Below the pieces are notes generated by a model. The model saw only the letters and a list, made by a program, of their open reading frames with translations, made no database searches and was not told the origin of the DNA. 64,000 bases of DNA from Filomicrobium sp. (GTDB lineage: Bacteria > Pseudomonadota > Alphaproteobacteria > Rhizobiales > Hyphomicrobiaceae), in assembly GCA_017792465.1 (NCBI GenBank), contig CP051234.1, forward strand, positions 870,606 to 934,605, read 5' to 3'. The position numbers and the translations under genes are program-made. Of the stretch, positions 1-64,000 are shown in pieces; the first letter of the stretch is position 1; each line of letters opens with the position of its first letter.

Positions 1-1387
1 AGAAGAAGACGCCCGGATCGCCTTTCGAGATCAGCATCGCCTGCCTGAAATTGTCTTCGAGCATGGGTCCGAGGATGAATGCGATCAGGAATGGAGCCGC
101 CGGAATTTCCAGCTTGAGCATGGCGAAGCCGACGATCCCCATGATCATCATCACCATCACATCGAAAATCGAGTTGTTGACGGCGTAAGCTCCGAAGACG
201 CAGAAGACGAATACAACCGGGAACAGAATCCGTTGCGGGATATCGGAAATTTTGCTCATCACGCGGATTGATGCTTTGCCGATGATCAGGAGATAGAACG
301 AGCTGAGCATGATCCCGATAAAGAGCGCGTAGATCAAATCGATGTTCTCCTGAAACATCAACGGACCTGGCCGCAAGCCATGGACCATGAAGGCACCAAG
401 AATGATGGCCGTTATGATGTCGCCGGGGATGCCCAGCGCCAGAAGAGGAATCAAGGTGGCGCCGGCAACGCCGTTGTTCCCCGCTTCCGATGCGGCCACA
501 CCTTCCAACTCGCCCTTGCCGAAGTTCGCCTTGTTCTTGGATGTCCTTCTTGCTTCTGAATAGGAAAGAAACGCTGCTGGAGCTCCGCCAATTCCTGGAA
601 TGGCACCCAATACGACACCGATGAAACTGCCGCGGATGATTGTTTTGAGGTTGTTTTTGAAGTCGGCGAACGTGGCGCCCATGCCAGCAAGAGCGCTTTG
701 CTCACGCGGCGTACTCTTTTGCACGAAGAAGTTGATGATCTCAGGTAGCGCGAACAGGCCAATCAGGACTGGAATGAATGCAAGCCCGTTCATCAAATTG
801 AGATTTCCAAAGACGAAGCGGTTGGTGCCGAACACCAAGTCCAGGCCGAGCGTCGCAAGGATCAGTCCCAGGCATGCAGATCCATAGCCCTTGAGCAGCT
901 GATCCCCAGAGACGCCGGAAATAATCGTCAACGAGAACACGATCAACGTGAACACTTCGGCCGGACCGAACTGCAACGCAAAGCTGGCCAGCACTCCGGC
1001 GAACAAGATCAGCGACAAATTCGAAACGAAGTCGGCCACGCAGGAGGCATACAAGGCCATATCGAGCGCTCGACGCGCTTCCCCGCGCTTGGCCATCGGA
1101 TAGCCATCGATGGCGGTGCAGGAGGCCGCAGGCGTGCCGGGCGCGTTTATGAGAATTGCCGTGATCGAGCCACCATAAAGCCCGCCCTTGTAAACGCCGA
1201 GTAGCAGCAGAATTCCGGTGACGGGCTGCATCGCGAACGTGAACGGCAGTGTGAGCGCCACCGCCATCGGCGTCGTCATGCCGGGAATGGCGCCAGTGAT
1301 CGTTCCAACGACCACCCCGACGAACAGGACCATAACGTTTTGGAATGTCGCAAAGAGCCCAATCGCGTTTGCCAGCGTGTCATACAT
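1..1387 (-). CDS. tctA: TctA-family transporter large permease subunit, 3' end outside window
   Basis: Large membrane subunit of a tripartite tricarboxylate (TTT) transporter, which imports carboxylates or related anions with a periplasmic binding protein. The start ATG at 1387 gives MYDTLANAIGLF, and the translation runs through long hydrophobic segments with the family's GAIPGMTTPMAVAL and NAPGTPAASCTAIDG stretches near the N-terminus and GAIPGIGGAPAAF in the middle. About 462 codons are present; family members are about 500 residues, so only the C-terminus is missing. It begins 3 bp after the stop of the small permease gene, so the two are co-transcribed with the upstream ROK regulator. 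The substrate cannot be read from the permease; the divergent sulfatase and dehydrogenase suggest an organic sulfate ester or choline-related compound. Confidence 0.93.
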   Translation of the reverse strand, partial: MYDTLANAIGLFATFQNVMVLFVGVVVGTITGAIPGMTTPMAVALTLPFTFAMQPVTGILLLLGVYKGGLYGGSITAILINAPGTPAASCTAIDGYPMAKRGEARRALDMALYASCVADFVSNLSLILFAGVLASFALQFGPAEVFTLIVFSLTIISGVSGDQLLKGYGSACLGLILATLGLDLVFGTNRFVFGNLNLMNGLAFIPVLIGLFALPEIINFFVQKSTPREQSALAGMGATFADFKNNLKTIIRGSFIGVVLGAIPGIGGAPAAFLSYSEARRTSKNKANFGKGELEGVAASEAGNNGVAGATLIPLLALGIPGDIITAIILGAFMVHGLRPGPLMFQENIDLIYALFIGIMLSSFYLLIIGKASIRVMSKISDIPQRILFPVVFVFCVFGAYAVNNSIFDVMVMMIMGIVGFAMLKLEIPAAPFLIAFILGPMLEDNFRQAMLISKGDPGVFF

Positions 1388-1390
1388 GGC

Positions 1391-1882
1391 TCAAATCCCT
1401 TGCAGAAACGGTTCAAGAATGCCGCCGGGAATTGGCACGTTCGCGATCTTGGCGAAGAAGAGGTGCAGGCAGATCGGAAGAAGCAGGGCAACAGGAGCAA
1501 TGATGAAGGGATTTCTTTCGCCAGCAAGGATCATCAAGAAGAAGAGAGCCAAGGTGCACGTCAGAACGAAGCCGGCATGCGGCAGGGCATAAGCGGTCAA
1601 GAGAAAGGCGATGAAGACAACCACCACCTTGAAAATTGGACGCGCATCGATATTGGGAAAGCTTGAACCTGGCTTTTTCTCTGCCAGGGCGCCGAGCGTT
1701 ATCATCAGGCCGATGATTGTTATCGCAATCGCAATGATACGCGGGTAGTACGACGGTGACATCACCGCGAATTTCACCCTCTTGGGTTCGTCGATCCCGA
1801 CCGGAATGAGAAACACCAGCAGTCCGACGCCGATCGCTAGGAATATGATTCCGGCCCAAAAGTCTCTGTTTCGAACCACCAA
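1391..1882 (-). CDS. tctB: TctB-family transporter small permease subunit
   Basis: Small membrane subunit of the TTT transporter, 163 residues, typical for TctB. Four hydrophobic segments are visible: about 10-28 (FWAGIIFLAIGVGLLVF), about 48-66, about 85-105 and 120-150. It sits between the ROK regulator (47 bp upstream) and tctA (3 bp downstream) in one minus-strand operon. TctB proteins diverge quickly, so assignment rests on length, hydrophobic pattern and the neighbouring tctA. With TctA and the TctC-like binding protein encoded divergently at 3297, the transporter is complete. Confidence 0.88.
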   Translation of the reverse strand: MVVRNRDFWAGIIFLAIGVGLLVFLIPVGIDEPKRVKFAVMSPSYYPRIIAIAITIIGLMITLGALAEKKPGSSFPNIDARPIFKVVVVFIAFLLTAYALPHAGFVLTCTLALFFLMILAGERNPFIIAPVALLLPICLHLFFAKIANVPIPGGILEPFLQGI

Positions 1883-1928
1883 CGTTGTCCTCCGGTTGTC
1901 ATTGTGCGTTTTGTTATCGTTGTTCGAG

Positions 1929-3146
1929 TCATGCGGCCTTCAGCTTTTTGACGTTGAGCTCTCCAGTGAAGACGAACTCTTGCAGCGCGACACTGATCGC
2001 GGCGTCGGCTGACTTGATTGTGCTGCGCTCAATCATGGCTTTCGCGTTGCTCCGGCCTGCCGTTTCCAGTCCCTCGATCAATCCGGCGCAATACTCAGGC
2101 TGCCGGCCGACCTCACCGCCAAGGATGACGGTCTTGGGGTTGAAGAGAGCGATCACAGCGTCGATACCGACGGCGAGCCGACGTCCGGCTTCACGAAATG
2201 CGTTGACCGCTGTCGGCTCTTTTGTATCTGCAGCAAGCACAGCCTCGTTCAGACTTGCAGCTTGTTGCGCCAATGGCAGATTGGGCTTGCCGAGCATCTC
2301 TAGAATCGCTCGACCGCTTGCGGTCACCTCGAGGCAGCCGCGCCGTCCGCATTGGCAAGGCCTCTTCTCATCGGGAATGCGGAAATGCGAGAGTGAGCCG
2401 AAGCCCGGTGCACCAGAAGCGATGAAGCGGCCATCGAGATAGGCGCTTACGCCGATGCCGAGCGCGACGTTGACGAGATAGATGTCGCCGGGTTCAGCCC
2501 GCGGCTTCAACTCGGCGCGTAAAATCGCGGCGGCTCGAGGTTCGACCCGAACAGGCAATTGCAACGCCTCTTTGAGTATTGCGCTGACAGGAACATCTCG
2601 CCAACCGAGTGGATTAGAGGTCAACAGATCGGCACGTCCGGCCCTGTCGGCGCCACTCGATATTGCTGCGGCAACGCCAACGCCAAGCAGCCGGCTACGA
2701 TTGAAATTGGCGTCATAGATGAGGGCCTTTGCGCGCTCCGCCAGTTTTTCAAGAAATTCTGAGGCCGAACTGGGATCGAGATCGTCGCAGTCGATTGTTT
2801 CGACGATGTCGCCCAGCGCATTTGCAAGGGTCACGCTGCGGCGGTTCGCTGTCAGCGACACAGCCAGTACGAATGCGCCAGTTGGATTGATCGACAAATG
2901 CGTTTCACGACGCCCAACCCTGCCGGGCGGCTCGTCGCTGGGGCTCTCGATCAAAAGTCCCGCTTCGAGCATCTCCCGAGTGATCCGTGAGATAGCAGCG
3001 CTCGTTAGACCCGTCTCCTCGGCCAGCCGGGCGCGAGTGAGCACGCCCCTTTGACCGATCAGGTTTATGAGGCTCTCGCGATTTTTCCGCCTAAGGACCG
3101 CCGTCGATGACGCTCCTCCGAGCTGATCAAAATTATCTACCGACAT
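1929..3146 (-). CDS. ROK-family transcriptional regulator
   Basis: Predicted DNA-binding repressor of the ROK (NagC/Mlc/XylR) family, 405 residues. Residues about 20-65 form a MarR-like winged helix (GVLTRARLAEETGLTSAAIS), followed by an ASKHA sugar-kinase-like fold. The zinc-binding ROK signature is present as CQCGRRGCLE near the middle, and the GGEVGR loop lies toward the C-terminus. ATG at 3146 was chosen; a longer reading from 3209 would need TTG. It leads the tctB-tctA operon and faces tctC across 150 bp, so it probably controls both sets in response to a pathway ligand. Its ligand need not be a sugar. Family call is firm, regulon inferred. Confidence 0.9.
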   Translation of the reverse strand: MSVDNFDQLGGASSTAVLRRKNRESLINLIGQRGVLTRARLAEETGLTSAAISRITREMLEAGLLIESPSDEPPGRVGRRETHLSINPTGAFVLAVSLTANRRSVTLANALGDIVETIDCDDLDPSSASEFLEKLAERAKALIYDANFNRSRLLGVGVAAAISSGADRAGRADLLTSNPLGWRDVPVSAILKEALQLPVRVEPRAAAILRAELKPRAEPGDIYLVNVALGIGVSAYLDGRFIASGAPGFGSLSHFRIPDEKRPCQCGRRGCLEVTASGRAILEMLGKPNLPLAQQAASLNEAVLAADTKEPTAVNAFREAGRRLAVGIDAVIALFNPKTVILGGEVGRQPEYCAGLIEGLETAGRSNAKAMIERSTIKSADAAISVALQEFVFTGELNVKKLKAA

Positions 3147-3296
3147 AATAATATCCAAGAAGGCTTGTGAAATTAGCTGTGTTCTAGCGTTAGTTATAAT
3201 TTTTTGCAAACGGTAAATAATTATTGAGCCGACGCCATCTTGGTGCTAGGGAGGCAAAGCTCGCGGCAAGCTGGCGCGAGACAGTCGGAGGAAAAA
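3147..3296. promoter_or_regulatory. Divergent control region between ROK regulator and tctC
   Basis: This 150 bp gap drives both the ROK-tctBA and the tctC-sulfatase-GMC units. It is clearly AT-rich in its central part and contains a perfect 10-bp palindrome, AATAATTATT, at 3216-3225. AT-rich palindromes are usual for ROK regulator operators, so this is a candidate binding site. A strong ribosome site, GGAGGA, lies at 3287-3292 ahead of tctC. Core promoter elements could not be assigned with confidence. Confidence 0.45.
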
Positions 3297-4274
3297 ATGC
3301 GCAAACAACTCATAAGAATTGCTGCTGCAGCGTGTGCTGTATTCACGGCCTTTCCGGTGCTTGCTGACACCTACCCAAGCCGCTCGATAACGCTCATCGT
3401 TCCGTACGGTGCGGGGGGCGCGGCCGACGTGTCAGCGCGCGTGCTCGTCGGGCCTGCGAGTGAGAAACTTGGTCAGCCTGTCGTTGCGGTGAACAAGACA
3501 GGTGCCGCCGGAGTCATTGGATCGTCGTATGTCGTCAGCTCGCCAGCTGATGGATACACGATGCTTTCCGCGCGTGTCGGCTGCCAGATGGGCGTGCCCG
3601 CCATGAACAAGACGATCCCGTACAAGTGGGATGACTTCACCTTTATCGGCCTGACCGAAACCAACCCTTTCGTGTTGGTCGTGCCCGGCAACAGCAAGCT
3701 CAAGAGCTTCAAGGATTTCGAAGCCAAGGTGAAAGCCGGCGAGGATTTGACCTACGCGTCTGCGGGCGTCGGGACACTCCTGCACATTGCGACCGCCGTC
3801 ATGGCTGATGAGATGGGCGTCGGCCTCGACCACCTCACGCATGTTCCCTTCAAGGGCGGCGGAGCTGCCAATGCTGCCATCGTCGGGGGCAAAGTCGACT
3901 TCATGTGGCAGAGCCTGTCCGGCGTGATCAACGCAATCGAAGCGGGTCAGTTGAAAGCACTTGCCATTACCACGCCGGAACGGTTTGCAGCCGCCAAAGA
4001 TGTCCCGACCGTATCAGAGCTCGGCTATCCTGGCATGGAGCAAATTATTGGCTGGTCGGCCGTCTACGGTCCGCCGGGCCTTCCCAAGAACGTCGTCGCG
4101 AAGTGGACGCAACTTTTGGAAAGTCTGAAAAGCGATGCTGCGTGGGTGAAGCGGACGACCGATCTCGGAAACGTCGTCGATATTCGAAGCCCTGAAGACA
4201 CCAAAAAGTTCGTCGGCAAGCAATACAAAGCGTTTGACGTATCTCTGCAGAAGCTTGGGCTTCGCGTCGAGTAA
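3297..4274 (+). CDS. tctC: TctC-family (Bug) periplasmic substrate-binding protein
   Basis: Extracytoplasmic solute receptor of the TTT transporter, 325 residues, the usual Bug-family size. A Sec signal peptide covers residues 1-23 with a cut before DTYPSR. The N-terminal strand and ligand loop ITLIVPYGAGGAADVSARVL is the canonical TctC start, and LTHVPFKGGGAANAAIVGG is the conserved middle motif that contacts carboxylate ligands. ATG at 3297 follows GGAGGA by 4 bases; an upstream TTG at 3240 in the same frame would bury the signal peptide. It heads the plus-strand set with the sulfatase and GMC genes and works with the divergently encoded TctA and TctB. The ligand is unknown. Confidence 0.93.
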   Translation: MRKQLIRIAAAACAVFTAFPVLADTYPSRSITLIVPYGAGGAADVSARVLVGPASEKLGQPVVAVNKTGAAGVIGSSYVVSSPADGYTMLSARVGCQMGVPAMNKTIPYKWDDFTFIGLTETNPFVLVVPGNSKLKSFKDFEAKVKAGEDLTYASAGVGTLLHIATAVMADEMGVGLDHLTHVPFKGGGAANAAIVGGKVDFMWQSLSGVINAIEAGQLKALAITTPERFAAAKDVPTVSELGYPGMEQIIGWSAVYGPPGLPKNVVAKWTQLLESLKSDAAWVKRTTDLGNVVDIRSPEDTKKFVGKQYKAFDVSLQKLGLRVE

Positions 4275-4365
4275 GACATGCCCACGAGTGCCAGGCCGAG
4301 CAGTGCAATGCGCTGCCGCCTGCGCCCGCGCGCACAAGATTTGCGAGCATTCCAACGGAGCCTCT

Positions 4366-5910
4366 ATGCGTTCTGATCAACCGAATTTTCTGTTCATTCA
4401 GGCCGACCAGATGGCCGGACCGGCAATGCCGTTCAGCGGCAACAAGACGGTCAAGGCGCCCGCAATGAGCAGGCTGGCCGAAGAAGGTGTCATTTTCGAC
4501 AACTGCTATTGCAATCTGCCAATGTGCGGGCCGTCGCGCGCTTCGATGCATGCAGGGCGCCTGCCATTCAGTATCGGCATGTATGACAATGCGAGCGAGT
4601 TCCATTCGGCGATCCCGACTTTCGCGCACTACTTGAGATCGCTCGGCTACCGTGTCGAAATGGCCGGCAAGATGCACTTCGTTGGGGCAGACCAACTGCA
4701 CGGTTACGACAAACGGCACACGACCGAAATCTATCCCGCGAACTTCGCCTGGACAGTCGACTGGTCGAAAGGGCGAGATTACCGGCCGACCAATTTGACC
4801 ATGGCTCCTGTCATTGAAAGCGGGCCGTGTATCCGGACCTTGCAAATGGACTACGACGATGAGGTTGGCTACCACGGAGTCCAGGCAATCTACGACCTCG
4901 CGCGCAAGTCCGATGGAAAACCGTGGTGGTTGACGGTTTCATTCACGCAGCCGCATTCGCCGTTTGTCATCGCCCAGGAATATTGGGATCGTTACGATCA
5001 CGACGACATCGAAGCGCCGAGTGTGCCGGAGATCCCCCTCGATGAGAAAGATCATCTGAGCCGGAACCTGCATTATTGCCAAGGCCGTCATCAGTTCACC
5101 GTGAGCGAAGACCACAAACGCAATGCGCGCCACGGCTACTACGGCATGATCTCGTTTGTTGATGACAAGGTCGCTCAGCTGCGGTCGACATTGGAAAAAT
5201 GCAGGCTTGCCGACAACACTGTGATCATCCTGACCGCGGACCACGGGGAAATGATGGGTGAACGCGGCATGTGGTACAAGCAGCACTTTTTCGAATGGGC
5301 CAGCCGGGTGCCCTTCGTCGTGCACGCGCCGAAACGTTTCAAGCCGGCCCGCATCCAGGAAAACATTTCGCTTATCGACCTGATGCCAACGGTGCTAGAC
5401 CTCGCGAACGGTGACCCCTTCACGGAGTATGTCGGCGAAAAGATAGATGGAAAGTCGCTTGTCGAGCCGCTCGAAGGCGACAGCACCGGGATGAGCGATA
5501 TCGTCATCTCCGAGTTTGCCGCAGACGGCTCCACGGGACCCAGCAGAATGGTCAAGAAGGGGTCGTGGAAATACATGTATCTCGAAGGCGTGGATGAACT
5601 TCTTTACGACATTACAAACGATGCCAAAGAGCTGACAAACGAGGTCGACAATCCAGCGCATGCCGATCGTCTCGAAGAGCTTCGCCGGATTGCCTTCGAA
5701 GGCTGGGACCCCGAGGAACAGCGCTGCGTTATCCGCAAGGATCAGGAGCGGCGCCTTATGATCCATAAGGCAACCGACGGCGAACCGACTTGGGTCAACG
5801 TCGTTCGAATTGACGACAACGAACGCTACATACGCAACGCCGGGGCCGCAGACACCAAGGCCAAAGCCCGCCTGCCCTACGTTGCGCCAGCAAAGCCAGA
5901 CAAGATGTGA
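4366..5910 (+). CDS. betC: Choline-sulfatase-type sulfatase
   Basis: Type I sulfatase, 514 residues, predicted to split choline-O-sulfate (or a similar ester) into choline and sulfate in the cytoplasm; no signal peptide is present. The formylglycine site is C54-G-P-S-R58. Metal ligands include D14 near the N-terminus and the late DHGEMMGERGMWYKQHFFEW segment. The stretch YDNASEFHSAIPTFAHYLRS and the GKMHFVGADQLHG motif closely follow rhizobial BetC. ATG at 4366 follows GGAG at 4357-4360; the open frame extends upstream but without a signal or ribosome site. It lies 91 bp after tctC and about 200 bp before a GMC oxidoreductase. Substrate is inferred from similarity and context; another sulfate ester is possible. 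Confidence 0.82.
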   Translation: MRSDQPNFLFIQADQMAGPAMPFSGNKTVKAPAMSRLAEEGVIFDNCYCNLPMCGPSRASMHAGRLPFSIGMYDNASEFHSAIPTFAHYLRSLGYRVEMAGKMHFVGADQLHGYDKRHTTEIYPANFAWTVDWSKGRDYRPTNLTMAPVIESGPCIRTLQMDYDDEVGYHGVQAIYDLARKSDGKPWWLTVSFTQPHSPFVIAQEYWDRYDHDDIEAPSVPEIPLDEKDHLSRNLHYCQGRHQFTVSEDHKRNARHGYYGMISFVDDKVAQLRSTLEKCRLADNTVIILTADHGEMMGERGMWYKQHFFEWASRVPFVVHAPKRFKPARIQENISLIDLMPTVLDLANGDPFTEYVGEKIDGKSLVEPLEGDSTGMSDIVISEFAADGSTGPSRMVKKGSWKYMYLEGVDELLYDITNDAKELTNEVDNPAHADRLEELRRIAFEGWDPEEQRCVIRKDQERRLMIHKATDGEPTWVNVVRIDDNERYIRNAGAADTKAKARLPYVAPAKPDKM

Positions 5911-6107
5911 CGCGCCGCAATCTCTGTTCCATGAGTATGGGCAAGGTGTCCGCACGCCCAAGGCTTTATCGGATTGACTAGACCGACGATTGCTGCCGAA
6001 CAGTTTGGTCTGTCGCTCGCAGTTAGCTGCGTGACTGAGGCAGTTCGTTGCCTGGTTAGCCCGTCGGACAGTGCGCTGCTCTCGACCGCACGCAAGGAGA
6101 AGCAAGA

Positions 6108-7730
6108 ATGAGCGAGATCGGGGAAAAGTACGATTACATAATTGTCGGTGCCGGGTCGGCGGGCTGTGTTCTGGCCAACAGGCTTTCAGCCAATCCCGAT
6201 TTACGGGTGCTGCTCATCGAGGCGGGCGGATGGGATAACAATCCATGGATCCATGTTCCAGTCGGCTACTTCAAGACCTTGCACAATCCTAAAACCGACT
6301 GGTGCTACAAAACTGAGCCCGACCCCGGCTTGAACGGGCGATCTGTTGACTGGCCACGCGGAAAAACTATTGGAGGTTCAAGTTCCATCAACGGCATGCT
6401 GTATATCCGAGGCCAACGCCAGGATTACGACACCTGGGCCCAGTTAGGAAACAGAGGCTGGGGCTACGATGATGTCCTGCCGCTCTTCAAGCGTTCTGAA
6501 AACTTCGAACGAGGCGAGACCGAATTCCACGGCGCAGGTGGCGGCCTGTCGGTCATCGAAACGCGCGCCAAGAGCAAAATTTCAGAAGCCTTCATCAACG
6601 CTGCTGTCGAGATGGGCGTGCCTCGAACGAACGATGTCAACGGGGCTGTTCAGGAGGGCGTGGACTACTTCCCACAAACCACGCGCAATGGTTTGCGCTG
6701 TTCGAGTTCGCGCGCATTCCTGCATCCGGTGCGCAATCGAAAGAACCTCGACATCGTCACCCATGCTTACACGCAGCGGTTGGCGTTTGCCGAAAACGAG
6801 CCCAATCGCGTCAGTGGTGTCGAGTATCTGCGCAAGGGTGTCGCGCAATCAGCCGCCCTCAAAGACGGTGGTGAACTGATTTTGTCTTCTGGCGCGATCG
6901 GGTCGCCGCAAATCCTAGAACTGTCAGGCATCGGCCGGGGCGACATCTTGAAATCAGCGGGCATTGACGTGTGCCATGAATTGCGTGGCGTCGGCGAAGC
7001 GCTTCAGGACCACCTTCAAATCCGCCTGGTCTATGAAGTCAATGTTCCCACCCTCAATGATGTGATCAACAACGTCTTCCACCGGATGGGGATCGGACTT
7101 CAGTACGTCTTGAGCCGGACCGGCCCGATGAGCATGGGCGCGAGCCAGGTTTGCGTCTTTGCAAGGACGATGGACATCCTGGAGACACCTGACATTCAGT
7201 TTCACTTTCAGCCGTTGAGCGCGGACAAGCCGGGCATCGTCATGCATCCATTTTCGGGCATAACGTCCTCGGTCTGCCAGTTGCGTCCAGAGAGCCGGGG
7301 GCACGTCCACGTCGCCACACCCAACGCATCCGACCATCCCAAAATCACGCCGAATTACCTTTCAACGAAAGGCGATCAGGATTGCGCAGTCCGGGCGGTC
7401 AAGTTCGCAAGAGAGATGACCAAGACAGAATCGCTCCGACCGTTCATCGTGCGTGAGCATATGCCCGACAGCGATCCGCAAACCGACGAGGCATTGCTTG
7501 ATGCAGCTCGCAATATGGGCCAGTCGATCTACCACCCGACATCGACCTGCAGAATGGGCCCGGACGATCAGGCTGTCGTTGACGATAGGCTTCGCGTGCG
7601 GGGCCTCAAAAGCCTTCGCATCGCGGATGCCTCCATCATGCCATCGATCACCAGCGGCAATACCAACGCCCCGTGCATCATGATCGGTGAAAAGGCCAGC
7701 GAAATGCTTGTCGCTGATCGCAGGCTCTAG
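6108..7730 (+). CDS. GMC-family FAD oxidoreductase, choline dehydrogenase-like
   Basis: FAD-dependent alcohol dehydrogenase of the glucose-methanol-choline family, 540 residues, as usual for BetA-type enzymes. The dinucleotide motif GAGSAG is at residues 14-19, the GMC signature GKTIGGSSSINGMLYIRG near 85-105, and the catalytic pair is represented by the His in YHPTSTCRMG and the Asn in NTNAPCIMIGEKA near the C-terminus. AAGGAG lies just ahead of the ATG. Next to a choline-sulfatase it would naturally oxidise the released choline to betaine aldehyde, but no BetB aldehyde dehydrogenase or BetI regulator is nearby, so another alcohol substrate remains possible. Confidence 0.85.
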   Translation: MSEIGEKYDYIIVGAGSAGCVLANRLSANPDLRVLLIEAGGWDNNPWIHVPVGYFKTLHNPKTDWCYKTEPDPGLNGRSVDWPRGKTIGGSSSINGMLYIRGQRQDYDTWAQLGNRGWGYDDVLPLFKRSENFERGETEFHGAGGGLSVIETRAKSKISEAFINAAVEMGVPRTNDVNGAVQEGVDYFPQTTRNGLRCSSSRAFLHPVRNRKNLDIVTHAYTQRLAFAENEPNRVSGVEYLRKGVAQSAALKDGGELILSSGAIGSPQILELSGIGRGDILKSAGIDVCHELRGVGEALQDHLQIRLVYEVNVPTLNDVINNVFHRMGIGLQYVLSRTGPMSMGASQVCVFARTMDILETPDIQFHFQPLSADKPGIVMHPFSGITSSVCQLRPESRGHVHVATPNASDHPKITPNYLSTKGDQDCAVRAVKFAREMTKTESLRPFIVREHMPDSDPQTDEALLDAARNMGQSIYHPTSTCRMGPDDQAVVDDRLRVRGLKSLRIADASIMPSITSGNTNAPCIMIGEKASEMLVADRRL

Positions 7731-8145
7731 CCATTGCAATCAAACTTACTGTGCACTGAAGGCCTAAAGGGTTAGGCTGAATTGCGTTGGTTATGAGCAG
7801 ATCTTGTATCGCTTCGGGCGACGTTCAGGCGCAGATCCATGTTTTGGACCAATTGGATCGGGCGATGACCGATATCTAGGGAGAAACAGTAATCCTAAGC
7901 AATACCGTCTCCTTTCGGCGGAATTGGCGAAACTCGATTCAGCGACGGTTGCTTCCCTTATTGGCCCGAGGCAGACGTCGGTCCAGCCCTGCGGGAAGTT
8001 CGCTGATGAGGGCAAAGCCGTCGAACCGCGCTTTGACGGCTGCTGACCGGGAAGTCCGGACGCGAGACTGCGCGCCGCTGATGCTCGAATATGACCCGGA
8101 GCAAGCGTGCCGGGCACCAAATGCTTCCGTCCAAAGCGGACGTGC
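7731..8145. other. Intergenic region without a convincing gene; degenerate dispersed motif
   Basis: No coding region here can be supported. Two short stretches, 7950-7980 (core TTGGCCCGAGGCAGACGTC) and 8124-8145 (core CCAAAGCGGACGTGC), resemble two stretches at 10567-10597 and 10727-10748 in the gap after the metallo-beta-lactamase gene. They look like worn copies of one dispersed intergenic sequence. Confidence 0.5.
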
Positions 8146-8730
8146 TTAGTCCTCGGCGTTGAGCCCTTTCAACACTTGATCAACTACAGTTTTCGCGAAG
8201 TCGCTTGTCAGGGGTTGGTGTCCCACCAAAAGTCGAAAGAAGATCGGCGCCAGGACAAGATCGGCAGCAGCCTCGACATCGGTAGCCTTCCGCAGTTCAC
8301 CTGCCTGGATTGAGTTCGAGAGGACTTCCATGATCGATTCTCGGGTGCGCAGGATGATCTGATGCCGGAAAGCTTTTGCCAGCTCGGTGGTTGGATCGGC
8401 AGAGGCGATGAGTGTTGCTGCATTTCGTCCAGTCGCCGTGCCAAAGACAGCGATAACGCCTTCAAGTACCCGGGTAAGGTCCCTGGCGACCGATCGGCCG
8501 AGCACGGCAGCTGAACTGTTTGGGACATCTGCCATCAGCGCTGCCATGGCAACTGACGTCGCGTTTGGCCAAGTGCGATAGATAGTTGGCCGCGTCACGC
8601 CCGTTCTTGTCGCAAGTTCCTCGATCGTGACAGCGGCCACTCCACCTTCGGCCATAAGCTCGCGCGCTGCATCGAGAACCTGCTGCCGAGCAGCAAGATT
8701 GGGAGGTCGCCCCCGAGTAGGCCTGGACAT
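8146..8730 (-). CDS. TetR/AcrR-family transcriptional regulator
   Basis: TetR-type repressor, 194 residues. The N-terminal helix-turn-helix occupies residues about 12-58, with TIEELATRTGVTRPTIYRTW giving the recognition helix. The C-terminal part is an all-helical ligand-binding domain of the TetR_C type. A good ribosome site (AGAGG on the minus strand) precedes the ATG at 8730. It is divergent from the broken VOC gene at 8795, with an inverted repeat in the 64-bp gap, so it probably represses itself and that gene. The inducer cannot be predicted. Confidence 0.92.
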   Translation of the reverse strand: MSRPTRGRPPNLAARQQVLDAARELMAEGGVAAVTIEELATRTGVTRPTIYRTWPNATSVAMAALMADVPNSSAAVLGRSVARDLTRVLEGVIAVFGTATGRNAATLIASADPTTELAKAFRHQIILRTRESIMEVLSNSIQAGELRKATDVEAAADLVLAPIFFRLLVGHQPLTSDFAKTVVDQVLKGLNAED

Positions 8731-8754
8731 ATGAGCCTCTTGACAGGATATTTA

Positions 8755-8776
8755 TTTTACATATCGTAACGTAAAA
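8755..8776. promoter_or_regulatory. Candidate TetR operator
   Basis: Inverted repeat TTTTAC-N10-GTAAAA centred between the divergent TetR and VOC genes. Size and position fit a TetR-family operator that would cover both promoters. No footprint or second copy supports it. Confidence 0.5.
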
Positions 8777-8794
8777 ATAGCATGAGAGATAGCC

Positions 8795-9268
8795 ATGGCC
8801 AAGGTCCAGTCTGTTCCTTCTGATCAGAGCCCTATGGTGCCGCAGATCACTGTCAAGAATGCTCCAAAGGCGATCGACTTCTACAAGAAGGCGTTCGGTG
8901 CACAAGAGGCGTTTCGGCTCGTGGAATCTGGTAGCGGTAAGGTTGGCCACGCCGAGCTTCGCGTCGAAGGGGCCCTGTTCTCACTCAACGACGAGTATCC
9001 TGACTGGGGCTGACTCAGCCCCCTGACGATAGGTGGCTCTCCCATGCGCTTGCAGCTTTATGTGCCTGACGTCGATGCGGCGGTACAGCGCGCCGTTTCT
9101 GCCGGCGCAACAATCGTCCGTCCGGCACACAATGAATTCTATGGCGACAGAACCGCCACTATCGCGGATCCTTTCGGCTACCAGTGGAGTCTCTCCACTC
9201 GGATCGAGAATGTCTCGCCCGCCGAGATGCAGGCGCGTTGGGATCGCATGATGGCCGGACACAAATAG
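8795..9268 (+). pseudogene. VOC (glyoxalase/PhnB-like) protein interrupted by an in-frame TGA
   Basis: A vicinal-oxygen-chelate family protein of about 157 residues, read in one frame except for a TGA at 9011-9013. The first part (to DEYPDWG) holds the first beta-alpha-beta-beta-beta unit, with ITVKNAPKAIDFYKKAFGA. After the stop the same frame continues LSPLTIGGSPMRLQLYVPD and then YGDRTATIADPFGYQW, the typical second half. Intact relatives usually read WGALSP or similar where the stop now sits. The TGA lies in a perfect palindrome (9006-9022, GGGGCTGA-C-TCAGCCCC). Translation could restart at the ATG at 9044, giving a half-protein, but function is doubtful. Located opposite the TetR gene that probably controlled it. 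Confidence 0.8.
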
Positions 9269-9642
9269 GCTTCATTCAGCGAACGTCTTGGCACGTTCGC
9301 TTCCGCTTACAGATCACGTTGCTTCGTCTGCATCTGGCCCGTCACGTCGATCGACTGTCCTTCAGCCCAGTTACGCTTTTAAGGGTATCGCGTCGGTGGA
9401 CCTGCTTTACGACAAGGATGGTGATGTCATTGGGCCATACACATTCCGGGAGCTTTCGCCGCATCCGCGTTTGGCCCATCCATACAGATTGATCAGCATC
9501 TAGACACGCTTGCCTGCATCGCTAGATCCGGCAGATGATATTCGTCGGACGAAAAGTGTTTTGTATCCTGTTGGCAACCAAGTCTGCTATCGCCAAGTTT
9601 AGGATCGGTGACTATCGAACGACATGACGGTGGAGAGTGCCG
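9269..9642. other. Intergenic region, no gene seen
   Basis: Short open frames here show no family resemblance or usable ribosome site. A GGTGGAG ribosome site at 9629-9635 belongs to the next gene. Confidence 0.5.
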
Positions 9643-10533
9643 ATGCGATCTATGGCCCTGTGCCTATTTTCCATTTCCTCTATGGCGTTACTGTTCACAT
9701 CCTCAATAGGGATGGGACAATCTAATTCGGAGACAGCCCGACGGGAGATAATTGCGTTGGGCCAGGGGATTTATCGCTTCCGTGATAACAAACACTTCTC
9801 GATTTTTATTGTCGGCAGGAAATCGGTTTTGATGACCGACCCAATAAACCGAGATGCGGCGGCATGGCTTCGCGGCGAAATTCGGCGGCGTTTCGGTGAC
9901 CTTCCTGTCGCTTATGTCGTCTATAGCCACAACCATTGGGACCACGTCAGCGGCGGCGAAGTCTTCGCGGACCCTGGAACGCGCTTCATTGCACATGAGA
10001 TGGCGGCTTCAGACCTTGTGCGCAATAATGCTCCTACGCGCCTACCGGATCTTACTTTCTCTGATCGAATGACGATCGACTTCGAAGGGCGCGCAATCGA
10101 ACTCGCGTATTGGGGACCGAACAACGGCGCTGGAAATATCTCTCTGTTCGTGCCGGACGCGCGTCAGTTGTTTGTCGTCGACTGGATTGTTTTAAAGCGC
10201 CTGCCTTGGAGAGAAATGTACCACTACGATCTCGACGGCATGATCTCATCGATAGAAGAGGTGCTAAAGCTGGATTTTGAAAAGGTCGCGCCCGGGCACA
10301 GCGTTGTTGGAACTCGCGCCGATGTGGAAGAAACTCTCGATTACCTGAGAACGTTGCGCCAAAAAGTGCTCGATGGCATGAACGATGGCCGGAGCCTCGA
10401 AGAGCTTCAGCGCACAATCAAGCTCGATCGCTTCTCGCATTTTGCAATGTACGACGAGTGGCTCCCTCTGAACATCAAGGGAGCCTGGAATCAACTGTCC
10501 CAGACATCCGGCCGGTTCGGTCAGGACAGGTGA
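9643..10533 (+). CDS. Exported metallo-beta-lactamase-fold hydrolase
   Basis: MBL-fold metal hydrolase, 296 residues, with an N-terminal signal peptide (MRSMALCLFSISSMALLF) predicting a periplasmic place. The metal motif is HNHWDH in YSHNHWDHVSGG; further ligands are the Asp in FVVDWIV and the His in VAPGHSVVG. ATG at 9643 is favoured because GGAG lies 7 bases ahead; a GTG at 9637 in frame is too close to that site. Its overall build resembles exported class B3 or quinoprotein-relay-type MBL proteins, but the substrate is unknown. It stands alone between intergenic stretches. Confidence 0.85.
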   Translation: MRSMALCLFSISSMALLFTSSIGMGQSNSETARREIIALGQGIYRFRDNKHFSIFIVGRKSVLMTDPINRDAAAWLRGEIRRRFGDLPVAYVVYSHNHWDHVSGGEVFADPGTRFIAHEMAASDLVRNNAPTRLPDLTFSDRMTIDFEGRAIELAYWGPNNGAGNISLFVPDARQLFVVDWIVLKRLPWREMYHYDLDGMISSIEEVLKLDFEKVAPGHSVVGTRADVEETLDYLRTLRQKVLDGMNDGRSLEELQRTIKLDRFSHFAMYDEWLPLNIKGAWNQLSQTSGRFGQDR

Positions 10534-10814
10534 AGCAGGGAAACTAATACTCCTCGAAGACACTGCACTTCCGCTGATGGCCCGACGCTGACGTCCGACA
10601 GTCGCTGTGCGATGTCTGTGTTTGAGGGAGAAGCTGACCTGATGGCAAAGCTCGCCAATTGACGCGACTAACCCTGACCGGTCATGAACCGCGAGAGACG
10701 GACAGGGTGTCGGCCCAGGGTTAGAAGCTCCACCAAAGCAGACATGCCGGCGAGGCGACCGATCTTGGGCGTTTCCATTTGCTGCCCTGGCGCAGCCAAA
10801 ACTTTTGTCGACGC

Positions 10815-13470
10815 TTAGAATGGCAGCGAGAATTTTACAGAACCCGTATGGCGACGCGTGAGGTCGCCGTAGGCGCCGTCATAGCGCAGGCGCAGAGCCA
10901 CGTCGGCCTCACCGACGAGATCGACGCCCGCCGAGAAGGTGCCCACGAGTTCATCGGCCTGCGATAGGACGGTGAAGTCGGAGCCGGGAACGGCTGCGAA
11001 GCTTGCGGTCGTCGTGAACTCGTCCTCGCTCTGCCAGCGTAGGCCGCCACGGAGGTAAGGCCGGGCCACGGCGCCTTGCCAGATCGGTATCTGAGTGCCG
11101 AGTTCGACGAACGGCGCGACGGTGAAAATGGTCTCATCGTTCTCGGCAACCTGCAATGCGATGCCGCCGCCAGCCTGCTCAGTGTAGGCATCGCGTGCCA
11201 AGTAGGAGACGGCGAGGTCGACTTGCGGTTTCAGGTAGAAGCGGCCGCGTTCGAGCAAATAGGCGGCGGTGAGGCGGCCGGTGAAGAAGCTGGTGTCGTA
11301 CTCGCTGCGGGCGCGCTGCCAGAAGTTGCCGATCGCGACATCACGCATCCCGTCATACCATCCGTGGCCGCCAGAAATACCGGCTGCCAGAAGCAACGGG
11401 CCGGGGTTGTACTTGACGACCCCGCCGAGGTGGAGCTGGTCGCCTTCGGTGCTGGCGCTACTCGATGTTTGCAGGTCGGATGATGCGTAACCGATACCGC
11501 CGCCGAGGCGCCAGGGGCCTCCGAGGTTGACCTGGACGCCGGCTGAGAACATCGTCGACTTGTCGTCATAGGACGCGCCGGTGTCGCCGCCGTCGTTGGA
11601 AAGCTTACTTGCTTCGGCGCGTGCCCAAAGACACTGGCCCTCGCGGATGATGGCGTTGGCTTCACCGTCGCCGTTGACCCGGCAGGACAGCATGTGGCTT
11701 CCAAAATTTGCGCCATTGACGAGCGTTGAGCCGAAGTTGCCGCCGTCGCCCAAGGGCGACAATTGCGTTAGAGCGTTGCCGAGGCCGTTCATGGACTGCA
11801 ACTGCATGAGCGGGTTCATGAACGCGAGTGTGTTGCCATGGCCGAACATGATGTTCAGCACGCCACCGACATTGTTCTGGTTTTGGTTGAAACCGTTGAA
11901 GTTCGGCTGTTGGCTACTGCCGCCATCGGTTCCGAGGAAATTCACTGTGGCTACGACGTCGAGTGTGTTCGCATCCGGTTGGTTGAGTTCATAATCGACT
12001 GCCGCGCTATCCTGGGCGGCTATGCCGTTATCGGTTATGCCACCGCTTGCGGTGAGGATGGTGAATGTTCGGGTCATGCCGGCGTTCGCCCGCACTGACG
12101 ACGACGGGAAGGAAATCGGGTTGACGACGACGGCGCCTGCCAGATTGGCGGTGCCGATGACATCGAGACGATCGGACTGCGGCGTTGCCCAGTCGGCGTC
12201 GACCCGGAAGCGGCCGGTTGATGTCTGAACAAAACTGCCCGATACAGCCGTTGTCTGAACCGTCCCTGTTCCACCCGGCGAGAGCGTGCCTGCGTTGTTG
12301 AAGGTGCCGGCGTTTGCGAATGAAACAGTTGATCCGCTTTTGAATATGCCGCTGGCCTTGTTGTCGAGCAGTTCGGAACTGCTGCCTTCCAAGCTGACAT
12401 TGCCCGTCAGGGTGCCAGAGTTATTCAGCGTGACGTCCGCACCTATCAGCCTCGCAGCGTTTCCGGAGAGCGCACTCAACGTGCCAGCGTTGTTGAGCGC
12501 AACGGTCGTGCCGCGTGCGTAGACGCCGAGCCCGTTACCGGAACCGCCCTGGACCATGCCGGAGGCGAGGTTGTCGATCGTAATGTTACCTCTGCTACCG
12601 CCGCCGCCGCCGGCGCCGCCCGTGCTAAGAGCAAAGATCCCGTGACCGTCGGCTCCATTGACGATAATCTGGCCGGCGTTCGAGACAGAAATGTTGCCGC
12701 CATTTCCGCCTTGGCCGCGGCCGGAGTATTTGGAATGGCCGCCAGAACCACCTGTGCTCGTGGCGTGGATGCCATTGGCAGACGTGCCTGTGGTCTCAAT
12801 TCGCCCCGTATTTGAAATCGTTATGGCGCCACCAGCACCGCCGACTTGGCCCGTAGTGTATTTCCGGTAGCCGCCGTCGCCCCCCCTTGCTGTTGGCACG
12901 TATGCCGTGAGAGCTATTGCCGGTCGTGGTGACGTATCCGGAGTTGGAGATGGTGATGCCGCCGCCAGCGGTACCCGCCCTATAATATTCTTGTCTGCCG
13001 GTGCTGTCTGCATTGATCCCGATCGAAGAATTCGCCGAGGTATTGATGGCGCCGGAGTTCGTGATAGAGATCGCACCACCAGCTTCTGAATGACTGGTTG
13101 AAAGCCTAAAGACGCTGATACCGGACGCAGACGCTCCAGTTGTCGCGAAGTCGCCGCTGTTGGTGAGCTGAACGTCATCGTTTCCATAGAAGCCCTGATA
13201 GATGTCGACCCCGTGTTCGCCGCCAACCGATGTGTCTGGAACGTTGGTGCAGGTGATGATGACGAGTCCGGGTGTTGTCGAGTCCTTGGTGCACCCTGGA
13301 GGGTCAAGTACAAAAGCCTGGGCAGGCGAGACTTGAGAGAGATCGACGACACCACAGGTCAGCGCTATGGCAGCCACCGAAGCGTTCAGAAGTGGACTTT
13401 TGCGAGTCACTGCATTTCTTTTGCGGAGAAGTGCGCGCTCGCGCCGGCGTGCCTTGCGGTTCAATGACAT
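10815..13470 (-). CDS. Autotransporter with C-terminal beta-domain, frame broken at a G7 tract
   Basis: Type Va secreted adhesin-like protein of about 885 residues. ATG at 13470 starts a basic, extended signal region (MSLNRKARRRERALLRKRN then a hydrophobic stretch ending SPAQAFV). The passenger is made of short repeats of the form GGAITISNTGRI with Gly- and Asn-rich turns, as in beta-helical adhesins. The last 280 residues are an autotransporter barrel ending in the required aromatic residue (VKFSLPF). The signal peptide is in one frame and passenger plus barrel in another; the switch falls at seven G (12880-12886 on the plus strand are C). With six G the protein would read on as SKGGDGGYRKY. 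The gene is therefore off as sequenced: decay, sequencing error or phase variation. Confidence 0.82.
12880..12886 (-). repeat. Homopolymer G7 tract (C7 on plus strand) at the autotransporter frameshift
   Basis: Seven identical bases lie exactly where the reading frame of the signal peptide and that of the passenger domain must be joined. Loss of one base restores a single open frame of about 885 codons. Confidence 0.85.
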
Positions 13471-13741
13471 TCCGTGTCGTCCTCACCCGGGTTGGTGCGT
13501 GTTGAATTTCTTTGTGGACGCACGAAGGGCGCAGATCGAATGAGCCGCGCTTTTCGTCAACAGGATTACGAGCATCGCCCGGCGAGTACCGCAGGTAAGA
13601 CGCATTGCTTCAGGTTTGAAGATAGGCCGATTCGCCCAATCCGTACTCAGACCATCACTGTGCAGATGCAGGCCTTGAGGGAAGAGAGGACGAGCTGTTG
13701 TGCCGTGAGCACAGTGGATGTCAGCGCTGCACGTTCGCCGG

Positions 13742-14983
13742 CTAGCAGCGCCGGCTAGCGCCAGATATTTCCAACGGATCCGACGGCGTGTCGATTGTAA
13801 TGAACTCTTGAAGTTCTGTCGTACCTGGCCCGATCGTTAATGGATTCTTCTCACCTGGCAGGACGCAAACGTCAAAGAGTTCCGACATGCTGCCGTCGAA
13901 GCGCAACCATTGCGCGACATCCCCGGAAGAGAGATTTATCACCTGCACCCCGCACCATGCATCCGCATCCTTGGCATCCAGCGTTTCGCCCAAGGCGAGT
14001 CCGTCGAAACGCTTGATACGCGGCTTTGACAATGTGACGAATGCATAGCCGTTGTGAAAAGAAAGGCCGCGCAAGAAGCCCGGACAGAACGTCAACGGCT
14101 CAAAAGACTTCGTCTTCGGCTCGACAAACCCGAGTTCGCCAGTGCCCGAATTCAGAACCCAGAGACGGCCATCATACCAGCGGGGTGAATGCGGCATCGA
14201 TAGACCCTGAGCAACGATCTCATCGGTCTGGATATCGATGATTACGCCGCCATCCCGGCGCCGGTCGCGCCAGCCGTCGATGACGTCCGAGCGACAAACC
14301 GCCGAAGCATACTTTGGCTCGCCGTCAACCATCGCCAATCCGTTAAGGTGGCAGCGGTCTTCCGGTGCCAGTTTGGAAATGAAGCGCGGCTTCCAGATTG
14401 GCTTGAACGAATGCGTGATGCTCGGTTCGCAAAGGCATGAATAGGACGTGTTGATGAAAACCATAACGCCGTTCTTGCGGACACCTAGTTCGTGAATGTC
14501 GATGGAACCGGTTACCTGGAAATTGCGCGGGACGTAGAGCCTGTCGTGGACGCTGTTGACGAGTTGCCCTGGCGAGAGCACGTTTTCGAGGCGGACAACT
14601 TCGGTGAGCGTGCCGAGATAAATTCGGTCTTGATTGCCAACGAGGCCCATCGCCTGAGGATAGCGGGCCTCATGCAACGCCAGCTTGCCGTCATCCGCGT
14701 GCCCGAGCAGGTACAGTCCTCCAGACTGATAGGAGGTGAAGGCCACCGATATGTTCTGGCTTGCTAAGAAGTTGGCAAGGCCCCGTGAGAACGAAATTTC
14801 TGACTCGGATACCGACGGGGCAACCGGTTCACCAGACTCATCGGTCTGGCCGCCCGTTTCAGTCTGAGAAGGTTGGCCCTGCGTTTCCGTCATCTCTGTG
14901 CTCGATTCTGGTTTTGCGGCAGAATAGGCGATGTTGTGCGACTCACCCAAAAAAGCGGCGTTCGCAAATATCACTTGTTGCAT
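13742..14983 (-). CDS. TIGR03032-family protein
   Basis: Protein of 413 residues in the TIGR03032 family, whose function is not established. After a low-complexity, acidic N-terminal 60 residues rich in Gln, Glu, Ser and Thr, the body starts at FSRGLANFLASQNISVAFTS and shows repeating sheet-like blocks (YLLGHADDGKLALHEARYPQ, GVMVFINTSYSCLCEP, MPHSPRWYDGRLWVLNSGTG) that suggest a beta-propeller. HSPRWYDGRLWVLNSGTGELG is the most family-specific stretch. The start is uncertain: ATG at 14893 in the same frame is also possible. A GNAT-like gene follows upstream on the same strand 72 bp away. A direct repeat of GCCGGCTAGC at about 13737-13759 spans the stop codon. Confidence 0.75.
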   Translation of the reverse strand: MQQVIFANAAFLGESHNIAYSAAKPESSTEMTETQGQPSQTETGGQTDESGEPVAPSVSESEISFSRGLANFLASQNISVAFTSYQSGGLYLLGHADDGKLALHEARYPQAMGLVGNQDRIYLGTLTEVVRLENVLSPGQLVNSVHDRLYVPRNFQVTGSIDIHELGVRKNGVMVFINTSYSCLCEPSITHSFKPIWKPRFISKLAPEDRCHLNGLAMVDGEPKYASAVCRSDVIDGWRDRRRDGGVIIDIQTDEIVAQGLSMPHSPRWYDGRLWVLNSGTGELGFVEPKTKSFEPLTFCPGFLRGLSFHNGYAFVTLSKPRIKRFDGLALGETLDAKDADAWCGVQVINLSSGDVAQWLRFDGSMSELFDVCVLPGEKNPLTIGPGTTELQEFITIDTPSDPLEISGASRRC

Positions 14984-15055
14984 AACTCACTCAACGCCCG
15001 ATACCACGCGCCGCTGTGGAAACAGCATGCGGTCCCGGCTGCGGTGCATCTCAAG

Positions 15056-15577
15056 CTAAGAGCGCGAATCCGCCAGTCTTCGGTGGGGGCCATCCCAGAA
15101 TAGAGGGTAGACCCAGCAGGATTGTGCGTACTGGTCATGGCCCAGGAGTTTGAAACCGTTCGCTTCGAACACCCGGTTGACGACGCCCCTGCGCATGAAT
15201 TTGCGGTTTTCGGTAACGAAGGCAACGTGCGAGGGCCTTCCGTTCACGCTTGCGTTTTCCAGCGCGGCACAGGCGGTGAAGAACAGCGACAAAAACAGAA
15301 GCGGTTTGCGTTGCCGCGGATCTATGAACGTGCGGTACATGTAGACTTCGAGCTGTCCGTCTCCTCGCTGAATCGTGTCGCGATATGCTGTGCCGACTCC
15401 GGCGAGCTTGCCAGTGGATTCATGGACGACTGCCGCCAACTCCCTTGCGCGCCGGTGGCGTTCGTCGGCGCTTGGGACGACCCCGTTTTCTTCCCAGAAC
15501 CGCGATGCTTCGAGCGCAAGTTCGGGCGTGACGCGGCCGTAGACCTGTTCATGGACGTAGTCGAGACGCGTCGTCAT
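15056..15577 (-). CDS. Hypothetical protein with GNAT acetyltransferase-like layout
   Basis: 173 residues from ATG at 15577. The order of segments fits the GNAT fold: helix, then strands ELAAVVHESTGKLAGVGTA and LEVYMYRTFIDPRQRK, a long hydrophobic helix (LLFLSLFFTACAALENA), a strand HVAFVTENRKFM and a helix ending VFEANGFKLLG. The NGFKLLG ending is common in GNAT enzymes. No substrate can be given. It lies upstream of the TIGR03032 gene on the same strand and may share its transcript. An earlier GTG at 15643 would lengthen it without adding a recognisable element. Confidence 0.5.
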   Translation of the reverse strand: MTTRLDYVHEQVYGRVTPELALEASRFWEENGVVPSADERHRRARELAAVVHESTGKLAGVGTAYRDTIQRGDGQLEVYMYRTFIDPRQRKPLLFLSLFFTACAALENASVNGRPSHVAFVTENRKFMRRGVVNRVFEANGFKLLGHDQYAQSCWVYPLFWDGPHRRLADSRS

Positions 15578-15921
15578 GCAATTGTTCTCGCCCAAAGCAC
15601 TCTGTGGAATTCCCCTGCCAATTGGAAACCAGAAGGCAACCACAAAACCGCAAACAAATCACGGTGTAAGCGTCCGTTGTGTGGAAAACGCCATACAGTT
15701 GACTAGATGTCTCAACGTCTCGTAGTGGCCCATGGCTGACTGCCAAAGCATGCTGGAAAAAGTCTGCTGATCGGGGAGTACCGGTCGTGCGCCACATTCA
15801 TGTCCGAAACCGAACGGCCTCGGGGCGTACCAGGAGCTTAGCTCGCCTTGAGTGACGGCTGCAGAAATTGCGGACGCGGAAAAGACCCTTTCGATAGAGC
15901 GGACGTTCGCAGATATCCGTC
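15578..15921. other. Intergenic region, no gene seen
   Basis: Open frames in this 344-bp stretch are short, on both strands, and match nothing I recognise. It lies in the same worn accessory patch as the allophanate-hydrolase remnant and the tRNA fragment. Confidence 0.45.
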
Positions 15922-16308
15922 TCAGCTGAACGCCAGTTGGTGCGTTGCGCAAATCTGACTTAAATATCGTCGAGCATCGCCGTAGGCTGTAATATCTTGC
16001 GCATTGCGAGTGCCAAACTCTTCGCAGAGGAAGCCGTTGACGCTCTCGCCGTCGTCAAGTTCGACCGGGCCGATGCCGAGCGGAGCGGGTATCCCGGCAA
16101 CAAACAAACCGAGTTTTCGAAAGAGTAAATGGCCTTTTTGCTCCGAAATGCTGAAGAGGGCACGAAGGTTGAAGAGGTGTGCCGGAAAGTTGACTATCCG
16201 CATGCGATCCGCGTCGACCAAGTGCCAGAGTTCGTATCCAAGGGTCTTTGGGACTGGGTGAGGGTCCGTTGAAGCGAGGATTTGGATCAGCTGAGGACCG
16301 CTAGCCAA
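15922..16308 (-). pseudogene. Remnant of allophanate hydrolase C-terminal domain
   Basis: The last 60 residues (LFVAGIPAPLGIGPVELDDG, then GFLCEE and DITAYGDARRYL) closely match the C-terminal domain of allophanate hydrolase (AtzF), where the usual text is FVAGIPAPLGIG followed by VKGFLCE and DITAFGGWRAYL. The N-terminal half does not follow the family well and the only start available is a TTG with no ribosome site. The large amidase domain is absent from the window. I read this as a decayed fragment, although a stand-alone domain protein cannot be excluded. Confidence 0.5.
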
Positions 16309-16425
16309 AACATCCGCGCGCTTGTACCGGCATTCGTCACATTGAGTGTAAGCTACTGTTCTATAACGCCGATCTTCGACGAAATTCTCCGGCTAACCCA
16401 TTGATAATGAAACGATTTTTATCAG

Positions 16426-16473
16426 CATCATAATCCACGTGTCGGGGTTCAAGTCCCTCCTCAGGTGGCACCG
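16426..16473 (+). other. 3' half of a tRNA-Met(CAU), probable attachment-site remnant
   Basis: The sequence from the anticodon loop (ATCATAA, with CAT at 16429-16431) through the anticodon 3' stem (TCCAC), variable loop GTGTC, T arm (GGGG-TTCAAGT-CCCTC) to GGCACC matches the 3' half of alphaproteobacterial elongator tRNA-Met, with one G fewer in the T stem. No 5' half precedes it. Such fragments, running from anticodon loop to 3' end, are typical att copies left by tRNA-targeting integrases. No integrase gene is visible in the window. Confidence 0.65.
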
Positions 16474-17133
16474 AGCCGAACTGAAGCTCCGAGATTGCGA
16501 AATCGCGCCGGTCCGGATGATTGGTCGGCGCTGTGCGTCTTCTTTGAGTCATGCTGCAGTAAATCGCTCATGACTAGAAAAAAGATACATGACGTTGATG
16601 ATTGCAGACTGTTACCGGCACCGCGTTGCGAAACACGCGATTTGTTCATATGGCCAGTTTATTGATAATTCGCGTCAGAAATAATCCTTGAGCCGAGATT
16701 CAACAAAAAAGAATCAAGTCCTTCTTTAATTCTATTTTCGCAGCCAATGAGCCTTTCCCGAACAAAGTATTGCCACCTCAATTTCATATCCTCTTTTGAA
16801 TAAAGCTGCTTGCGACCAGCACTTACACTTCGCGTGCCTCCATAGATATGCATCGCGCGCAGAGGGCTTCGTGCGAACCGAGCACATCGCGGCCAGTCGG
16901 CGCAACGGCCGGTGAGATAAGGCTCGCTGAATATTTTACTGTTTGTGCCCTCGGGCTCCATCTTCGCGGCCTCATCGGCATGCTGAGCGACCACCGAGGA
17001 TCAACACTCCCAAATGCTCTAATTGCGAAGACAATTTCTAGACAGCACGACGCAGATATCTGCGTGAGATTGAAATCGGGTTTTGGTGTGGCGGCATATT
17101 TTCCTGGTCCAGCAAAGGAGAAAGACCAAAGAG
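16474..17133. other. AT-richer intergenic region, no supported gene
   Basis: About 660 bp, partly of lower GC than its surroundings (around 16560-16830). A minus-strand frame at 16659-16994 has no recognisable family and no clear ribosome site. AAAGGAG at 17115-17120 is the ribosome site region of the YceI gene. Confidence 0.45.
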
Positions 17134-17853
17134 ATGGAAAATGCAGCTTTAATTCAGGGTCGTGTGCCTCGCGAAATACCTACGTCATTCAACCACGCGC
17201 CGACGCGCCAGAAGCGAATAGCGCCAGGACCAACACCCCCAATTCGAAACCGATTTCGAGCGATTGTTCCAATTGTGCTCGTCAACGGTTTAATCGCCGC
17301 CGCACCGCCGGCGCACGCCGACCGCTATGAATTCGATCCGCGGCGCACGGAGGTCCGCTTCTCCTACGTCATGGCCTTTGCGACGCAGCGCGGCCGGTTC
17401 ACGAAAGTGAAGGGCACGCTCGACTATGACGAAAATGCTCCTGAGAAAAGTAAGGTGCGGGCCTCAATTGCTGCGGCCAGTCTTTCGACCGGTGAAGCGA
17501 TTGTCGATAGCAAGCTCAAAGGGGCGGACTTTTTCAATGTGGAAGCTGCCCCCGTCATTTCGTTCAAAAGTCTGGACGTCAAAGCGCACTCAGCAACCAA
17601 GGCTGACGTTGCGGGCGAAATCACCGTCAACGGGATCACGCGTCCCGTCGTCTTAAAAGTTACGCTGGAACCCCACGACGATCCGGCGCTCAAGTTCGAT
17701 GTCGGGGCGCGGAAATTTTCAGCGACCACGAGAATCCAACGTAGCGCATTCAATATGACCTCCTATCAAGCCTTGGTCGAAGATGAGGTCAATCTGGAGA
17801 TCGAAGCCATCGTCCGTCCCAGAAAGCGCCGCCAGAAGCAAGCCGGACGCTGA
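17134..17853 (+). CDS. YceI-family periplasmic protein
   Basis: 239 residues; YceI proteins are lipocalin-like barrels that bind isoprenoid or other lipophilic molecules in the periplasm. After an unusually long 45-residue basic leader there is a hydrophobic signal segment (AIVPIVLVNGLIAAAPPAHA) and then the mature start DRYEFDPRRTEVRF. Conserved blocks follow: KVKGTLDYDENAPEKSKVRA, SIAAASLSTGEAIVDSKLKG, FNVEAAPVISFKS and EITVNGITRPVVL. A strong terminator lies 36 bp after the stop. The long leader suggests translation may start later, but no inner ATG was found before the signal. Role here is unknown; it faces the porin gene tail to tail. Confidence 0.88.
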   Translation: MENAALIQGRVPREIPTSFNHAPTRQKRIAPGPTPPIRNRFRAIVPIVLVNGLIAAAPPAHADRYEFDPRRTEVRFSYVMAFATQRGRFTKVKGTLDYDENAPEKSKVRASIAAASLSTGEAIVDSKLKGADFFNVEAAPVISFKSLDVKAHSATKADVAGEITVNGITRPVVLKVTLEPHDDPALKFDVGARKFSATTRIQRSAFNMTSYQALVEDEVNLEIEAIVRPRKRRQKQAGR

Positions 17854-17888
17854 TTTCGTCTTACCCAATTGCGAAACCATTTCAGTCA

Positions 17889-17928
17889 GCGCCCGCAACG
17901 CCGTCTTGGCAGCGGGCGCATTTTTTTT
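17889..17928 (+). terminator. Rho-independent terminator after YceI
   Basis: Stem GCGCCCGC/GCGGGCGC (17889-17896 and 17912-17919) followed by A and eight T (17921-17928). Ideal form for stopping plus-strand transcription between the convergent YceI and porin genes. Confidence 0.9.
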
Positions 17929-17968
17929 GACTAATACATATCCAGGAATGGTCTAGGCACCCGACCGC

Positions 17969-19615
17969 CTAGAATTTCCGCCTGACTTCCGCGCGAACGC
18001 CGAAGTTGTCTTCAGCGCTTTCCTGAAACTGATAAGTTGCATCTGCGCGAAACAGCCAGGCGCGGGTGATCGGGATTTGATAACGCGTGCCGAATGCGTA
18101 CTGCGGATCCTTGGCACCGATGCCATCGTCGTCGAAGGGCTGCACCATCGCCACTTCGAAGACGAGCTGCTGATCCAGATTGAACAGGTACTGCACGCCA
18201 ATAGCCCCGCCGAACGCGTTGGACGCTGTGTCGTCGATCTTCGGATAGCCGGTCAGCGCGTCGGTCTCGAAGTTGATGCCGACGTTTTTCAGGATGCCTG
18301 CGTTGTTGCCATCGACGAGCGGTTGCGGAGCGCCGACGCCGACGAAGAAGTTGGCGTAGGGCAGAAATGTGCTGGGCAGGCCCGAGATCAGGCTGTTCTC
18401 CGATATGATGGCAACGCCGTCGCCGTTTTCACTCGAACCGTTTTCAAAATTGGCGAACACGCGTGTCGAATTCGACAGGGTGTTATAATAGCGGCGCGTA
18501 TAAGCGGCGGTGAAGAAGTGCTTGATCAGCCCCTCCTGCTCATCGACGCCTTGCACAAGACCGTATCCGGCTTCGATGTAACCGTCGAAGGCGTCGACGA
18601 AGGCGGTCACGCCGAAAAGATTGGCGCTGTGATTGTCGACCTTGCCGTCCCGTCCGACGACGCTGGCGTTATCGACGTTATCGAACGCGGCAAAGAACGT
18701 GATGTCGTAATTGGAAAGACCAAGTGCCGGCGAGTTCTGCGCCGGCAGCGAGATCGCGCCGCCAAGGATTGCGTCATTGGCCCAGATCCCGTTTTGCAGG
18801 AAGAGCGGAAAAAGGCCAACGGTGAAGGGAAGATCGAAGCTTGAATCGCGTGAGGTGAAGCCGGAATAGAGGGCACCAAGATCCCCTTCGAAAAACAGCG
18901 TCTGCGGGTTGGCTTCGAACTCATCGCTGAATTCGCGGTCGCCGTCGCTGCCGCCAAATTCATACCGCGTGAATTTCACATTGCCTTCCTGAAGCGGCGT
19001 AAAAAACGCGTGGATGCGCTCGGTCGCGGTGATTTTCAGATCAACGTCCAGGTTCAATCGCGTCGCGATTTGCGCGATGTCTTTTCCGTTATTATTGTTG
19101 TAGGCGACCGCGGTTCGCCAATCGCCATAAACCGCAAGACCGGGAAGCAGCGGGTTCTTTTCACCGAGCAGTGTGCTGCTCTCATCATAGATGCCTGAGG
19201 TGTATTGCTGGCGCCCGAACTCCAGCGGCGGACGTGGCGGGTCCACCGCAACCTTCCCGCCATAGATGTCGATTTGCTCTTGCGGGTCGTATGGCTTTTC
19301 GTAGCTGGGATCAGGCAAAAAGGGGTCGCGATTGCTTGCTGAAGCGGTGCGCTTTCCTTTGCCGGCCGCCTGTGTTTTCCAGCCTCCATCCGGTGGTGAA
19401 TCTTTCGAATGACCCAGTGCGCCATCGACTTGCCGGGCGCCCAGCCAGATCGGCGGAATGAAGCCCGCCTGATAGTCTGCGCTATAATAATCCTGCGCGT
19501 TGGCCGACTTTGACGTTGCCGCCGAAATCGCGAACATGCTTGCAGCTGAAAGCAACATCGGAGCGACAGCAGCCTGGGCGATGCGCCGCGGCATGCCTCG
19601 GGAGAGACCATCCAT
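17969..19615 (-). CDS. Outer-membrane beta-barrel (porin-like) paired with a multiheme cytochrome
   Basis: 548 residues with a signal peptide cut near SANAQ-DYY at about residue 40. A proline-rich linker to residue about 130 is followed by a region of alternating polar and hydrophobic strands with many aromatic turns (RIHAFFTPLQEGNVKFTRYEF, YFNLDQQ-type strands) and a final strand ending VRAEVRRKF, the aromatic C-terminus expected for BAM substrates. It lies 71 bp downstream of the pentaheme cytochrome on the same strand, so one transcript encodes both. Porin-cytochrome pairs of this kind carry electrons across the outer membrane in metal-respiring bacteria. No close match to MtrB, PioB or OmbB is evident by eye, so the electron-conduit role is inference from context. 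Confidence 0.7.
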   Translation of the reverse strand: MDGLSRGMPRRIAQAAVAPMLLSAASMFAISAATSKSANAQDYYSADYQAGFIPPIWLGARQVDGALGHSKDSPPDGGWKTQAAGKGKRTASASNRDPFLPDPSYEKPYDPQEQIDIYGGKVAVDPPRPPLEFGRQQYTSGIYDESSTLLGEKNPLLPGLAVYGDWRTAVAYNNNNGKDIAQIATRLNLDVDLKITATERIHAFFTPLQEGNVKFTRYEFGGSDGDREFSDEFEANPQTLFFEGDLGALYSGFTSRDSSFDLPFTVGLFPLFLQNGIWANDAILGGAISLPAQNSPALGLSNYDITFFAAFDNVDNASVVGRDGKVDNHSANLFGVTAFVDAFDGYIEAGYGLVQGVDEQEGLIKHFFTAAYTRRYYNTLSNSTRVFANFENGSSENGDGVAIISENSLISGLPSTFLPYANFFVGVGAPQPLVDGNNAGILKNVGINFETDALTGYPKIDDTASNAFGGAIGVQYLFNLDQQLVFEVAMVQPFDDDGIGAKDPQYAFGTRYQIPITRAWLFRADATYQFQESAEDNFGVRAEVRRKF

Positions 19616-19686
19616 GCGAATGTTCCAAGTCTTGAGATAAATTGTAATTCAGGGTGATTGCCAGGACCGAGACTTCGGTCGCAGGC

Positions 19687-21606
19687 TTATTGCTTTACAT
19701 CGACGTCCACGGCGAAGACGTGGAAGTTCATAATTCGCTCGTTCATGCTCTGCTCCATGGCCCTCGTCGAACCGACAAAACGCATGAAATAAATTGGCTC
19801 GGCGCGGCTGCGCATGCGGAAGGCGAGTTGATACTTTCCGGGTTTCTTGATCAGATTTCCCGGCACCCGGTAGCTCGCGACGTGTTTGCCCAACGGCGGC
19901 AACGAGCGGTTTTCCATGCGAACCAGCGGCGGGTGATTGAGAACCGTTGTGGGAATTGCCGGCGGCCGCAAATGCGGTAGCGGATCGATATCGAAATTGA
20001 CCGGCAGATACATTTCGCGGTCGGTACCTTTAACATTGGTTGTCAGGAATTTGGTTTGGAAATGCACGAGCTGCTGGTCGGTCGCGATACGGCCGGCTGC
20101 GACATCCAGGCTATGCAGATCGGCGACATCGCCATTGCTATCGACGTAGCCTGACTCCCAGATGTTTTTTCCATCGGGGTCCAGAAGGGCGACGTTGACC
20201 CATAGCTGGGGCTGGGCACCCAGCGATCCGGACGGCAGGTTGTGGCCTGTGTTGGTGTTCTTGATCGTATAAGAGAACGCCAAATCCTCGCCGATTCTCG
20301 TTGGTCCCTCGATCAGAGGACCATCGATGTGACTGCTGTTCTCCATCACCTGACGGCGGATCTCGTCGCGCTCATCAAGTCTGGCGATATTCTCCTCGAT
20401 GATGGCGCGGGCGTCTTCACGATCGAGCGCGTCGGCCCAGCGCGGCGGGAACTTGACCTTGATTTTGCCGTCCGCGACCTTGTCTTCGAAGGCCGTCGTG
20501 CCCCAACCTGCGCGCCAGTCGAACTCAAGCCAATCCTTGATCGAGTAGGCCTGCGCCTTCTTGTTGTGCGGGAAGATGCCCGGGTGGGCGATGGAGTATC
20601 CCGGACCGATGAAGCGATGATTGGCATGCTTGCGGTTCGGATTGACGGCCTTGCCGCCGACAATCGCGGATGGTGCGGTGGAATAGCCTTCGGGCTTTCC
20701 CGGCACCTTACCCATGTGGCAGTCCTGGCACGTCACTCCGGCCTTGCGGGCGGGGCTGTCGCGATACTGATCCCAGACGATTTCCAGCTTGATGCCGAGA
20801 TTGACGGCGACCTGGTGGCAGCTCACGCAGAACTCGGACTTGCTGAGCTGATTGTTGGTGATCATGCCCTTGTGGATCTGGTTGCCGCGCTCTTTCTCGC
20901 TGGTTGCGACCGTGTATGTCTCTTTATTCTTGATGACATCGTTGATGACGCTCTTCTCACCGCTGCCGTAGACGGGTTCAAAGATCTTGCCCGGCTCGAC
21001 GCGGCGCTCACCATTGACTTTGCCATACTGTTCTTTCACCCGGTGGCACGTGATGCACGTCACACCCTCGCGCGAGATCTGACTGCGTTGCCACAGCGGC
21101 GTTTCGCGCTTCTCGCCAAGCTGGGTTCCGACCTGCTGGTGACAACGGACACAGAACGTTCCGACAGTGCCTTGTGTCAGCTCCTGAAACTTCTGCTCAA
21201 ATTTGTGAAACATCGGCGAGATCGACGCATAAGCGTGGTTGGACGACGCCCACTCTTCGTAGATCTGCTTGTGACACTCGCCGCATTCGGCAGCGGTGGG
21301 ATAAAGGCTCAGGTCGACCGTGTCGCCGCCGTGCTCGACCGGACTGGGCTTGTTTTGATCGACTATTTCGACAGCGCGCACCGCCCAGCCATCTTCCGTC
21401 TCGTCCTGCTTGACGAAAGCCCGAAGTGCATCGACGGGATCGCTTGATTTCGCTTGGGCAATTTTTATTCGGGCAGTCGAACTTTTCGCGGTCTTACCTT
21501 GCCGACCAAGCGGCTCGCTTACGGCATAACCGTTCGTAAAAATAGGAATCCAAAAGGCACAGACAAAAACCCAAGCCGATATCGACGGGCCAGAAAATCG
21601 GTTCAT
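19687..21606 (-). CDS. Exported pentaheme c-type cytochrome with C-terminal beta domain
   Basis: 639 residues from ATG at 21606 (GTG one codon earlier is possible). An N-terminal hydrophobic segment (WVFVCAFWIPIFTNGYAV) directs export. Five CXXCH heme sites are present: CGECH (about 108), CVRCH (152), CITCH (184), CVSCH (260) and CQDCH (293), arranged as in cytochrome c554-like multiheme proteins. Extra histidines such as SSNHAY and NRKHANHRF could serve as distal ligands. Residues about 400-635 form a separate, mostly beta domain (LAFSYTIKNTNTGHNLPSGS) without hemes. The porin-like gene follows on the same transcript. Periplasmic or outer-membrane electron carrier is the likely role; donor and acceptor are unknown. 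Confidence 0.88.
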   Translation of the reverse strand: MNRFSGPSISAWVFVCAFWIPIFTNGYAVSEPLGRQGKTAKSSTARIKIAQAKSSDPVDALRAFVKQDETEDGWAVRAVEIVDQNKPSPVEHGGDTVDLSLYPTAAECGECHKQIYEEWASSNHAYASISPMFHKFEQKFQELTQGTVGTFCVRCHQQVGTQLGEKRETPLWQRSQISREGVTCITCHRVKEQYGKVNGERRVEPGKIFEPVYGSGEKSVINDVIKNKETYTVATSEKERGNQIHKGMITNNQLSKSEFCVSCHQVAVNLGIKLEIVWDQYRDSPARKAGVTCQDCHMGKVPGKPEGYSTAPSAIVGGKAVNPNRKHANHRFIGPGYSIAHPGIFPHNKKAQAYSIKDWLEFDWRAGWGTTAFEDKVADGKIKVKFPPRWADALDREDARAIIEENIARLDERDEIRRQVMENSSHIDGPLIEGPTRIGEDLAFSYTIKNTNTGHNLPSGSLGAQPQLWVNVALLDPDGKNIWESGYVDSNGDVADLHSLDVAAGRIATDQQLVHFQTKFLTTNVKGTDREMYLPVNFDIDPLPHLRPPAIPTTVLNHPPLVRMENRSLPPLGKHVASYRVPGNLIKKPGKYQLAFRMRSRAEPIYFMRFVGSTRAMEQSMNERIMNFHVFAVDVDVKQ

Positions 21607-22171
21607 CACGGTCCCCCCAGCCGCCTATTTTAATTCGGCGGCATTTCGCTTCGATTGCCCAATAAATATAATTGAATGGGCATCTGGACCTCCCCGTCCC
21701 GACCAACGGTAGCAGCGATCGTTAAGGCGAAATTAGGCCGAGATAAGGCCGCTTACTTATTGAAAAACATAGATTAGTTGGGCAGCTCATTATTTCGGAA
21801 AAGTGCATAAGGTAGCCTGCCGCATTTTTCGCCACTATCGCAAATAACGGGAATTATTATTCTCTTTTTTCAGTCGCCAATTGACACATTTCGCAATCAT
21901 TGTAACGGCTGATATTCCGTTTCGACTCATAAGTCGCGAGCAAACCAAATCGCCTTTGTTTGACCATAAACCTTGAACAATCAAAGAGAAGAAAACAGCG
22001 AATTGCAAAGCCGGTATTTCCAACCGAACGTGGATGTCTCAATCAATTTTTAGTCGAAGGCATCGGCAAGGAAATGCTCGAGCTGGCTAGATCCAAATCA
22101 CCCGCCCGCGACGGCTGCATGGCGCACTTGCGGGCGCAAGACTTCAATTTCAAGCATTCCAGGATGGGACG
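21607..22171. other. Divergent control region of the multiheme cytochrome block
   Basis: 565 bp without a supported gene, separating the minus-strand cytochrome-porin pair from the plus-strand reductase-cytochrome set. It is AT-rich between about 21760 and 22010, as expected for promoters, but I could not assign -35/-10 pairs. No TTGA-N6-TCAA (Fnr/FixK) box was found. A ribosome site AGGA at 22161-22164 serves the reductase gene. Confidence 0.5.
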
Positions 22172-23272
22172 ATGGCGAGAATCTGCCAGATCACTGTCAA
22201 CGGTCACGCGTTCACGGCTCAACCAGGAGAGTTGCTCCTTGATGCAGCCCTGAAAAATGGGATTGATCTGCCTTACGACTGCCGGTCCGGCCAGTGCGGT
22301 ACGTGTTGCGTTCAGCTCGTGTCGGGCAAGGTGTCAGGCGGCGAGGGTGCTGAACCGGGTACGGTTCACGCCTGCCAGTGCCGCATCGCCGGTGATGCCG
22401 TGATCCAACGAGGTCAACGCTCGCAGCTCAGCACAATCGATGGCGTCGTTAGCGTCTTGCGTCCGGTGACGTCTGAAGTCATGGAAGTGGGCATCAAGGT
22501 GGATCGTGCGCTGCCATATCTGCCCGGGCAGTATGGCCGGTTGCGTTTCAGGGGCTATCCGAGCCGGGCCTTCAGCATGACGCACGCCTTGCTCAGCGAC
22601 CCGGATACGGCCTCGATATGGTTTCATATCCGGCGTGTTGCCGATGGCCGCGTCAGTTCAGCGCTCGGTCAGCGCATTTTGCCGGGCCACCGCGTGACAT
22701 TAACTGGGCCATATGGTTCGGCGCATTTCCGGCCGGACCAAACCAACCGCATGTTGTTGGTCGCGACCAGCACCGGCTTTGCACCGATATGGTCGATCGC
22801 TGCTGCAGCGCTTCGCGAAAATCCGCAGCGCGCGATCATGGTCATCGCTGGCGGCCGCAAACTTGAATCCCTCTACATGGCTCCTGCCCTGGAGCGGTTG
22901 GCGAGCTTTCCGAATGTCCGCGTGATCCCTGTTTGCAGCACACCTCAGACGGCCTTTTCGTCGGTGCAATATGGGCGGCCAACCGACTACCTGCCCCACC
23001 TTCTGCCAATGGACGTGGTTTACGCGTGTGGCGCACCAGGATTGGTTGATGCGATCAAGTCAGTTGCCGCTCGCAGTGGAGCGGTCTGCTATGCCGACCC
23101 ATTCGTTCCTTCCAGCAATGACGAAGACACCGGCACTGCCAGTCCAACGCCGACGCTCGCTCGACCGGTTTCTTTGATGGACCGTTTGTACCCGAGGTTG
23201 GCTCCGGCCGGTCATACGCTTCGCGGTCCTGACCTGCCGAAAGGATCGCCCCAGTTGCCTGAACATGCGTGA
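22172..23272 (+). CDS. [2Fe-2S] ferredoxin/FAD/NAD(P)-type reductase
   Basis: 366 residues, no signal peptide, so cytoplasmic or on the inner membrane face. Residues 1-90 form a plant-type ferredoxin domain with cluster ligands C37, C42, C45 and C68. Residues about 95-200 are the FAD-binding barrel with RAFSMTH as the flavin motif, and about 200-320 the nucleotide-binding domain (LLVATSTGFAPIWSIAAAAL, YACGAPGLVDAI). This architecture belongs to oxygenase reductases (phenol hydroxylase P5, methane monooxygenase C), but no oxygenase is nearby; instead it leads a set with two multiheme cytochromes and a b-type membrane protein. It may feed electrons from NAD(P)H into that chain or return them. 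A proline-rich tail of 45 residues is unusual. Confidence 0.88.
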   Translation: MARICQITVNGHAFTAQPGELLLDAALKNGIDLPYDCRSGQCGTCCVQLVSGKVSGGEGAEPGTVHACQCRIAGDAVIQRGQRSQLSTIDGVVSVLRPVTSEVMEVGIKVDRALPYLPGQYGRLRFRGYPSRAFSMTHALLSDPDTASIWFHIRRVADGRVSSALGQRILPGHRVTLTGPYGSAHFRPDQTNRMLLVATSTGFAPIWSIAAAALRENPQRAIMVIAGGRKLESLYMAPALERLASFPNVRVIPVCSTPQTAFSSVQYGRPTDYLPHLLPMDVVYACGAPGLVDAIKSVAARSGAVCYADPFVPSSNDEDTGTASPTPTLARPVSLMDRLYPRLAPAGHTLRGPDLPKGSPQLPEHA

Positions 23273-23281
23273 GGTGCGTTC

Positions 23282-24346
23282 GTGGCGCAAACTCCCCGTC
23301 GCTGCATCCTGCCCCGACCTTCGAAAAGAGCCTTTGTGGCTGCTTTGATCGTTTGCCTGTGCGCTTACCTGCCGGTCCTCGCACTCGTAAGCAAAGGTGC
23401 CGGGGCGAACGTTCCGCCAATGACGCTTGGGCCTAACGTTTGCGGCGAGTGCCACAAGCAGGAAGTCCTGGCCTGGAAACAGTCGCACCATTTCAAGACA
23501 TTCCGCGAAATGCCACGCAGACGCCGCGCCAAAGACATTTCGAAGAAGATGGGTGTGCGGCGCGTGAAGTCGGAAAGCTTGTGCCTCAACTGCCATTTCA
23601 CGGTTCAAAAAAAGAACGACAAGTCTCGGCCGATCGCAGGCATCTCCTGTGAATCCTGCCACGGCCAAGGCCTGAAATGGGTCAAGGTGCATAGTAGTTA
23701 TAGCGGCAAGAAAGCCGATACCGAATCCAAGGCCGAGGAGAAAGCGCGCTGGAAAAAGGCTGATGCCAACGGAATGATCCGGCCCAGCGCGCTCTACCAA
23801 TTGGCCAAGAACTGCTACGGCTGCCACGTCGTGCCGAACGAAAAACTCGTCAACAAAGGCGGGCACCGGGCCGGCAGCCCCTTCGATATGGTGTCCTGGT
23901 CGCAAGGCGAAGTGCGCCACAACACCTGGCACTCGAAGGGCAAGGACAACGTGGTGGCGAACGCCTCCCGCAGGCGCATGCTCTTTATCGTCGGCCTTGG
24001 CGTGGAACTCGAAACCTCGCTGCGTGCGCTAGCAAAGGCCACGCTTAGAAGTGTCTATGCGTTCGAGATGGCAAGTCGCGTCGACCGCGCGCGCAGGCAA
24101 TTGGCTGCAGCCGCGAAAGCTCTGCCGAAAGTTCCAGAAATCGCCGAGTTGGTCCGGCAGGCTCACTCCGCCGGACTGAAGCTTGGCAACCAGAGTGCTT
24201 TGACGGGAGCCGCCGATGGCGTTTCGCGGCTCGTTATCAGCATTGCCAAGAAATACGACGGCGCCGCATTCGCCGGGATCGACCGGCTAATTTTGGGCCC
24301 GAAGAAATATCGAGGGAAAGTCTACCAATCGAGCGGCGCAAACTAA
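23282..24346 (+). CDS. Membrane-anchored tetraheme c-type cytochrome (c554-like)
   Basis: 354 residues from a GTG at 23282, 9 bp after the reductase stop, with GAGGTG as ribosome site. A single hydrophobic segment at about 17-36 is an uncleaved anchor or signal. Four CXXCH sites follow: CGECH (54), CLNCH (101), CESCH (123) and CYGCH (178), with the opening motif GPNVCGECHKQEVLAWKQSH typical of cytochrome c554-family proteins (QSHHFKTF provides distal-ligand histidines). The C-terminal 150 residues are helical and heme-free. It is a likely periplasmic relay between the b-type membrane protein and the decaheme cytochrome of the same operon. Confidence 0.87.
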   Translation: MAQTPRRCILPRPSKRAFVAALIVCLCAYLPVLALVSKGAGANVPPMTLGPNVCGECHKQEVLAWKQSHHFKTFREMPRRRRAKDISKKMGVRRVKSESLCLNCHFTVQKKNDKSRPIAGISCESCHGQGLKWVKVHSSYSGKKADTESKAEEKARWKKADANGMIRPSALYQLAKNCYGCHVVPNEKLVNKGGHRAGSPFDMVSWSQGEVRHNTWHSKGKDNVVANASRRRMLFIVGLGVELETSLRALAKATLRSVYAFEMASRVDRARRQLAAAAKALPKVPEIAELVRQAHSAGLKLGNQSALTGAADGVSRLVISIAKKYDGAAFAGIDRLILGPKKYRGKVYQSSGAN

Positions 24347-24419
24347 CGACTGGCCGCAGCGCGACTGGATATTTTTGAAGAACGGGGGGAACCGAAATGT
24401 TTGAGGACAGGGGGCGTCT

Positions 24420-25319
24420 ATGGCCGGGGTTCATACACTTAAAGGTGCGATAGGCCGGCGCGATCCGAATTCCGCGCGCGGCCATTTCAGGACAATCGTC
24501 CAGGCCCTCCTATTTGGTTCGATATCGGCCATGCTGTTCTGGCTCGTCGCGGCATACGGCAACGCTTTGCGAGATCCGCGCTATCTTGATGGATGGGTGT
24601 TGGCTGGCGGCATGGGCGTGCAGCTTTATTTTCACGTTGCTACCGCGACAGGACGTCTGACACCGAAGGCTGCCGCTCGATGGCGCAGCCTCCATATATT
24701 TTTCGGATTGCTGCTGGTCCCGGTTTTTCTGTTGCACTCAAATTTCTCGCTTCCCGATACCAACTTCGAGTGGGCGCTGTGGATCGCGTTCGTTCTAATA
24801 TGTCTGAGTGGCTTATTTGGCATCTATATCTCCTGGTCGCTCAAGTCGCGGCACATGTTCGGCGACGATATCGTTTTGGACCGCATCCCCGAAGAGAGGG
24901 CCAAACTCGCCCGAGAAGTTCAAGCCATCGCAGCCAGGATCGATCAAGCCCCTGCCGCGAGCGCGCTGCCCCCGCCGCCGCATGACGCCTGGATTCGCGA
25001 ACTTTATGCCAGCCGGCTCATTGGCTTTTTTTCCAAACGCCGAAACGCTTTTTCTCATCTCATCGGTTCAAAACGGCCGCTGAAGCAGTTGACCGACGAG
25101 ATCGATCACTTAACGGGCTTTGTCGATAAGAGAGGCCAGGAAAAACTTCGAGCGATCAGGCGATTGGTAATTGAAAAAGACCGGCTGGACGCCGCGAACG
25201 TTGCGTTGGGGCTTTCCAGGGCCTGGCTTCTCGTCCATGTGCCCGTCACCTATTCGATTGTTATTTTGGCGGTGGTGCACATCCTCGTCGTCTATTCATT
25301 TTCTTCCGGAGCCTATTGA
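24420..25319 (+). CDS. Integral membrane protein with diheme cytochrome b histidine pattern
   Basis: 299 residues with about five membrane segments: near 29-47, 58-75, 91-107, 117-138 and 268-293. Histidines H92 and H106 lie 14 residues apart in one segment, and H273 and H287 are also 14 apart in the last one. This paired spacing is the hallmark of helices that hold two stacked b hemes. H72 is an extra membrane histidine. A charged cytoplasmic or periplasmic loop of about 130 residues (140-265) with coiled-coil character separates the halves. AGGGGG precedes the ATG, and its stop overlaps the start of the decaheme gene. I do not recognise the family by name; transmembrane electron transfer between the reductase or quinol and the c-type cytochromes is inferred. 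Confidence 0.72.
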   Translation: MAGVHTLKGAIGRRDPNSARGHFRTIVQALLFGSISAMLFWLVAAYGNALRDPRYLDGWVLAGGMGVQLYFHVATATGRLTPKAAARWRSLHIFFGLLLVPVFLLHSNFSLPDTNFEWALWIAFVLICLSGLFGIYISWSLKSRHMFGDDIVLDRIPEERAKLAREVQAIAARIDQAPAASALPPPPHDAWIRELYASRLIGFFSKRRNAFSHLIGSKRPLKQLTDEIDHLTGFVDKRGQEKLRAIRRLVIEKDRLDAANVALGLSRAWLLVHVPVTYSIVILAVVHILVVYSFSSGAY

Positions 25320-27772
25320 TGCGGCACAGTGTGCGGCTCCGAAAAGCCCGGACCGAACCTACGAGAGCCCAAGGCACTCCTGCCTCCGTGCGCAACCGAC
25401 TGGCCGCCGTCGTCGCGCTCGCCACCCTCGTTTTCATCGGTTCGGTGTTTCTTCTTGCGGGAAGCAAATCCTTCATGATGCCGGGACCGCTGACGAGTGC
25501 GCATGGTTCAATTGCGGACTGTAAAACGTGTCACACGAAAAGCGGTGACGGCAAGCTGAGCTGGCTACATGGTCTGGTTGCAGGCGATCCGGTCGCCGAC
25601 AGCAAAGCCTGTCTTAGCTGCCACAAAATGCCCGACACAGCGCTCAATCCACATAGCGCTTCGGTCGACATCCTGAAGCAGAGCACTGCACGCCTTACCA
25701 AGACTGCCTCAAACTTGGTTGTCCCCCAATCGGTGCGCGCGCAATCGATTGCCTTCCCGGTCGACGGAATGATTGGCCGAGGCCTTTTTTGCGCGACCTG
25801 CCATCAGGAGCATCAAGGCACCAATTTCGAATTGAACAAGATCACCAGCGAGCAGTGCCGGTCCTGCCATGCCGTCAAGTTCGACAGCTTCGACGGCCAA
25901 CACCCGGAGTTCGAATCCTTCCCGTTCAGAAGGCGAACGCGGATCATCTATGACCATGCCGGTCATTTCGGCAAACACTTCCCCGAAGTCGCCAAGAAGG
26001 AGCCGGGCATGCGCATCCCTCAGACTTGCGCATCCTGCCACGACAGCCGCGACGATAACGGGGTCATGTCCGTTGTGGCTTTCGACAAGACCTGCGCCAG
26101 CTGCCATTCCGATCAAATCTCCGGCAAGGAACGCGCGACCGGACCGAAGGGCATTGCCTTCCTGGCGCTGCCGGGCATCGATCTGGCTTCTATCAAAACG
26201 AAAAAGGTGGCGATCGGCGAGTGGCCGGAGGACTCCGAGGCTCCCCTCACGCCGTTCCTCAAGATGATGATCAGTCGCAACAAAAAGGGCCGCAGGCTCA
26301 TCGCGGCGATTGAACCTCTCGATCTGCAGGACCTTTCGAACGCCAGTGACGATCAGGTCAAGGCGGTGAGTGAACTTGCATGGGAAATCAAGTCGCTGCT
26401 TTACGCGATGATTACGGGCAAGACGCAAGAGGCGTTCGGCGATCTTGGTATCGGTGCCAAACTCAATGCCGATGTTGTAGGTAGCCTCACGGCAAGCCTG
26501 CCGCGCGACGTGCTGATTGCGGCCCAACAGAAATGGCTGCCAAATCTGTCAGCCGAGATGACCAATGGTCCTGGCGTTGCTCTTAACTTAGAGAGCAACC
26601 AATCAACCGTCAGCGCTGAGCCGGCCACGCCTGAAGAGGACCAAGACGCGTCCACAGAGGAGGCCGAAGCTGCGTCCATCGATGAGCCAGTAGATTACGG
26701 GCCTGCCCCAGCAAGCACTGCGCCCGCCGGCTCGGCGAACACAAGCCAAAAAACGGCGGAAGAGGGTCGCAATCCGCAAGCCTGTATCGCCAGTATTTTC
26801 GGCCAATGCCTCCTACTCAAATCCGATGGGGACACGGCGGACAATGCTCAAGCAGAAGAACGCGAGGCGCCGCAAAATTTGCAAGGCGCATTCCGGGTCG
26901 GCCTTGGAGACGTCCGCGCACCACCCAAGCCAAAAGCGCAATCAGGTGGAATTACGATCGCACAAGCCAGTCCTAAAGGCGGCAAGGGCCCGCCATCGGC
27001 AGTTGGCAAACGCAATGCGACAAACCAGAACGACGACCTCCTATTCCCCTCCGATGCCGAATTGCGCGCACTCAATGCTCACCGCAAAAAAGCCGGACGG
27101 GGAGCACGGGATGGACGCCGCAACCCTGCTGCTGCCCCTCTTGCGCCAGGACCAGAGACCAGCCCTGGCAATCGCCAAGCGAACGCAGCGCAAAGCGCAT
27201 CCATCGCAAGCGACATCGATCCGGAGAACTGGGCAGAACATGGCGGCTGGTATCAGCAGGATCACGCAATCTTCTATCGCCCCACAGGGCACAAAGACCA
27301 GTTCATATTCAACTGGTTGACGCTGACCGGGCCGAAAGCAACACTAGGCGCCGCCAACCCTGCAGCAGAGGTTTTCGATGCGCTCACCGGCAAGGACGCA
27401 CAAGGCTCATGCGCCAAATGCCATAGCGTCGACGCAGTCAAAGGCCGGGGACGAACGATCAATTTCCCGCCTCTTTCCGTCGCCATGAAGCAAGGACGTT
27501 TCACGCGTTTCGTCCATGAGCCTCATTTTAATGTCGTCGGAAAGCGCGGCTGCATGACCTGCCATAACTTAGAAAAAGACCGCCCTTATCTAAAGGGCTA
27601 CGAACAGGGCGATCCGTTGAAATTCCAGACCGAGTTCAGCCCGGTCAAAAAGGAAACCTGCAAGACCTGTCACGCCGAAGGCAGAGCGCGACAAGATTGC
27701 CTGCTCTGCCACAAGTATCACCTGCCGAACGTGACTGCGCCGGTTACAGAGACGACGCTTCGGTCCCCGTAG
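25319..27772 (+). CDS. Decaheme c-type cytochrome with two heme domains and long linker
   Basis: 817 residues; ATG at 25319 overlaps the previous stop (TGATG), implying coupled translation. A hydrophobic anchor covers about 28-48. Ten CXXCH sites fall in two groups: six at C68, C98, C158, C180, C237 and C259, and four at C698, C745, C781 and C794. Between them lie a helical globular stretch (about 285-425) and a low-complexity linker of about 230 residues rich in Ala, Pro, Glu, Ser and Gly. The first group resembles class III/doubleCXXCH cytochromes (FDKTCASCHSD, FVHEPHF before hemes). The linker could let the distal heme domain reach across the periplasm toward the outer-membrane partner. 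Function as terminal periplasmic carrier is inferred. Confidence 0.88.
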   Translation: MRHSVRLRKARTEPTRAQGTPASVRNRLAAVVALATLVFIGSVFLLAGSKSFMMPGPLTSAHGSIADCKTCHTKSGDGKLSWLHGLVAGDPVADSKACLSCHKMPDTALNPHSASVDILKQSTARLTKTASNLVVPQSVRAQSIAFPVDGMIGRGLFCATCHQEHQGTNFELNKITSEQCRSCHAVKFDSFDGQHPEFESFPFRRRTRIIYDHAGHFGKHFPEVAKKEPGMRIPQTCASCHDSRDDNGVMSVVAFDKTCASCHSDQISGKERATGPKGIAFLALPGIDLASIKTKKVAIGEWPEDSEAPLTPFLKMMISRNKKGRRLIAAIEPLDLQDLSNASDDQVKAVSELAWEIKSLLYAMITGKTQEAFGDLGIGAKLNADVVGSLTASLPRDVLIAAQQKWLPNLSAEMTNGPGVALNLESNQSTVSAEPATPEEDQDASTEEAEAASIDEPVDYGPAPASTAPAGSANTSQKTAEEGRNPQACIASIFGQCLLLKSDGDTADNAQAEEREAPQNLQGAFRVGLGDVRAPPKPKAQSGGITIAQASPKGGKGPPSAVGKRNATNQNDDLLFPSDAELRALNAHRKKAGRGARDGRRNPAAAPLAPGPETSPGNRQANAAQSASIASDIDPENWAEHGGWYQQDHAIFYRPTGHKDQFIFNWLTLTGPKATLGAANPAAEVFDALTGKDAQGSCAKCHSVDAVKGRGRTINFPPLSVAMKQGRFTRFVHEPHFNVVGKRGCMTCHNLEKDRPYLKGYEQGDPLKFQTEFSPVKKETCKTCHAEGRARQDCLLCHKYHLPNVTAPVTETTLRSP

Positions 27773-27918
27773 CGGGCGTCAGTTCTCGCTTGGCTTCTGC
27801 GCTAAATGACGGCGGTGGCGGCAGCTCTCGGCCTCTCGGCATTGGCGGAAAGCCGAGCCACCTCAAACTGACATGCGGAATGGGCACTTGGCCGAGCTGA
27901 TCGGCGACCGGACTAATA

Positions 27919-28278
27919 CTAATCCAATAACGACTGAACCTTGTCGACCAGGTCGTTAGGTGCGCATGGTTTAGTTAGAAAGATGGCGCGGCGGAGGTTG
28001 GCAAATTGCGGCGCGCTTTCGGAATAGCCTGACAAAAATACATATGGGATAGAGCGCTGTTCCAGGGCGCGCGCCACCGGCTCGCTCGTCAAATCTATCC
28101 CAAGATTTATATCGAGAACTGCCGCGTCCGGAGGAGAGGCGGATATCGAACTTAATGCCTCATCGATGCGGGTGAAAGGACCGGCAATGGCGTATCCTGC
28201 GCTGTGCAGCTGGTCGGCCATGTCAAGACCGACGAGCGCCTCATCTTCCAGGACCAGAATTGTCTGCTGCCGTCGCAA
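27919..28278 (-). CDS. Single-domain response regulator
   Basis: 119-residue CheY-like receiver. Acidic pocket ED at residues 11-12, phospho-acceptor Asp in AVLDINLG near residue 56, switch Ser in YVFLSGYS and Lys in LTKPCAP. There is no output domain. It starts at a TTG 14 bp after the stop of the large hybrid HWE kinase, with GAGGA just upstream, so kinase and receiver are surely a pair. HWE kinases in this group commonly signal to such single-domain receivers. Confidence 0.9.
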   Translation of the reverse strand: MRRQQTILVLEDEALVGLDMADQLHSAGYAIAGPFTRIDEALSSISASPPDAAVLDINLGIDLTSEPVARALEQRSIPYVFLSGYSESAPQFANLRRAIFLTKPCAPNDLVDKVQSLLD

Positions 28279-28292
28279 AACATCCTCGCGAA

Positions 28293-31200
28293 CTAACCTT
28301 CAATAGGAAGCTCAATAACGCATCGGACGCCATCTTGTTCCAGGTGCAGCTCGCTTGTGCCCGAGATCTGGTGGGCAAGGGCGTTGGTAATGAGAAAGCT
28401 GCCAAATCCCTGGTGGCGGTCGTCACTGACCTTTACAGGCGGTCCATCCAGCTCTTTCCAAACAATTCGCAGCTTGCCGTCATTTTCCTCGCAAGAAATT
28501 TTGATCCGCCCCTTTGAATCTGACAAAGAGCCATATTTGGCAGCGTTCGTCGCGAGTTCGTGTACTGCGAGGCACAAACTGAGTGCCTGTCTTGCATTCA
28601 AATAAGGGTCACAGCCTTTGAGCTCGTGCCGTGGCGACCCTTCCATTTCATAAGGCGACAATTCGTTCGCTATCAGCTCGCTGAGCCGGCTACCCCGCCA
28701 ATCTTGCTGCGTCAAGAGGTCGTGAGTCTTTGAAATCGCGCCAAGCCTGGATTGCAAACCCTCGACCAAATTGTCCACGTTGTCGGTCCTACGGGCGCTG
28801 AACCTTATGATGGCAAGAACGGTGGCCAGAGTGTTCTTGACACGGTGCTGGAGCTCTTGCATCAGAACAGTCTTTCTGGCCTCTGATGCGCGAATTTCCA
28901 GCTCTGCCGATTTCATTTCGGTGATGTCCTGCACCGTGCCAAGCAAAACGTGGACGTTGCCCTTTTCATTAAGGATTGGCCGGCCTTTCGCGGAGATCCA
29001 TCTGCGATCTCCATCGGCACGCTCAATGGAGCATTCGAAGGACCAGTTCTGGCGATTTGCGATTGCCTCCTCGTAGCGCTCGCGGACCTGTTGACGATCT
29101 TCCGGCACGACATGTTCGAGAAATTTTTCCAGGTTCCATTCCTCGAGAAAATCGTCGTAGCCAAATATCTGATCGTGCCGCAAGGAGCGTTCGGCTTCGC
29201 CGGAGTGCACGTCGAGTTCCCAGGCACCAAGTGCGGCGACATCAAGCGCGAAGTTGAGCATCTGCTCGCGCTCGACAACGGCCATTTCAGCCAGTCTTCT
29301 ATCCGTTACGTCCCGGCCGACGGCCTGGTATTCTCTTGATCGATTGGGCGTCTCAACGAGCCTGTTTGTCCATTCGATCCACCGCTCCTCGCCCGAAGCG
29401 GTCGTGACGGTGTGCTCGATCGTCGCCGACGGGTTTTCTGGCGACAGCGTCTCTATCGTTTTTCGAACTAGATTGCGATGCTCTTCGTCTGCGATCAGCG
29501 GGTAGATCGACTTGCCGATTAAGGCGTCAGGCTCTTCACCGAAGGTGGCTGCATATGCGTTGTTGACGAGCGTCAACGTGCCGTCTTCCAGGAAACGGCA
29601 CAGCAATTCGCTGTGGGCTTCGATCACCGATCTATAGCGCTGCTCACTCTCGACCAGTTCTTGTTCGGACTTTTTGCGATCCGTAATATCGATGAAGGAC
29701 ACGACGCATCCGTCGAGACGGTCATCGATTGTCCGGTAGGGGCGGGTTCGCATCAAATACGTCTCGGCATGTTCGCCGATCGTTATTTCGCGAGATGCTG
29801 GACGCAGCTCGTCGATTGCGATGAGCGCGTCGGTTTTCACTGTTTCAAACGGGATCTTGGACGAAAGGTCTTCCAAGGGCCGGCCCAGGTCCCTCTCCTT
29901 GACCCCGAACAATCGTGCGGTCTCTGGCGTAAAGCGCCGTACGCACAAATTACCGTCGAGAAACAGGGTCGAGATTTCCGTGCTTTCAAACAGGTTTTTC
30001 AGATCGCTGTTGGCGCGCGTGAGCTGCATGTTGTTTTCAGTCAGCTCAGCGTTGATCGTCTCGAGTTCTTCGTTGATGGACTGAAGCTCTTCGCGTGAAG
30101 TCTCAAGCTCTTCGTTGGCGCTTTGAAGCTCTTCGTTCATTGAAAGGAGTTCTTCGTTTGAACTGCGAAGCTCCTGGTCAACGGTGTCGTGTTCAGATTG
30201 CGCGGCGGCGAGCTGACGACGCGTTAGCGCGAGTTCGCGATCGAGAAGTTCGCGGTCTTCATCAATCCTCGCGTCCGTCGTCGCAGCGAGCTCCTCTGCG
30301 CCTTGCACCCGTATCGGACGCAGCACAACCAGGGTCGCGCCGTCGCCTTGGGGTGCAGGTGACGCCACGACATCTACGACGTGCTTTTGATCGCCAATCG
30401 GAACGATGATGTTTGCTTCGACAATCTCTTCTCCGGTTTCCCGCACCTTCTCGACTGCGGCGCGAACCGGAAGTCGCAACTCCCTCACCAGGAACATCTC
30501 CAGCGCCGATGACGGCGCGCCTCTGCTCGGTCCGACAAAAGGTGCGATATTCTCGGAAAGATACACCACTTCATTGCGTTGACTGACGACCGCGTGAGGT
30601 GGCGAGAAATACCTCAAAACATGCTGCTCAATAGATTGTTCGAACGACTGCTCGAACCTTGCTCCAGACGGGAGCGTCGGCAGGCTAGCCTCTGGGGGCA
30701 CATTGACTGATCGCGGTGCCGGGTCTCGCTCGCGCCAATCCGACAGACTTGAATAGCCCGCGTGCTGGTCGTCGTTGCGGCGGAAAATTCGAAACTCTTT
30801 TTCGATCGGCTCGAACAATCGCTCTCCAGGACCGAGCGTTTCTGAAGGGCCGAGAAACAAAACGGACGAAGCATTCAGCGCGTAATGAAAACGAGGAATG
30901 ATCTTTTGTTGTATGTCAGGATTGAGGTAAATCAGGACGTTTCGGCATGAGATCAGGTCGAGCCTTGAAAATGGCGGATCCTGAATCAGATTGTGTGGCG
31001 CGAACACGCACATCTCACGCAAACGCGGTGCCGCAAGGACGCTCTCGCCTTCGCGGATAAAAAACTGGTTGCGCTGACTTTGTGTCAGTGGATCTAATGC
31101 CGAAACGGGAAAAGAGCCGGTCCGCGCTCGCGCCAAAGCGCTCAGGTCGATATCCGTGCCGAACACCTGGACGGGAATGTGCTTGTTCAGCTTGTCGATC

Positions 31201-32195
31201 GCTTCGGCAAGGATGATCGCAATGGAGTAAGCTTCCTCACCCGTTGAGGCGCCCGGCACCCACACGCGAATTCTCGACGGCTCGCTGTTGACCAATGGCA
31301 GCAGGACTTTGTTTTTGAGAACGTCAAAGGCTTCTTGATCGCGAAAAAACTGAGTGACGCCGATTAGAAAGTCTTGAAGCAGACGGCTGCGTTCTTCCGG
31401 CTGGTTCTCTAAAATGTTTATGAGACCGTCGACGGTAGGCTGGCGCAGGATCGTCATCCGCCGTTCGACGCGGCGTATCAGCGTCCCGGTCTTATAGCTT
31501 GAGAAGTCATGCCCTTCTGCTTGATCGATGAGACCGATGATCTGTCCCAGCTTGCCGTTAATCTCATCTTGGACCGACTGTTGCGAATCGCCTTGCTCCA
31601 CCAAACTGCGATGCGCTTCGATTTCTTGGAGTCGGATCGGGATCTGGCTCGGCTTCAACACAAAATCGACCAGCCCGGTGGCCGCGGCGTTTTCCGGCAT
31701 GCCAGAAAACTTAGCCGAGCGCGCCTCCTGCGCTATCGCCACGCCGCCAGCAGCTTTGACAGCCCGCAGACCGGCCGTCCCATCGCTTCCTGTCCCCGAC
31801 AAGACGACACAATAAGCGCGTCGCCCAACCTGTTCGGCCATAGAATGAAAAAAACGATCGATCGGTGTGCGCAGGCCGCGTTCGGGTGGCTTCTCATGGA
31901 GGCGAAAGCAGCCGTTTGAAATCGTAAGTTCCGGACCGGCTGGAATGACGAAAACCTTGTCCGGCTCGAGCGGTAGACCATTCTCGATTTTCACCACCGG
32001 TATTTTGGAGTGACTGGCGAGAAGCTGATCCATGATCGAGGGATGATCGGGTGCTAGATGCTGCACGATCACGTAGCACATACCCCTGCCAGGGTTCACG
32101 GCCTGCACGAAGTCGCGCAGCGCTTCGAGACCACCGGCGGAAGCTCCAATCCCGACAACTGGGAAAGGAACGTCAGGCTTTTTTGTATTTTTCAT
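28293..32195 (-). CDS. CheB-CheR-PAS-HWE histidine kinase fusion
   Basis: 1300-residue sensor. Residues about 12-190 are a CheB methylesterase domain with catalytic Ser in GASAGG, His in QHLAPDH and Asp in SGTGSDGTAG. About 215-480 form a CheR methyltransferase (VWVPGASTGEEAYSIA, FGTDIDLSALARAR, FDLISCRNVLIYL-type SAM site). A long coiled coil of EEL-S-NEEL repeats follows at about 650-735, then three PAS/PAC units to about 1100. The C-terminus is an HWE kinase: phospho-His in LQHRVKNTLA, N-box in HELATNAAKYGSLS and the WxE motif as VWKE. Cytoplasmic, no membrane segments. The receiver at 27919 is its likely partner. Similar fusions are known in alphaproteobacteria; the signal is unknown. Confidence 0.93.
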   Translation of the reverse strand: MKNTKKPDVPFPVVGIGASAGGLEALRDFVQAVNPGRGMCYVIVQHLAPDHPSIMDQLLASHSKIPVVKIENGLPLEPDKVFVIPAGPELTISNGCFRLHEKPPERGLRTPIDRFFHSMAEQVGRRAYCVVLSGTGSDGTAGLRAVKAAGGVAIAQEARSAKFSGMPENAAATGLVDFVLKPSQIPIRLQEIEAHRSLVEQGDSQQSVQDEINGKLGQIIGLIDQAEGHDFSSYKTGTLIRRVERRMTILRQPTVDGLINILENQPEERSRLLQDFLIGVTQFFRDQEAFDVLKNKVLLPLVNSEPSRIRVWVPGASTGEEAYSIAIILAEAIDKLNKHIPVQVFGTDIDLSALARARTGSFPVSALDPLTQSQRNQFFIREGESVLAAPRLREMCVFAPHNLIQDPPFSRLDLISCRNVLIYLNPDIQQKIIPRFHYALNASSVLFLGPSETLGPGERLFEPIEKEFRIFRRNDDQHAGYSSLSDWRERDPAPRSVNVPPEASLPTLPSGARFEQSFEQSIEQHVLRYFSPPHAVVSQRNEVVYLSENIAPFVGPSRGAPSSALEMFLVRELRLPVRAAVEKVRETGEEIVEANIIVPIGDQKHVVDVVASPAPQGDGATLVVLRPIRVQGAEELAATTDARIDEDRELLDRELALTRRQLAAAQSEHDTVDQELRSSNEELLSMNEELQSANEELETSREELQSINEELETINAELTENNMQLTRANSDLKNLFESTEISTLFLDGNLCVRRFTPETARLFGVKERDLGRPLEDLSSKIPFETVKTDALIAIDELRPASREITIGEHAETYLMRTRPYRTIDDRLDGCVVSFIDITDRKKSEQELVESEQRYRSVIEAHSELLCRFLEDGTLTLVNNAYAATFGEEPDALIGKSIYPLIADEEHRNLVRKTIETLSPENPSATIEHTVTTASGEERWIEWTNRLVETPNRSREYQAVGRDVTDRRLAEMAVVEREQMLNFALDVAALGAWELDVHSGEAERSLRHDQIFGYDDFLEEWNLEKFLEHVVPEDRQQVRERYEEAIANRQNWSFECSIERADGDRRWISAKGRPILNEKGNVHVLLGTVQDITEMKSAELEIRASEARKTVLMQELQHRVKNTLATVLAIIRFSARRTDNVDNLVEGLQSRLGAISKTHDLLTQQDWRGSRLSELIANELSPYEMEGSPRHELKGCDPYLNARQALSLCLAVHELATNAAKYGSLSDSKGRIKISCEENDGKLRIVWKELDGPPVKVSDDRHQGFGSFLITNALAHQISGTSELHLEQDGVRCVIELPIEG

Positions 32196-32420
32196 AAAAT
32201 TGCAAGGGTTGCGCGGACGCCGTGACGGCTCGCGTTCAATGGTCAGGAGCGATGCAAGAAGTATTGCACGGAATATCGCATTCCTGCATCAGATAGTCTG
32301 GCAACGGTCCATGAAAGTTGACGGGACGGCATTTTGCTCAGTCTAACGTGAACGGTCTAGCGCAAACGCTTTGCTTACTCAAAGCATGAGTAGCAAGTGT
32401 TTTGAATTCGGGTCTGTACG

Positions 32421-33125
32421 CTATCGTACAAAGCGCTGCATTGTATTGCGCCGATAGTTTGAAACCATTTCATAACAATCGCAGCACGAGTTCGTCAGTC
32501 GCTCTTTGTCATTCAATTCGATACGGCCACGATCGCGGCGAATTGCACCTTTGGCTTCGAGACGCTTCAGCGCATCGGAAATCGTCGCGCGACGAACATT
32601 GATAATGTCCGCGAGAAACTCGTGAGTCAGCCTGATGACCGGCTCGTCGCTTCGATCGATCATCATCAAGAGCCAGCGCGCAAGACGTTCATCTACGCCG
32701 TGGGCACCGTTGCAGGCGGCGGAAATCATGATTTGATAAATGAATATGTCGGCATAACGCTTTGTTAAGCTGCGAAATTCCTCGTCCTCGCGGACAAGTT
32801 CGTCGAAGTCCTCGCGCTTCATGGCGTAGGCATGGCCGGCAACCTGTACGACGTACGTGCCGGGTTGAACCTGGCCGTCTAGGAGCCCTGTGATACCGGC
32901 AAAACCTTCGCGACCGACTGTTGCAACCTCAATTAAGTTGCCGGATGCGTAAGTTGCCAAGATCGATATCACGCCCTCGGTCGGGAAGAAGACACGGTCG
33001 AGCGGGCTGCCCGCTTCAGACAGTGTTTCACTCTGAACGAGCTCAATCTTCTCGCACGAAGATATGATCTGCCGGCTCTTGGCATCGTCGATCAATCCGA
33101 GAAGTTCATTTTGGTTTGCACTCAT
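32421..33125 (-). CDS. Crp/Fnr-family transcriptional regulator
   Basis: 234 residues. Residues about 20-140 form a cyclic-nucleotide-binding-like barrel (FFPTEGVISILATYASGNLI, VATVGREGFAGI), and about 150-225 a winged helix with LTHEFLADIINVRRATISDA as the helix-turn-helix. There is no N-terminal cysteine set for an Fe-S cluster, so it is not an Fnr-type oxygen sensor. Proteins of this subgroup (short-loop, GREGF motif) occur next to stress and signalling genes in Rhizobiales. It stands alone, opposite in direction to the ammonium-channel fusion; targets are unknown. Confidence 0.9.
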   Translation of the reverse strand: MSANQNELLGLIDDAKSRQIISSCEKIELVQSETLSEAGSPLDRVFFPTEGVISILATYASGNLIEVATVGREGFAGITGLLDGQVQPGTYVVQVAGHAYAMKREDFDELVREDEEFRSLTKRYADIFIYQIMISAACNGAHGVDERLARWLLMMIDRSDEPVIRLTHEFLADIINVRRATISDALKRLEAKGAIRRDRGRIELNDKERLTNSCCDCYEMVSNYRRNTMQRFVR

Positions 33126-33610
33126 GAACCACGTAACGGTTCACGGAAGAGTATGGTTCCGGCAGCGCCAACGTTCTATTGACGCACGCAATCGCAGATC
33201 TAGACGAACGATTTGAAATGAGTCGGATGGCAAATCGCTTGTGAGCCTTTGCATCACATCGTTGCAGCTGGTTGTCGCGCTTAGCACTCGCCGCCCTTAG
33301 TTTCTTTGTGAATCCGAATGGGCTGCGACATCTGTCTCGGCCATGAGGCAAGCGCGCTGATGAGTTCAAGCGGTCCCGCCTGGTTAAGTCGTATTTCGAA
33401 CCGTCGGGAATTTTGAGACGATCGCCGATGCGCAGACGGCAAATAGTTTTTAAAGAAATGAAATCGACAAAGTATATCGCAAGCGACATTTCGACACGAT
33501 TCAGCACTATAAGTCCTGAAAATACAGGCTTTTTCTCAAGTTCAATTCAGCAAATATTAGGTTTAACTGGGTAATAGTTTTTATACAAACCATTACTTGA
33601 GTATGCCGTG
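33126..33610. other. Intergenic region, no gene seen
   Basis: 485 bp separating the divergent Crp-family regulator and the Amt fusion. The part next to the Amt gene (33520-33605) is AT-rich and probably holds its promoter. No recognisable operator or RNA was found. Confidence 0.45.
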
Positions 33611-36600
33611 ATGAATTTGTTCGGGGTCTTGTCAAAACGCACTGCGGGCGGCGCTATCGGGATAGCGTTCGCGACCATCTTATTCGCCAGTGGCGCGAGG
33701 GCTTCTCCGGCAACATCATTGGAAGCGCGCATTGACGCGCTGGAAAGATCTGCCAGCAATCTGGACTATGTTTGGACGCTTGTGGCTGCGTCGCTGGTCC
33801 TCTTGATGCAAGCTGGATTTCTCCTGCAAGAAGCAGGACTTGTTCGATCGAAGAACGCGATCAGCGTTGCCCAGAAGAACCTTCTAGATTTTGCCGTTTC
33901 AGTCGTCGTCTTTGCGGCCGTCGGTTTCATGCTGGCATTTGGCAAAGAGTCTTTTGGCTTTCTTTTTGCCTTCGACGCGAATTTCTTCTTCCTTTCAGAA
34001 CTTACGCCGTGGGAATATGCATTCTTTGTTTTCCAGGTCATGTTCTGCGGCACAGCGGCGACGATTATCTCCGGGGCCGTCGCCGAGCGCATGAAGCTTT
34101 CGGCTTACCTGTTATGTACGGCTCTGACGGCGGGCATCATTTATCCGATGTTTGCCCATTGGGCTTGGGGAGCGGCCTTAGCCGAAAACGAAACGGCTTT
34201 CCTGTCTAACTGGGGCTTCGTCGATTTTGCTGGATCGACCGTCGTCCATTCGACTGGAGCATGGATTGCTCTGGCAGCCTGTCTGATTATCGGGCCGCGC
34301 GTTGGCAAGTTCGACGAGAACGGCAAACCGGTTCGTATCCAGGGACACAACATGGTGCTCGCATCCTGCGGCGCGTTGTTGCTTCTTGTCGGCTGGATCG
34401 GCTTTAACGGCGGCTCCACAACTCAAGCGAATACCGACATCGCCAAGATTATCGCGAACACGGTGCTGGCAGCGGGAACCGGTGCGTCGGCAGCCTATAT
34501 CCTCTGCGTGTGGTTGGACGGCGGTCGCGTCCTGCCAGAAAAAACGATTACGGGAATGATCGGCGGCCTTGTCGCGATCACGGCAGGCTGTCACGCTTTA
34601 GAGCCGCACGGCGCGATTATTATCGGCGCTGTTGGTGGCGCGGTGGCTGTGTTCGGCAACTGGTGGCTCGAAAGGTATCTGAAAATCGATGACCCGATCG
34701 GCGCCATCGGTGCGCATGGATTTGCCGGCGTTGCTGGCACGGTCGGACTGGCGCTACTCGCCCCTCTTGCAAACCTTCCGGCGGGAAGCCGTTACGATCA
34801 ACTCGTTATTCAGCTTAGCGGCGTTGGCATAAATTTCGTCTGGGGTTTTGGTCTGGGCATCGTCTTTTTCTATGGTCTCAGCCGGATCTATTCCGTCAGG
34901 ATCGGCGGCAGTGACGAAGCCCAGGGCTTGAATTGCGCCGAACACGGCACGCTCATGGGCGTCGGCCATGTTGAAAACGCACTTTCGGATCTGGTCACCG
35001 GTTCAGCCGATCTGGATATGCGCCTGCCGGTGAAGTCAGGAGATGAAGCCGAGCGGCTTACGCGGCTCTTCAACGACCTGATGGACAATATCCAGGCGGA
35101 AGAATATTCAAAAATCAAGGAAGCCGATGCGCGTCGCTCTGCCGAAGAAGCAGAGCGCCTGTCGGCCCTTGCGAATAGCGCGTTTGAAGCGATCATCATT
35201 TCTATCGATGGCCGTATTATCGATTGCAACATTGCTTTCGAAGAGATGATCGGCCTATCGCTTTCAGAGCTTGAGGGGCGGGCGCTCATCAGTCTGTTCC
35301 AGGAAGATGAGAACAGCCAGCTATCGACGCACTTCGCGGAACTGCGGCCGCCTCTCCTGGAAACGGCACTTCTCGATCAAGCCGGAACGGCTATCCCGAT
35401 CGAGTTGCGCGGGCGAGAGATTGTTTTCCGCAACCAGAAAACGCGGGTCACGGCGATTAGCGATTTGCGCGAGCGCAAACTTGCCGATGAACGCATTCGT
35501 TATCTTGCCAATCACGATTCGCTGACCGGTCTTCCCAATCGGACGGTGTTTCAGGAGCGCCTGGCACAAGCGGTTGCAAAATCCAAAGGCACGAGAACCA
35601 CGACGGCCGTCTTTTTGGTCGACCTGGACCGGTTCAAGGATGTCAACGACCTTTATGGACATCCCGCCGGCGACACGGTCATCCGAACGGCATCGGAGCG
35701 TCTACACGCATCCGTTCGCAAGACCGACACCGTAGCGCGGCTTGGTGGCGATGAATTCGCCATCATCCAGAGCGGAATTCTATTCCGAACTCATGCCGAA
35801 GATTTGGCGCATCGCGTCATTGCCGCGCTCGCCGAACCGATCGATCTGGGCGATGGCACCTCGATCCGTACTGGTGGAAGCGTCGGCATTGCCTTGTGTC
35901 CGAGCCACACCGAAGATGCCGACGAACTCGTCAACAAGGCTGACACTGCGCTATACCGGGCGAAAGACAACGGGCGGAACACCTATTGCTTCTTTGAAGA
36001 TGGGATGGATGTCGCTTTGAAAATCCGCCGCAATACAGAAGCGGCTTTGGAACGCGCCATCGAGGAAGAGCAGTTCGAACTTTGGTTCCAGCCCTTTGTC
36101 GAGCTTAAGACAGGCACAGTGACCGGCCACGAGGCCTTGCTGCGTTGGCGCTCGCCTGACAAAGGCCTGATCCCGCCTCAGGACTTCATTCCGATCGCCG
36201 AGGAGTCTGGCAAAATTATCCGGATCGGTGACTGGGCTCTTCGCAAGAGCTGTGAAATCGCCAAGGCAAACGAGGCGATCAAGCAAGTCAGCGTCAATGT
36301 GAGCCCGATACAATTCCGCGACAAATCTTTCGTCGAGGGCGTGCAAAACATCCTCAAGGAAACGGGGTTGGAACCCAATCGCCTTGAACTTGAGATCACA
36401 GAAAACGTCCTCATCCAGCAGGACGATGTCCGCGCGCTCGCCATGCTGCGCTGCTTAAAGGAATTTGGCATCCGTATAGCGCTTGACGACTTCGGGACGG
36501 GCTATTCGTCCTTGAGTTACCTCAGCCGTTTCCCGTTCGACAAAATCAAGATCGACAAATCGTTCGTTCAAAAACTTTCAGATGGCGAAGGCGCTGCAGA

Positions 36601-36901
36601 GATCATCCAGACGATCGTCCGCCTGGGGCGCACGTTCGATATGCAGGTCATCGGAGAAGGCGTTGAACAAGCTGAAGACGTTCGCTTCCTGCAACACGAA
36701 GGTTGCGACGCCGTGCAAGGCTACTTCTTTGCCAAGCCCGCGCCCTTGGCCGAACTTTGCCTGACGAACCCGAGCCCGTTCGCTGAAAAACTCGCGGCCG
36801 TTCGCGAGATAGAGGTGGATGCCCTAGTTGAAAAACTTGCTCAGGCCGAAACTGCGTTGCGGAAAGCCGATCAAGAGGCCAAGGCCAATAAAGTCGCGTA
36901 A
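33611..36901 (+). CDS. Ammonium-channel-HAMP-PAS-GGDEF-EAL fusion
   Basis: 1096 residues. After a signal-like leader (cut near GARA-SPAT) residues about 50-440 are a full Amt channel with the conserved D205, twin histidines H213 and H369 and GWIGFNGGST. About 445-510 resemble a HAMP linker, about 520-625 a PAS domain, about 640-800 a GGDEF domain with intact RLGGDEFA, and about 815-1065 an EAL domain with intact HEALLRW and DDFGTGYSS. Both cyclase and phosphodiesterase sites look complete. The protein should couple ammonium passage or binding to cyclic-di-GMP level. No glnK gene lies beside it, unlike ordinary amtB. A GTG one codon upstream is an alternative start. Confidence 0.93.
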   Translation: MNLFGVLSKRTAGGAIGIAFATILFASGARASPATSLEARIDALERSASNLDYVWTLVAASLVLLMQAGFLLQEAGLVRSKNAISVAQKNLLDFAVSVVVFAAVGFMLAFGKESFGFLFAFDANFFFLSELTPWEYAFFVFQVMFCGTAATIISGAVAERMKLSAYLLCTALTAGIIYPMFAHWAWGAALAENETAFLSNWGFVDFAGSTVVHSTGAWIALAACLIIGPRVGKFDENGKPVRIQGHNMVLASCGALLLLVGWIGFNGGSTTQANTDIAKIIANTVLAAGTGASAAYILCVWLDGGRVLPEKTITGMIGGLVAITAGCHALEPHGAIIIGAVGGAVAVFGNWWLERYLKIDDPIGAIGAHGFAGVAGTVGLALLAPLANLPAGSRYDQLVIQLSGVGINFVWGFGLGIVFFYGLSRIYSVRIGGSDEAQGLNCAEHGTLMGVGHVENALSDLVTGSADLDMRLPVKSGDEAERLTRLFNDLMDNIQAEEYSKIKEADARRSAEEAERLSALANSAFEAIIISIDGRIIDCNIAFEEMIGLSLSELEGRALISLFQEDENSQLSTHFAELRPPLLETALLDQAGTAIPIELRGREIVFRNQKTRVTAISDLRERKLADERIRYLANHDSLTGLPNRTVFQERLAQAVAKSKGTRTTTAVFLVDLDRFKDVNDLYGHPAGDTVIRTASERLHASVRKTDTVARLGGDEFAIIQSGILFRTHAEDLAHRVIAALAEPIDLGDGTSIRTGGSVGIALCPSHTEDADELVNKADTALYRAKDNGRNTYCFFEDGMDVALKIRRNTEAALERAIEEEQFELWFQPFVELKTGTVTGHEALLRWRSPDKGLIPPQDFIPIAEESGKIIRIGDWALRKSCEIAKANEAIKQVSVNVSPIQFRDKSFVEGVQNILKETGLEPNRLELEITENVLIQQDDVRALAMLRCLKEFGIRIALDDFGTGYSSLSYLSRFPFDKIKIDKSFVQKLSDGEGAAEIIQTIVRLGRTFDMQVIGEGVEQAEDVRFLQHEGCDAVQGYFFAKPAPLAELCLTNPSPFAEKLAAVREIEVDALVEKLAQAETALRKADQEAKANKVA

Positions 36902-36934
36902 GCGCTGCGCAGAATTCAAACTCTGCACAGCGCT
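36901..36934. terminator. Hairpin between convergent genes
   Basis: Near-perfect inverted repeat AGCGCTGCGCAGA/TCTGCACAGCGCT (12 of 13 pairs) with an 8-base loop, starting at the last base of the Amt-fusion stop. No U-run follows, so it may act with Rho or protect 3' ends in both directions. Confidence 0.6.
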
Positions 36935-36967
36935 CTGATAACATGATTTGGATTGGGCCGGTTTGGC

Positions 36968-37375
36968 CTATTTCTTGGTCTCGGCAGGTTTCGCGCCGCC
37001 GTCGAGATAACTGATGATCGCGCTTCTGACATCGGCGTCATCAATACCGGAGTAGGGCTTCATGTTGTTGCCGGGCACCACGCTTTCCGGCGCGGCGATG
37101 AATGCGTCCAGCTTGTCCCTGGTCCACGAAAAGTCCGCACTGGCAAGCGATGACGAGTAGTTGTAACCCTCAGCTTGAGCGACCTTGCGTCCGACGATCT
37201 GGTGAAGGTTCGGCCCGAGCCGGTTGTCGGCCGCGTCAGTGCTATGACAGGTCCGGCAATTGTTGTTGAACGCCAGCTGCCCTTCGGGATCATCGGCAGC
37301 GATTGATGGGCCCGATGCGACGAGCGAAGCGACAACGACGGCTATAGATTTCAATGCAAATTGACAGTGTTTCAT
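36968..37375 (-). CDS. Soluble class I cytochrome c
   Basis: 135 residues with a cleavable signal (VVVASLVASGPSIAA). One heme site, CRTCH, near residue 40, and a distal Met in NNMKPYSGI; LGPNLHQIVGRKVAQAEGYNYS is typical of small mitochondrial-type cytochromes c (c2/c550 group). It is a periplasmic mobile electron carrier. It stands alone, convergent with the Amt fusion, so no specific partner is implied, although it could exchange electrons with the multiheme block. Confidence 0.93.
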   Translation of the reverse strand: MKHCQFALKSIAVVVASLVASGPSIAADDPEGQLAFNNNCRTCHSTDAADNRLGPNLHQIVGRKVAQAEGYNYSSSLASADFSWTRDKLDAFIAAPESVVPGNNMKPYSGIDDADVRSAIISYLDGGAKPAETKK

Positions 37376-37672
37376 GGAAACCTCTTATTTCGATTTCCAC
37401 GTTGAACGCCGGGCCTCTTCGAAGCGTTCCATAGTGCGACGTCGGTGCGGATTCTCCGTCGACCATTAGCTTCCCTGAGCGAGTTCGGCGCGATTTCGCG
37501 AATGCGAGCAAAGCTGTTTTCAGCCATTCGTGAAAGAGCCTCAGGCGGCGGAATCCGCACGATCCGGGCAGCTTTTCATCTCCTGCAGCACTCCAAAGCC
37601 CGGTCAATCGGAACAAATGCGACTTTTCCGAATTGTTTAAGACACAATGTCGACAAAAAGTGGATCCGGAAC

Positions 37673-39139
37673 ATGACAACGAGTACGGGGCGCGCGCGAA
37701 CAGGTGTCGTAGGACTAGACGATGTTTTGAATGGGGGCCTTCCCACAGGTCGTTTCTACCTTGTGAGGGGCGCAGCTGGGACAGGTAAGACGACCTTGGG
37801 TCTTCAATTTCTGTTGGAGGGCGTCAAGGCGAACGAACCAGTCCTCTACGTTTCATTGTCGCAGACTGAAGAAGAACTCATTCAGATCGCGCACTCGCAC
37901 GGCTGGTCGTTGGATAATGTCCATATCCAGTCCTTGAGCACGGGTGACGATTTACCGAAATTGTCCGAGCAAACCATCTTTCTTTCCGCCGATCTCAGAT
38001 TGGATAAAACCCGCGACGCTATTCAGCGGAACATCGACGAACTCAAGCCCAAACGTATCGTTTATGACAGTCTTTTGGAAATCCGGCTGCTTGCCTCAGA
38101 TAGCCAGAAATTCCGGCGGGAAATACTGGGCTTCAAATCGTTTTTGAACAACGCGAATATCACGACGCTGTTGCTGGATACCGAGCATCGCGGCGAGCAC
38201 GACCGATCCGAAGACCAGCTCGAAAACATTGCGCACGGCATCATCCGGCTGGAGAAGAAGCTGCCCAGCTATGGATTTGCGGCTCGCAGGCTGGAAATCA
38301 AGAAACTCAGGGGCTCTCCGATCCGCGACGGCTACCATGACATTTCCATACGGCAGGGTGAAGGGGTCGTCGTGTATCCCCGGGTTCTCCCGAACTTGCA
38401 GCCTGATATCAGCGAAGATAATGGGTTGATCAAGTGCAACATCACCGAACTCGATGACATGCTTGGTGGCGGCCTCGACGAGGGGACCACGGCGATCGTT
38501 ATGGGGCAATCGGGCACCGGCAAGTCAACGATGGCGTCGCTTTATGCCCACGCAGCTCTGGCGCGGGGTGAGCACGTCGCGATGTTCTTGTTTGAGGAGC
38601 GGGTTGAAACGTTCTTTCGCCGAAGCGAAGGGCTGGGCATCGAGCTGCGCGAACCTTTCGAGCAGGGGCGTTTGCATTTGCGCGACTTCAACCCGTCTGA
38701 AGTTTCGCCGGGAGAATTCTCGCAGATTGTCGTCAAGACGCTCGAAGATCATAAAGTGCGCGTCATCATGATTGACAGTCTGACCGGCTATTTGAGCGCG
38801 TTGCCGAATAGCGAACAGGCCGTCGTGCAGATGCATACCGTTCTGAAGTACGCAGCGCGCAAGGGGGCATTGAGCCTGCTTATCGTTGCCCAGCATGGTT
38901 TGCTGGGGCAGGGTGAACATAGCGGTAGTTTGGACGTCAGCTATCTTGGAGATAGCGTGCTCTGGCTGCGGATGTATGAATGGCCAGGGGTGATCCGGCG
39001 GACGATCACGGCCGTTAAAAAGCGGCACGGTCCGCATGATCTTGACGTCCATGAATTCAGCATTGGGCCTGAAGGCGTCGAGGTCCATCCGTTCAATCCG
39101 CCGCCGCCGGGCATGCCCGGGCCTCTCCCTGCAAATTGA
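37673..39139 (+). CDS. KaiC-like dual RecA-fold ATPase
   Basis: 488 residues with two KaiC-type domains. Walker A motifs are GAAGTGKTT (33-41) and GQSGTGKST (278-286); Walker B aspartates lie in RIVYDSL and VIMIDSLTGY (D368). The catalytic Glu pair of clock KaiC is present in the second domain (FEER, E308-E309) but replaced by SQ in the first. At the autophosphorylation site the sequence reads DVSYLGDS, keeping the Ser (S423) but with Tyr in place of Thr. No kaiB is adjacent. ATG at 37673 is chosen over a longer frame because the Walker domain begins right after it. The HWE kinase starts within 12 bp downstream, so the three genes to 40646 form a signalling unit. Confidence 0.9.
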   Translation: MTTSTGRARTGVVGLDDVLNGGLPTGRFYLVRGAAGTGKTTLGLQFLLEGVKANEPVLYVSLSQTEEELIQIAHSHGWSLDNVHIQSLSTGDDLPKLSEQTIFLSADLRLDKTRDAIQRNIDELKPKRIVYDSLLEIRLLASDSQKFRREILGFKSFLNNANITTLLLDTEHRGEHDRSEDQLENIAHGIIRLEKKLPSYGFAARRLEIKKLRGSPIRDGYHDISIRQGEGVVVYPRVLPNLQPDISEDNGLIKCNITELDDMLGGGLDEGTTAIVMGQSGTGKSTMASLYAHAALARGEHVAMFLFEERVETFFRRSEGLGIELREPFEQGRLHLRDFNPSEVSPGEFSQIVVKTLEDHKVRVIMIDSLTGYLSALPNSEQAVVQMHTVLKYAARKGALSLLIVAQHGLLGQGEHSGSLDVSYLGDSVLWLRMYEWPGVIRRTITAVKKRHGPHDLDVHEFSIGPEGVEVHPFNPPPPGMPGPLPAN

Positions 39140-39150
39140 AGCCATGGAGA

Positions 39151-40173
39151 ATGACAGATCATCCACATAAGAAGATCCAGCTTCACTTATGCGCACCGTA
39201 CCGTGAAGACCTCACGATATTGCACTCCGCCAGTAGCGAATTGATCGCAACTGGCTCCAATTCCGACACGGAATATGAAGTCAGGACCGATCAGGACTTC
39301 GGCCATCACTCGGTTCTTGTCTGCACCCAAGAAGGCCTTTCAAAAGATTTGATTTCAAAACTTGAAGCGACCGTCGCCACTCAGCCTTCATGGTCGCAAA
39401 TGCCCGTTTTGCTTATTCTCGATCAGCTCCTGGAAGAGCGTGACATACTGGAAGTGATTGGAAGCTTCGCAGCCGAACTCCAACTGACCGTGCTGCACCG
39501 CCCTGTGCGTCCCCTGGAGTTTAAAACGGCATTGGCGGCCGTCATGGATGCAAGATTCCGCCAACTCCAAATCAAGTCGTTTATCGCGCAACAGGAAGAA
39601 CTGAATAATGAACTCAATCACCGAATAAAGAATACTTTGGCGTCCGTCATTGCGCTTTTCAATGTATCGCTTCGACAATCTTCCGATCTATCCGATTTCC
39701 AGCAGCGTTTCAGTGATCGGCTGACCGCATTGAACGCAATCCAGGATCTCCTGCGGGATTCCGACAATGCAACGCGGTCCATCAAGGATATGGCGTCCGC
39801 AGTGTTCGCGCCTTACCTCACATCGAGCAGCGAGCGCATTTCCATAGACGGCGGGTCAGAAACCCTTTCCAGACAGCCTGCGCAATCCGTGGCGCTCATG
39901 TTTAACGAGCTCGCGACCAACGCTTCGAAATACGGCGCGCTCAGTGTTCCTAACGGTAAAGTCGCAATCACCGTGAAGAGCGACACCGAATTCACAAAGA
40001 TCTATTGGCGGGAAATCGATGGCCCGCTCGTAACGCCTCCCACCAAGAAAAGTTATGGGACCAGATTTATCGAGGCGACGTGCAGAGGTCTTAGAGGCGA
40101 AGCCAAATTCGATTATGCGGAAACAGGGCTAATCTGCGAAATGTCGCTCAGCTTAGCGGCGATCGACGCCTAA
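39151..40173 (+). CDS. HWE/HisKA_2-type sensor histidine kinase
   Basis: 340 residues, cytoplasmic. Residues about 10-130 resemble a receiver-like domain without a clear phospho-Asp pocket (PVLLILDQLLEERDILEVIG). The kinase core has its phospho-His in ELNHRIKNTLASVIALF, N-box in MFNELATNASKYGALS and a WRE (WxE) motif in KIYWREIDGP, identifying the HWE group. It begins 11 bp after the KaiC-like gene; a TTG at 39136 would overlap that stop. A receiver gene follows. Histidine kinases next to kaiC-like genes are common in alphaproteobacteria, so it likely reads out the ATPase state. Confidence 0.88.
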   Translation: MTDHPHKKIQLHLCAPYREDLTILHSASSELIATGSNSDTEYEVRTDQDFGHHSVLVCTQEGLSKDLISKLEATVATQPSWSQMPVLLILDQLLEERDILEVIGSFAAELQLTVLHRPVRPLEFKTALAAVMDARFRQLQIKSFIAQQEELNNELNHRIKNTLASVIALFNVSLRQSSDLSDFQQRFSDRLTALNAIQDLLRDSDNATRSIKDMASAVFAPYLTSSSERISIDGGSETLSRQPAQSVALMFNELATNASKYGALSVPNGKVAITVKSDTEFTKIYWREIDGPLVTPPTKKSYGTRFIEATCRGLRGEAKFDYAETGLICEMSLSLAAIDA

Positions 40174-40238
40174 ACACTGGAACAGCACAAGGCTCGATCG
40201 CGTTAGCGCTAGGTAGTCTGACAAGAGAATTGAAATCG

Positions 40239-40646
40239 ATGATAGTCCTGGTGGTTGAAGACAATGCAATTTTGGCTATGGCAATCCTAGATGAGCTGGA
40301 GTCGGCTGGGCACACAGTTATCGGCCCTGCCTGGTCTGCTTCGGAGGCTCGCACGCTTCTATTGGCCAATGATATCGAGATGGCTCTGATCGATATTGAT
40401 TTGCAGGACGGCCGCACAGGTGGCGATCTGGCGAAAGAAATTAAGTATTCTCATGCGTGCCCGGTGATATTCACGACCGGTCAGCAGCACATGGCTGAAG
40501 CGTGGCGGGACTACGCGTTTGGATGTTTGGAAAAACCATTTGATCCAAAGATCGTGACGACCACCATCAACGCGTTCGAGCAGAACGCGGAAGGGCATAA
40601 GATCGATTGGCCCTATCAATTCATTCAATATGCCAACAATCGCTAA
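40239..40646 (+). CDS. Single-domain response regulator
   Basis: 135-residue receiver with acidic pair ED (VVEDNA), phospho-Asp in ALIDIDLQDG, Thr in VIFTTGQQ and Lys in CLEKPFD. No output domain. It follows the HWE kinase by 65 bp and is very likely its partner. A TTG at 40230 could add three residues. Confidence 0.88.
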   Translation: MIVLVVEDNAILAMAILDELESAGHTVIGPAWSASEARTLLLANDIEMALIDIDLQDGRTGGDLAKEIKYSHACPVIFTTGQQHMAEAWRDYAFGCLEKPFDPKIVTTTINAFEQNAEGHKIDWPYQFIQYANNR

Positions 40647-40706
40647 CGATCAGCCGTGTCAAAGGATTGGACCAAATAGTTTTCCGAGCCAGTTCATCGG
40701 TGCAAG

Positions 40707-40732
40707 GGAACTTTGTTTCGCCGGAATTGGTT
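40707..40732 (+). promoter_or_regulatory. Possible EcfG-type promoter before mscS-like gene
   Basis: GGAAC (40707-40711), 17 bases, then GGTT (40729-40732); this differs from the GGAAC-N16/17-CGTT general-stress consensus by one base. The gene starts 84 bp downstream. Confidence 0.3.
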
Positions 40733-40816
40733 CAATATTTTTGACGACCCGGCTGGAATGTCAATTCCGCCCGACGCTATCTCATCCCCTGTTGCCTTCA
40801 CCTACGAGGCCCGCAA

Positions 40817-41710
40817 ATGCTTCCTGAGGTCGAAATCGAGCCCCTGGCGATACTCCGAGAGCGCTTCGAAGAAGGGTTACGAAGCGCGATCGAGTTGAGC
40901 CCAAACCTCTTGGCTGCGTTGTGCTTTCTGGCTTTCACTTGGGCGGTTGCAGCAATTGCCAAGCTATCGGTCGGTAAAATTCTTAAATACAGGCGCGCCC
41001 GCCCGGCGCTTCTGGATGCTGTCAAGACGATTGTCGCGGTGATCGTTTGGTCGATCGGCATCCTTTTGGCCGCGACCATCGCTTTGCCTGGATTGTCGCC
41101 ATCTGAAGCCTTGGCCGGGATCGGTATCGGCTCGATTGCCATTGGCCTTGCGTTTCGAGATATCTTCGAGAATTTCTTGGCAGGCTTGCTTATCCTTCTG
41201 CGCAAGCCCATGCGCATTGGCGATTATGTCATCTGTGAAGATGTCGAGGGGCACGTCGAGCGCATCACTATTCGCGACACCTACCTGCGCCGCACAGACG
41301 GTGTGCTGGTCATGGTGCCGAATGCGTTCATCTATAAACACCCCGTAGAGGTGCTCACCGACAGAACGCTGCGTCGACAGGAGATTATAGTCGGTGTCGC
41401 CTACGGCGAAAACGTCGATGAAGCACGCTCTGTGATCGAAGGGTCTTTGAGCAAACTCGAAACGATTGAGGACAGCCGACCTATTCAAGTTTTCGCCAAG
41501 AATTTCGGCTCCTCAAGCATTGATTTTGAAGTGGCCTGGTGGACGAAATCCGCGCCAGTCGATATCCGTCGGTCGAGGGACGAGGTCGTTGCCGCGATCA
41601 AATCGGCTTTGGACGCTGCAGGCATCGAAATTCCATTCCCATATCGCACTTTGGTTTTCAAAGACCGCGTTGGCGTCCACCTGAAGGGCAGCGAGACCGA
41701 GCAGAATTGA
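40817..41710 (+). CDS. MscS-family mechanosensitive channel
   Basis: 297 residues. Three membrane segments (about 32-50, 70-95 and 98-130) end in the pore helix GIGIGSIAIGLAFRDIFENFLAG, the MscS TM3 signature, followed by the beta domain (MRIGDYVICEDVEGHVERI, VLVMVPNAFIYKHPVEV) and C-terminal vestibule domain. Such channels open on membrane tension during hypo-osmotic shock. GAGG lies 9 bases before the ATG. It may be stress-induced, see the tentative promoter upstream. Confidence 0.93.
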   Translation: MLPEVEIEPLAILRERFEEGLRSAIELSPNLLAALCFLAFTWAVAAIAKLSVGKILKYRRARPALLDAVKTIVAVIVWSIGILLAATIALPGLSPSEALAGIGIGSIAIGLAFRDIFENFLAGLLILLRKPMRIGDYVICEDVEGHVERITIRDTYLRRTDGVLVMVPNAFIYKHPVEVLTDRTLRRQEIIVGVAYGENVDEARSVIEGSLSKLETIEDSRPIQVFAKNFGSSSIDFEVAWWTKSAPVDIRRSRDEVVAAIKSALDAAGIEIPFPYRTLVFKDRVGVHLKGSETEQN

Positions 41711-42072
41711 CCGCGCAGCCGGGCACTGGCAGCGATTCCCCGAAAGCAATTTGTCCAACGGTCATGTAAGAACCACGACTCCACAGACTGACGATGAATG
41801 TGAGCAGGGTTGCAGAGGCACAAGTCCCCTCGCTCCCGAAGGAACAGACGGCTGGCACGAAGAGCGCGGTGTTGGCTGTCACGACACCGCCCTCCATCCG
41901 CTGCATTTATTCAGCTCTATCTGAGGAAACAGAAACCTGGCCGGCCTCACAATAATGGCGCCCAACTGTTTTATGGAACTGCGGCGCGCTTCAAACTAAC
42001 ATTCAGACCGAAACACTTTACGAGGGCCAGGCCACGGTCGCTCCCAAGAAAGCAATTTCGGAGACAGCTTCA
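41711..42072. other. Intergenic region, no gene seen
   Basis: 362 bp. Open frames are shadow-like and unlike any family. GGAG at about 42060 is the ribosome site of the DUF502 gene. No promoter could be assigned. Confidence 0.45.
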
Positions 42073-42717
42073 ATGAACCGACTCTTTCGCGTTTTTCTTT
42101 CCGGCTTATTGGCTGCCCTTCCGCTTGCCTTGACCGTCTTCATTGTCGGCTGGTCTCTCACTCTCATCAACGAGTATCTTGGTCCAGGAAGTCAATTTGG
42201 GCAGTTTCTCATCTCTCTCGGGCTCGGCGTCAGCACTACGGCCTCGTACATCATAGGTCTCGTGATCATATTCGTTTTGATCTACCTGCTTGGGACGTTG
42301 ATTGAATCGCGGATTGGCGTTTGGATCGCGGCGCTATTTGATCGCTTGGTACGCCGTACGCCGCTCATATCCAATATCTATGATCTGTCCAGTCGGGTGG
42401 TCTCCGTCGTCAGCTCCAAGGACAGCGATTCCAACCTGGCAAACATGAAACCGGTCTGGTGTTTCTTTGGCGGTAAACCGGGGGCCGCCGTCCTTGCTTT
42501 GATGCCGACGTCCCGCCCCATGGTGCATGGAGACACAAACTACATAGGTGTCCTCATCCCGTCGGCCCCAGTCCCCTTCGGTGGCGCGCTCATCTATGTC
42601 CCCGAGGCTTGGGTCGAGCCGGCGCCGGGGCATCTCGATGACTTGATCAGCGTTTATGTCTCAATGGGCGTTACGCCGCCCAAGGCTCAAAGTCAGCCAT
42701 TGGAAAAGCCGCAGTGA
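42073..42717 (+). CDS. DUF502-family membrane protein
   Basis: 214 residues. Two membrane segments (about 5-30 and 55-78) precede a conserved soluble part: ESRIGVWIAALFDRLVRRTPLISNIYDLSS and GDTNYIGVLIPSAPVPFGGAL followed by VYVPEAWVEP-like text are typical of DUF502. Biochemical role is unknown. It lies upstream of the YqaE-DUF4112 stress genes but has a gap of 170 bp with a separate promoter, so it is not clearly co-transcribed. Confidence 0.9.
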   Translation: MNRLFRVFLSGLLAALPLALTVFIVGWSLTLINEYLGPGSQFGQFLISLGLGVSTTASYIIGLVIIFVLIYLLGTLIESRIGVWIAALFDRLVRRTPLISNIYDLSSRVVSVVSSKDSDSNLANMKPVWCFFGGKPGAAVLALMPTSRPMVHGDTNYIGVLIPSAPVPFGGALIYVPEAWVEPAPGHLDDLISVYVSMGVTPPKAQSQPLEKPQ

Positions 42718-42832
42718 GATAACGACCCATCCTAAAGAAAGTCCCGAACTTTCGAGCAAGGTAGGTAGCTTTGGCAACTCGCCACTTAGGGCGTTCGCGC
42801 GCCTTGGTTAGATTGAAATCCGCATAAGCCTG

Positions 42833-42857
42833 GAACTCATCTCTCTGAAAAACGTTG
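42833..42857 (+). promoter_or_regulatory. EcfG-type general stress promoter
   Basis: GGAAC (42833-42837), exactly 16 bases, then CGTT (42854-42857). This is the full consensus of the alphaproteobacterial general stress sigma factor EcfG. It is 32 bp before the YqaE start, giving a short leader, and would drive YqaE, DUF4112 and the transglutaminase-like gene. Confidence 0.7.
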
Positions 42858-42888
42858 ACTTTTGACAGTCCATCAGAGGGAGAGGAAC

Positions 42889-43059
42889 ATGGAACTTCTC
42901 ATCCTTATCATCGCGTTTTTCATACCGCCGCTCGCCGTGTTCCTCACGTGCGGCATCTGTAAGCATTTCTGGATCAATCTGCTTTTGACCATTCTGGGAT
43001 ATTTCCCAGGCGTCATTCACGCGTTCTGGTTCATCGGCAAGAGATACGCCCATGCGTAA
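42889..43059 (+). CDS. YqaE/Pmp3-family small membrane protein
   Basis: 56 residues, two membrane helices: ELLILIIAFFIPPLAVFLTCG and WINLLLTILGYFPGVIHAFW. This is the whole Pmp3 (UPF0057) signature. Family members are induced by salt, cold or general stress and alter membrane potential. ATG at 42889 follows GAGGGAGAGG; earlier codons in frame precede the ribosome site. The following gene overlaps it by 8 bp. Confidence 0.92.
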   Translation: MELLILIIAFFIPPLAVFLTCGICKHFWINLLLTILGYFPGVIHAFWFIGKRYAHA

Positions 43060-43477
43060 CGGTACTACTTCTGCGCCGCAGTCCGCGCTCGACGGTGAGA
43101 TATTTCCACCCAAAGGGGCCGTTCGCGGTCGCACCGTCCTCGATCATGACGAGGAGCTCAAAAAACTTGAGCGGTTGGCAAGCTGGCTCGATGCGCGCTT
43201 CTTCCTGCCCGGGACCAAGATGGCAATCGGTCTCGATTCAATTTTCGGCCTGCTGCCCGGATTGGGCGACACGCTTACCACTGTGCCAGCAGCCTATATT
43301 ATCTACACGGCCCACCGGCTTGGCGCGCCGTCTCATGTTCTTGTGCGGATGGCGGCGAACACCGGCATCGACTGGGCCATCGGGTCTATTCCTGTCCTGG
43401 GTGACCTTTTCGATGCAAGCTTTCGCTCCAACGTCTTGAACGTCGACTTGCTCCGCCAGCATCTGTCCGAAAAATGA
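43052..43477 (+). CDS. DUF4112-family membrane protein
   Basis: 141 residues. The conserved region RLASWLDARFFLPGTKMAIG then LDSIFGLLPGLGDTLTTVPA and GSIPVLGDLFDASFRSN is diagnostic for DUF4112. Two amphipathic or membrane segments are likely. Function unknown. It overlaps both the YqaE gene and, by ATGA, the reading frame leading into the transglutaminase-like gene, indicating one transcript from the stress promoter. Confidence 0.92.
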   Translation: MRNGTTSAPQSALDGEIFPPKGAVRGRTVLDHDEELKKLERLASWLDARFFLPGTKMAIGLDSIFGLLPGLGDTLTTVPAAYIIYTAHRLGAPSHVLVRMAANTGIDWAIGSIPVLGDLFDASFRSNVLNVDLLRQHLSEK

Positions 43478-43620
43478 CGCTTAAGCGGTTTGCAACTGCT
43501 CGTTTTACTGCCAAGCTGCTCCTCGAATATCGTACTTCAAAATTTTTGCAAACTTGCTGGGAACTTCGCTCAACTCGCCGTGTTAGAATGCGATTGCGAA
43601 GTTCAAAGAAAGACAATTCC

Positions 43621-44454
43621 ATGCACGCCGTTCTTGCGGAATCCAAGTTGGTCTACGACGTCGCCCAGCCGACCATTTTGCTTGTCAACCTGATGGCCGC
43701 ATCAACCGGCCGGCAGTCGATAAAGTCGGAAGATTTTCGGGTCTATCCTTTGGTCGACTACCGAGTGTTGCCTGTCGGTGAGGAGCAGAACCGTATTGTC
43801 CGGTTGGCGCTCAATGAACCCGGCCGGTATGAAATCTCTTACCAAGCGAAGATCCTGCTCGATCCGTTTACAGCGCGTTCTCCCGACGTGGAAGAAACCG
43901 ATTATGCCGACCTGCCGCCAGACGTCCTATCCTATCTGAACCCCAGTCGATATTGCGAAAGCGACAGGCTTTCCAACTTCGCTATGGCCGAGTTTGGAGG
44001 GATGGAGCGGAACTTCGATCGCGTCGATTCAATCTGCAACTGGATTGACGCTCAGATCGAATACCTGCCGGGCTCGACCAACTCACTCACCACGGCAAGC
44101 GACGTTCTGATTCAGCGGACAGGTGTCTGCCGGGACTTCGCGCACCTGGGAATTTCATTTTGCCGGGCGCTTGGCATTCCGGCTCGATATGTCTCCGGTT
44201 ACGCCTGCCTGCTGGACCCACCCGACTTTCATGGCTTTTTCGAAGCCTATCTGTCCGGGCAGTGGTATCTGTTCGACCCGACAAGACTGGCGCCGCCCGC
44301 CGGGCTCGTTCGGATTGGCACAGGCCGGGACGCAGCCGACGTTGCATTTGCCACGATCTGGGGCAAGGCGGAATTGGTCGAGAAAGAGGTCTTGGCGACG
44401 GCCATTTCGGCGGAAGCCTTGGAAGAACAAGGCAAGGTGGTCAGCACGGCCTGA
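43621..44454 (+). CDS. Transglutaminase-like cysteine protease-fold protein
   Basis: 277 residues from ATG at 43621; the open frame reaches back to an ATG at 43474 overlapping the DUF4112 stop, but family members begin just before the strand ESKLVYDVAQPTILLV, so the later start is preferred. The N-terminal beta domain is followed by a transglutaminase core with catalytic Cys in RTGVCRDFAHLG, His in DFHGFFEAYL and Asp in YLFDPTRLAPP. Such proteins are cytoplasmic peptidase or amidase-like enzymes of unclear substrate, frequent in alphaproteobacterial stress regulons. Confidence 0.85.
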   Translation: MHAVLAESKLVYDVAQPTILLVNLMAASTGRQSIKSEDFRVYPLVDYRVLPVGEEQNRIVRLALNEPGRYEISYQAKILLDPFTARSPDVEETDYADLPPDVLSYLNPSRYCESDRLSNFAMAEFGGMERNFDRVDSICNWIDAQIEYLPGSTNSLTTASDVLIQRTGVCRDFAHLGISFCRALGIPARYVSGYACLLDPPDFHGFFEAYLSGQWYLFDPTRLAPPAGLVRIGTGRDAADVAFATIWGKAELVEKEVLATAISAEALEEQGKVVSTA

Positions 44455-44684
44455 ACCGCCTTCCGGCCTGCCCATTCAAAGAGCGTAGCTGTTCCACGTC
44501 TGCGTTTATCGATGAAGGCCAAGTCGCGCACACTCAAGCAGCCAGCAATTATTCAACCCGTTTGTAATCCGGCAGGACTTCGACCGCGTAGACATGCAAA
44601 ACGCGGTCGACGCAGCGCAGCCGCGGTTTCCTAAAGCTGCGTGCCGAAGAACGGTTGGTGCGCGATATTTCGGGAGTTGAGTGA

Positions 44685-45248
44685 ATGGGCCGGATGGCAT
44701 GTCGAACCGTTTCTGTGACGTTTGCGGGTCTCTTGCTGGCGACGATCTTTGCTCAGATCGCGCAGGCCAATCAGCCTTCGGCGATCAAGCCGCCCTATGC
44801 CATGAGGCCGGTCATGACTGCTGTTGGAGAAAATATCATTGCCTGCGGAATAGCGATCGACTTGAAGGCAGGCGATCAAACATTCGAGCTCATCCTTTCA
44901 AACGAAAAAACCGCTCAACTCAAACTGACGAAACTGCAAGCGCGACAGCTTACGGCCGACCAGGAAACGAAGCACGTTGAGATCACAAACGCTGCTCTCA
45001 AGACCGCCGACTATTCGACTACGAAATCGTTTCGCGTGGTGTTTCCGAATGCGCACGGCCGGTTCGAAGCCACTGTAGCCGAAGACAGCGGTAGCGCCGG
45101 TATTCTATTTCAGCAGTTACTCATCGGCGGCGGCAAAGTCACGATAGAAACTGCAGAGCGGAAGTTCTCCTGGCATCTCTCCGGCCCAGCGCCGCAGAAC
45201 GTCCGCGCACCCTATTTGATGTGTGCCGGAGACCTTTATCGGCCTTGA
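44685..45248 (+). CDS. Exported hypothetical protein
   Basis: 187 residues with a signal peptide (TFAGLLLATIFAQIAQANQ). The mature part is mostly beta, with IIACGIAIDLKAGDQTFELI and GRFEATVAEDSGSAGILFQQ, and two cysteines (about 54 and 180) that could pair. I recognise no family. GGGAG lies 9 bases before the ATG. It stands between the stress set and the NAD-binding protein with gaps on both sides. Confidence 0.65.
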   Translation: MGRMACRTVSVTFAGLLLATIFAQIAQANQPSAIKPPYAMRPVMTAVGENIIACGIAIDLKAGDQTFELILSNEKTAQLKLTKLQARQLTADQETKHVEITNAALKTADYSTTKSFRVVFPNAHGRFEATVAEDSGSAGILFQQLLIGGGKVTIETAERKFSWHLSGPAPQNVRAPYLMCAGDLYRP

Positions 45249-45412
45249 CGGCAGATGACGAGCAACCGTCTCGCCTCCTCGACAGTTGCCCAGTGCCGCC
45301 GCTCAATTTTTGCTCTCAGATGGCTGGACGCTCTTCCATCTCGTCTTTAAGAACCATTCGCGATGGACAGCGTCAGATTTCTTTCGGCTGCCAAAAGCCG
45401 AAAGGTTCCCCC

Positions 45413-46105
45413 ATGAAGGTTTGTATTGTCGGAGCGTCAGGTAAGCTTGGACGCTACATGGTTCAGCATTGTCTCGACCGTGGGTATGACGTGGCGTGCG
45501 TCTGCCGGCCGGAAAGCGTTGCCAAGCTCGACGACTTTAAGGATCGCATCTCGATCTTTCCGGCAATGACCGACGACCGGAACGTCATTGCCAAAGCCGT
45601 TGCTGGCTGCGATAGCGTTCTTACCGTTCTCGTCCCATGGGGCATGAAGAAGTATGCCTCACGCACGGCCCAGGCAGTGCTCGACCTTGCACCACCGGAT
45701 GCGAGGCTCGTCTTCTCTTGTGGTTGGCACATCAGTCATGACGGCAAGGATGTCTATTCCTGGCAATTCAAGACGCTCGTCGCGGTTTTCGGATTTGTTG
45801 GTCGCCTCTTTCGCATTGTCGACCTCAATGATCAGGTCGAAGCCTGCCGCCGAATTTTCCAGAGCAACACACGATGGACCGTCGTGCGCGGAAGCGATTT
45901 GGAAGAAGGCCCGTCCCAAGGCCTACCGGTTTGGAGCGCGCACGTTGGCGATCCCATTCTGGCCAGCAACCTGACACGGCGCATAGATTTCGCGTTGTTC
46001 ATGGTTGAAGCACTGACTGACGACGCGCTCGTCAGAAAAGCTCCAGCAATCGTCGGGTGCGAAACTGAATCGGCTAAGACCTATGCAGCCGTCGCAAGCT
46101 CTTGA
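45413..46105 (+). CDS. NAD(P)-binding atypical short-chain dehydrogenase
   Basis: 230 residues. The N-terminal Rossmann motif GASGKLGRYMVQHCLDRGYD and a single-domain layout place it with NmrA/atypical SDR proteins (NAD(P)H-binding). AAAGG precedes ATG at 45413; the frame upstream lacks a ribosome site. Active-site Tyr-Lys is not evident, as in other atypical members, so it may sense or use NADPH without classic SDR catalysis. It is convergent with the CFA-type gene. No RpoE-type promoter was seen upstream. Confidence 0.8.
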   Translation: MKVCIVGASGKLGRYMVQHCLDRGYDVACVCRPESVAKLDDFKDRISIFPAMTDDRNVIAKAVAGCDSVLTVLVPWGMKKYASRTAQAVLDLAPPDARLVFSCGWHISHDGKDVYSWQFKTLVAVFGFVGRLFRIVDLNDQVEACRRIFQSNTRWTVVRGSDLEEGPSQGLPVWSAHVGDPILASNLTRRIDFALFMVEALTDDALVRKAPAIVGCETESAKTYAAVASS

Positions 46106-46145
46106 TGATGGTGGCGGCCGAATTGTCTGACCTTCAATGCGAAGG

Positions 46146-47384
46146 TCACCGGGCGGGCGTCAGCTTGAAAAAGCCGACATCGATGGCCCCGTGGCGGAAG
46201 CCCGCAGCGCAGTACTTGAGATAATAATTCCAGATCCGCCGGAAGCGGTCGTCGAAACCTAGTTCTGCAATCTCTTCCCAGTTCGCGTTGAAGCGCTCAT
46301 GCCAGATATCGAGCGTCTGCGCGTAGCTCGGACCGAAAGGTTCGTGATGGACCAAGTCAAAGCCTGCCCGTTCGGCCTGCTCGCGAATGATTTTGACGGT
46401 CGGCAACATGCCACCTGGGAAGATGTACTGCTGAATGAAATCCGGACGGCTGCGGTAGCTTTCAAACAGATCCTCCGCAATGGTAATGATCTGCAGCAAC
46501 ACAACGCCATCGTCCTTGAGCGATTGCCGAAGCTTTTCAAAATAGACCGGCCAATAGCGTTCACCGACAGCCTCGATCATTTCAATTGAAACGATCCGGT
46601 CGTAGCTTTCATCGACGCTTCGATAGTCCATGAGTTCAAATGAGATCTTGTCGGCAACGTCGGTGTCTCGCGTCCGCGCCTTTGCATATTCGATCTGCTC
46701 TTTGGAGAGTGAAATCCCCCTCACAGATTCAGCACCGGATCGAACAAGATGGCGCGCAAGCCCGCCCCAGCCGCAGCCTGTTTCCAGGACACTCTCGCCG
46801 CCGGAAACGTCTAGCAGCTCAACGATCCGGGCGAACTTCCGCTCCTGTGCTCGTTCCAGGCTCTCGCCAGCGTGTTCGAAGATCGCCGAGGAATAGATCA
46901 TCTCAGGATCGAGCCAACGCTCATAAAATGCGTTGCCCAGATCGTAATGCGCTGAAATGTTTCTACGGCTGCCGCGCGGAGTATTGGAGTTGCGAAAATG
47001 CGCCCAGCGATTGATCAGGTGCGCCAGTCCAAAACCTTGCGTCGCTGTCGAGACGGCAGCCTCATTGCACAGCCCGAAATCGAGGACGCCTGCAAGATCC
47101 GGCGTCGACCAGTCGCCGTCGACATACCCGCGCGCCAGTCCGATTTCGCCTTCGGCCAGCAGCTTGTACATGAGCCTCCAACGCTTCACCGCCACGATGG
47201 CGTTGGGACCGGGGTGAACGCCGCGATGCTGGATCGCCTTGCCGTTCGGAAACGTCACGGTCAGGCTGCCGGTGTCGAATTGACCGAGCCTGCGCGTCAG
47301 GTAGTTGCGAAACACTCGCTCCGGCGACAACGGGAGCGCGGGGGATAAAGTTGCAGATCTCACAGTCATTCCCGTGGGGCTCAC
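46146..47384 (-). CDS. Cyclopropane-fatty-acyl-phospholipid synthase-family methyltransferase
   Basis: 412 residues. SAM site VLETGCGWGGLARHLV near the middle, preceded by ISAHYDLGNAFYERWLDPEM, and the CFA-family blocks SIEMIEAVGERYWPVYF and QYIFPGGMLPT. GTG at 47384 overlaps the stop of the DUF1365 gene (GTGA); ATG at 47369 is the alternative. The enzyme modifies double bonds of membrane lipids with SAM. With DUF1365 and the FAD oxidoreductase it forms a conserved trio that belongs to the singlet-oxygen (RpoE-ChrR) response; in Rhodobacter related proteins take part in making methylated or furan fatty acids. Confidence 0.9.
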   Translation of the reverse strand: MSPTGMTVRSATLSPALPLSPERVFRNYLTRRLGQFDTGSLTVTFPNGKAIQHRGVHPGPNAIVAVKRWRLMYKLLAEGEIGLARGYVDGDWSTPDLAGVLDFGLCNEAAVSTATQGFGLAHLINRWAHFRNSNTPRGSRRNISAHYDLGNAFYERWLDPEMIYSSAIFEHAGESLERAQERKFARIVELLDVSGGESVLETGCGWGGLARHLVRSGAESVRGISLSKEQIEYAKARTRDTDVADKISFELMDYRSVDESYDRIVSIEMIEAVGERYWPVYFEKLRQSLKDDGVVLLQIITIAEDLFESYRSRPDFIQQYIFPGGMLPTVKIIREQAERAGFDLVHHEPFGPSYAQTLDIWHERFNANWEEIAELGFDDRFRRIWNYYLKYCAAGFRHGAIDVGFFKLTPAR

Positions 47385-48181
47385 TTGTTGGGGCGGACGA
47401 TGCTAACCGCGATGCTCTTGCTCGGCGTCGCAGGATTGACGGCAAACCCGCGCATCCACATTTTCAGCGCATGCCAGTGGATCGCGGCCATCACCTTCAT
47501 CGGCAGCAGCGGATGTGTCGCTGTCAGTCGCAGAATGTTGGCGTCCGAGAGGGGCAGCCGATCGCCGCTCAGAGCGGTGTTGATGATGGCAGACCCGTTT
47601 CGGGCCGCCTGAATTGAAACGCTGACCCTCTCGCCAGGCGGCTTGGTCGTGAAGCGATAATCCAGGTCGAGATCCATGAACGGAGAGACATAGAATTCTT
47701 TGCTGCAGCCTTGATGAATCGTGTCCGGATCTCCGGCTGCGTCAACGCCGGGCGCTCGATTTTCGACCGGAATGACATAGCTGTGGCGACCACCGAAGGT
47801 ATTGTTGACCTCATAGATGATGGCAACCAATCGACCATCGGCGCGGAAGCAGAAGTAGACACTGAGCGGGTTGAAATCATATCCAGCGACGCGCGGCATG
47901 CACAGCAAGCTGATCCTGACTTCGTGATCGCCAAGACCGGCCGCGCTTAACTGCGCACTTAGTTGGTCGAAGAGATTTTCCGATGTTCCGCCCGCATGAT
48001 CGCGATCATAAAGGCTCATCAGGCTGGGCCGGTTGTGGGAGAAGAATCTCAGCTGCCGGTCCAGCTCCGGCAGCTCTGCCAAGTCGGCCAAAAGCCAATA
48101 GACCCGGTGGCGCAGGTCATGACGCTTGGGCACGACCCTGCGGTGGGTCACATGGCCGACGTACAGTGCGGAGTTGGTCAT
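47381..48181 (-). CDS. DUF1365-family protein
   Basis: 266 residues. Family landmarks are the opening YVGHVTHRRVVPKRHDLRHR, MPRVAGYDFNPLSVYFCF, EVNNTFGGRHSYV and KEFYVSPFMDLDLDYRF. Biochemical role is not established; the family nearly always sits between an FAD oxidoreductase and a CFA-type methyltransferase, as here. Both ends overlap their neighbours (ATGA upstream, GTGA downstream), so translation is coupled. Confidence 0.93.
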   Translation of the reverse strand: MTNSALYVGHVTHRRVVPKRHDLRHRVYWLLADLAELPELDRQLRFFSHNRPSLMSLYDRDHAGGTSENLFDQLSAQLSAAGLGDHEVRISLLCMPRVAGYDFNPLSVYFCFRADGRLVAIIYEVNNTFGGRHSYVIPVENRAPGVDAAGDPDTIHQGCSKEFYVSPFMDLDLDYRFTTKPPGERVSVSIQAARNGSAIINTALSGDRLPLSDANILRLTATHPLLPMKVMAAIHWHALKMWMRGFAVNPATPSKSIAVSIVRPNK

Positions 48182-49542
48182 CAGGCGGCCACTCCTTCCC
48201 GGATCGTTTCAATTTCTGTCGGCTCAATATAGATCCGGCCGGACTGGTTGGCGACTTGCCACGGCCGCTTTTTACCGCCGATGGCTTCGGCGACAGCAAG
48301 ACCCGACTGCAGGCCGTCTTCGTGAAAGCCTGCTCCAAAATGTGCCCCGCAATACCAGACACAATCACGCCCTTGGAGCGACCACAGATCCCTTTGTGCG
48401 CGCATGGCAGCTGCATCAAACAGCGGGTGTTCGAAGTGAAGGCGTTGGTGAACTTTATCTGGGGCAATCGGCTGAGCGGGGTTCAGCGTCACGAACAGCT
48501 GAGGATGCGCTGGCAACGATTGCAGGAGGTTCATCCAGTAGGTGACGGTTAGACCGCTTGCGGAGCCCATGTCGCTAGATCCGATATAGTTCCAGCTTGC
48601 CCAGGCCCGGCGACGCTTGGGCATGAAGCTTTCATCGCTATGCAGCACGACTTCATTGGAGCTGTACTGGAAGGCGCCAAGAACTGCGCGCTCGTCGGTC
48701 GTGGGTTTTTCCAACAGCGCGAGCGCTTGATCGGCGTGCGTCGCGATCACGACCTGGTGGAAACGCAGACGTTCGCCGCAGCGGGTGCGCAGGTAGACGC
48801 CGTCGGGTCGGCGCTCAATTGAAACAATTCCAGCGTCGGTATGAATTCGATCAGCGAAGGGTGCGGTGAGTTTCTTGACGTATTCGCGGCTGCCGCCAAC
48901 CACCGTCCGCCACAGCGGTCTATCGGTGAGTTTCAAAAGGCCATGATTTTCATAGAAACGAATGAAGGCGTGCGCGGGATAGTCCAGGACCGCCGAAGCC
49001 GGCATCGACCAAATGGCAGCCGCCATCGGCAACAGGTGGTCCTCGCGAAAGGCGCGGCCATATCCTCGGGACTCAAGGTATGCGCCCAGCGTCATATCCT
49101 GGCGCTCAAGCTCTTTCAGATCTGCTGCAGCATTGCGGTAGAACCGCACGAGATCCCAGACCATGGCCCAGAATCTCGGACGCGCGATGTTGCGCTTTTG
49201 CGCGACCAATTGATTTAGATAACCACCGGCATATTCCAGCCGCCCGTCGTCCAGGGAAACGCCGAATGACATGTTGGTCGACTGCGTCGCGACGCCCAGG
49301 TGGTCGAACAAGGCCACTAGGTTGGGGTAGGTGAATTCATTATAGACGATGAATCCCATATCCACCGGCGTCGTCCCGCCGTTATGCGCGGCTTCGACGG
49401 TATGGGAATGGCCGCCAATCCTCGACGCCTGCTCGAAGACTGTGACATCGCACGTTTGCTGCAGAAGCCACGCGGCCGACAGCCCCGATATCCCCGTTCC
49501 GATGACCGCGATCTTCGGTCGTTCTGGTTGTAGCGCTGACAT
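48181..49542 (-). CDS. FAD-dependent (amine-oxidase-like) oxidoreductase of the DUF1365-CFA operon
   Basis: 453 residues. N-terminal FAD motif IAVIGTGISGLSAAWLLQ with the acidic residue FEQASRIGGHSHTV, and the C-terminal VWYCGAHFGAGFHEDGLQSG closing the flavin site. Related to carotenoid desaturase/monoamine oxidase-type flavoproteins. It heads the three-gene minus-strand operon, 60 bp downstream of an RpoE-type promoter at 49609-49637. A role in unsaturated fatty-acid chemistry under singlet oxygen is inferred from the operon and the Rhodobacter regulon. Confidence 0.9.
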   Translation of the reverse strand: MSALQPERPKIAVIGTGISGLSAAWLLQQTCDVTVFEQASRIGGHSHTVEAAHNGGTTPVDMGFIVYNEFTYPNLVALFDHLGVATQSTNMSFGVSLDDGRLEYAGGYLNQLVAQKRNIARPRFWAMVWDLVRFYRNAAADLKELERQDMTLGAYLESRGYGRAFREDHLLPMAAAIWSMPASAVLDYPAHAFIRFYENHGLLKLTDRPLWRTVVGGSREYVKKLTAPFADRIHTDAGIVSIERRPDGVYLRTRCGERLRFHQVVIATHADQALALLEKPTTDERAVLGAFQYSSNEVVLHSDESFMPKRRRAWASWNYIGSSDMGSASGLTVTYWMNLLQSLPAHPQLFVTLNPAQPIAPDKVHQRLHFEHPLFDAAAMRAQRDLWSLQGRDCVWYCGAHFGAGFHEDGLQSGLAVAEAIGGKKRPWQVANQSGRIYIEPTEIETIREGVAA

Positions 49543-49608
49543 TTCTCCGCCCCTCCCGCGATCAGCTTGGCTTGGGCCGATCTACGGGCGCCAGCACTTG
49601 ATAAAGTC

Positions 49609-49637
49609 ACATACGGAGCGCTCCTGGGCTTGGATCA
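49609..49637 (-). promoter_or_regulatory. RpoE(ChrR)-type promoter for FAD oxidoreductase-DUF1365-CFA operon
   Basis: On the minus strand TGATCC (49637-49632), 18 bases, TATGT (49613-49609). This matches the -35/-10 pattern TGATC(C)-N18-TA of ChrR-controlled RpoE in Rhodobacter. The predicted transcript starts near 49602, 60 bp before the ATG. Confidence 0.78.
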
Positions 49638-49666
49638 CACACGCCGCGGAAACTCCCTGACGCTTG

Positions 49667-49696
49667 TGATCCGACCAGGTGGGCTAGCCGTAGCGG
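49667..49696 (+). promoter_or_regulatory. RpoE(ChrR)-type autoregulatory promoter of rpoE-chrR
   Basis: On the plus strand TGATCC (49667-49672), 18 bases, TAGCG (49691-49695). It is back to back with the promoter of the divergent operon. A start near 49703 would exclude the upstream ATG at 49701 and supports translation from 49740, which has AAAGG 8 bases ahead. Confidence 0.78.
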
Positions 49697-49739
49697 GTTC
49701 ATGCAGATAAATTCGGTCGCGACAAGAAAGGCATTGGCA

Positions 49740-50381
49740 ATGGATTGGGCTGCGGTTTACCGCACGCGCCAACTTCATCTCGCTCGCGAGCACCGTTGTG
49801 GAACTCCTATGGACCAGCCGTCAGGCGATGCGCTAACAGACCCGCCGCCCGAAGAGCTGATCGCGCAGATCGCTCTGGCGCAGGATAAGAACGCGTTCGC
49901 CACGCTGTTCGACGCCTATGCGCCGCGCGTGAAGTTTTTTTTGATGCGCCAGGGGGCCTCGCCAGACTCGGCTGAGGAGCTGGCGCAGGAGGTTCTGCTG
50001 ACCGTCTGGCGTAAGGCGTCGTATTTTTCATCGCAACGCGGGTCCGCCTCCGCCTGGATTTTCACGATCGCGCGCAATCTGCGCATCGACGAGACGCGCC
50101 GCAATAAGAGAGCCCGCGTCTACGCGATGGTCGAGGAATTCGACGATGTCGATCCTGATACGCCGCATGATCTCGTCAGCTCCAAGGAGCACGCCTTACG
50201 CGTCCGCTCCGCAATAGGGGAGCTCCCCGTGGAGCAGCAGGAGGTCGTCCGGCTTTCATTTGTGGAAGGGGCGCCCCACAGCGAAATCGCTCAGCGCTTG
50301 AAGCTCCCCTTGGGCACCATCAAATCCCGATTGAGATTGGCGATGCGCCGGATGAGAAAATCTCTCGAGGACCTGGCATGA
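49740..50381 (+). CDS. rpoE: ECF sigma factor RpoE of the ChrR (singlet oxygen) type
   Basis: 213 residues. Region 2 includes FATLFDAYAPRVKFFLMRQG, AEELAQEVLLTVWRKA and IFTIARNLRIDETRR; region 4 includes LPVEQQEVVRLSFVEGAPHS and LPLGTIKSRLRLAMRRMR. Start at 49740 is set by AAAGG 8 bases upstream and by the promoter position; ATG at 49809 is a second candidate. Its stop overlaps the start of chrR. Identity as the ChrR partner follows from that gene and from the TGATCC-N18-TA promoters in front of it and of two other local units. It should direct the response to singlet oxygen. Confidence 0.92.
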   Translation: MDWAAVYRTRQLHLAREHRCGTPMDQPSGDALTDPPPEELIAQIALAQDKNAFATLFDAYAPRVKFFLMRQGASPDSAEELAQEVLLTVWRKASYFSSQRGSASAWIFTIARNLRIDETRRNKRARVYAMVEEFDDVDPDTPHDLVSSKEHALRVRSAIGELPVEQQEVVRLSFVEGAPHSEIAQRLKLPLGTIKSRLRLAMRRMRKSLEDLA

Positions 50382-51019
50382 AGATTACGCATCACCCGAC
50401 AGACGAAACTTTGGCGGCCTTCGTCAACGCGACGCTGTGCGAAGGCAACACCCTGGTCGTCGCAACCCACCTGGCGCACTGCCCGGCTTGCCGCAAAGCC
50501 GTTCGTGAAATGAGCGAAGTCGGCGGCGGGTTACTCGATAAGGGCGAAACAACGCCGATTTCAGATGGCGCGCGTGAGAAATGCCTCGCCAAGCTCGACG
50601 CGGTGCCGCCAGAACCGACGGAAGCCGGCACGCCAATGCCCGAAGCCGAGCGTCCAATGTCGCTGGTGTCCTTATACGAGGACGGCAAATGGCAATGGGT
50701 CGGACCGGGCGTCTACCGCAAGTTTCTTGATGTCCCCAGCCTTGAGGGAACACGCGTCTTCATGTTGAAGGCTGCGCCTGGGACCCGTCTGCCCGACCAT
50801 CGCCACGTCGGAACAGAGTGGACGTGCGTGCTCAAAGGGGCGTTCATCCACGATCACGGGCGCTTCGGCGCCGGCGACTTCGATGAAGCCGACGACAGTG
50901 TCGCTCACAACCCGTACGTCGAAGAAGGTGAGGAGTGCATCTGCCTCGTCGCGCTGAACGGGGAAGTCGAGATGACAGGTTGGCTGGGCCGGCTTATCCA
51001 GCCGCTCTTGCGACTTTGA
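50378..51019 (+). CDS. chrR: ChrR-type zinc anti-sigma factor
   Basis: 213 residues. The N-terminal anti-sigma domain carries zinc ligands H6, H31, C35 and C38 (HLAHCPAC), the same positions as in Rhodobacter ChrR. The C-terminal half is a cupin (GTRLPDHRHVGTEWTCVLKG and then GAFIHDHGRFGAGDFDEAD) that may bind a second metal and is needed for release of the sigma factor by singlet oxygen. ATGA overlap with rpoE ensures balanced synthesis. The alignment of all four ligands makes the call firm. Confidence 0.95.
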   Translation: MKITHHPTDETLAAFVNATLCEGNTLVVATHLAHCPACRKAVREMSEVGGGLLDKGETTPISDGAREKCLAKLDAVPPEPTEAGTPMPEAERPMSLVSLYEDGKWQWVGPGVYRKFLDVPSLEGTRVFMLKAAPGTRLPDHRHVGTEWTCVLKGAFIHDHGRFGAGDFDEADDSVAHNPYVEEGEECICLVALNGEVEMTGWLGRLIQPLLRL

Positions 51020-51068
51020 TTGACGCGGTATTGGCAACTGGCCCCAGGTAAATGATGAGGATCCACGA

Positions 51069-51887
51069 TTGGATTTCATGACCATCATTGCGACCGCTGC
51101 CAGGCTCTGGCTATTCCTTGCCGGCGCGATGTCGGTTGCCTGGCTGATCGATCAACGCACCGGTAATTCCGGCTGGATCGATGTGAGCTGGACGTGCGCG
51201 ATGGGGCTTGCCGGTTTAATCTCGGCAACTGGTTTCTTCGATGTCGGAAGCATGACGCCAAGGCAGTGGCTCGTAACCGCCCTCGTCACGGTCTGGACCG
51301 CGCGGCTGGCCGGGCATATCGCCAATCGCACCCTGCGCATCAGCGATGATCCGCGTTACAAAAAACTGCGAGAGGATTGGGGCCCCGCCGCGCCTAACAA
51401 GATGTTCTGGCTGCTTCAGGCACAAGCCGCTTTGAGCGTGCCGATGGCGCTGGCGATCGCGCTTGCCGCCTGGAACCCTGCGCCGGTTCCGCAAACGCTT
51501 GATTTCGTCGCGCTCGCGATATTGGCGGCCGGACTGGCGGGCTCTGCGCTCGCGGACTGGCAACTGAGCCGGTTCAAACGGGACCATCGACAAGACGGGC
51601 GCGTTTGCGATCTCGGGCTCTGGGCTTGGTCGAGGCATCCGAATTACTTCTTCGAGTGGCTGATTTGGCTTGGCGTGTCGCTTCTTGCGATCGATCAGCA
51701 AAATATCTGGTCTTGGAACCTTGTCGCGCTGGCCGGACCGGCTTGCATGTTCTGGCTCTTGCGTTTCGTCTCCGGCGTCCCGCCTCTCGAACAGCACATG
51801 TTGGCCAAATACGGGGAGCGCTATCGCCGCTACCAGCAAACGACGAGCACCTTCTTTCCGCAGCCGCCGGCCCGTGCGGCCACCTAG
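51069..51887 (+). CDS. DUF1295 (steroid 5-alpha-reductase-like) membrane protein
   Basis: 272 residues with about six membrane helices. The C-terminal block LWAWSRHPNYFFEWLIWLG and YGERYRRYQQTTSTFFP is the DUF1295/isoprenylcysteine methyltransferase-like signature, which binds NADPH or SAM near the membrane. TTG at 51069 is chosen because GAGG lies 8 bases upstream; ATG at 51078 has no such site. It follows chrR by 49 bp and precedes a CFA-type gene by 31 bp, so it belongs to the rpoE transcript and probably acts on lipids. Confidence 0.88.
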   Translation: MDFMTIIATAARLWLFLAGAMSVAWLIDQRTGNSGWIDVSWTCAMGLAGLISATGFFDVGSMTPRQWLVTALVTVWTARLAGHIANRTLRISDDPRYKKLREDWGPAAPNKMFWLLQAQAALSVPMALAIALAAWNPAPVPQTLDFVALAILAAGLAGSALADWQLSRFKRDHRQDGRVCDLGLWAWSRHPNYFFEWLIWLGVSLLAIDQQNIWSWNLVALAGPACMFWLLRFVSGVPPLEQHMLAKYGERYRRYQQTTSTFFPQPPARAAT

Positions 51888-51918
51888 AAAAATCCTCCGC
51901 CAAAGGACCCACGCGAAC

Positions 51919-52953
51919 ATGTCGCTTGTCGAGCATCTCATCACCCTGACCGAGCGGGCTCCGCTGCCGGACGTTGCGACCCGAACCGGCATTGAATTCC
52001 TGGTCAGCCGCACAAGGCGGCAGCTTGAAATGACGGATGAGGCCACGACGCAGAAGTTCGCGCGCGATATGGCTGAGTTTCCCATCGCGCTCGCGACCCA
52101 AGAGGCCAATGACCAGCACTACGAGATCCCGGCCCGGTTCTTCGAACTGATACTGGGCCAGCGGCGCAAATATTCGTGTGGGTTCTACGATAACGACAGT
52201 TCAACGCTTGATGAGGCGGAAGAGGCAGCACTTGCACTCACCGCTGAACACGCCGGCATCGCAAACGGTCAGAAGATCCTGGAGCTTGGTTGTGGCTGGG
52301 GCTCGTTGACGCTCTGGATTGCGGAGCATTTTCCCGGCGCGCGCATTACCGCGGTTTCGAATTCTCAATCCCAGCGCGCCTATATCATGGCTCGCGCAGA
52401 TGAACTCAATCTGACGAACCTCACGGTCATCACGGCCGATATGAACGAATTCGCGACGGAAGCGCAGTTCGACCGCGTCGTCTCAGTGGAGATGTTCGAA
52501 CACATGTCGAACTGGCGCGACCTGCTCGCCAAGGTTTCGCGCTGGCTGGAACCGGACGGGCGCTTCTTCATGCACGTCTTCAGTCACAAGAAACTCCCCT
52601 ACCGGTTCGATCACGCCGACAAGTCGGATTGGATTGCCCAACACTTTTTCACCGGCGGCATCATGCCGAGCCACGATCTCATCAAGCATTTCGACGACTT
52701 GGTCGAGCTTGAAAAGAGCTGGCGCTGGAGCGGGCGTCATTACGAACGGACCGCGCGGGATTGGCTTGCGAATTTCGACCGCAACAGCGCTGAAATCGAC
52801 GTCATACTTCAGAACGTCTACGGGCAGGACGCCAGGCTATGGAAGCGGCGCTGGCGTTTGTTTTTTCTCGCGACGATGGGGCTGTTCGGCCATAGCGGTG
52901 GCAGCGAGTGGGGCATCAGCCACTATCTATTGCGACCCTCCCGCGGTAGGTGA
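51919..52953 (+). CDS. Second CFA-family SAM methyltransferase
   Basis: 344 residues, shorter than the enzyme at 46146. SAM site ILELGCGWGSLTLWIAEHFP, substrate-side blocks NDQHYEIPARFFELILG, SVEMFEHMSNWRDLL and FFTGGIMPSHDLI. This subgroup (cyclopropane synthase-like, without the N-terminal lipid-binding extension) is a recurring RpoE-regulon member. AAAGGA lies about 10 bases before ATG 51919; the frame extends further upstream through the DUF1295 gene but has no better start. Likely methylates unsaturated acyl chains during singlet-oxygen stress. Confidence 0.88.
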   Translation: MSLVEHLITLTERAPLPDVATRTGIEFLVSRTRRQLEMTDEATTQKFARDMAEFPIALATQEANDQHYEIPARFFELILGQRRKYSCGFYDNDSSTLDEAEEAALALTAEHAGIANGQKILELGCGWGSLTLWIAEHFPGARITAVSNSQSQRAYIMARADELNLTNLTVITADMNEFATEAQFDRVVSVEMFEHMSNWRDLLAKVSRWLEPDGRFFMHVFSHKKLPYRFDHADKSDWIAQHFFTGGIMPSHDLIKHFDDLVELEKSWRWSGRHYERTARDWLANFDRNSAEIDVILQNVYGQDARLWKRRWRLFFLATMGLFGHSGGSEWGISHYLLRPSRGR

Positions 52954-52981
52954 TGCGCCTCAACCCAAGATCTCGCCGTGC

Positions 52982-53386
52982 TTATTTTCCTTCGAAGATC
53001 TGCAACGCATAGAAAGCGGCTGTCGCACAGAGACCGGCGACGATTGCGCCATAGGCAATGTCGATGAGCGTGATCTCGACCGACCACTGCTTGAGTGTCG
53101 CGTAGTTCGTCAGATCGTAGGTTGCATAACAAAGCGCTCCCAGAAGCGCGCCCAGCGCAAATGCGGTCAGCGCGGTGCCGTCTTTGTGCGCGGGCAGCAC
53201 TGCGAAGACGACGACGCCGATTGGAAAGGACAGGTAGAAGACCAAAGCCGGAATCATGCGTATCTTTTCGACCAGCATGTCGCCAAGCGCCGGGCGATAG
53301 AACGCATCGGCCATCTGCCACAGCCACAGGGCGTCGATAATTCCGAATACGACGAGCACGATGATGTAGGCGATTAGGAACGTCAT
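52982..53386 (-). CDS. DUF2177-family membrane protein
   Basis: 134 residues with four membrane helices: IAYIIVLVVFGIIDALWLW, IRMIPALVFYLSFPIGVVVF, LTAFALGALLGALCYATYDL and IDIAYGAIVAGLCATAAFY. The YDLTNYATLKQW motif is typical of DUF2177. Function unknown; the family is found in RpoE-ChrR regulons. ATG 53386 follows GAGAGG and a leader of about 26 bases from the RpoE-type promoter at 53419-53447. Its end meets the CFA-type gene tail to tail. Confidence 0.9.
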   Translation of the reverse strand: MTFLIAYIIVLVVFGIIDALWLWQMADAFYRPALGDMLVEKIRMIPALVFYLSFPIGVVVFAVLPAHKDGTALTAFALGALLGALCYATYDLTNYATLKQWSVEITLIDIAYGAIVAGLCATAAFYALQIFEGK

Positions 53387-53418
53387 TGCGGGCCTCTCCG
53401 ATCGACACAGGTTTCGAT

Positions 53419-53447
53419 TGATACGCCCCAGCACCCGATCAGGATCA
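53419..53447 (-). promoter_or_regulatory. RpoE(ChrR)-type promoter of the DUF2177 gene
   Basis: Minus strand TGATCC (53447-53442), 18 bases, TATCA (53423-53419). Same spacing and sequence as the two promoters flanking rpoE. Confidence 0.75.
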
Positions 53448-53574
53448 CGCCAAACGTTATGCTGCCAAACAAAGACTGCCCGCCACAAACCCCGCGCAAC
53501 CCGCTTCAAACCAGCATTCGATGCTGCTGGACCATTCGGTGGTGCGGGCCACGACAGGCGTGAAGACGCGCTCG

Positions 53575-55128
53575 TTATTTCAAATACGCATGCTTGGTGA
53601 ACTCAGCTTTGAGCTTTTCGGCTCGCTTGCGGATGTCGCGACGCTCTGCATCGTTCTTGCGGTCGAGGTTATCAAACTGGAATTTCATTCGCGGGTTCGA
53701 CTTCAGCCGATTGCGATTGCGCGACAAGAAATCCCAATAAAGCGTCGTGATCGGGCACGCGTCATCGCCGGTGGCCTCCTTCGGCTTGAACCGGCATGTC
53801 CTGCAATAGTCGCTCATCTTGTTGATGTAATTGCCGGAAGCGGCATAGGGCTTTGTCGCCATGACGCCGCCATCGCCGTATTGGCTCATGCCCAGGACGT
53901 TCGGCAGTGAGACCCAATCCACCGCATCGGCATACATCGACATGTGCCAGCGGTGCACGTCGTAGGGACGCGCCCCAAGCAGCATGTTGAACAGCCCAAG
54001 GACCATGAGCCGCTGGATGTGATGCGCATAAGCATGGTCGACCAGCTGACCGACCGACTCGTGAATACAGCGCATCTCGGTCTCGCCCGTCCACATGAAG
54101 GCTGGAACATCAAGGTCGGCATCCAACGCGTTGAGATCCTGATACTCCGGCATGCGCGTCCAGTAGATTCCGCGAACGAACTCTCGCCACCCCAGGATCT
54201 GACGCACGAACCCTTCGACGCTGTTAATCGGCGCCGCGCCGTCTTCATACGCCTGAATTGCGGCTTCGATCGCCTTGCGCGGGTCAAGCAAATGGAGATT
54301 GAGCGAAGTCGAGATGCGGGAATGAAAAAGATAGGGATGCCCGGCCGCCATGGCGTCCTGATAGCGTCCGAAATCCGCCAGGCGATGGTTGACGAAATCC
54401 CTCAGCGCATCCAGCGCCGCCTCATGTGTCACCGGATAATCAAATTCTTCCAGGCGACCCGGGGCGTCCGGGAACATCCGTTCCACGAGCGCGATGACGT
54501 CATTGGTCAGGGCATCAGTCTGAAACCTCCGGGGCGCCTTGATATCGGGCGGCCCGTTGCGTCCGAATGTCTTTCGATTGTCTGCGTCGAAATTCCATTT
54601 GCCGCCGACGGGCTCGCCGTCCTGCATCAAGTAGCCGGTGCGGTGGCGCATTTCGCGATAGAAGAATTCCATCAGCAGCGAGCGCCGTCCGTCCACATGT
54701 CTTTTGAAATCGTCAACCGAACTGATGAAATGCGTGTCGGCCACAAACTTCACGTCTGTTCCGGTTTGTCGGCAAGTCTTTTCGATCAATGATCTGACGC
54801 GATAGTCGCCGGGCTCAAGGCAGACGACCTGCCGAGGCGACTGCTGCTTGATCCAGCGCTTGAGCTCCGCCCCGATCGCGCCCTTGTTGGCTTCATCGTC
54901 AAGCGCGCTGTAGCAGACCGAATAGCCTTTCTCGCGCAGGTCGTCGCGAAAATGGCGCATCGCCGAGAAGAACAAAACCAGACGGATTTTGTGCTGCGGC
55001 ACATAGCGCGCTTCTTCGGCCACCTCGATCATTACAACGCGATCGTCTTCGGATTTGGCATACTCCAAGGCTGGGGATTCCAGCCAAAGCTGGTCGCCTA
55101 AAACCAGGACGAGATTGTTGCAGCCCAT
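53575..55128 (-). CDS. FeS-type cryptochrome/photolyase (CryB/PhrB-like, 6-4 photolyase group)
   Basis: 517 residues from ATG 55128. The N-terminal DPRP-type antenna domain opens NLVLVLGDQLW. The C-terminal FAD domain carries four cysteines, C354, C442, C445 and C458, with the same spacing (88, 3 and 13) as the [4Fe-4S] ligands of Agrobacterium PhrB. The motifs WHMSMYADAVDWVSLPNVLG and QYGDGGVMATKPYAASGNYI form the flavin site. Members repair 6-4 photoproducts using light and use a lumazine antenna. It sits beside the RpoE-ChrR genes, consistent with light and singlet-oxygen defence. A full TGATCC promoter was not found; AAATCC-N18-TTAGCG lies upstream (about 55250). Confidence 0.93.
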   Translation of the reverse strand: MGCNNLVLVLGDQLWLESPALEYAKSEDDRVVMIEVAEEARYVPQHKIRLVLFFSAMRHFRDDLREKGYSVCYSALDDEANKGAIGAELKRWIKQQSPRQVVCLEPGDYRVRSLIEKTCRQTGTDVKFVADTHFISSVDDFKRHVDGRRSLLMEFFYREMRHRTGYLMQDGEPVGGKWNFDADNRKTFGRNGPPDIKAPRRFQTDALTNDVIALVERMFPDAPGRLEEFDYPVTHEAALDALRDFVNHRLADFGRYQDAMAAGHPYLFHSRISTSLNLHLLDPRKAIEAAIQAYEDGAAPINSVEGFVRQILGWREFVRGIYWTRMPEYQDLNALDADLDVPAFMWTGETEMRCIHESVGQLVDHAYAHHIQRLMVLGLFNMLLGARPYDVHRWHMSMYADAVDWVSLPNVLGMSQYGDGGVMATKPYAASGNYINKMSDYCRTCRFKPKEATGDDACPITTLYWDFLSRNRNRLKSNPRMKFQFDNLDRKNDAERRDIRKRAEKLKAEFTKHAYLK

Positions 55129-55272
55129 CGTGCCCAAACCATTTATCCGAATTATGGAATGCCCCGACCAGTCTGGCCTGAAGCGCCACGTTGGCCTGAA
55201 GCACCACTATGCGTCGCTAACGCACCAAAGGGCACTTTGGATTTCTTAAAGTTTCAGGACTGCAGCATAAAA

Positions 55273-55326
55273 CCCCGCGGCCTCCATCCGACGCCGCGGG
55301 GCCATTGCAACCGAACGCTCGGTTGC
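55273..55326 (-). terminator. Double hairpin terminator after cytochrome P460 gene
   Basis: Two tandem stems: GCAACCGA/TCGGTTGC (55307-55326) and CCCCGCGGC/GCCGCGGGG (55273-55301). On the minus strand the second stem is followed by TTTTATG, a short U-run, so transcription from the P460 gene should stop before the photolyase gene. Confidence 0.75.
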
Positions 55327-55382
55327 ATGGCGTCGCGCTCAAAAAATCCCGCTACCTGAGCGCGCCACCGTAACCTTGAATA

Positions 55383-55895
55383 CTATTTCGCGAGGTGCTC
55401 ATAGGAGAACAGGAACGAAGACTCCTTGAGTTCCGAGTGGCACGAGCGGCAGGTCGCGAAGTCCTTATCCAGCCGTGTCCCGTCAGCCTTAAAGCCCGCA
55501 AACTCCCAATCGCCGACGTTCATTTTTTCACCGCTGTAGTCTTTGCCCCAACCCGCACCCTTCTGCTTGACCATCACGGCTGCAAGGTCGCCGCGAACGA
55601 GGCGATCAAGGTTTTTGCTGCGAACCGGCTTGCCGTCCTTGTCCATCTTCGCTTTGTAGACTTCCATGATCACGATTGAACCGTCTGGCATCTCACCTCC
55701 GGCCTTGGCGCCCTTCACGGCGACGTCATTGGCATAGAAACGGGCCAACTGTTTTCCGTTCTGACGCTCGGCATTCATGTAGTTCGAGAAGCTCTCCTGA
55801 TATCCTTTCGGAAACTCAATCCGCTCGGGTCCTGCCATCGCTGTTGCACCTGCTGCGATTAGGATTAGTCCGGCCGTTGCTAAACGTTTTTTCAT
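55383..55895 (-). CDS. Cytochrome P460-family heme protein
   Basis: 170 residues with a signal peptide (ATAGLILIAAGATAMAG), then a mainly beta body and one heme site, CRSCH at 149-153 near the C-terminus. Motifs FPKGYQESFSNYMNAERQNG, FYANDVAVKGAKAGGEMPDG and VGDWEFAGFKADGTR are typical of the P460/cytochrome c'-beta group. True P460 enzymes oxidise hydroxylamine or trap nitric oxide with a Lys-heme cross-link; whether that Lys exists here cannot be judged by eye. It is monocistronic with a good terminator, upstream of a minus-strand sigma/anti-sigma pair. Confidence 0.88.
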   Translation of the reverse strand: MKKRLATAGLILIAAGATAMAGPERIEFPKGYQESFSNYMNAERQNGKQLARFYANDVAVKGAKAGGEMPDGSIVIMEVYKAKMDKDGKPVRSKNLDRLVRGDLAAVMVKQKGAGWGKDYSGEKMNVGDWEFAGFKADGTRLDKDFATCRSCHSELKESSFLFSYEHLAK

Positions 55896-56191
55896 TCGCC
55901 TCGTTCCTTATGTTTTTCAGCAATCACAGACCTGCGCGCATTTGTCCTTCGGGACGTCAATCCATCGAACAAATGGCTGGTCCTGCTTCGTGCGCGGAAC
56001 GGCGGCCGACCCAAAGAGCAGTCCATCAAAAGCGGACCGACAGCAATTCGCCCTGCGCGATTTTTCTCATCGTCGCAGTGGAGGTACGTGGAGATTTCTG
56101 GGGAGTTTCAGGCGGCTCGAAAAAAAGACGGTTGTTCCAGAAGCGATCGGGCAGATCAGCCAATTCTCAGCCCACGCAACCGTCGCCCATC

Positions 56192-56908
56192 TCAAAGTTG
56201 AGACGGGATCAGGCGCCCATGAACCGCGCGGCCGGTTGGTGTCCCAGTTGGTGATCCACCTTCCGGTTCCAGACTGATCCCGAAAGTCGCCGACTGCAGA
56301 AGATCGGCGTCGTAGGGCAAAGTCTTGCGCGTCGGTTTGGTCGGCTCGTCCAGAAGCCCGAGCGAGCGCGGCTTGCCGCCGAGCTGATCGGAGGCGATCC
56401 AAAGCTGATAGGTCTTACCCGCAGCAGGCTTCGCGGTCACCGGGCGGACGATAATCTGACGCGATTTCAAGTCGATCGACATGACGAAGGCGGGCTGCTC
56501 GTCGTTGTTTTGAAAGACCGCAACATAGTGACTGTCAGGCGTGGTGGTTGGCGGCGCACGGAAAACGACCAGAGCCGCAAGCCCGGCTGCTATCGCATAT
56601 CCGCTGATTGCCGTTGCCCGCCAGAAATTTACGGAGCGCCGCAAACGACGCGGCTCGGCCGTTTGCGCCCATTCCGCCCGCTGGATGCGCTCGACACGCT
56701 CAATTAATGACGACTTGACGTGGGCTGGAGGCTCAACCGATTGGTATTCAGCCAGCCAGGGAGACAATCGAGCCTCCCAAGCAGCAATCGCCGCGCCCAG
56801 TTCGACATCTGTCGTACGCCGGGCTTCGACGGCCTCGCGTTCCGACGACGTCAGCGTTCCCACGACGTATTCGGCAGCCAGCATGTCGATCTCGTCGCTG
56901 CTGCTCAT
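56192..56908 (-). CDS. RskA-type transmembrane anti-sigma factor
   Basis: 238 residues. The N-terminal anti-sigma domain (DMLAAEYVVGTLTSSEREAV) precedes one membrane segment at about 110-132 (ATAISGYAIAAGLAALVVF) and a periplasmic RskA_C domain with FVMSIDLKSRQIIVRPVTAK, YQLWIASDQLGGKPRSLGLL and FGISLEPEGGSPTGTPTG. ATG 56908 overlaps the sigma-factor stop (ATGA). It holds the ECF factor encoded just upstream; release would follow regulated proteolysis in the membrane. No zinc motif is present, unlike ChrR. Confidence 0.92.
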   Translation of the reverse strand: MSSSDEIDMLAAEYVVGTLTSSEREAVEARRTTDVELGAAIAAWEARLSPWLAEYQSVEPPAHVKSSLIERVERIQRAEWAQTAEPRRLRRSVNFWRATAISGYAIAAGLAALVVFRAPPTTTPDSHYVAVFQNNDEQPAFVMSIDLKSRQIIVRPVTAKPAAGKTYQLWIASDQLGGKPRSLGLLDEPTKPTRKTLPYDADLLQSATFGISLEPEGGSPTGTPTGRAVHGRLIPSQL

Positions 56909-57453
56909 CCGACCAAGCACTCCTTCAGTTTCTTTAAGCTCCGATGGAGCCAAGTCTTGACGGTTCCAACAGGAATTCTCAATTGCGCCGAAATCTCATC
57001 GCGAGAATGACCATTGAGATAGGCCAGCTTTACCGCTTCGCGATGTTCATCCTCAAGTGCGCCGAGACAATACTCGAGCTTCTGCCACGTTTCTTTTTCT
57101 TCGATCACCAGATCTGCGCGCGGCACGGTATCGGGAACCTCTGTCACATCGGCATCTGAGGCTTGAAGATCCCTGGCATGCTTGCGAACGACATCGATTG
57201 CGGCGTTTCTTGCAATCGTCGCCATCCACGTGATCGGCGAAGCGATGTCCCGATCGAACGTGTCCGCTCGTTGCCAAATCTTGAGATAGACGTCTTGCAG
57301 CAGATCCTCCGAGCGTGCGCGATCCTTGAGGATACGAAGAATCACCCCGAAAAGTTTCGCGGAAGTGGCATCATAGAGCTTTGAAAAGGCCGCCCGGTCC
57401 CCGCTCGCTGTCCGCGCAACCCATTCGGTCAACTTTGATGAAGTCGTTGGCAT
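56905..57453 (-). CDS. ECF sigma factor of the SigK-like group
   Basis: 182 residues. Region 2: FSKLYDATSAKLFGVILRIL, LLQDVYLKIWQRADTFDR and WMATIARNAAIDVVRKH; region 4: LEDEHREAVKLAYLNGHSRD and IPVGTVKTWLHRSLKKLKE. ATG at 57453 is used; a TTG two codons earlier is possible. Co-transcribed with its RskA partner and facing a fasciclin gene across 387 bp, a common arrangement that marks the fasciclin protein as a likely target. Confidence 0.93.
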   Translation of the reverse strand: MPTTSSKLTEWVARTASGDRAAFSKLYDATSAKLFGVILRILKDRARSEDLLQDVYLKIWQRADTFDRDIASPITWMATIARNAAIDVVRKHARDLQASDADVTEVPDTVPRADLVIEEKETWQKLEYCLGALEDEHREAVKLAYLNGHSRDEISAQLRIPVGTVKTWLHRSLKKLKECLVG

Positions 57454-57840
57454 GGACAAGGGGCCTGTATCATTGCAGTCGCTCAGCGGTGGCTGGAACA
57501 GCGCTCGACAGCCATTCTTCGCTGCTTACGCCACTGGCTCGAAAAAGGCATCTTAGAGTTAAGGTGATGAACTTCCTATCAGAGGCGTCCGACACCTCAA
57601 ACCATTTTTGGCAAGTGAGCCAGATAGCTTTTCGTGCTGGTGTCGGCGCGGCCATGAAGACGCTACGAATTCGCACCAGCCATGTCTTCGAGAACTTGTA
57701 GCCGGTCCTTTTAGATCACATCGCAACGACCAAAATATCGTCAACTCTATGTGATCAGTTTTTTAGAAACCAGCACACCATGGGCGCGTAACTCCTCCAG
57801 CTCTCAAGAGCTCAAATCAACCCAAGGAGTTATTGTTTAA
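57454..57840. other. Divergent region between ECF sigma gene and fasciclin gene
   Basis: 387 bp with no supported gene. An inverted repeat GATCACAT (57714-57721) and ATGTGATC (57749-57756), arms 27 bases apart, lies 85-127 bp before the fasciclin start and could be a regulator site. The fasciclin ribosome site is AAGGAG near 57824. Sigma-specific promoter elements could not be named. Confidence 0.5.
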
Positions 57841-58422
57841 ATGGTCACAAAATCAATTTTCCGACTTGCTGCCGTCGCGCTGATCGGTGCCGGCGCCTTC
57901 GCGACAGCTGAGCTGCGGCCGGCAATGGCAGAAAAGACTCTCGAGGTTGGCGGGGCCGCAATGTACCCGTCCAAGAACATCATCGAGAACGCGATGAATT
58001 CAAAGGATCACACCACATTGGTCGCCGCCGTCAAAGCAGCCGGTCTCGTTGATACGCTGAGCGGCGAGGGGCCTTTTACCGTCTTCGCGCCAACGAACGC
58101 TGCATTCGACAAGCTGCCGAAAGGTACGGTCGAAAATCTCATGAAGCCGGAGAACAAGGAAAAGCTGAAACAGATCCTGACCTATCATGTCATCGGCGGC
58201 AAAGCGCCGACCAGCGCCGCAATCACGCAGATGACCAAAGACGACGACAACGCACACCCGGTCAAGATGGTGTCCGGTGATAAGCTGACCACCATGATCG
58301 ATGACGGCAAACTCAAGATCAAGGACGCGAGCGGGAACGTTGCAACTGTGACGATCGCCGACGTCAAGCAGTCGAACGGCGTCATCCACGTCATTGATAC
58401 GGTGCTGTTGCCGAAGTCATAA
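57841..58422 (+). CDS. Exported fasciclin (FAS1) domain protein
   Basis: 193 residues: signal peptide (LAAVALIGAGAFATAELRPAMA) and one FAS1 domain. The conserved H1 block GPFTVFAPTNAAFDKLPKGT and the H2-like ILTYHVIGGK plus NGVIHVIDTVLLPK are clear. FAS1 proteins mediate adhesion or ligand binding at the cell surface. AAGGAG precedes the ATG. In mycobacteria and rhizobia such genes are regulated by SigK/RskA-like pairs, fitting the divergent neighbour. Confidence 0.93.
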   Translation: MVTKSIFRLAAVALIGAGAFATAELRPAMAEKTLEVGGAAMYPSKNIIENAMNSKDHTTLVAAVKAAGLVDTLSGEGPFTVFAPTNAAFDKLPKGTVENLMKPENKEKLKQILTYHVIGGKAPTSAAITQMTKDDDNAHPVKMVSGDKLTTMIDDGKLKIKDASGNVATVTIADVKQSNGVIHVIDTVLLPKS

Positions 58423-58589
58423 GGCGGGACGGGCGGCTGTTGCCACTGAGTTTTGCCCCCCTCTTGGTGGTGACAGCCGCTCTCTTTTTTAAGCCGGCAG
58501 CCGGCCATGCCGCGAAGCCAACAACTCTAGCTCTTGCGAAATGTTCGCCACCGACTCCATCAAGAAGCCTCAAAACCTGGGAGAAACCC

Positions 58590-59123
58590 ATGCGCGCCAG
58601 ACCTCAGTCTCTCACCACCTTGATTGCCGTCGTGATCATGTCCTCGGTTGTACAGGCGCAACCGTTCCTTGCCGCCGGCCAAGAGGACAGCGCGGCGGCA
58701 CAGCAAGAGTCCATCGCAAATATGAGCGAGGCTGAACTGCGGACCGCCATTGAGCGTTTCATCAACGATTTCTACCTGGCGGGCGAAAACCTTTCGCGTG
58801 ACGAAATGAAGATCATCTACGCGCCGGTCGTCGACTACTTTGGCGAGCGACGCAAAACGCGCGCGGCGATCATGAAGAACCAACGCGCCTATTATCGGCG
58901 ATGGCCTGATCGGTTGTTCGAAATGATGCCCGGAACGCTGGAGATTAGCCGCAAGGAAGGTTCCACGGGCATCGTCGACGTCACGTTTGAATATTTCTAC
59001 GAGACGCGATCTGCGAAAAGAGTTTCGCGCGGCCAAGGCGTGTCGTACCTGACTTTGGACTTCACTGTCGCAGGTGGACAGATCATTCGTGAGGGCGGGA
59101 AAGTCCTCAAGCGCTTTCGTTGA
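58590..59123 (+). CDS. Exported NTF2-like hypothetical protein
   Basis: 177 residues from ATG 58590 with GGGAG 7 bases ahead. A signal peptide (LTTLIAVVIMSSVVQAQ) is followed by an alpha+beta domain: helix MSEAELRTAIERFINDFYLA, VDYFGERRKTRAAIMKNQRA, RRWPDRLFEMMPGTLEIS and closing strands GVSYLTLDFTVAGGQIIREG. This resembles NTF2-like domains that accompany trypsin- or caspase-like proteins in Rhizobiales, and a trypsin-like gene follows 177 bp downstream. No catalytic residues are apparent. Confidence 0.65.
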   Translation: MRARPQSLTTLIAVVIMSSVVQAQPFLAAGQEDSAAAQQESIANMSEAELRTAIERFINDFYLAGENLSRDEMKIIYAPVVDYFGERRKTRAAIMKNQRAYYRRWPDRLFEMMPGTLEISRKEGSTGIVDVTFEYFYETRSAKRVSRGQGVSYLTLDFTVAGGQIIREGGKVLKRFR

Positions 59124-59300
59124 CGTCGATATTCGATCCTGCAGCGCATCTTTAGAGCGGTAGCCAATTGGCCAGGACTGGACGCTCGACCTCCCGACGG
59201 CAACTTTCTTGGCGACTGATGCGGCAGAAGCACCACGATCGATGCCTTCCATCGCTAGTATCTCTTCCGACGGGGCCAGTCGAAGAGGGACTTCAGCATA

Positions 59301-60023
59301 GTGAAGAGTTTGACGTTTGTGTCGCTGCTGACAGCAGCGTTGAGTGTGTTTACGACCGCAGCGGCGGTCGCGGACTGCATCGATCCGAAGACAGTTGCCC
59401 GCGCCACCACCCCAATTTTCAGGACATTGAAAGGAAACGATGAGGCGACCCTGGTTGCCGGCACAGGCTGGTTCTTGTCGCCGAGCAGAATCGTAACCGC
59501 TGCGCATGTTGCCGACGGCTTGAAGTTGACCCCGCACAGTTGGGCGCAAATCAATCTTGGACCAAAAGGGGACGCTGACAGAGTTGACGCCCGCATTGGG
59601 CAACTGGTGGACGCGCACCCGGAAAAGATCGCCGTTATCGAGTTGAGTAAGCCTGCGCGCGGGGCCATGCCACTTGCGGTTCGATCCGCACCGCTGAAAC
59701 CGGACGAACCGATCCTCTCTGTCGCATACTCAGGCATGCGCTTGCGTTTCGCAGGCGGGAGGTTCGTCGACAGCGAACCTGCTACTAAGTTTCCAGGGGC
59801 CGCACTGTTTGAAATTTACGATGGAACGGACCGGCTGGTTATCGATGAAGGTGCGTCTGGCGCTCCGGTGCTCGACTGCCGCGGCGAGGTCGTCGGGGTG
59901 ATCACCGGGACGCTTTCCCAGGAGGTCACGATCTTTTCCCGGACGGTGCGGATCTCTACGGCTTGGCAAAAACCGAATGTCGTCGGCATCCCCGTCGAGA
60001 GTTTGGCAAATCTCGTGCGGTAG
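59301..60023 (+). CDS. Exported trypsin-like serine peptidase homologue, catalytic Asp not evident
   Basis: 240 residues from a GTG at 59301 with GAGGG upstream. Signal peptide (VSLLTAALSVFTTAAAVA), then a chymotrypsin fold: His in RIVTAAHVADG and nucleophile Ser in DEGASGAPVLDCRGEVVGVI. At the place where the Asp normally stands (DIAVL) the sequence reads EKIAVIEL, so the triad seems incomplete unless a nearby acidic residue replaces it. It may be a weak peptidase, a binding-only relative or an Asp-shifted enzyme. Likely periplasmic; partner may be the NTF2-like protein upstream. Confidence 0.75.
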   Translation: MKSLTFVSLLTAALSVFTTAAAVADCIDPKTVARATTPIFRTLKGNDEATLVAGTGWFLSPSRIVTAAHVADGLKLTPHSWAQINLGPKGDADRVDARIGQLVDAHPEKIAVIELSKPARGAMPLAVRSAPLKPDEPILSVAYSGMRLRFAGGRFVDSEPATKFPGAALFEIYDGTDRLVIDEGASGAPVLDCRGEVVGVITGTLSQEVTIFSRTVRISTAWQKPNVVGIPVESLANLVR

Positions 60024-60093
60024 GGCGCAGGCCGCGGCAAGGCCCTCGCGGTCTGGGACTCGAAGATTGCCTGCAGAAAGGCAGCCCCAGTAC

Positions 60094-61113
60094 TTATCGA
60101 CGCGGGATAGATAAAGGCATCGCGGCCGTGAACAGGAATGCCTCACCTTCAAGGCGGTTCTTGGCTTCAAACTCGTGAAGCCAACGCAAAGACGTAGAAA
60201 CAGGAATTTGCCCGGCAAGAAACGTGTAGTTGATGTTCGGCCCGATTGCCGACACACGCCCCTTGAAATCGCCAAGGGCGGCCCCGCCGCCGCTGTCACC
60301 CGTGATCTGGTCGTAATGATAGCCGGTGAGCCCGACAGCAAATGTCTTCGAGAAGTGCTGCATGATGGCAGCTTCGACGTGAAACTCGGTGCCGGTGCGA
60401 TAGTCGGTGTCAGGGTTTCTGCCGTTGAAGGTGAAGCCTGCTGCGGTCGAGACTTCGAGGCCAATTGCAGGATCGAGCCAGGTGACGGCTGCTGAGGCAT
60501 CAAAGCCCCAGCGATTGAACCCCATATTCGCGAGATTGTCTTTGTCATAGGAGCCGACGGGCACGTTGAGGAGGCCGGCCACCTTCCAATGCCAATTCCC
60601 GCGGTGCCAACCGAGGAACGCCGTCAGCACAGGATCGCCGAATGCGAACGTATCGTCATCAAGGCGGAAGTGTGCGCCACGGCCAAAGGTCCGACCGTCT
60701 GGCAGATTTAATGTCGCGAGTGCGTCGACGTCGGCAGAAATGTCCTGTGAGCCAAAGGGTATCAGCACGCCAAACCCAGCGTTGCCGCCCAGGACTTGTC
60801 CCGGGGCCACCCACAGAAATGTTGGAATGCTGATGAAGATGTCCGCATCGACTTCAACATTGGCTTGGACGTTGGCCTGTGCACCGATCTGATCGATAAC
60901 AATCCCGGCTGCGGCAGTCGCGGAGGCGTCGCCGGTATAGAAATACTCATAGGTCGTAAAATACGTTCCCGGTGGCGGCACTGCGCCGGACATGGATGCG
61001 TTCGAACCCAGAAGCACAAATCCTTTGGCATCTTCGGCAGCCCTTACTGCCGTCGAAGCTGTCACAAAAGCGCAAAACAGCAGCAGCGCCGCCTTAATTC
61101 TTTTGGCCGGCAT
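60094..61113 (-). CDS. Outer-membrane barrel of the phenol MetA/SphA type
   Basis: 339 residues with a signal peptide (ALLLFCAFVTASTAVRAAE). The N-terminal GAVPPPGTYFTTYEYFYTG and central LAFGDPVLTAFLGWH-like region followed by NWHWKVAGLLNVPVGSYDKD are typical of the MetA-pathway of phenol degradation family, which are small-substrate outer-membrane channels. The C-terminus (FLFTAAMPLSIPRR) lacks a final aromatic but is barrel-like. It stands alone; what it imports is unknown. Confidence 0.85.
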   Translation of the reverse strand: MPAKRIKAALLLFCAFVTASTAVRAAEDAKGFVLLGSNASMSGAVPPPGTYFTTYEYFYTGDASATAAAGIVIDQIGAQANVQANVEVDADIFISIPTFLWVAPGQVLGGNAGFGVLIPFGSQDISADVDALATLNLPDGRTFGRGAHFRLDDDTFAFGDPVLTAFLGWHRGNWHWKVAGLLNVPVGSYDKDNLANMGFNRWGFDASAAVTWLDPAIGLEVSTAAGFTFNGRNPDTDYRTGTEFHVEAAIMQHFSKTFAVGLTGYHYDQITGDSGGGAALGDFKGRVSAIGPNINYTFLAGQIPVSTSLRWLHEFEAKNRLEGEAFLFTAAMPLSIPRR

Positions 61114-61498
61114 TTGATCGGACCCTCGAATAAAAATAGATGCAATATCTCAATGCTACGGTTAGCTGATTCTGCACCATGCCGCCTGCCCACAGCCAAT
61201 TAATTAACGAAACAATCGAATGGAAATTGCTGTTTCTATATGCTGCGTGCGGTTTTCGTCACAGCCAAAGCGAAACAACAATAAGCGAATGAGATTTCGA
61301 AGAAAAATGGCACCAGATTCCCCCGTCCGACCGCCCCCTTTTTGCTTGCCGCGATGTCTGCGCAAAGATGAAACGAGCCGTAAACGCTACAGTTTTTCAA
61401 GTAGATGGCGTGATTTTTTATGTTGACAGATTAAGAGCCCAACAACTACCGTCTCAAAAGATGGGTGGCTGAGGGAACTTGTTCAAAGGAGCAGGTTC
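61114..61498. other. AT-rich intergenic region, no gene seen
   Basis: 385 bp, the lowest GC of this part of the window. It holds the divergent promoters of the MetA-type and FGE genes. A TTGACA lies at about 61422 but no -10 element at the right distance is convincing. AAAGGAG at 61486-61492 is the ribosome site of the FGE gene. Confidence 0.5.
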
Positions 61499-62767
61499 GT
61501 GAATGCCAGAAGTTTTGATTTAGTCGAACTTTTTTTGTTTTCTCGAAGCGCTCCACAAAGCGCGCTGGCGCTTTCAATTTGCGCGCAGCAGCAAAATGCG
61601 ATTAGCACGAATTATCAGCGGACACGGTTTTTATTTTCCAATTACCGCATAGGCGCTTGCCGCTTTTTATTTGCGCCTGACTTTTCCATATTTCTCAGGT
61701 CTACTTTCGCGTTTTTGTGCACTGCAATTCCGGCTGCAGGACTGGCTATTTTGGGTGTTTGCGGGATTGCCAATGCCGCGTCATCCAAGTGCGCTAACCC
61801 AATTTCTTTGACGAAATGGGAAAGCGATCGAACGTCGGGGATGGTCTACATCCCGGGCGGCACCTTCCAGATGGGTTCGGAAACCATGCGGCCGGAAGAA
61901 CGCCATGTGCGAAGCGTGCATGTCGACGCCTTCTGGATGGATAGGCACGAGATTACGAACGCGCAATACCGCCAGTTTGTCGAAGCAACCGGCTATGTCA
62001 CTGTCGCTGAACGTGGATTGGATGCCGCGTCCCACCCCCAGATGTCGGCCGATCTTCTCGCTCCTGGCTCTGTCGTCTTCATCAAGCCGACCGATCTTCA
62101 GCGCGGAGGAAGCATTACGCAATGGTGGCAGTACCGGCGCGGCGCCAACTGGCGCCACCCCGAGGGTCCGGGCAGTTCGATTGTCGGGAAGGACAATCAC
62201 CCCGTCGTCCATGTCACGTTTGAGGACGCTGAGGCCTACGCGAAATGGCGCGGGCACAGTCTGCCGACCGAGGCGCAATGGGAATTTGCGGCGCTTGGAG
62301 GGCTAAGCGCCGATCATGACTGGACGAAGCCTTATGACAAGGCGGGCAAGCCGGGGGCCAACACCTGGCAAGGCTACTTCCCGTTGTTGAACACGATGGA
62401 GGATGGCTTCGAGGGTACGGCGCCAGCGGGCTGCTTCAAAGCCAATGGCTATGGCTTGCAGGACATGCTGGGCAACGTTTGGGAGTGGACGCGAGACTGG
62501 TATGTGCCGGGCCACCCCCGCAAAGAAGGCGTCCAGAGCAATCCGACCGGTCCAGACCGCGGACTGATGAAGGCGCTTGCTCCGGCCCAAATTGCCAGAC
62601 GCGTCATCAAGGGCGGGTCCTATCTGTGCGCGTTCAACTACTGCAGCCGTTACCGCCCTTCAGCCCGCCAACCGCAGGAAGCCGACCTGGGCGCAGCGCA
62701 CCTCGGCTTTCGAACGGTATTCGTCCAACCAGCAGAAGAGGAACAGGCGCTAAGCACAGCAAAGTGA
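61499..62767 (+). CDS. Exported formylglycine-generating enzyme homologue
   Basis: 422 residues from a GTG with AAAGGAG about 7 bases ahead. The first 60 residues are irregular, then a strong signal or anchor segment (FLCTAIPAAGLAILGVCGIANA) leads into a SUMF1/FGE domain from about 115: MVYIPGGTFQMGSE, DRHEITNAQYRQFVEATGY, HPVVHVTFEDAEAYAKWRG and LPTEAQWEFAA. Both catalytic cysteines are kept, C377 and C382 in KGGSYLCAFNYCSRYR, so it should convert sulfatase Cys to formylglycine. An arylsulfatase starts 147 bp downstream. The export signal is unusual since activation of exported sulfatases is normally thought to happen before export. Confidence 0.88.
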   Translation: MNARSFDLVELFLFSRSAPQSALALSICAQQQNAISTNYQRTRFLFSNYRIGACRFLFAPDFSIFLRSTFAFLCTAIPAAGLAILGVCGIANAASSKCANPISLTKWESDRTSGMVYIPGGTFQMGSETMRPEERHVRSVHVDAFWMDRHEITNAQYRQFVEATGYVTVAERGLDAASHPQMSADLLAPGSVVFIKPTDLQRGGSITQWWQYRRGANWRHPEGPGSSIVGKDNHPVVHVTFEDAEAYAKWRGHSLPTEAQWEFAALGGLSADHDWTKPYDKAGKPGANTWQGYFPLLNTMEDGFEGTAPAGCFKANGYGLQDMLGNVWEWTRDWYVPGHPRKEGVQSNPTGPDRGLMKALAPAQIARRVIKGGSYLCAFNYCSRYRPSARQPQEADLGAAHLGFRTVFVQPAEEEQALSTAK

Positions 62768-62914
62768 CATCTGAACGAAGCCACCGGGGTCGGATCGTTG
62801 CGGACAGATTCGATCAATCGCTGTCGAAATTTTCGGTCACGAAGGAGGAAATAGTTTTTCAGCACGAATAAGAGGCTACCAAGCGGGGAAGCTTGGACCT
62901 GGAGGAAACGAAAC

Positions 62915-64000
62915 ATGCTTCAAATTTGTTCTAGAGCGTTAGCGGCGTCGTTTTTAAGCGCCGCGATATTGGCGAGCTCTGCAGCGCCCGATGCTGCATT
63001 CGCCCAAGACAAAAAGCCCAATATCCTCGTGATCTGGGGTGATGACATCGGGACCTGGAATATCAGCCAGAGAAATCTGGGAATGATGGGCTATCGTACG
63101 CCCAACATCGATCGCATCGCCAAGGAAGGCGTGGCCTTTACCGACTACTACGCCCAACAAAGTTGCACGGCTGGCCGGGCGGCTTTCATCGGCGGCAACG
63201 TGCCTGTCCGCACTGGCATGACGAAGGTTGGACTGCCTGGCGCCGAGCAGGGCTGGCAAAAGACCGACGTCACGATGGCCACCGTTCTCAAGAGCCAGGG
63301 TTACGCAACCGGCCAGTTTGGCAAGAACCACCAAGGCGACCGCGACGAGCATTTGCCGACCATGCACGGCTTCGATGAGTTTCTCGGCAACCTCTATCAC
63401 CTGAATGCAGAAGAAGAGCCGGAAAACCGAGACTACCCAGGAAAGATGCAACTCGCCAACGGCAAGACGTTCCGCGATCAATTCGGTCCGCGCGGCGTCA
63501 TCCACTCGTGGGCCAACGAAGATGGAACGCAGAAGATCGAAGATACCGGTCCTTTGACCAAAAAGCGGATGGAAACGATCGACGACGAGACCGTCGCGGC
63601 GGCCAAAAAGTTCATCACGGCGCAGCACGATGCCGGCAAGCCGTGGTTCGTCTGGTGGAACGGCACGCGGATGCATTTCCGTACGCATGTCAGGGACGAC
63701 CATTCCGGCCTCTCGGGTCCCAGTGGCAACGAGTATCACGACGGTATGGTTGAGCACGACATGAATGTCGGTGAGCTGCTCAAGCTGGTTGATGACCTCG
63801 GCATCGCCGACAACACCATCGTGATGTATTCGACCGACAACGGCCCGCATTACAACACTTGGCCTGATGCCGGTACGACTCCCTTCCGCAGCGAGAAAAA
63901 CTCCAACTGGGAAGGCGCCTATCGCGTCCCGGCCTATGTCCGCTGGCCTGGAAAATTCCCGGCAGGAACCGTGCTCAACGGCATCGTTGCACACGAAGAC
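62915..64000 (+). CDS. Exported arylsulfatase, 3' end outside window
   Basis: 362 codons are present. A signal peptide (LAASFLSAAILASSAAPDAAFA) is followed by the sulfatase start PNILVIWGDDIGTWNIS with metal-binding DD at 43-44. The formylglycine site is C84-T-A-G-R88, the CxAxR variant common in bacterial arylsulfatases. GKNHQGD and later STDNGPHYNTWP supply further active-site residues. GGAGG lies 10 bases before the ATG. It follows the FGE gene and is its probable client. Substrate unknown; it differs clearly from the cytoplasmic choline-sulfatase at 4366. Confidence 0.92.
   Translation, partial: MLQICSRALAASFLSAAILASSAAPDAAFAQDKKPNILVIWGDDIGTWNISQRNLGMMGYRTPNIDRIAKEGVAFTDYYAQQSCTAGRAAFIGGNVPVRTGMTKVGLPGAEQGWQKTDVTMATVLKSQGYATGQFGKNHQGDRDEHLPTMHGFDEFLGNLYHLNAEEEPENRDYPGKMQLANGKTFRDQFGPRGVIHSWANEDGTQKIEDTGPLTKKRMETIDDETVAAAKKFITAQHDAGKPWFVWWNGTRMHFRTHVRDDHSGLSGPSGNEYHDGMVEHDMNVGELLKLVDDLGIADNTIVMYSTDNGPHYNTWPDAGTTPFRSEKNSNWEGAYRVPAYVRWPGKFPAGTVLNGIVAHED

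Follow-up and report, generated by a model that had tools for sequence, protein, structure and literature searches.

Whether a block of cytochrome genes could connect the cytoplasm of its host with the outer membrane, and whether such a system has been described before, is the question raised by positions 17969-27772 of the DNA analysed here, a stretch of 64,000 nucleotides referred to below as the window. An earlier note had read this block as an unrecognised electron path encoded by two divergent operons with 19 CXXCH motifs, and its six open reading frames (ORFs) were confirmed at the coordinates it gave. One operon occupies 17969-21609 on the minus strand and the other 22172-27772 on the plus strand, with a divergent intergenic region between them (21610..22171, as delimited by the ORF positions). 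The motif counts also held, with 5 CXXCH in cyt5, 4 in cyt4 and 10 in cyt10, far above the chance means of 0.004, 0.009 and 0.020 obtained for the three cytochromes by residue shuffling, in which the highest count in any shuffle was 2 (2000 shuffles per cytochrome). Among the remaining ORFs of 80 codons or more in the window, only three contain the motif, one copy each, and scanning the window for Rfam families and tRNAs gave no matches. As judged from its encoded proteins, the block probably serves to carry electrons between the inside of the cell and its surface.

The plus-strand operon opens with the NAD(P)H reductase gene FNR1 (22172..23272), whose 366-aa product, presumably cytoplasmic, carries Fer2 (PF00111) first, together with FAD_binding_6 (PF00970) and NAD_binding_1 (PF00175), all above the Pfam cut-offs, which bears out the previously suggested [2Fe-2S]/flavin reductase. 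It is followed by cyt4 (23282..24346, plus strand), a tetraheme cytochrome, presumably periplasmic, with a cytochrome c554 domain (PF13435, 62.7 bits against a cut-off of 20.8). This domain would be consistent with cyt4 being the cytochrome c554 of hydroxylamine oxidoreductase in an ammonia- or hydroxylamine-oxidising chain, as would the weak similarity of cyt4 to NF043010, the Nitrosomonas CycA model. However, the 39.9 bits of the latter match are far below its cut-off of 400, and cyt4 retains, in every aligned row, four further histidines besides the four of its motifs, whereas cytochrome c554 has one five-coordinate heme, so that such a chain is regarded as highly improbable. A search of the own genome with PF13447, for an HAO-type protein, gave no match, but neither did its controls, so that this absence carries no weight.

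Further downstream, cytB (24420..25319, plus strand) encodes an integral membrane protein, probably a diheme cytochrome b, and the diheme pattern formerly noted in it proved conserved, since both HX13H pairs (His92/His106 and His273/His287) are kept in 36/36 aligned rows; in its SGxxG motif, S130 and G131 are invariant and G134 is nearly so (20 rows). Its stop overlaps the start of cyt10 as TGATG, indicating that cyt10 (25319..27772, plus strand) likely starts at the ATG at 25319 rather than at the TTG at 25316. This decaheme protein has an N-terminal hydrophobic segment, likely an anchor, and its hemes are split 6 + 4 by a variable linker. Besides its 10 motif histidines, 10 further ones are conserved, nine of them in 38/38 rows and one in 37/38. 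Having one near-invariant extra histidine per heme, the sequences of cyt4 and cyt10 suggest a role in pure electron wiring.

The minus-strand operon encodes the proteins of a predicted outer module, OMP (17969..19615, 548 aa) and cyt5 (19687..21609). The idea that the former is an outer-membrane barrel was only partly sustained: its signal-like N-terminus, C-terminal Phe and 16 amphipathic segments beyond residue 140 (by a home-made, crude score) make a beta-barrel likely, but the protein matched no Pfam family at E ≤0.1 and no PDB sequence, and its AlphaFold model was unusable (mean pLDDT 27.2). The model of cyt5 was unusable as well (mean pLDDT 38.5), being confident only in parts of the C-terminal beta domain, and a Foldseek search with it returned 0 matches at E ≤0.001 and 865 at E ≤10. 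These poor models are likely due to shallow input alignments, which held 7 and 9 rows and were restricted to the window and one set of related loci. The block resembles MtrAB, PioAB and MtoAB in concept, combining a barrel, a multiheme cytochrome and an inner-membrane partner, but the cytochrome beside the barrel is a pentaheme here and a decaheme there. In agreement with the earlier view that the block does not look like MtrCAB or PioABC, PF11854, the model of the MtrB/PioB porins, had 0 matches at E 1 among 14 barrel sequences and none in the own genome, the latter search having a weak control, matched in 1/14 control genomes and never above the cut-off. The MtrB barrel has 26 strands, and the 16 segments of the crude score imply that the barrel here may be small in comparison, in which case the pentaheme may not fit inside it.

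Comparison of the exported pentaheme cyt5 with PDB sequences led to 5ze8 (435 aa), the pentaheme cytochrome c552 of a purple sulfur bacterium. The profile match (E 1.2e-9 overall) consists of collinear pieces covering hemes 1-3, hemes 4-5 and a C-terminal HxxPTG stretch, of which the first alone is significant. Histidines 125, 246, 331, 342 and 456 outside the heme motifs are kept in every aligned row, and H348 (28/30), H499 (27/29) and H93 (21/22) nearly so, which exceeds the need of five hemes; a catalytic or metal site would also fit this surplus. A periplasmic reductase was considered, in which the barrel would admit a small soluble substrate, such as a compound of nitrogen, sulfur or a metalloid, and cyt5 would reduce it with NAD(P)H electrons, either to detoxify or to respire it. 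In addition to the surplus histidines, it is consistent with the conserved H456 lying in a GHNxPxG motif of the C-terminal domain, with the small barrel estimate, with cyt5 being the best-conserved part among clusters of the window's type (sharing 70-87% identity with the window's cyt5) and with a weak match to MccA. However, this match spans 42 profile positions (E 0.0049), and the lockstep evolution of OMP and cyt5 (r 0.98) suits a physical complex. Nor was a known enzyme cluster found, one of the findings that the earlier note had named as contrary to its idea, and no NCBIfam model reached its cut-off with cyt5, cyt4 or cyt10; such a reductase is held to be rather unlikely. Against NCBIfam and Pfam, cyt5 and cyt10 displayed generic multiheme similarity only; the best NCBIfam match of cyt5, ExtKL (NF040886), scored 36.2 bits where its cut-off demands 250, and cyt5 is not a member of that family. 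No clear lipobox was seen in cyt5 on inspection by eye, and no surface-exposed cytochrome was identified in the block.

The six-gene block is a tightly conserved set whose parts are gained and lost jointly in the host family, which supports the proposal of a coherent redox set reaching from the cytoplasm to the outer membrane. The order and orientation of all six genes are the same in 12 six-gene stretches (11 distinct) besides the window. Among the 103 genomes of the family, cyt5 was found in 43, cyt10 in 45 and OMP in 41, the corresponding numbers being 33, 33 and 32 among the 76 genomes at least 90% complete. Homologues were found together rather than scattered, as had been anticipated: both cyt5 and cyt10 occur in 42 genomes, on one contig and at most 12 kb apart in 38 of these, and on different contigs in the remaining 4. 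Adjacency is not strict, since the inner and outer modules of one genome (G417) lie on separate contigs.

A new result of this analysis is that the block comprises two co-inherited modules, an outer one (barrel and pentaheme) and an inner one (tetraheme, cytochrome b and decaheme), and that the trees of the two are in strong conflict. Distance correlations were high within each module (0.98 for OMP-cyt5, 0.95 for cytB-cyt10, 0.86 for cyt4-cyt10 and 0.84 for cyt4-cytB) and ranged from 0.34 to 0.57 between the outer parts and cyt4, cytB or cyt10. The module trees were built from 25 loci with barrel, pentaheme and decaheme plus tetraheme or cytB, drawn from a pool of 28 barrel, 30 pentaheme and 38 decaheme rows, counted after L031 (a duplicate of L019) and rows below a per-protein length threshold had been left out. 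In AU tests on groups that were named only once the first trees were available, forcing the inner grouping on the outer data was 846 lnL worse (p 2e-65), and forcing the outer grouping on the inner data was 500 lnL worse (p 2e-6). All four outer/inner pairings were observed, the fourth in one locus only (L090, on a 75 kb contig). Additionally, the outer module is found beside other tetrahemes, or with no tetraheme and decaheme recognised in the examined 20 kb, where recognition is limited by an ORF caller that retains only the longest ORF where several overlap and may thereby miss genes, most of all cytB. The outer-membrane and inner-membrane halves seem to have been exchanged among lineages in the course of evolution.

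This conflict could also arise spuriously, from long branches or from metagenome assemblies that are chimeric, and not from module exchange, considering that several genomes are fragmented, L091 forms a long branch, six inner-tree rows have an unusual letter make-up, a very long branch lies between the two outer types, the fourth pairing depends on a single locus and the groups were named post hoc. However, raw identities give the same split without any tree: OMP identity is 25% (21-30) between groups I and II against 46% (42-50) between I and III, whereas for cyt4 it is 50% (42-60) against 30% (25-34). Moreover, the window and L094 both come from single-contig genomes. We accordingly regard an artefact as quite unlikely.

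The arrangement is not unrecognised, as had been supposed, but was named PCC4 by He et al. 2017, from Hyphomicrobium genomes, as a candidate porin-cytochrome conduit with 4, 5 and 10 hemes and an inner-membrane protein of five helices that bears two HX13H motifs (PMC5566968). No functional test of PCC4 was found in a literature search. Judged by the published description, the block matches PCC4 Subgroup I in heme numbers, gene set and host group and is assigned to it (PMC5566968). In the available part of that description, the two share a porin (recognised here by sequence features only), multiheme cytochromes having 4, 5 and 10 hemes, an inner-membrane protein of five helices carrying SGXXG as well as two HX13H motifs, a redox gene upstream of the tetraheme and Hyphomicrobium-type hosts, and no difference is found there. 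The pfam13247 Fe-S gene is missing from the window's block, as it is from Subgroup I in the same text. The members given there for Subgroup I are Hyphomicrobium only (PMC5566968), and the loci nearest to the window belong to Hyphomicrobium, other Hyphomicrobiales and further genomes of the same family. Subgroup II, as far as that account describes it, has a similar gene set and a homologous inner module (mean I-II identity of 50% for cyt4, 32% for cytB and 33% for cyt10) but differs in a cNMP-binding and 4Fe-4S protein (PF00027 and PF13247 in L035) between cyt4 and cytB; it also differs in its reductase domain order, FAD-NAD-Fer2, and in an outer module merely 25-35% identical to that of the window's type. 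The inner module of the window groups with Subgroup II and its outer module with other Alphaproteobacteria, while its version has a different NAD(P)H reductase and no Fe-S adaptor; the own genome gave only partial matches to the L035 Fe-S protein (best E 3e-10 over ~120 of 768 residues). It is somewhat probable that PCC4 is built as plug and socket, the barrel and pentaheme forming a port that is exchanged as a unit and joined to different inner modules, and that the window is such a hybrid. The accessible part of the PCC4 account makes no mention of module exchange (PMC5566968).

The reading we prefer, with confidence and doubt about equal, is a trans-envelope electron chain of two separable modules, with an interchangeable outer port, NAD(P)H linkage and a bias towards export. 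On the cytoplasmic side, FNR1 would oxidise NAD(P)H and reduce the two b hemes of cytB, in the manner of ferric reductases and NOX. The electrons could then move to the membrane-anchored decaheme cyt10, next to the tetraheme cyt4 and finally to cyt5, the pentaheme, which would sit in or on the barrel and deliver them to an acceptor located at the outer membrane or outside it. The barrel and cyt5 would constitute an interchangeable port serving different inner modules, and export of surplus reductant is the favoured direction; electrons may also run the other way, reaching quinone from an outside donor, for instance Fe(II). In most versions seen, an NAD(P)H-type reductase accompanies the cluster, within it or nearby, and NAD(P)+ reduction by Fe(II) is energetically uphill, both of which count against an inward conduit, where external Fe(II) or Mn(II) would be oxidised and electrons would reach the quinone pool via cytB, even though the two HX13H pairs are compatible with a quinone-active cytochrome b as well. 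This inward direction is the one that He et al. 2017 propose for PCC4 (PMC5566968), and their account reports PCC4 from a Hyphomicrobium genome obtained from an enrichment that oxidises pyrite, from four marine iron-oxidising Zetaproteobacteria and from genomes of drinking-water filters (PMC5566968). On the other hand, a search of the own genome revealed no RuBisCO, which occurs in 5/43 cluster-bearing and 14/60 other family genomes (Fisher p 0.20), indicating no positive link of the cluster with Calvin-cycle growth. For the block, the inward conduit is consequently judged unlikely.

The division into two co-inherited modules predicts complexes of the barrel with the pentaheme and of cytochrome b with the decaheme, an exchangeable joint at which the tetraheme or decaheme meets the pentaheme, and a replaceable reductase. 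Gene deletion thereby offers a direct test of extracellular electron exchange in Hyphomicrobium and related bacteria. Regarding the neighbourhood, a YceI gene (17083-17853) adjoins the block and was not counted as part of it, since its relatives occur in only 2 others of the 27 compared stretches. A CcmI-like neighbour, which like a small Tyr-rich one is not seen in the window's stretch, recurs in 12/27 of these stretches, and the Tyr-rich neighbour in 8/27.

The cytochrome block at 17969-27772 of the window, whose genome is a single contig of 4.47 Mb, consists of two divergent operons separated by a 562-base gap. On the minus strand, a pentaheme cytochrome gene (cyt5, 640 aa) comes first and is followed by that of a probable outer-membrane barrel (OMP, 548 aa); on the plus strand, a 2Fe-2S/FAD/NAD(P) reductase (FNR1, 366 aa) precedes a tetraheme cytochrome (cyt4, 354 aa), a putative diheme b membrane protein (cytB, 299 aa) and a decaheme cytochrome (cyt10, 817 aa if it starts at the likelier ATG and 818 aa at the listed TTG). 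The block contains 19 CXXCH motifs, far above chance, and the cytochrome block with its parts, as observed in the earlier note, was confirmed. The cytB and cyt10 genes overlap by TGATG, which suggests coupled translation. A single N-terminal hydrophobic segment was computed for each of OMP, cyt5 and cyt4, signal-peptide-like with cleavage judged by eye, while that of cyt10 (computed at ~29-47, cleavage likewise by eye) resembles an uncleaved anchor and none was seen by eye in FNR1.

The interpretation offered in the earlier note, an electron path from the cytoplasm to the surface, was supported in part, but its claim that the system was unrecognised was not borne out. In every feature that could be tested against the available passages of He et al. 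2017 (PMC5566968), the window agrees with Subgroup I of PCC4, a candidate porin-cytochrome conduit named there, and the cluster is a further member of this subgroup. Those passages report Subgroup I only in Hyphomicrobium and without a pfam13247 gene. More distant, Subgroup II-like loci differ: they encode a cyclic-nucleotide-binding and 4Fe-4S protein between cyt4 and cytB, and their reductase has its domains in the order FAD-NAD-Fer2 (for each protein, domains checked on one example); the same difference between the subgroups is given in the passages of PMC5566968, and a full-length copy of the Subgroup II Fe-S protein was not found in the window's own genome. Among the later literature matches listed, one more microbial paper names PCC4, in a single mention (PMC13264449) whose available text yielded no functional test of PCC4, and the one matching passage of PMC11475568 merely cites He et al.

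Regarding distribution, all six genes were found in the window's order and orientation in 12 fetched stretches (11 distinct), and L021, from Rhodomicrobium, departs from this in having cyt5 ~5 kb downstream of cyt10. A cytB scan of genome contigs yielded 14 loci, most of them from Hyphomicrobium, Rhodomicrobium or other Hyphomicrobiales/Rhizobiales; the cytB relative in one of them, a Methylococcaceae bin, shares just 27%. In the host family (103 genomes searched), cyt5 was present in 43, cyt10 in 45 and OMP in 41 genomes, each gene spread over 13 of the 25 genera; restricting the set to the 76 genomes with a completeness of at least 90% and no more than 5% contamination gave 33, 33 and 32. 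The five exceptions, namely G504 (cyt5 without cyt10 and OMP), G453 (95% complete, cyt5 and cyt10 without OMP) and G006, G454 and G508 (cyt10 without cyt5), all concern fragmented assemblies (370 to 690 contigs), of which four are less than 90% complete. Where both cytochromes occur (42 family genomes), they lie at most 12 kb apart in 38 and on separate contigs in 4, and the cyt5-OMP gap is at most 1 kb in 39 of 41 genomes, with separate contigs in the remaining 2. Additionally, in an even draw of 385 genomes across the class, 28 have cyt4 and 31 have cyt5; both are present in 24, where chance would give 2.25 (hypergeometric P 6e-28, relatedness uncorrected). Therefore, given this co-occurrence and proximity, homologues are not scattered in the family or the class, as the earlier note had allowed they might be. 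In the host genus g1 (G000-G008), the Subgroup I type was seen in the window species; a diverged type occurs in G001, G005 and G006, and G002, G003, G004, G007 and G008 gave no match, suggesting gain, loss or replacement.

Evidence of module exchange is what the present comparison adds to PCC4, since it was found neither in the available passages of He et al. nor among the later literature matches listed. Pairwise distances, uncorrected for shared ancestry, were strongly correlated within an outer module (OMP-cyt5, 0.98) and an inner one (cytB-cyt10, 0.95; cyt4 with either, 0.84-0.86), versus 0.34-0.57 for OMP or cyt5 with cyt4, cytB or cyt10; FNR1, compared in the window type only, followed cyt4 (0.75) and cyt10 (0.73) more than OMP (0.48) or cyt5 (0.01). 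The low outer-inner correlation results from opposite patterns of identity, seen without any tree: the window type (group I) shares 25% (OMP), 35% (cyt5), 50% (cyt4), 32% (cytB) and 33% (cyt10) with the Subgroup II-like loci (group II), versus 46%, 59%, 30%, 24% and 25% with other members of the class (group III), and the two ranges do not overlap except for cyt10, where they touch at 28%. The same split was recovered in quick trees built from 25 loci, where the branches in conflict have an SH-aLRT of 100. In AU tests, whose groups were picked after the first trees had been inspected, the outer data rejected the inner grouping, which was worse by 846 lnL (p 2e-65), and the inner data rejected the outer grouping, worse by 500 lnL (p 2e-6); also rejected were all six group III loci held together on the outer data (p 1e-67) and group II with locus L090 on the inner data (p 3e-5). 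The outer genes of L090 are near group II (OMP 49%, cyt5 58%) and its inner genes near group III (cyt4 52%, cyt10 45%). L090 is thus the reverse hybrid, which makes four outer/inner pairings: the window type, II, III and L090, the last of them from one contig only.

The modules also occur apart. Among the 31 class genomes with cyt5, 7 had no cyt4 above threshold, where cyt4 and cyt5 calls come from the whole-genome search and cyt10 and cytB calls from the fetched locus only. Of the loci from these genomes, L127 holds OMP and cyt5 alone; in L124, L125 and L130 these genes adjoin other tetraheme genes (25-30% identical to cyt4), and no decaheme was recognised within the 20 kb fetched; L126 and L128 both have another tetraheme together with a decaheme that is distant (29-30%), a cytB relative being recognised in L126 and not in L128; and in L129, where cytB was not recognised and the cyt4 ORF is short, there are reductase, OMP, cyt5, cyt10 and Fe-S genes. 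The tetraheme genes of L124, L125, L126, L128 and L130 encode an N-terminal CX4CH (e.g. CAGSTCH) in addition to four CXXCH, and thus a fifth heme may bind. Four class genomes have cyt4 without cyt5 (G182, G282, G185 and G402): in G182 and G282 cyt4 is on contigs shorter than 5 kb, and locus L084 of G402 has the inner genes, with neither OMP nor cyt5 in 20 kb. In G417, inner (L080) and outer (L134) modules are on different contigs. Another inner-module design is found in L041 (G026), where an 18-heme cytochrome adjoins a cytB relative, a CcmI-like protein and a 4Fe-4S/pyridine-nucleotide reductase. A small tyrosine-rich protein family, F7 (L019:2630-2983 and relatives), lies near the barrel gene in 8 of 27 stretches, its L019 copy having no Pfam match.

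The CXXCH number is held in 29/30 (cyt5), 37/39 (cyt4) and 38/38 (cyt10) alignment rows; the lower counts, where checked, come from ORFs that were cut or trimmed. In cyt4, the 4 motif His and 4 others are kept (37/37 or 39/39 rows), and in cyt10 the 10 motif His and 10 others (of the latter, nine in 38/38 and one in 37/38); by counting, one extra His per heme would be the pattern of pure electron transfer. H92, H106, H273 and H287 of cytB are kept in 36/36 rows. In cyt5, the 5 motif His and His 125, 246, 331, 342 and 456 are kept throughout, and H348 (28/30), H499 (27/29) and H93 (21/22) nearly so; since these exceed the number needed, cyt5 may have a further role.

The sequences show the parts, their conservation, their common inheritance and the conflict between modules; beyond this, we infer a path in which NAD(P)H would reduce FNR1, FNR1 would pass electrons to the b hemes of cytB, and these would reach cyt10, cyt4 and, through cyt5 and the barrel, an outside acceptor. 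The NAD(P)H-type reductase within the operon speaks for such export, as does the ferric-reductase-like HX13H pair; so does the lack of a RuBisCO link (5/43 cluster-bearing versus 14/60 other family genomes, p 0.20). Points that may count against it are the inward flow, from an external donor to quinone, modelled in the available passages of He et al. (PMC5566968), and the crude estimate of 16 strand-like segments in OMP, a barrel that may be too narrow to hold a cytochrome; structure predictions of OMP and cyt5 gave no usable model.

In the surroundings, a Crp/FNR-type regulator gene (32421-33125, minus strand) lies ~4.6 kb past the cytochrome block. The 1097-aa product of 33608-36901 (plus strand) fuses an ammonium transporter (PF00909) with HAMP, PAS, GGDEF and EAL domains and is possibly an ammonium-sensing c-di-GMP enzyme. 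On the other side, a strong match to DUF4915 was found at 13742-14983 (minus strand).
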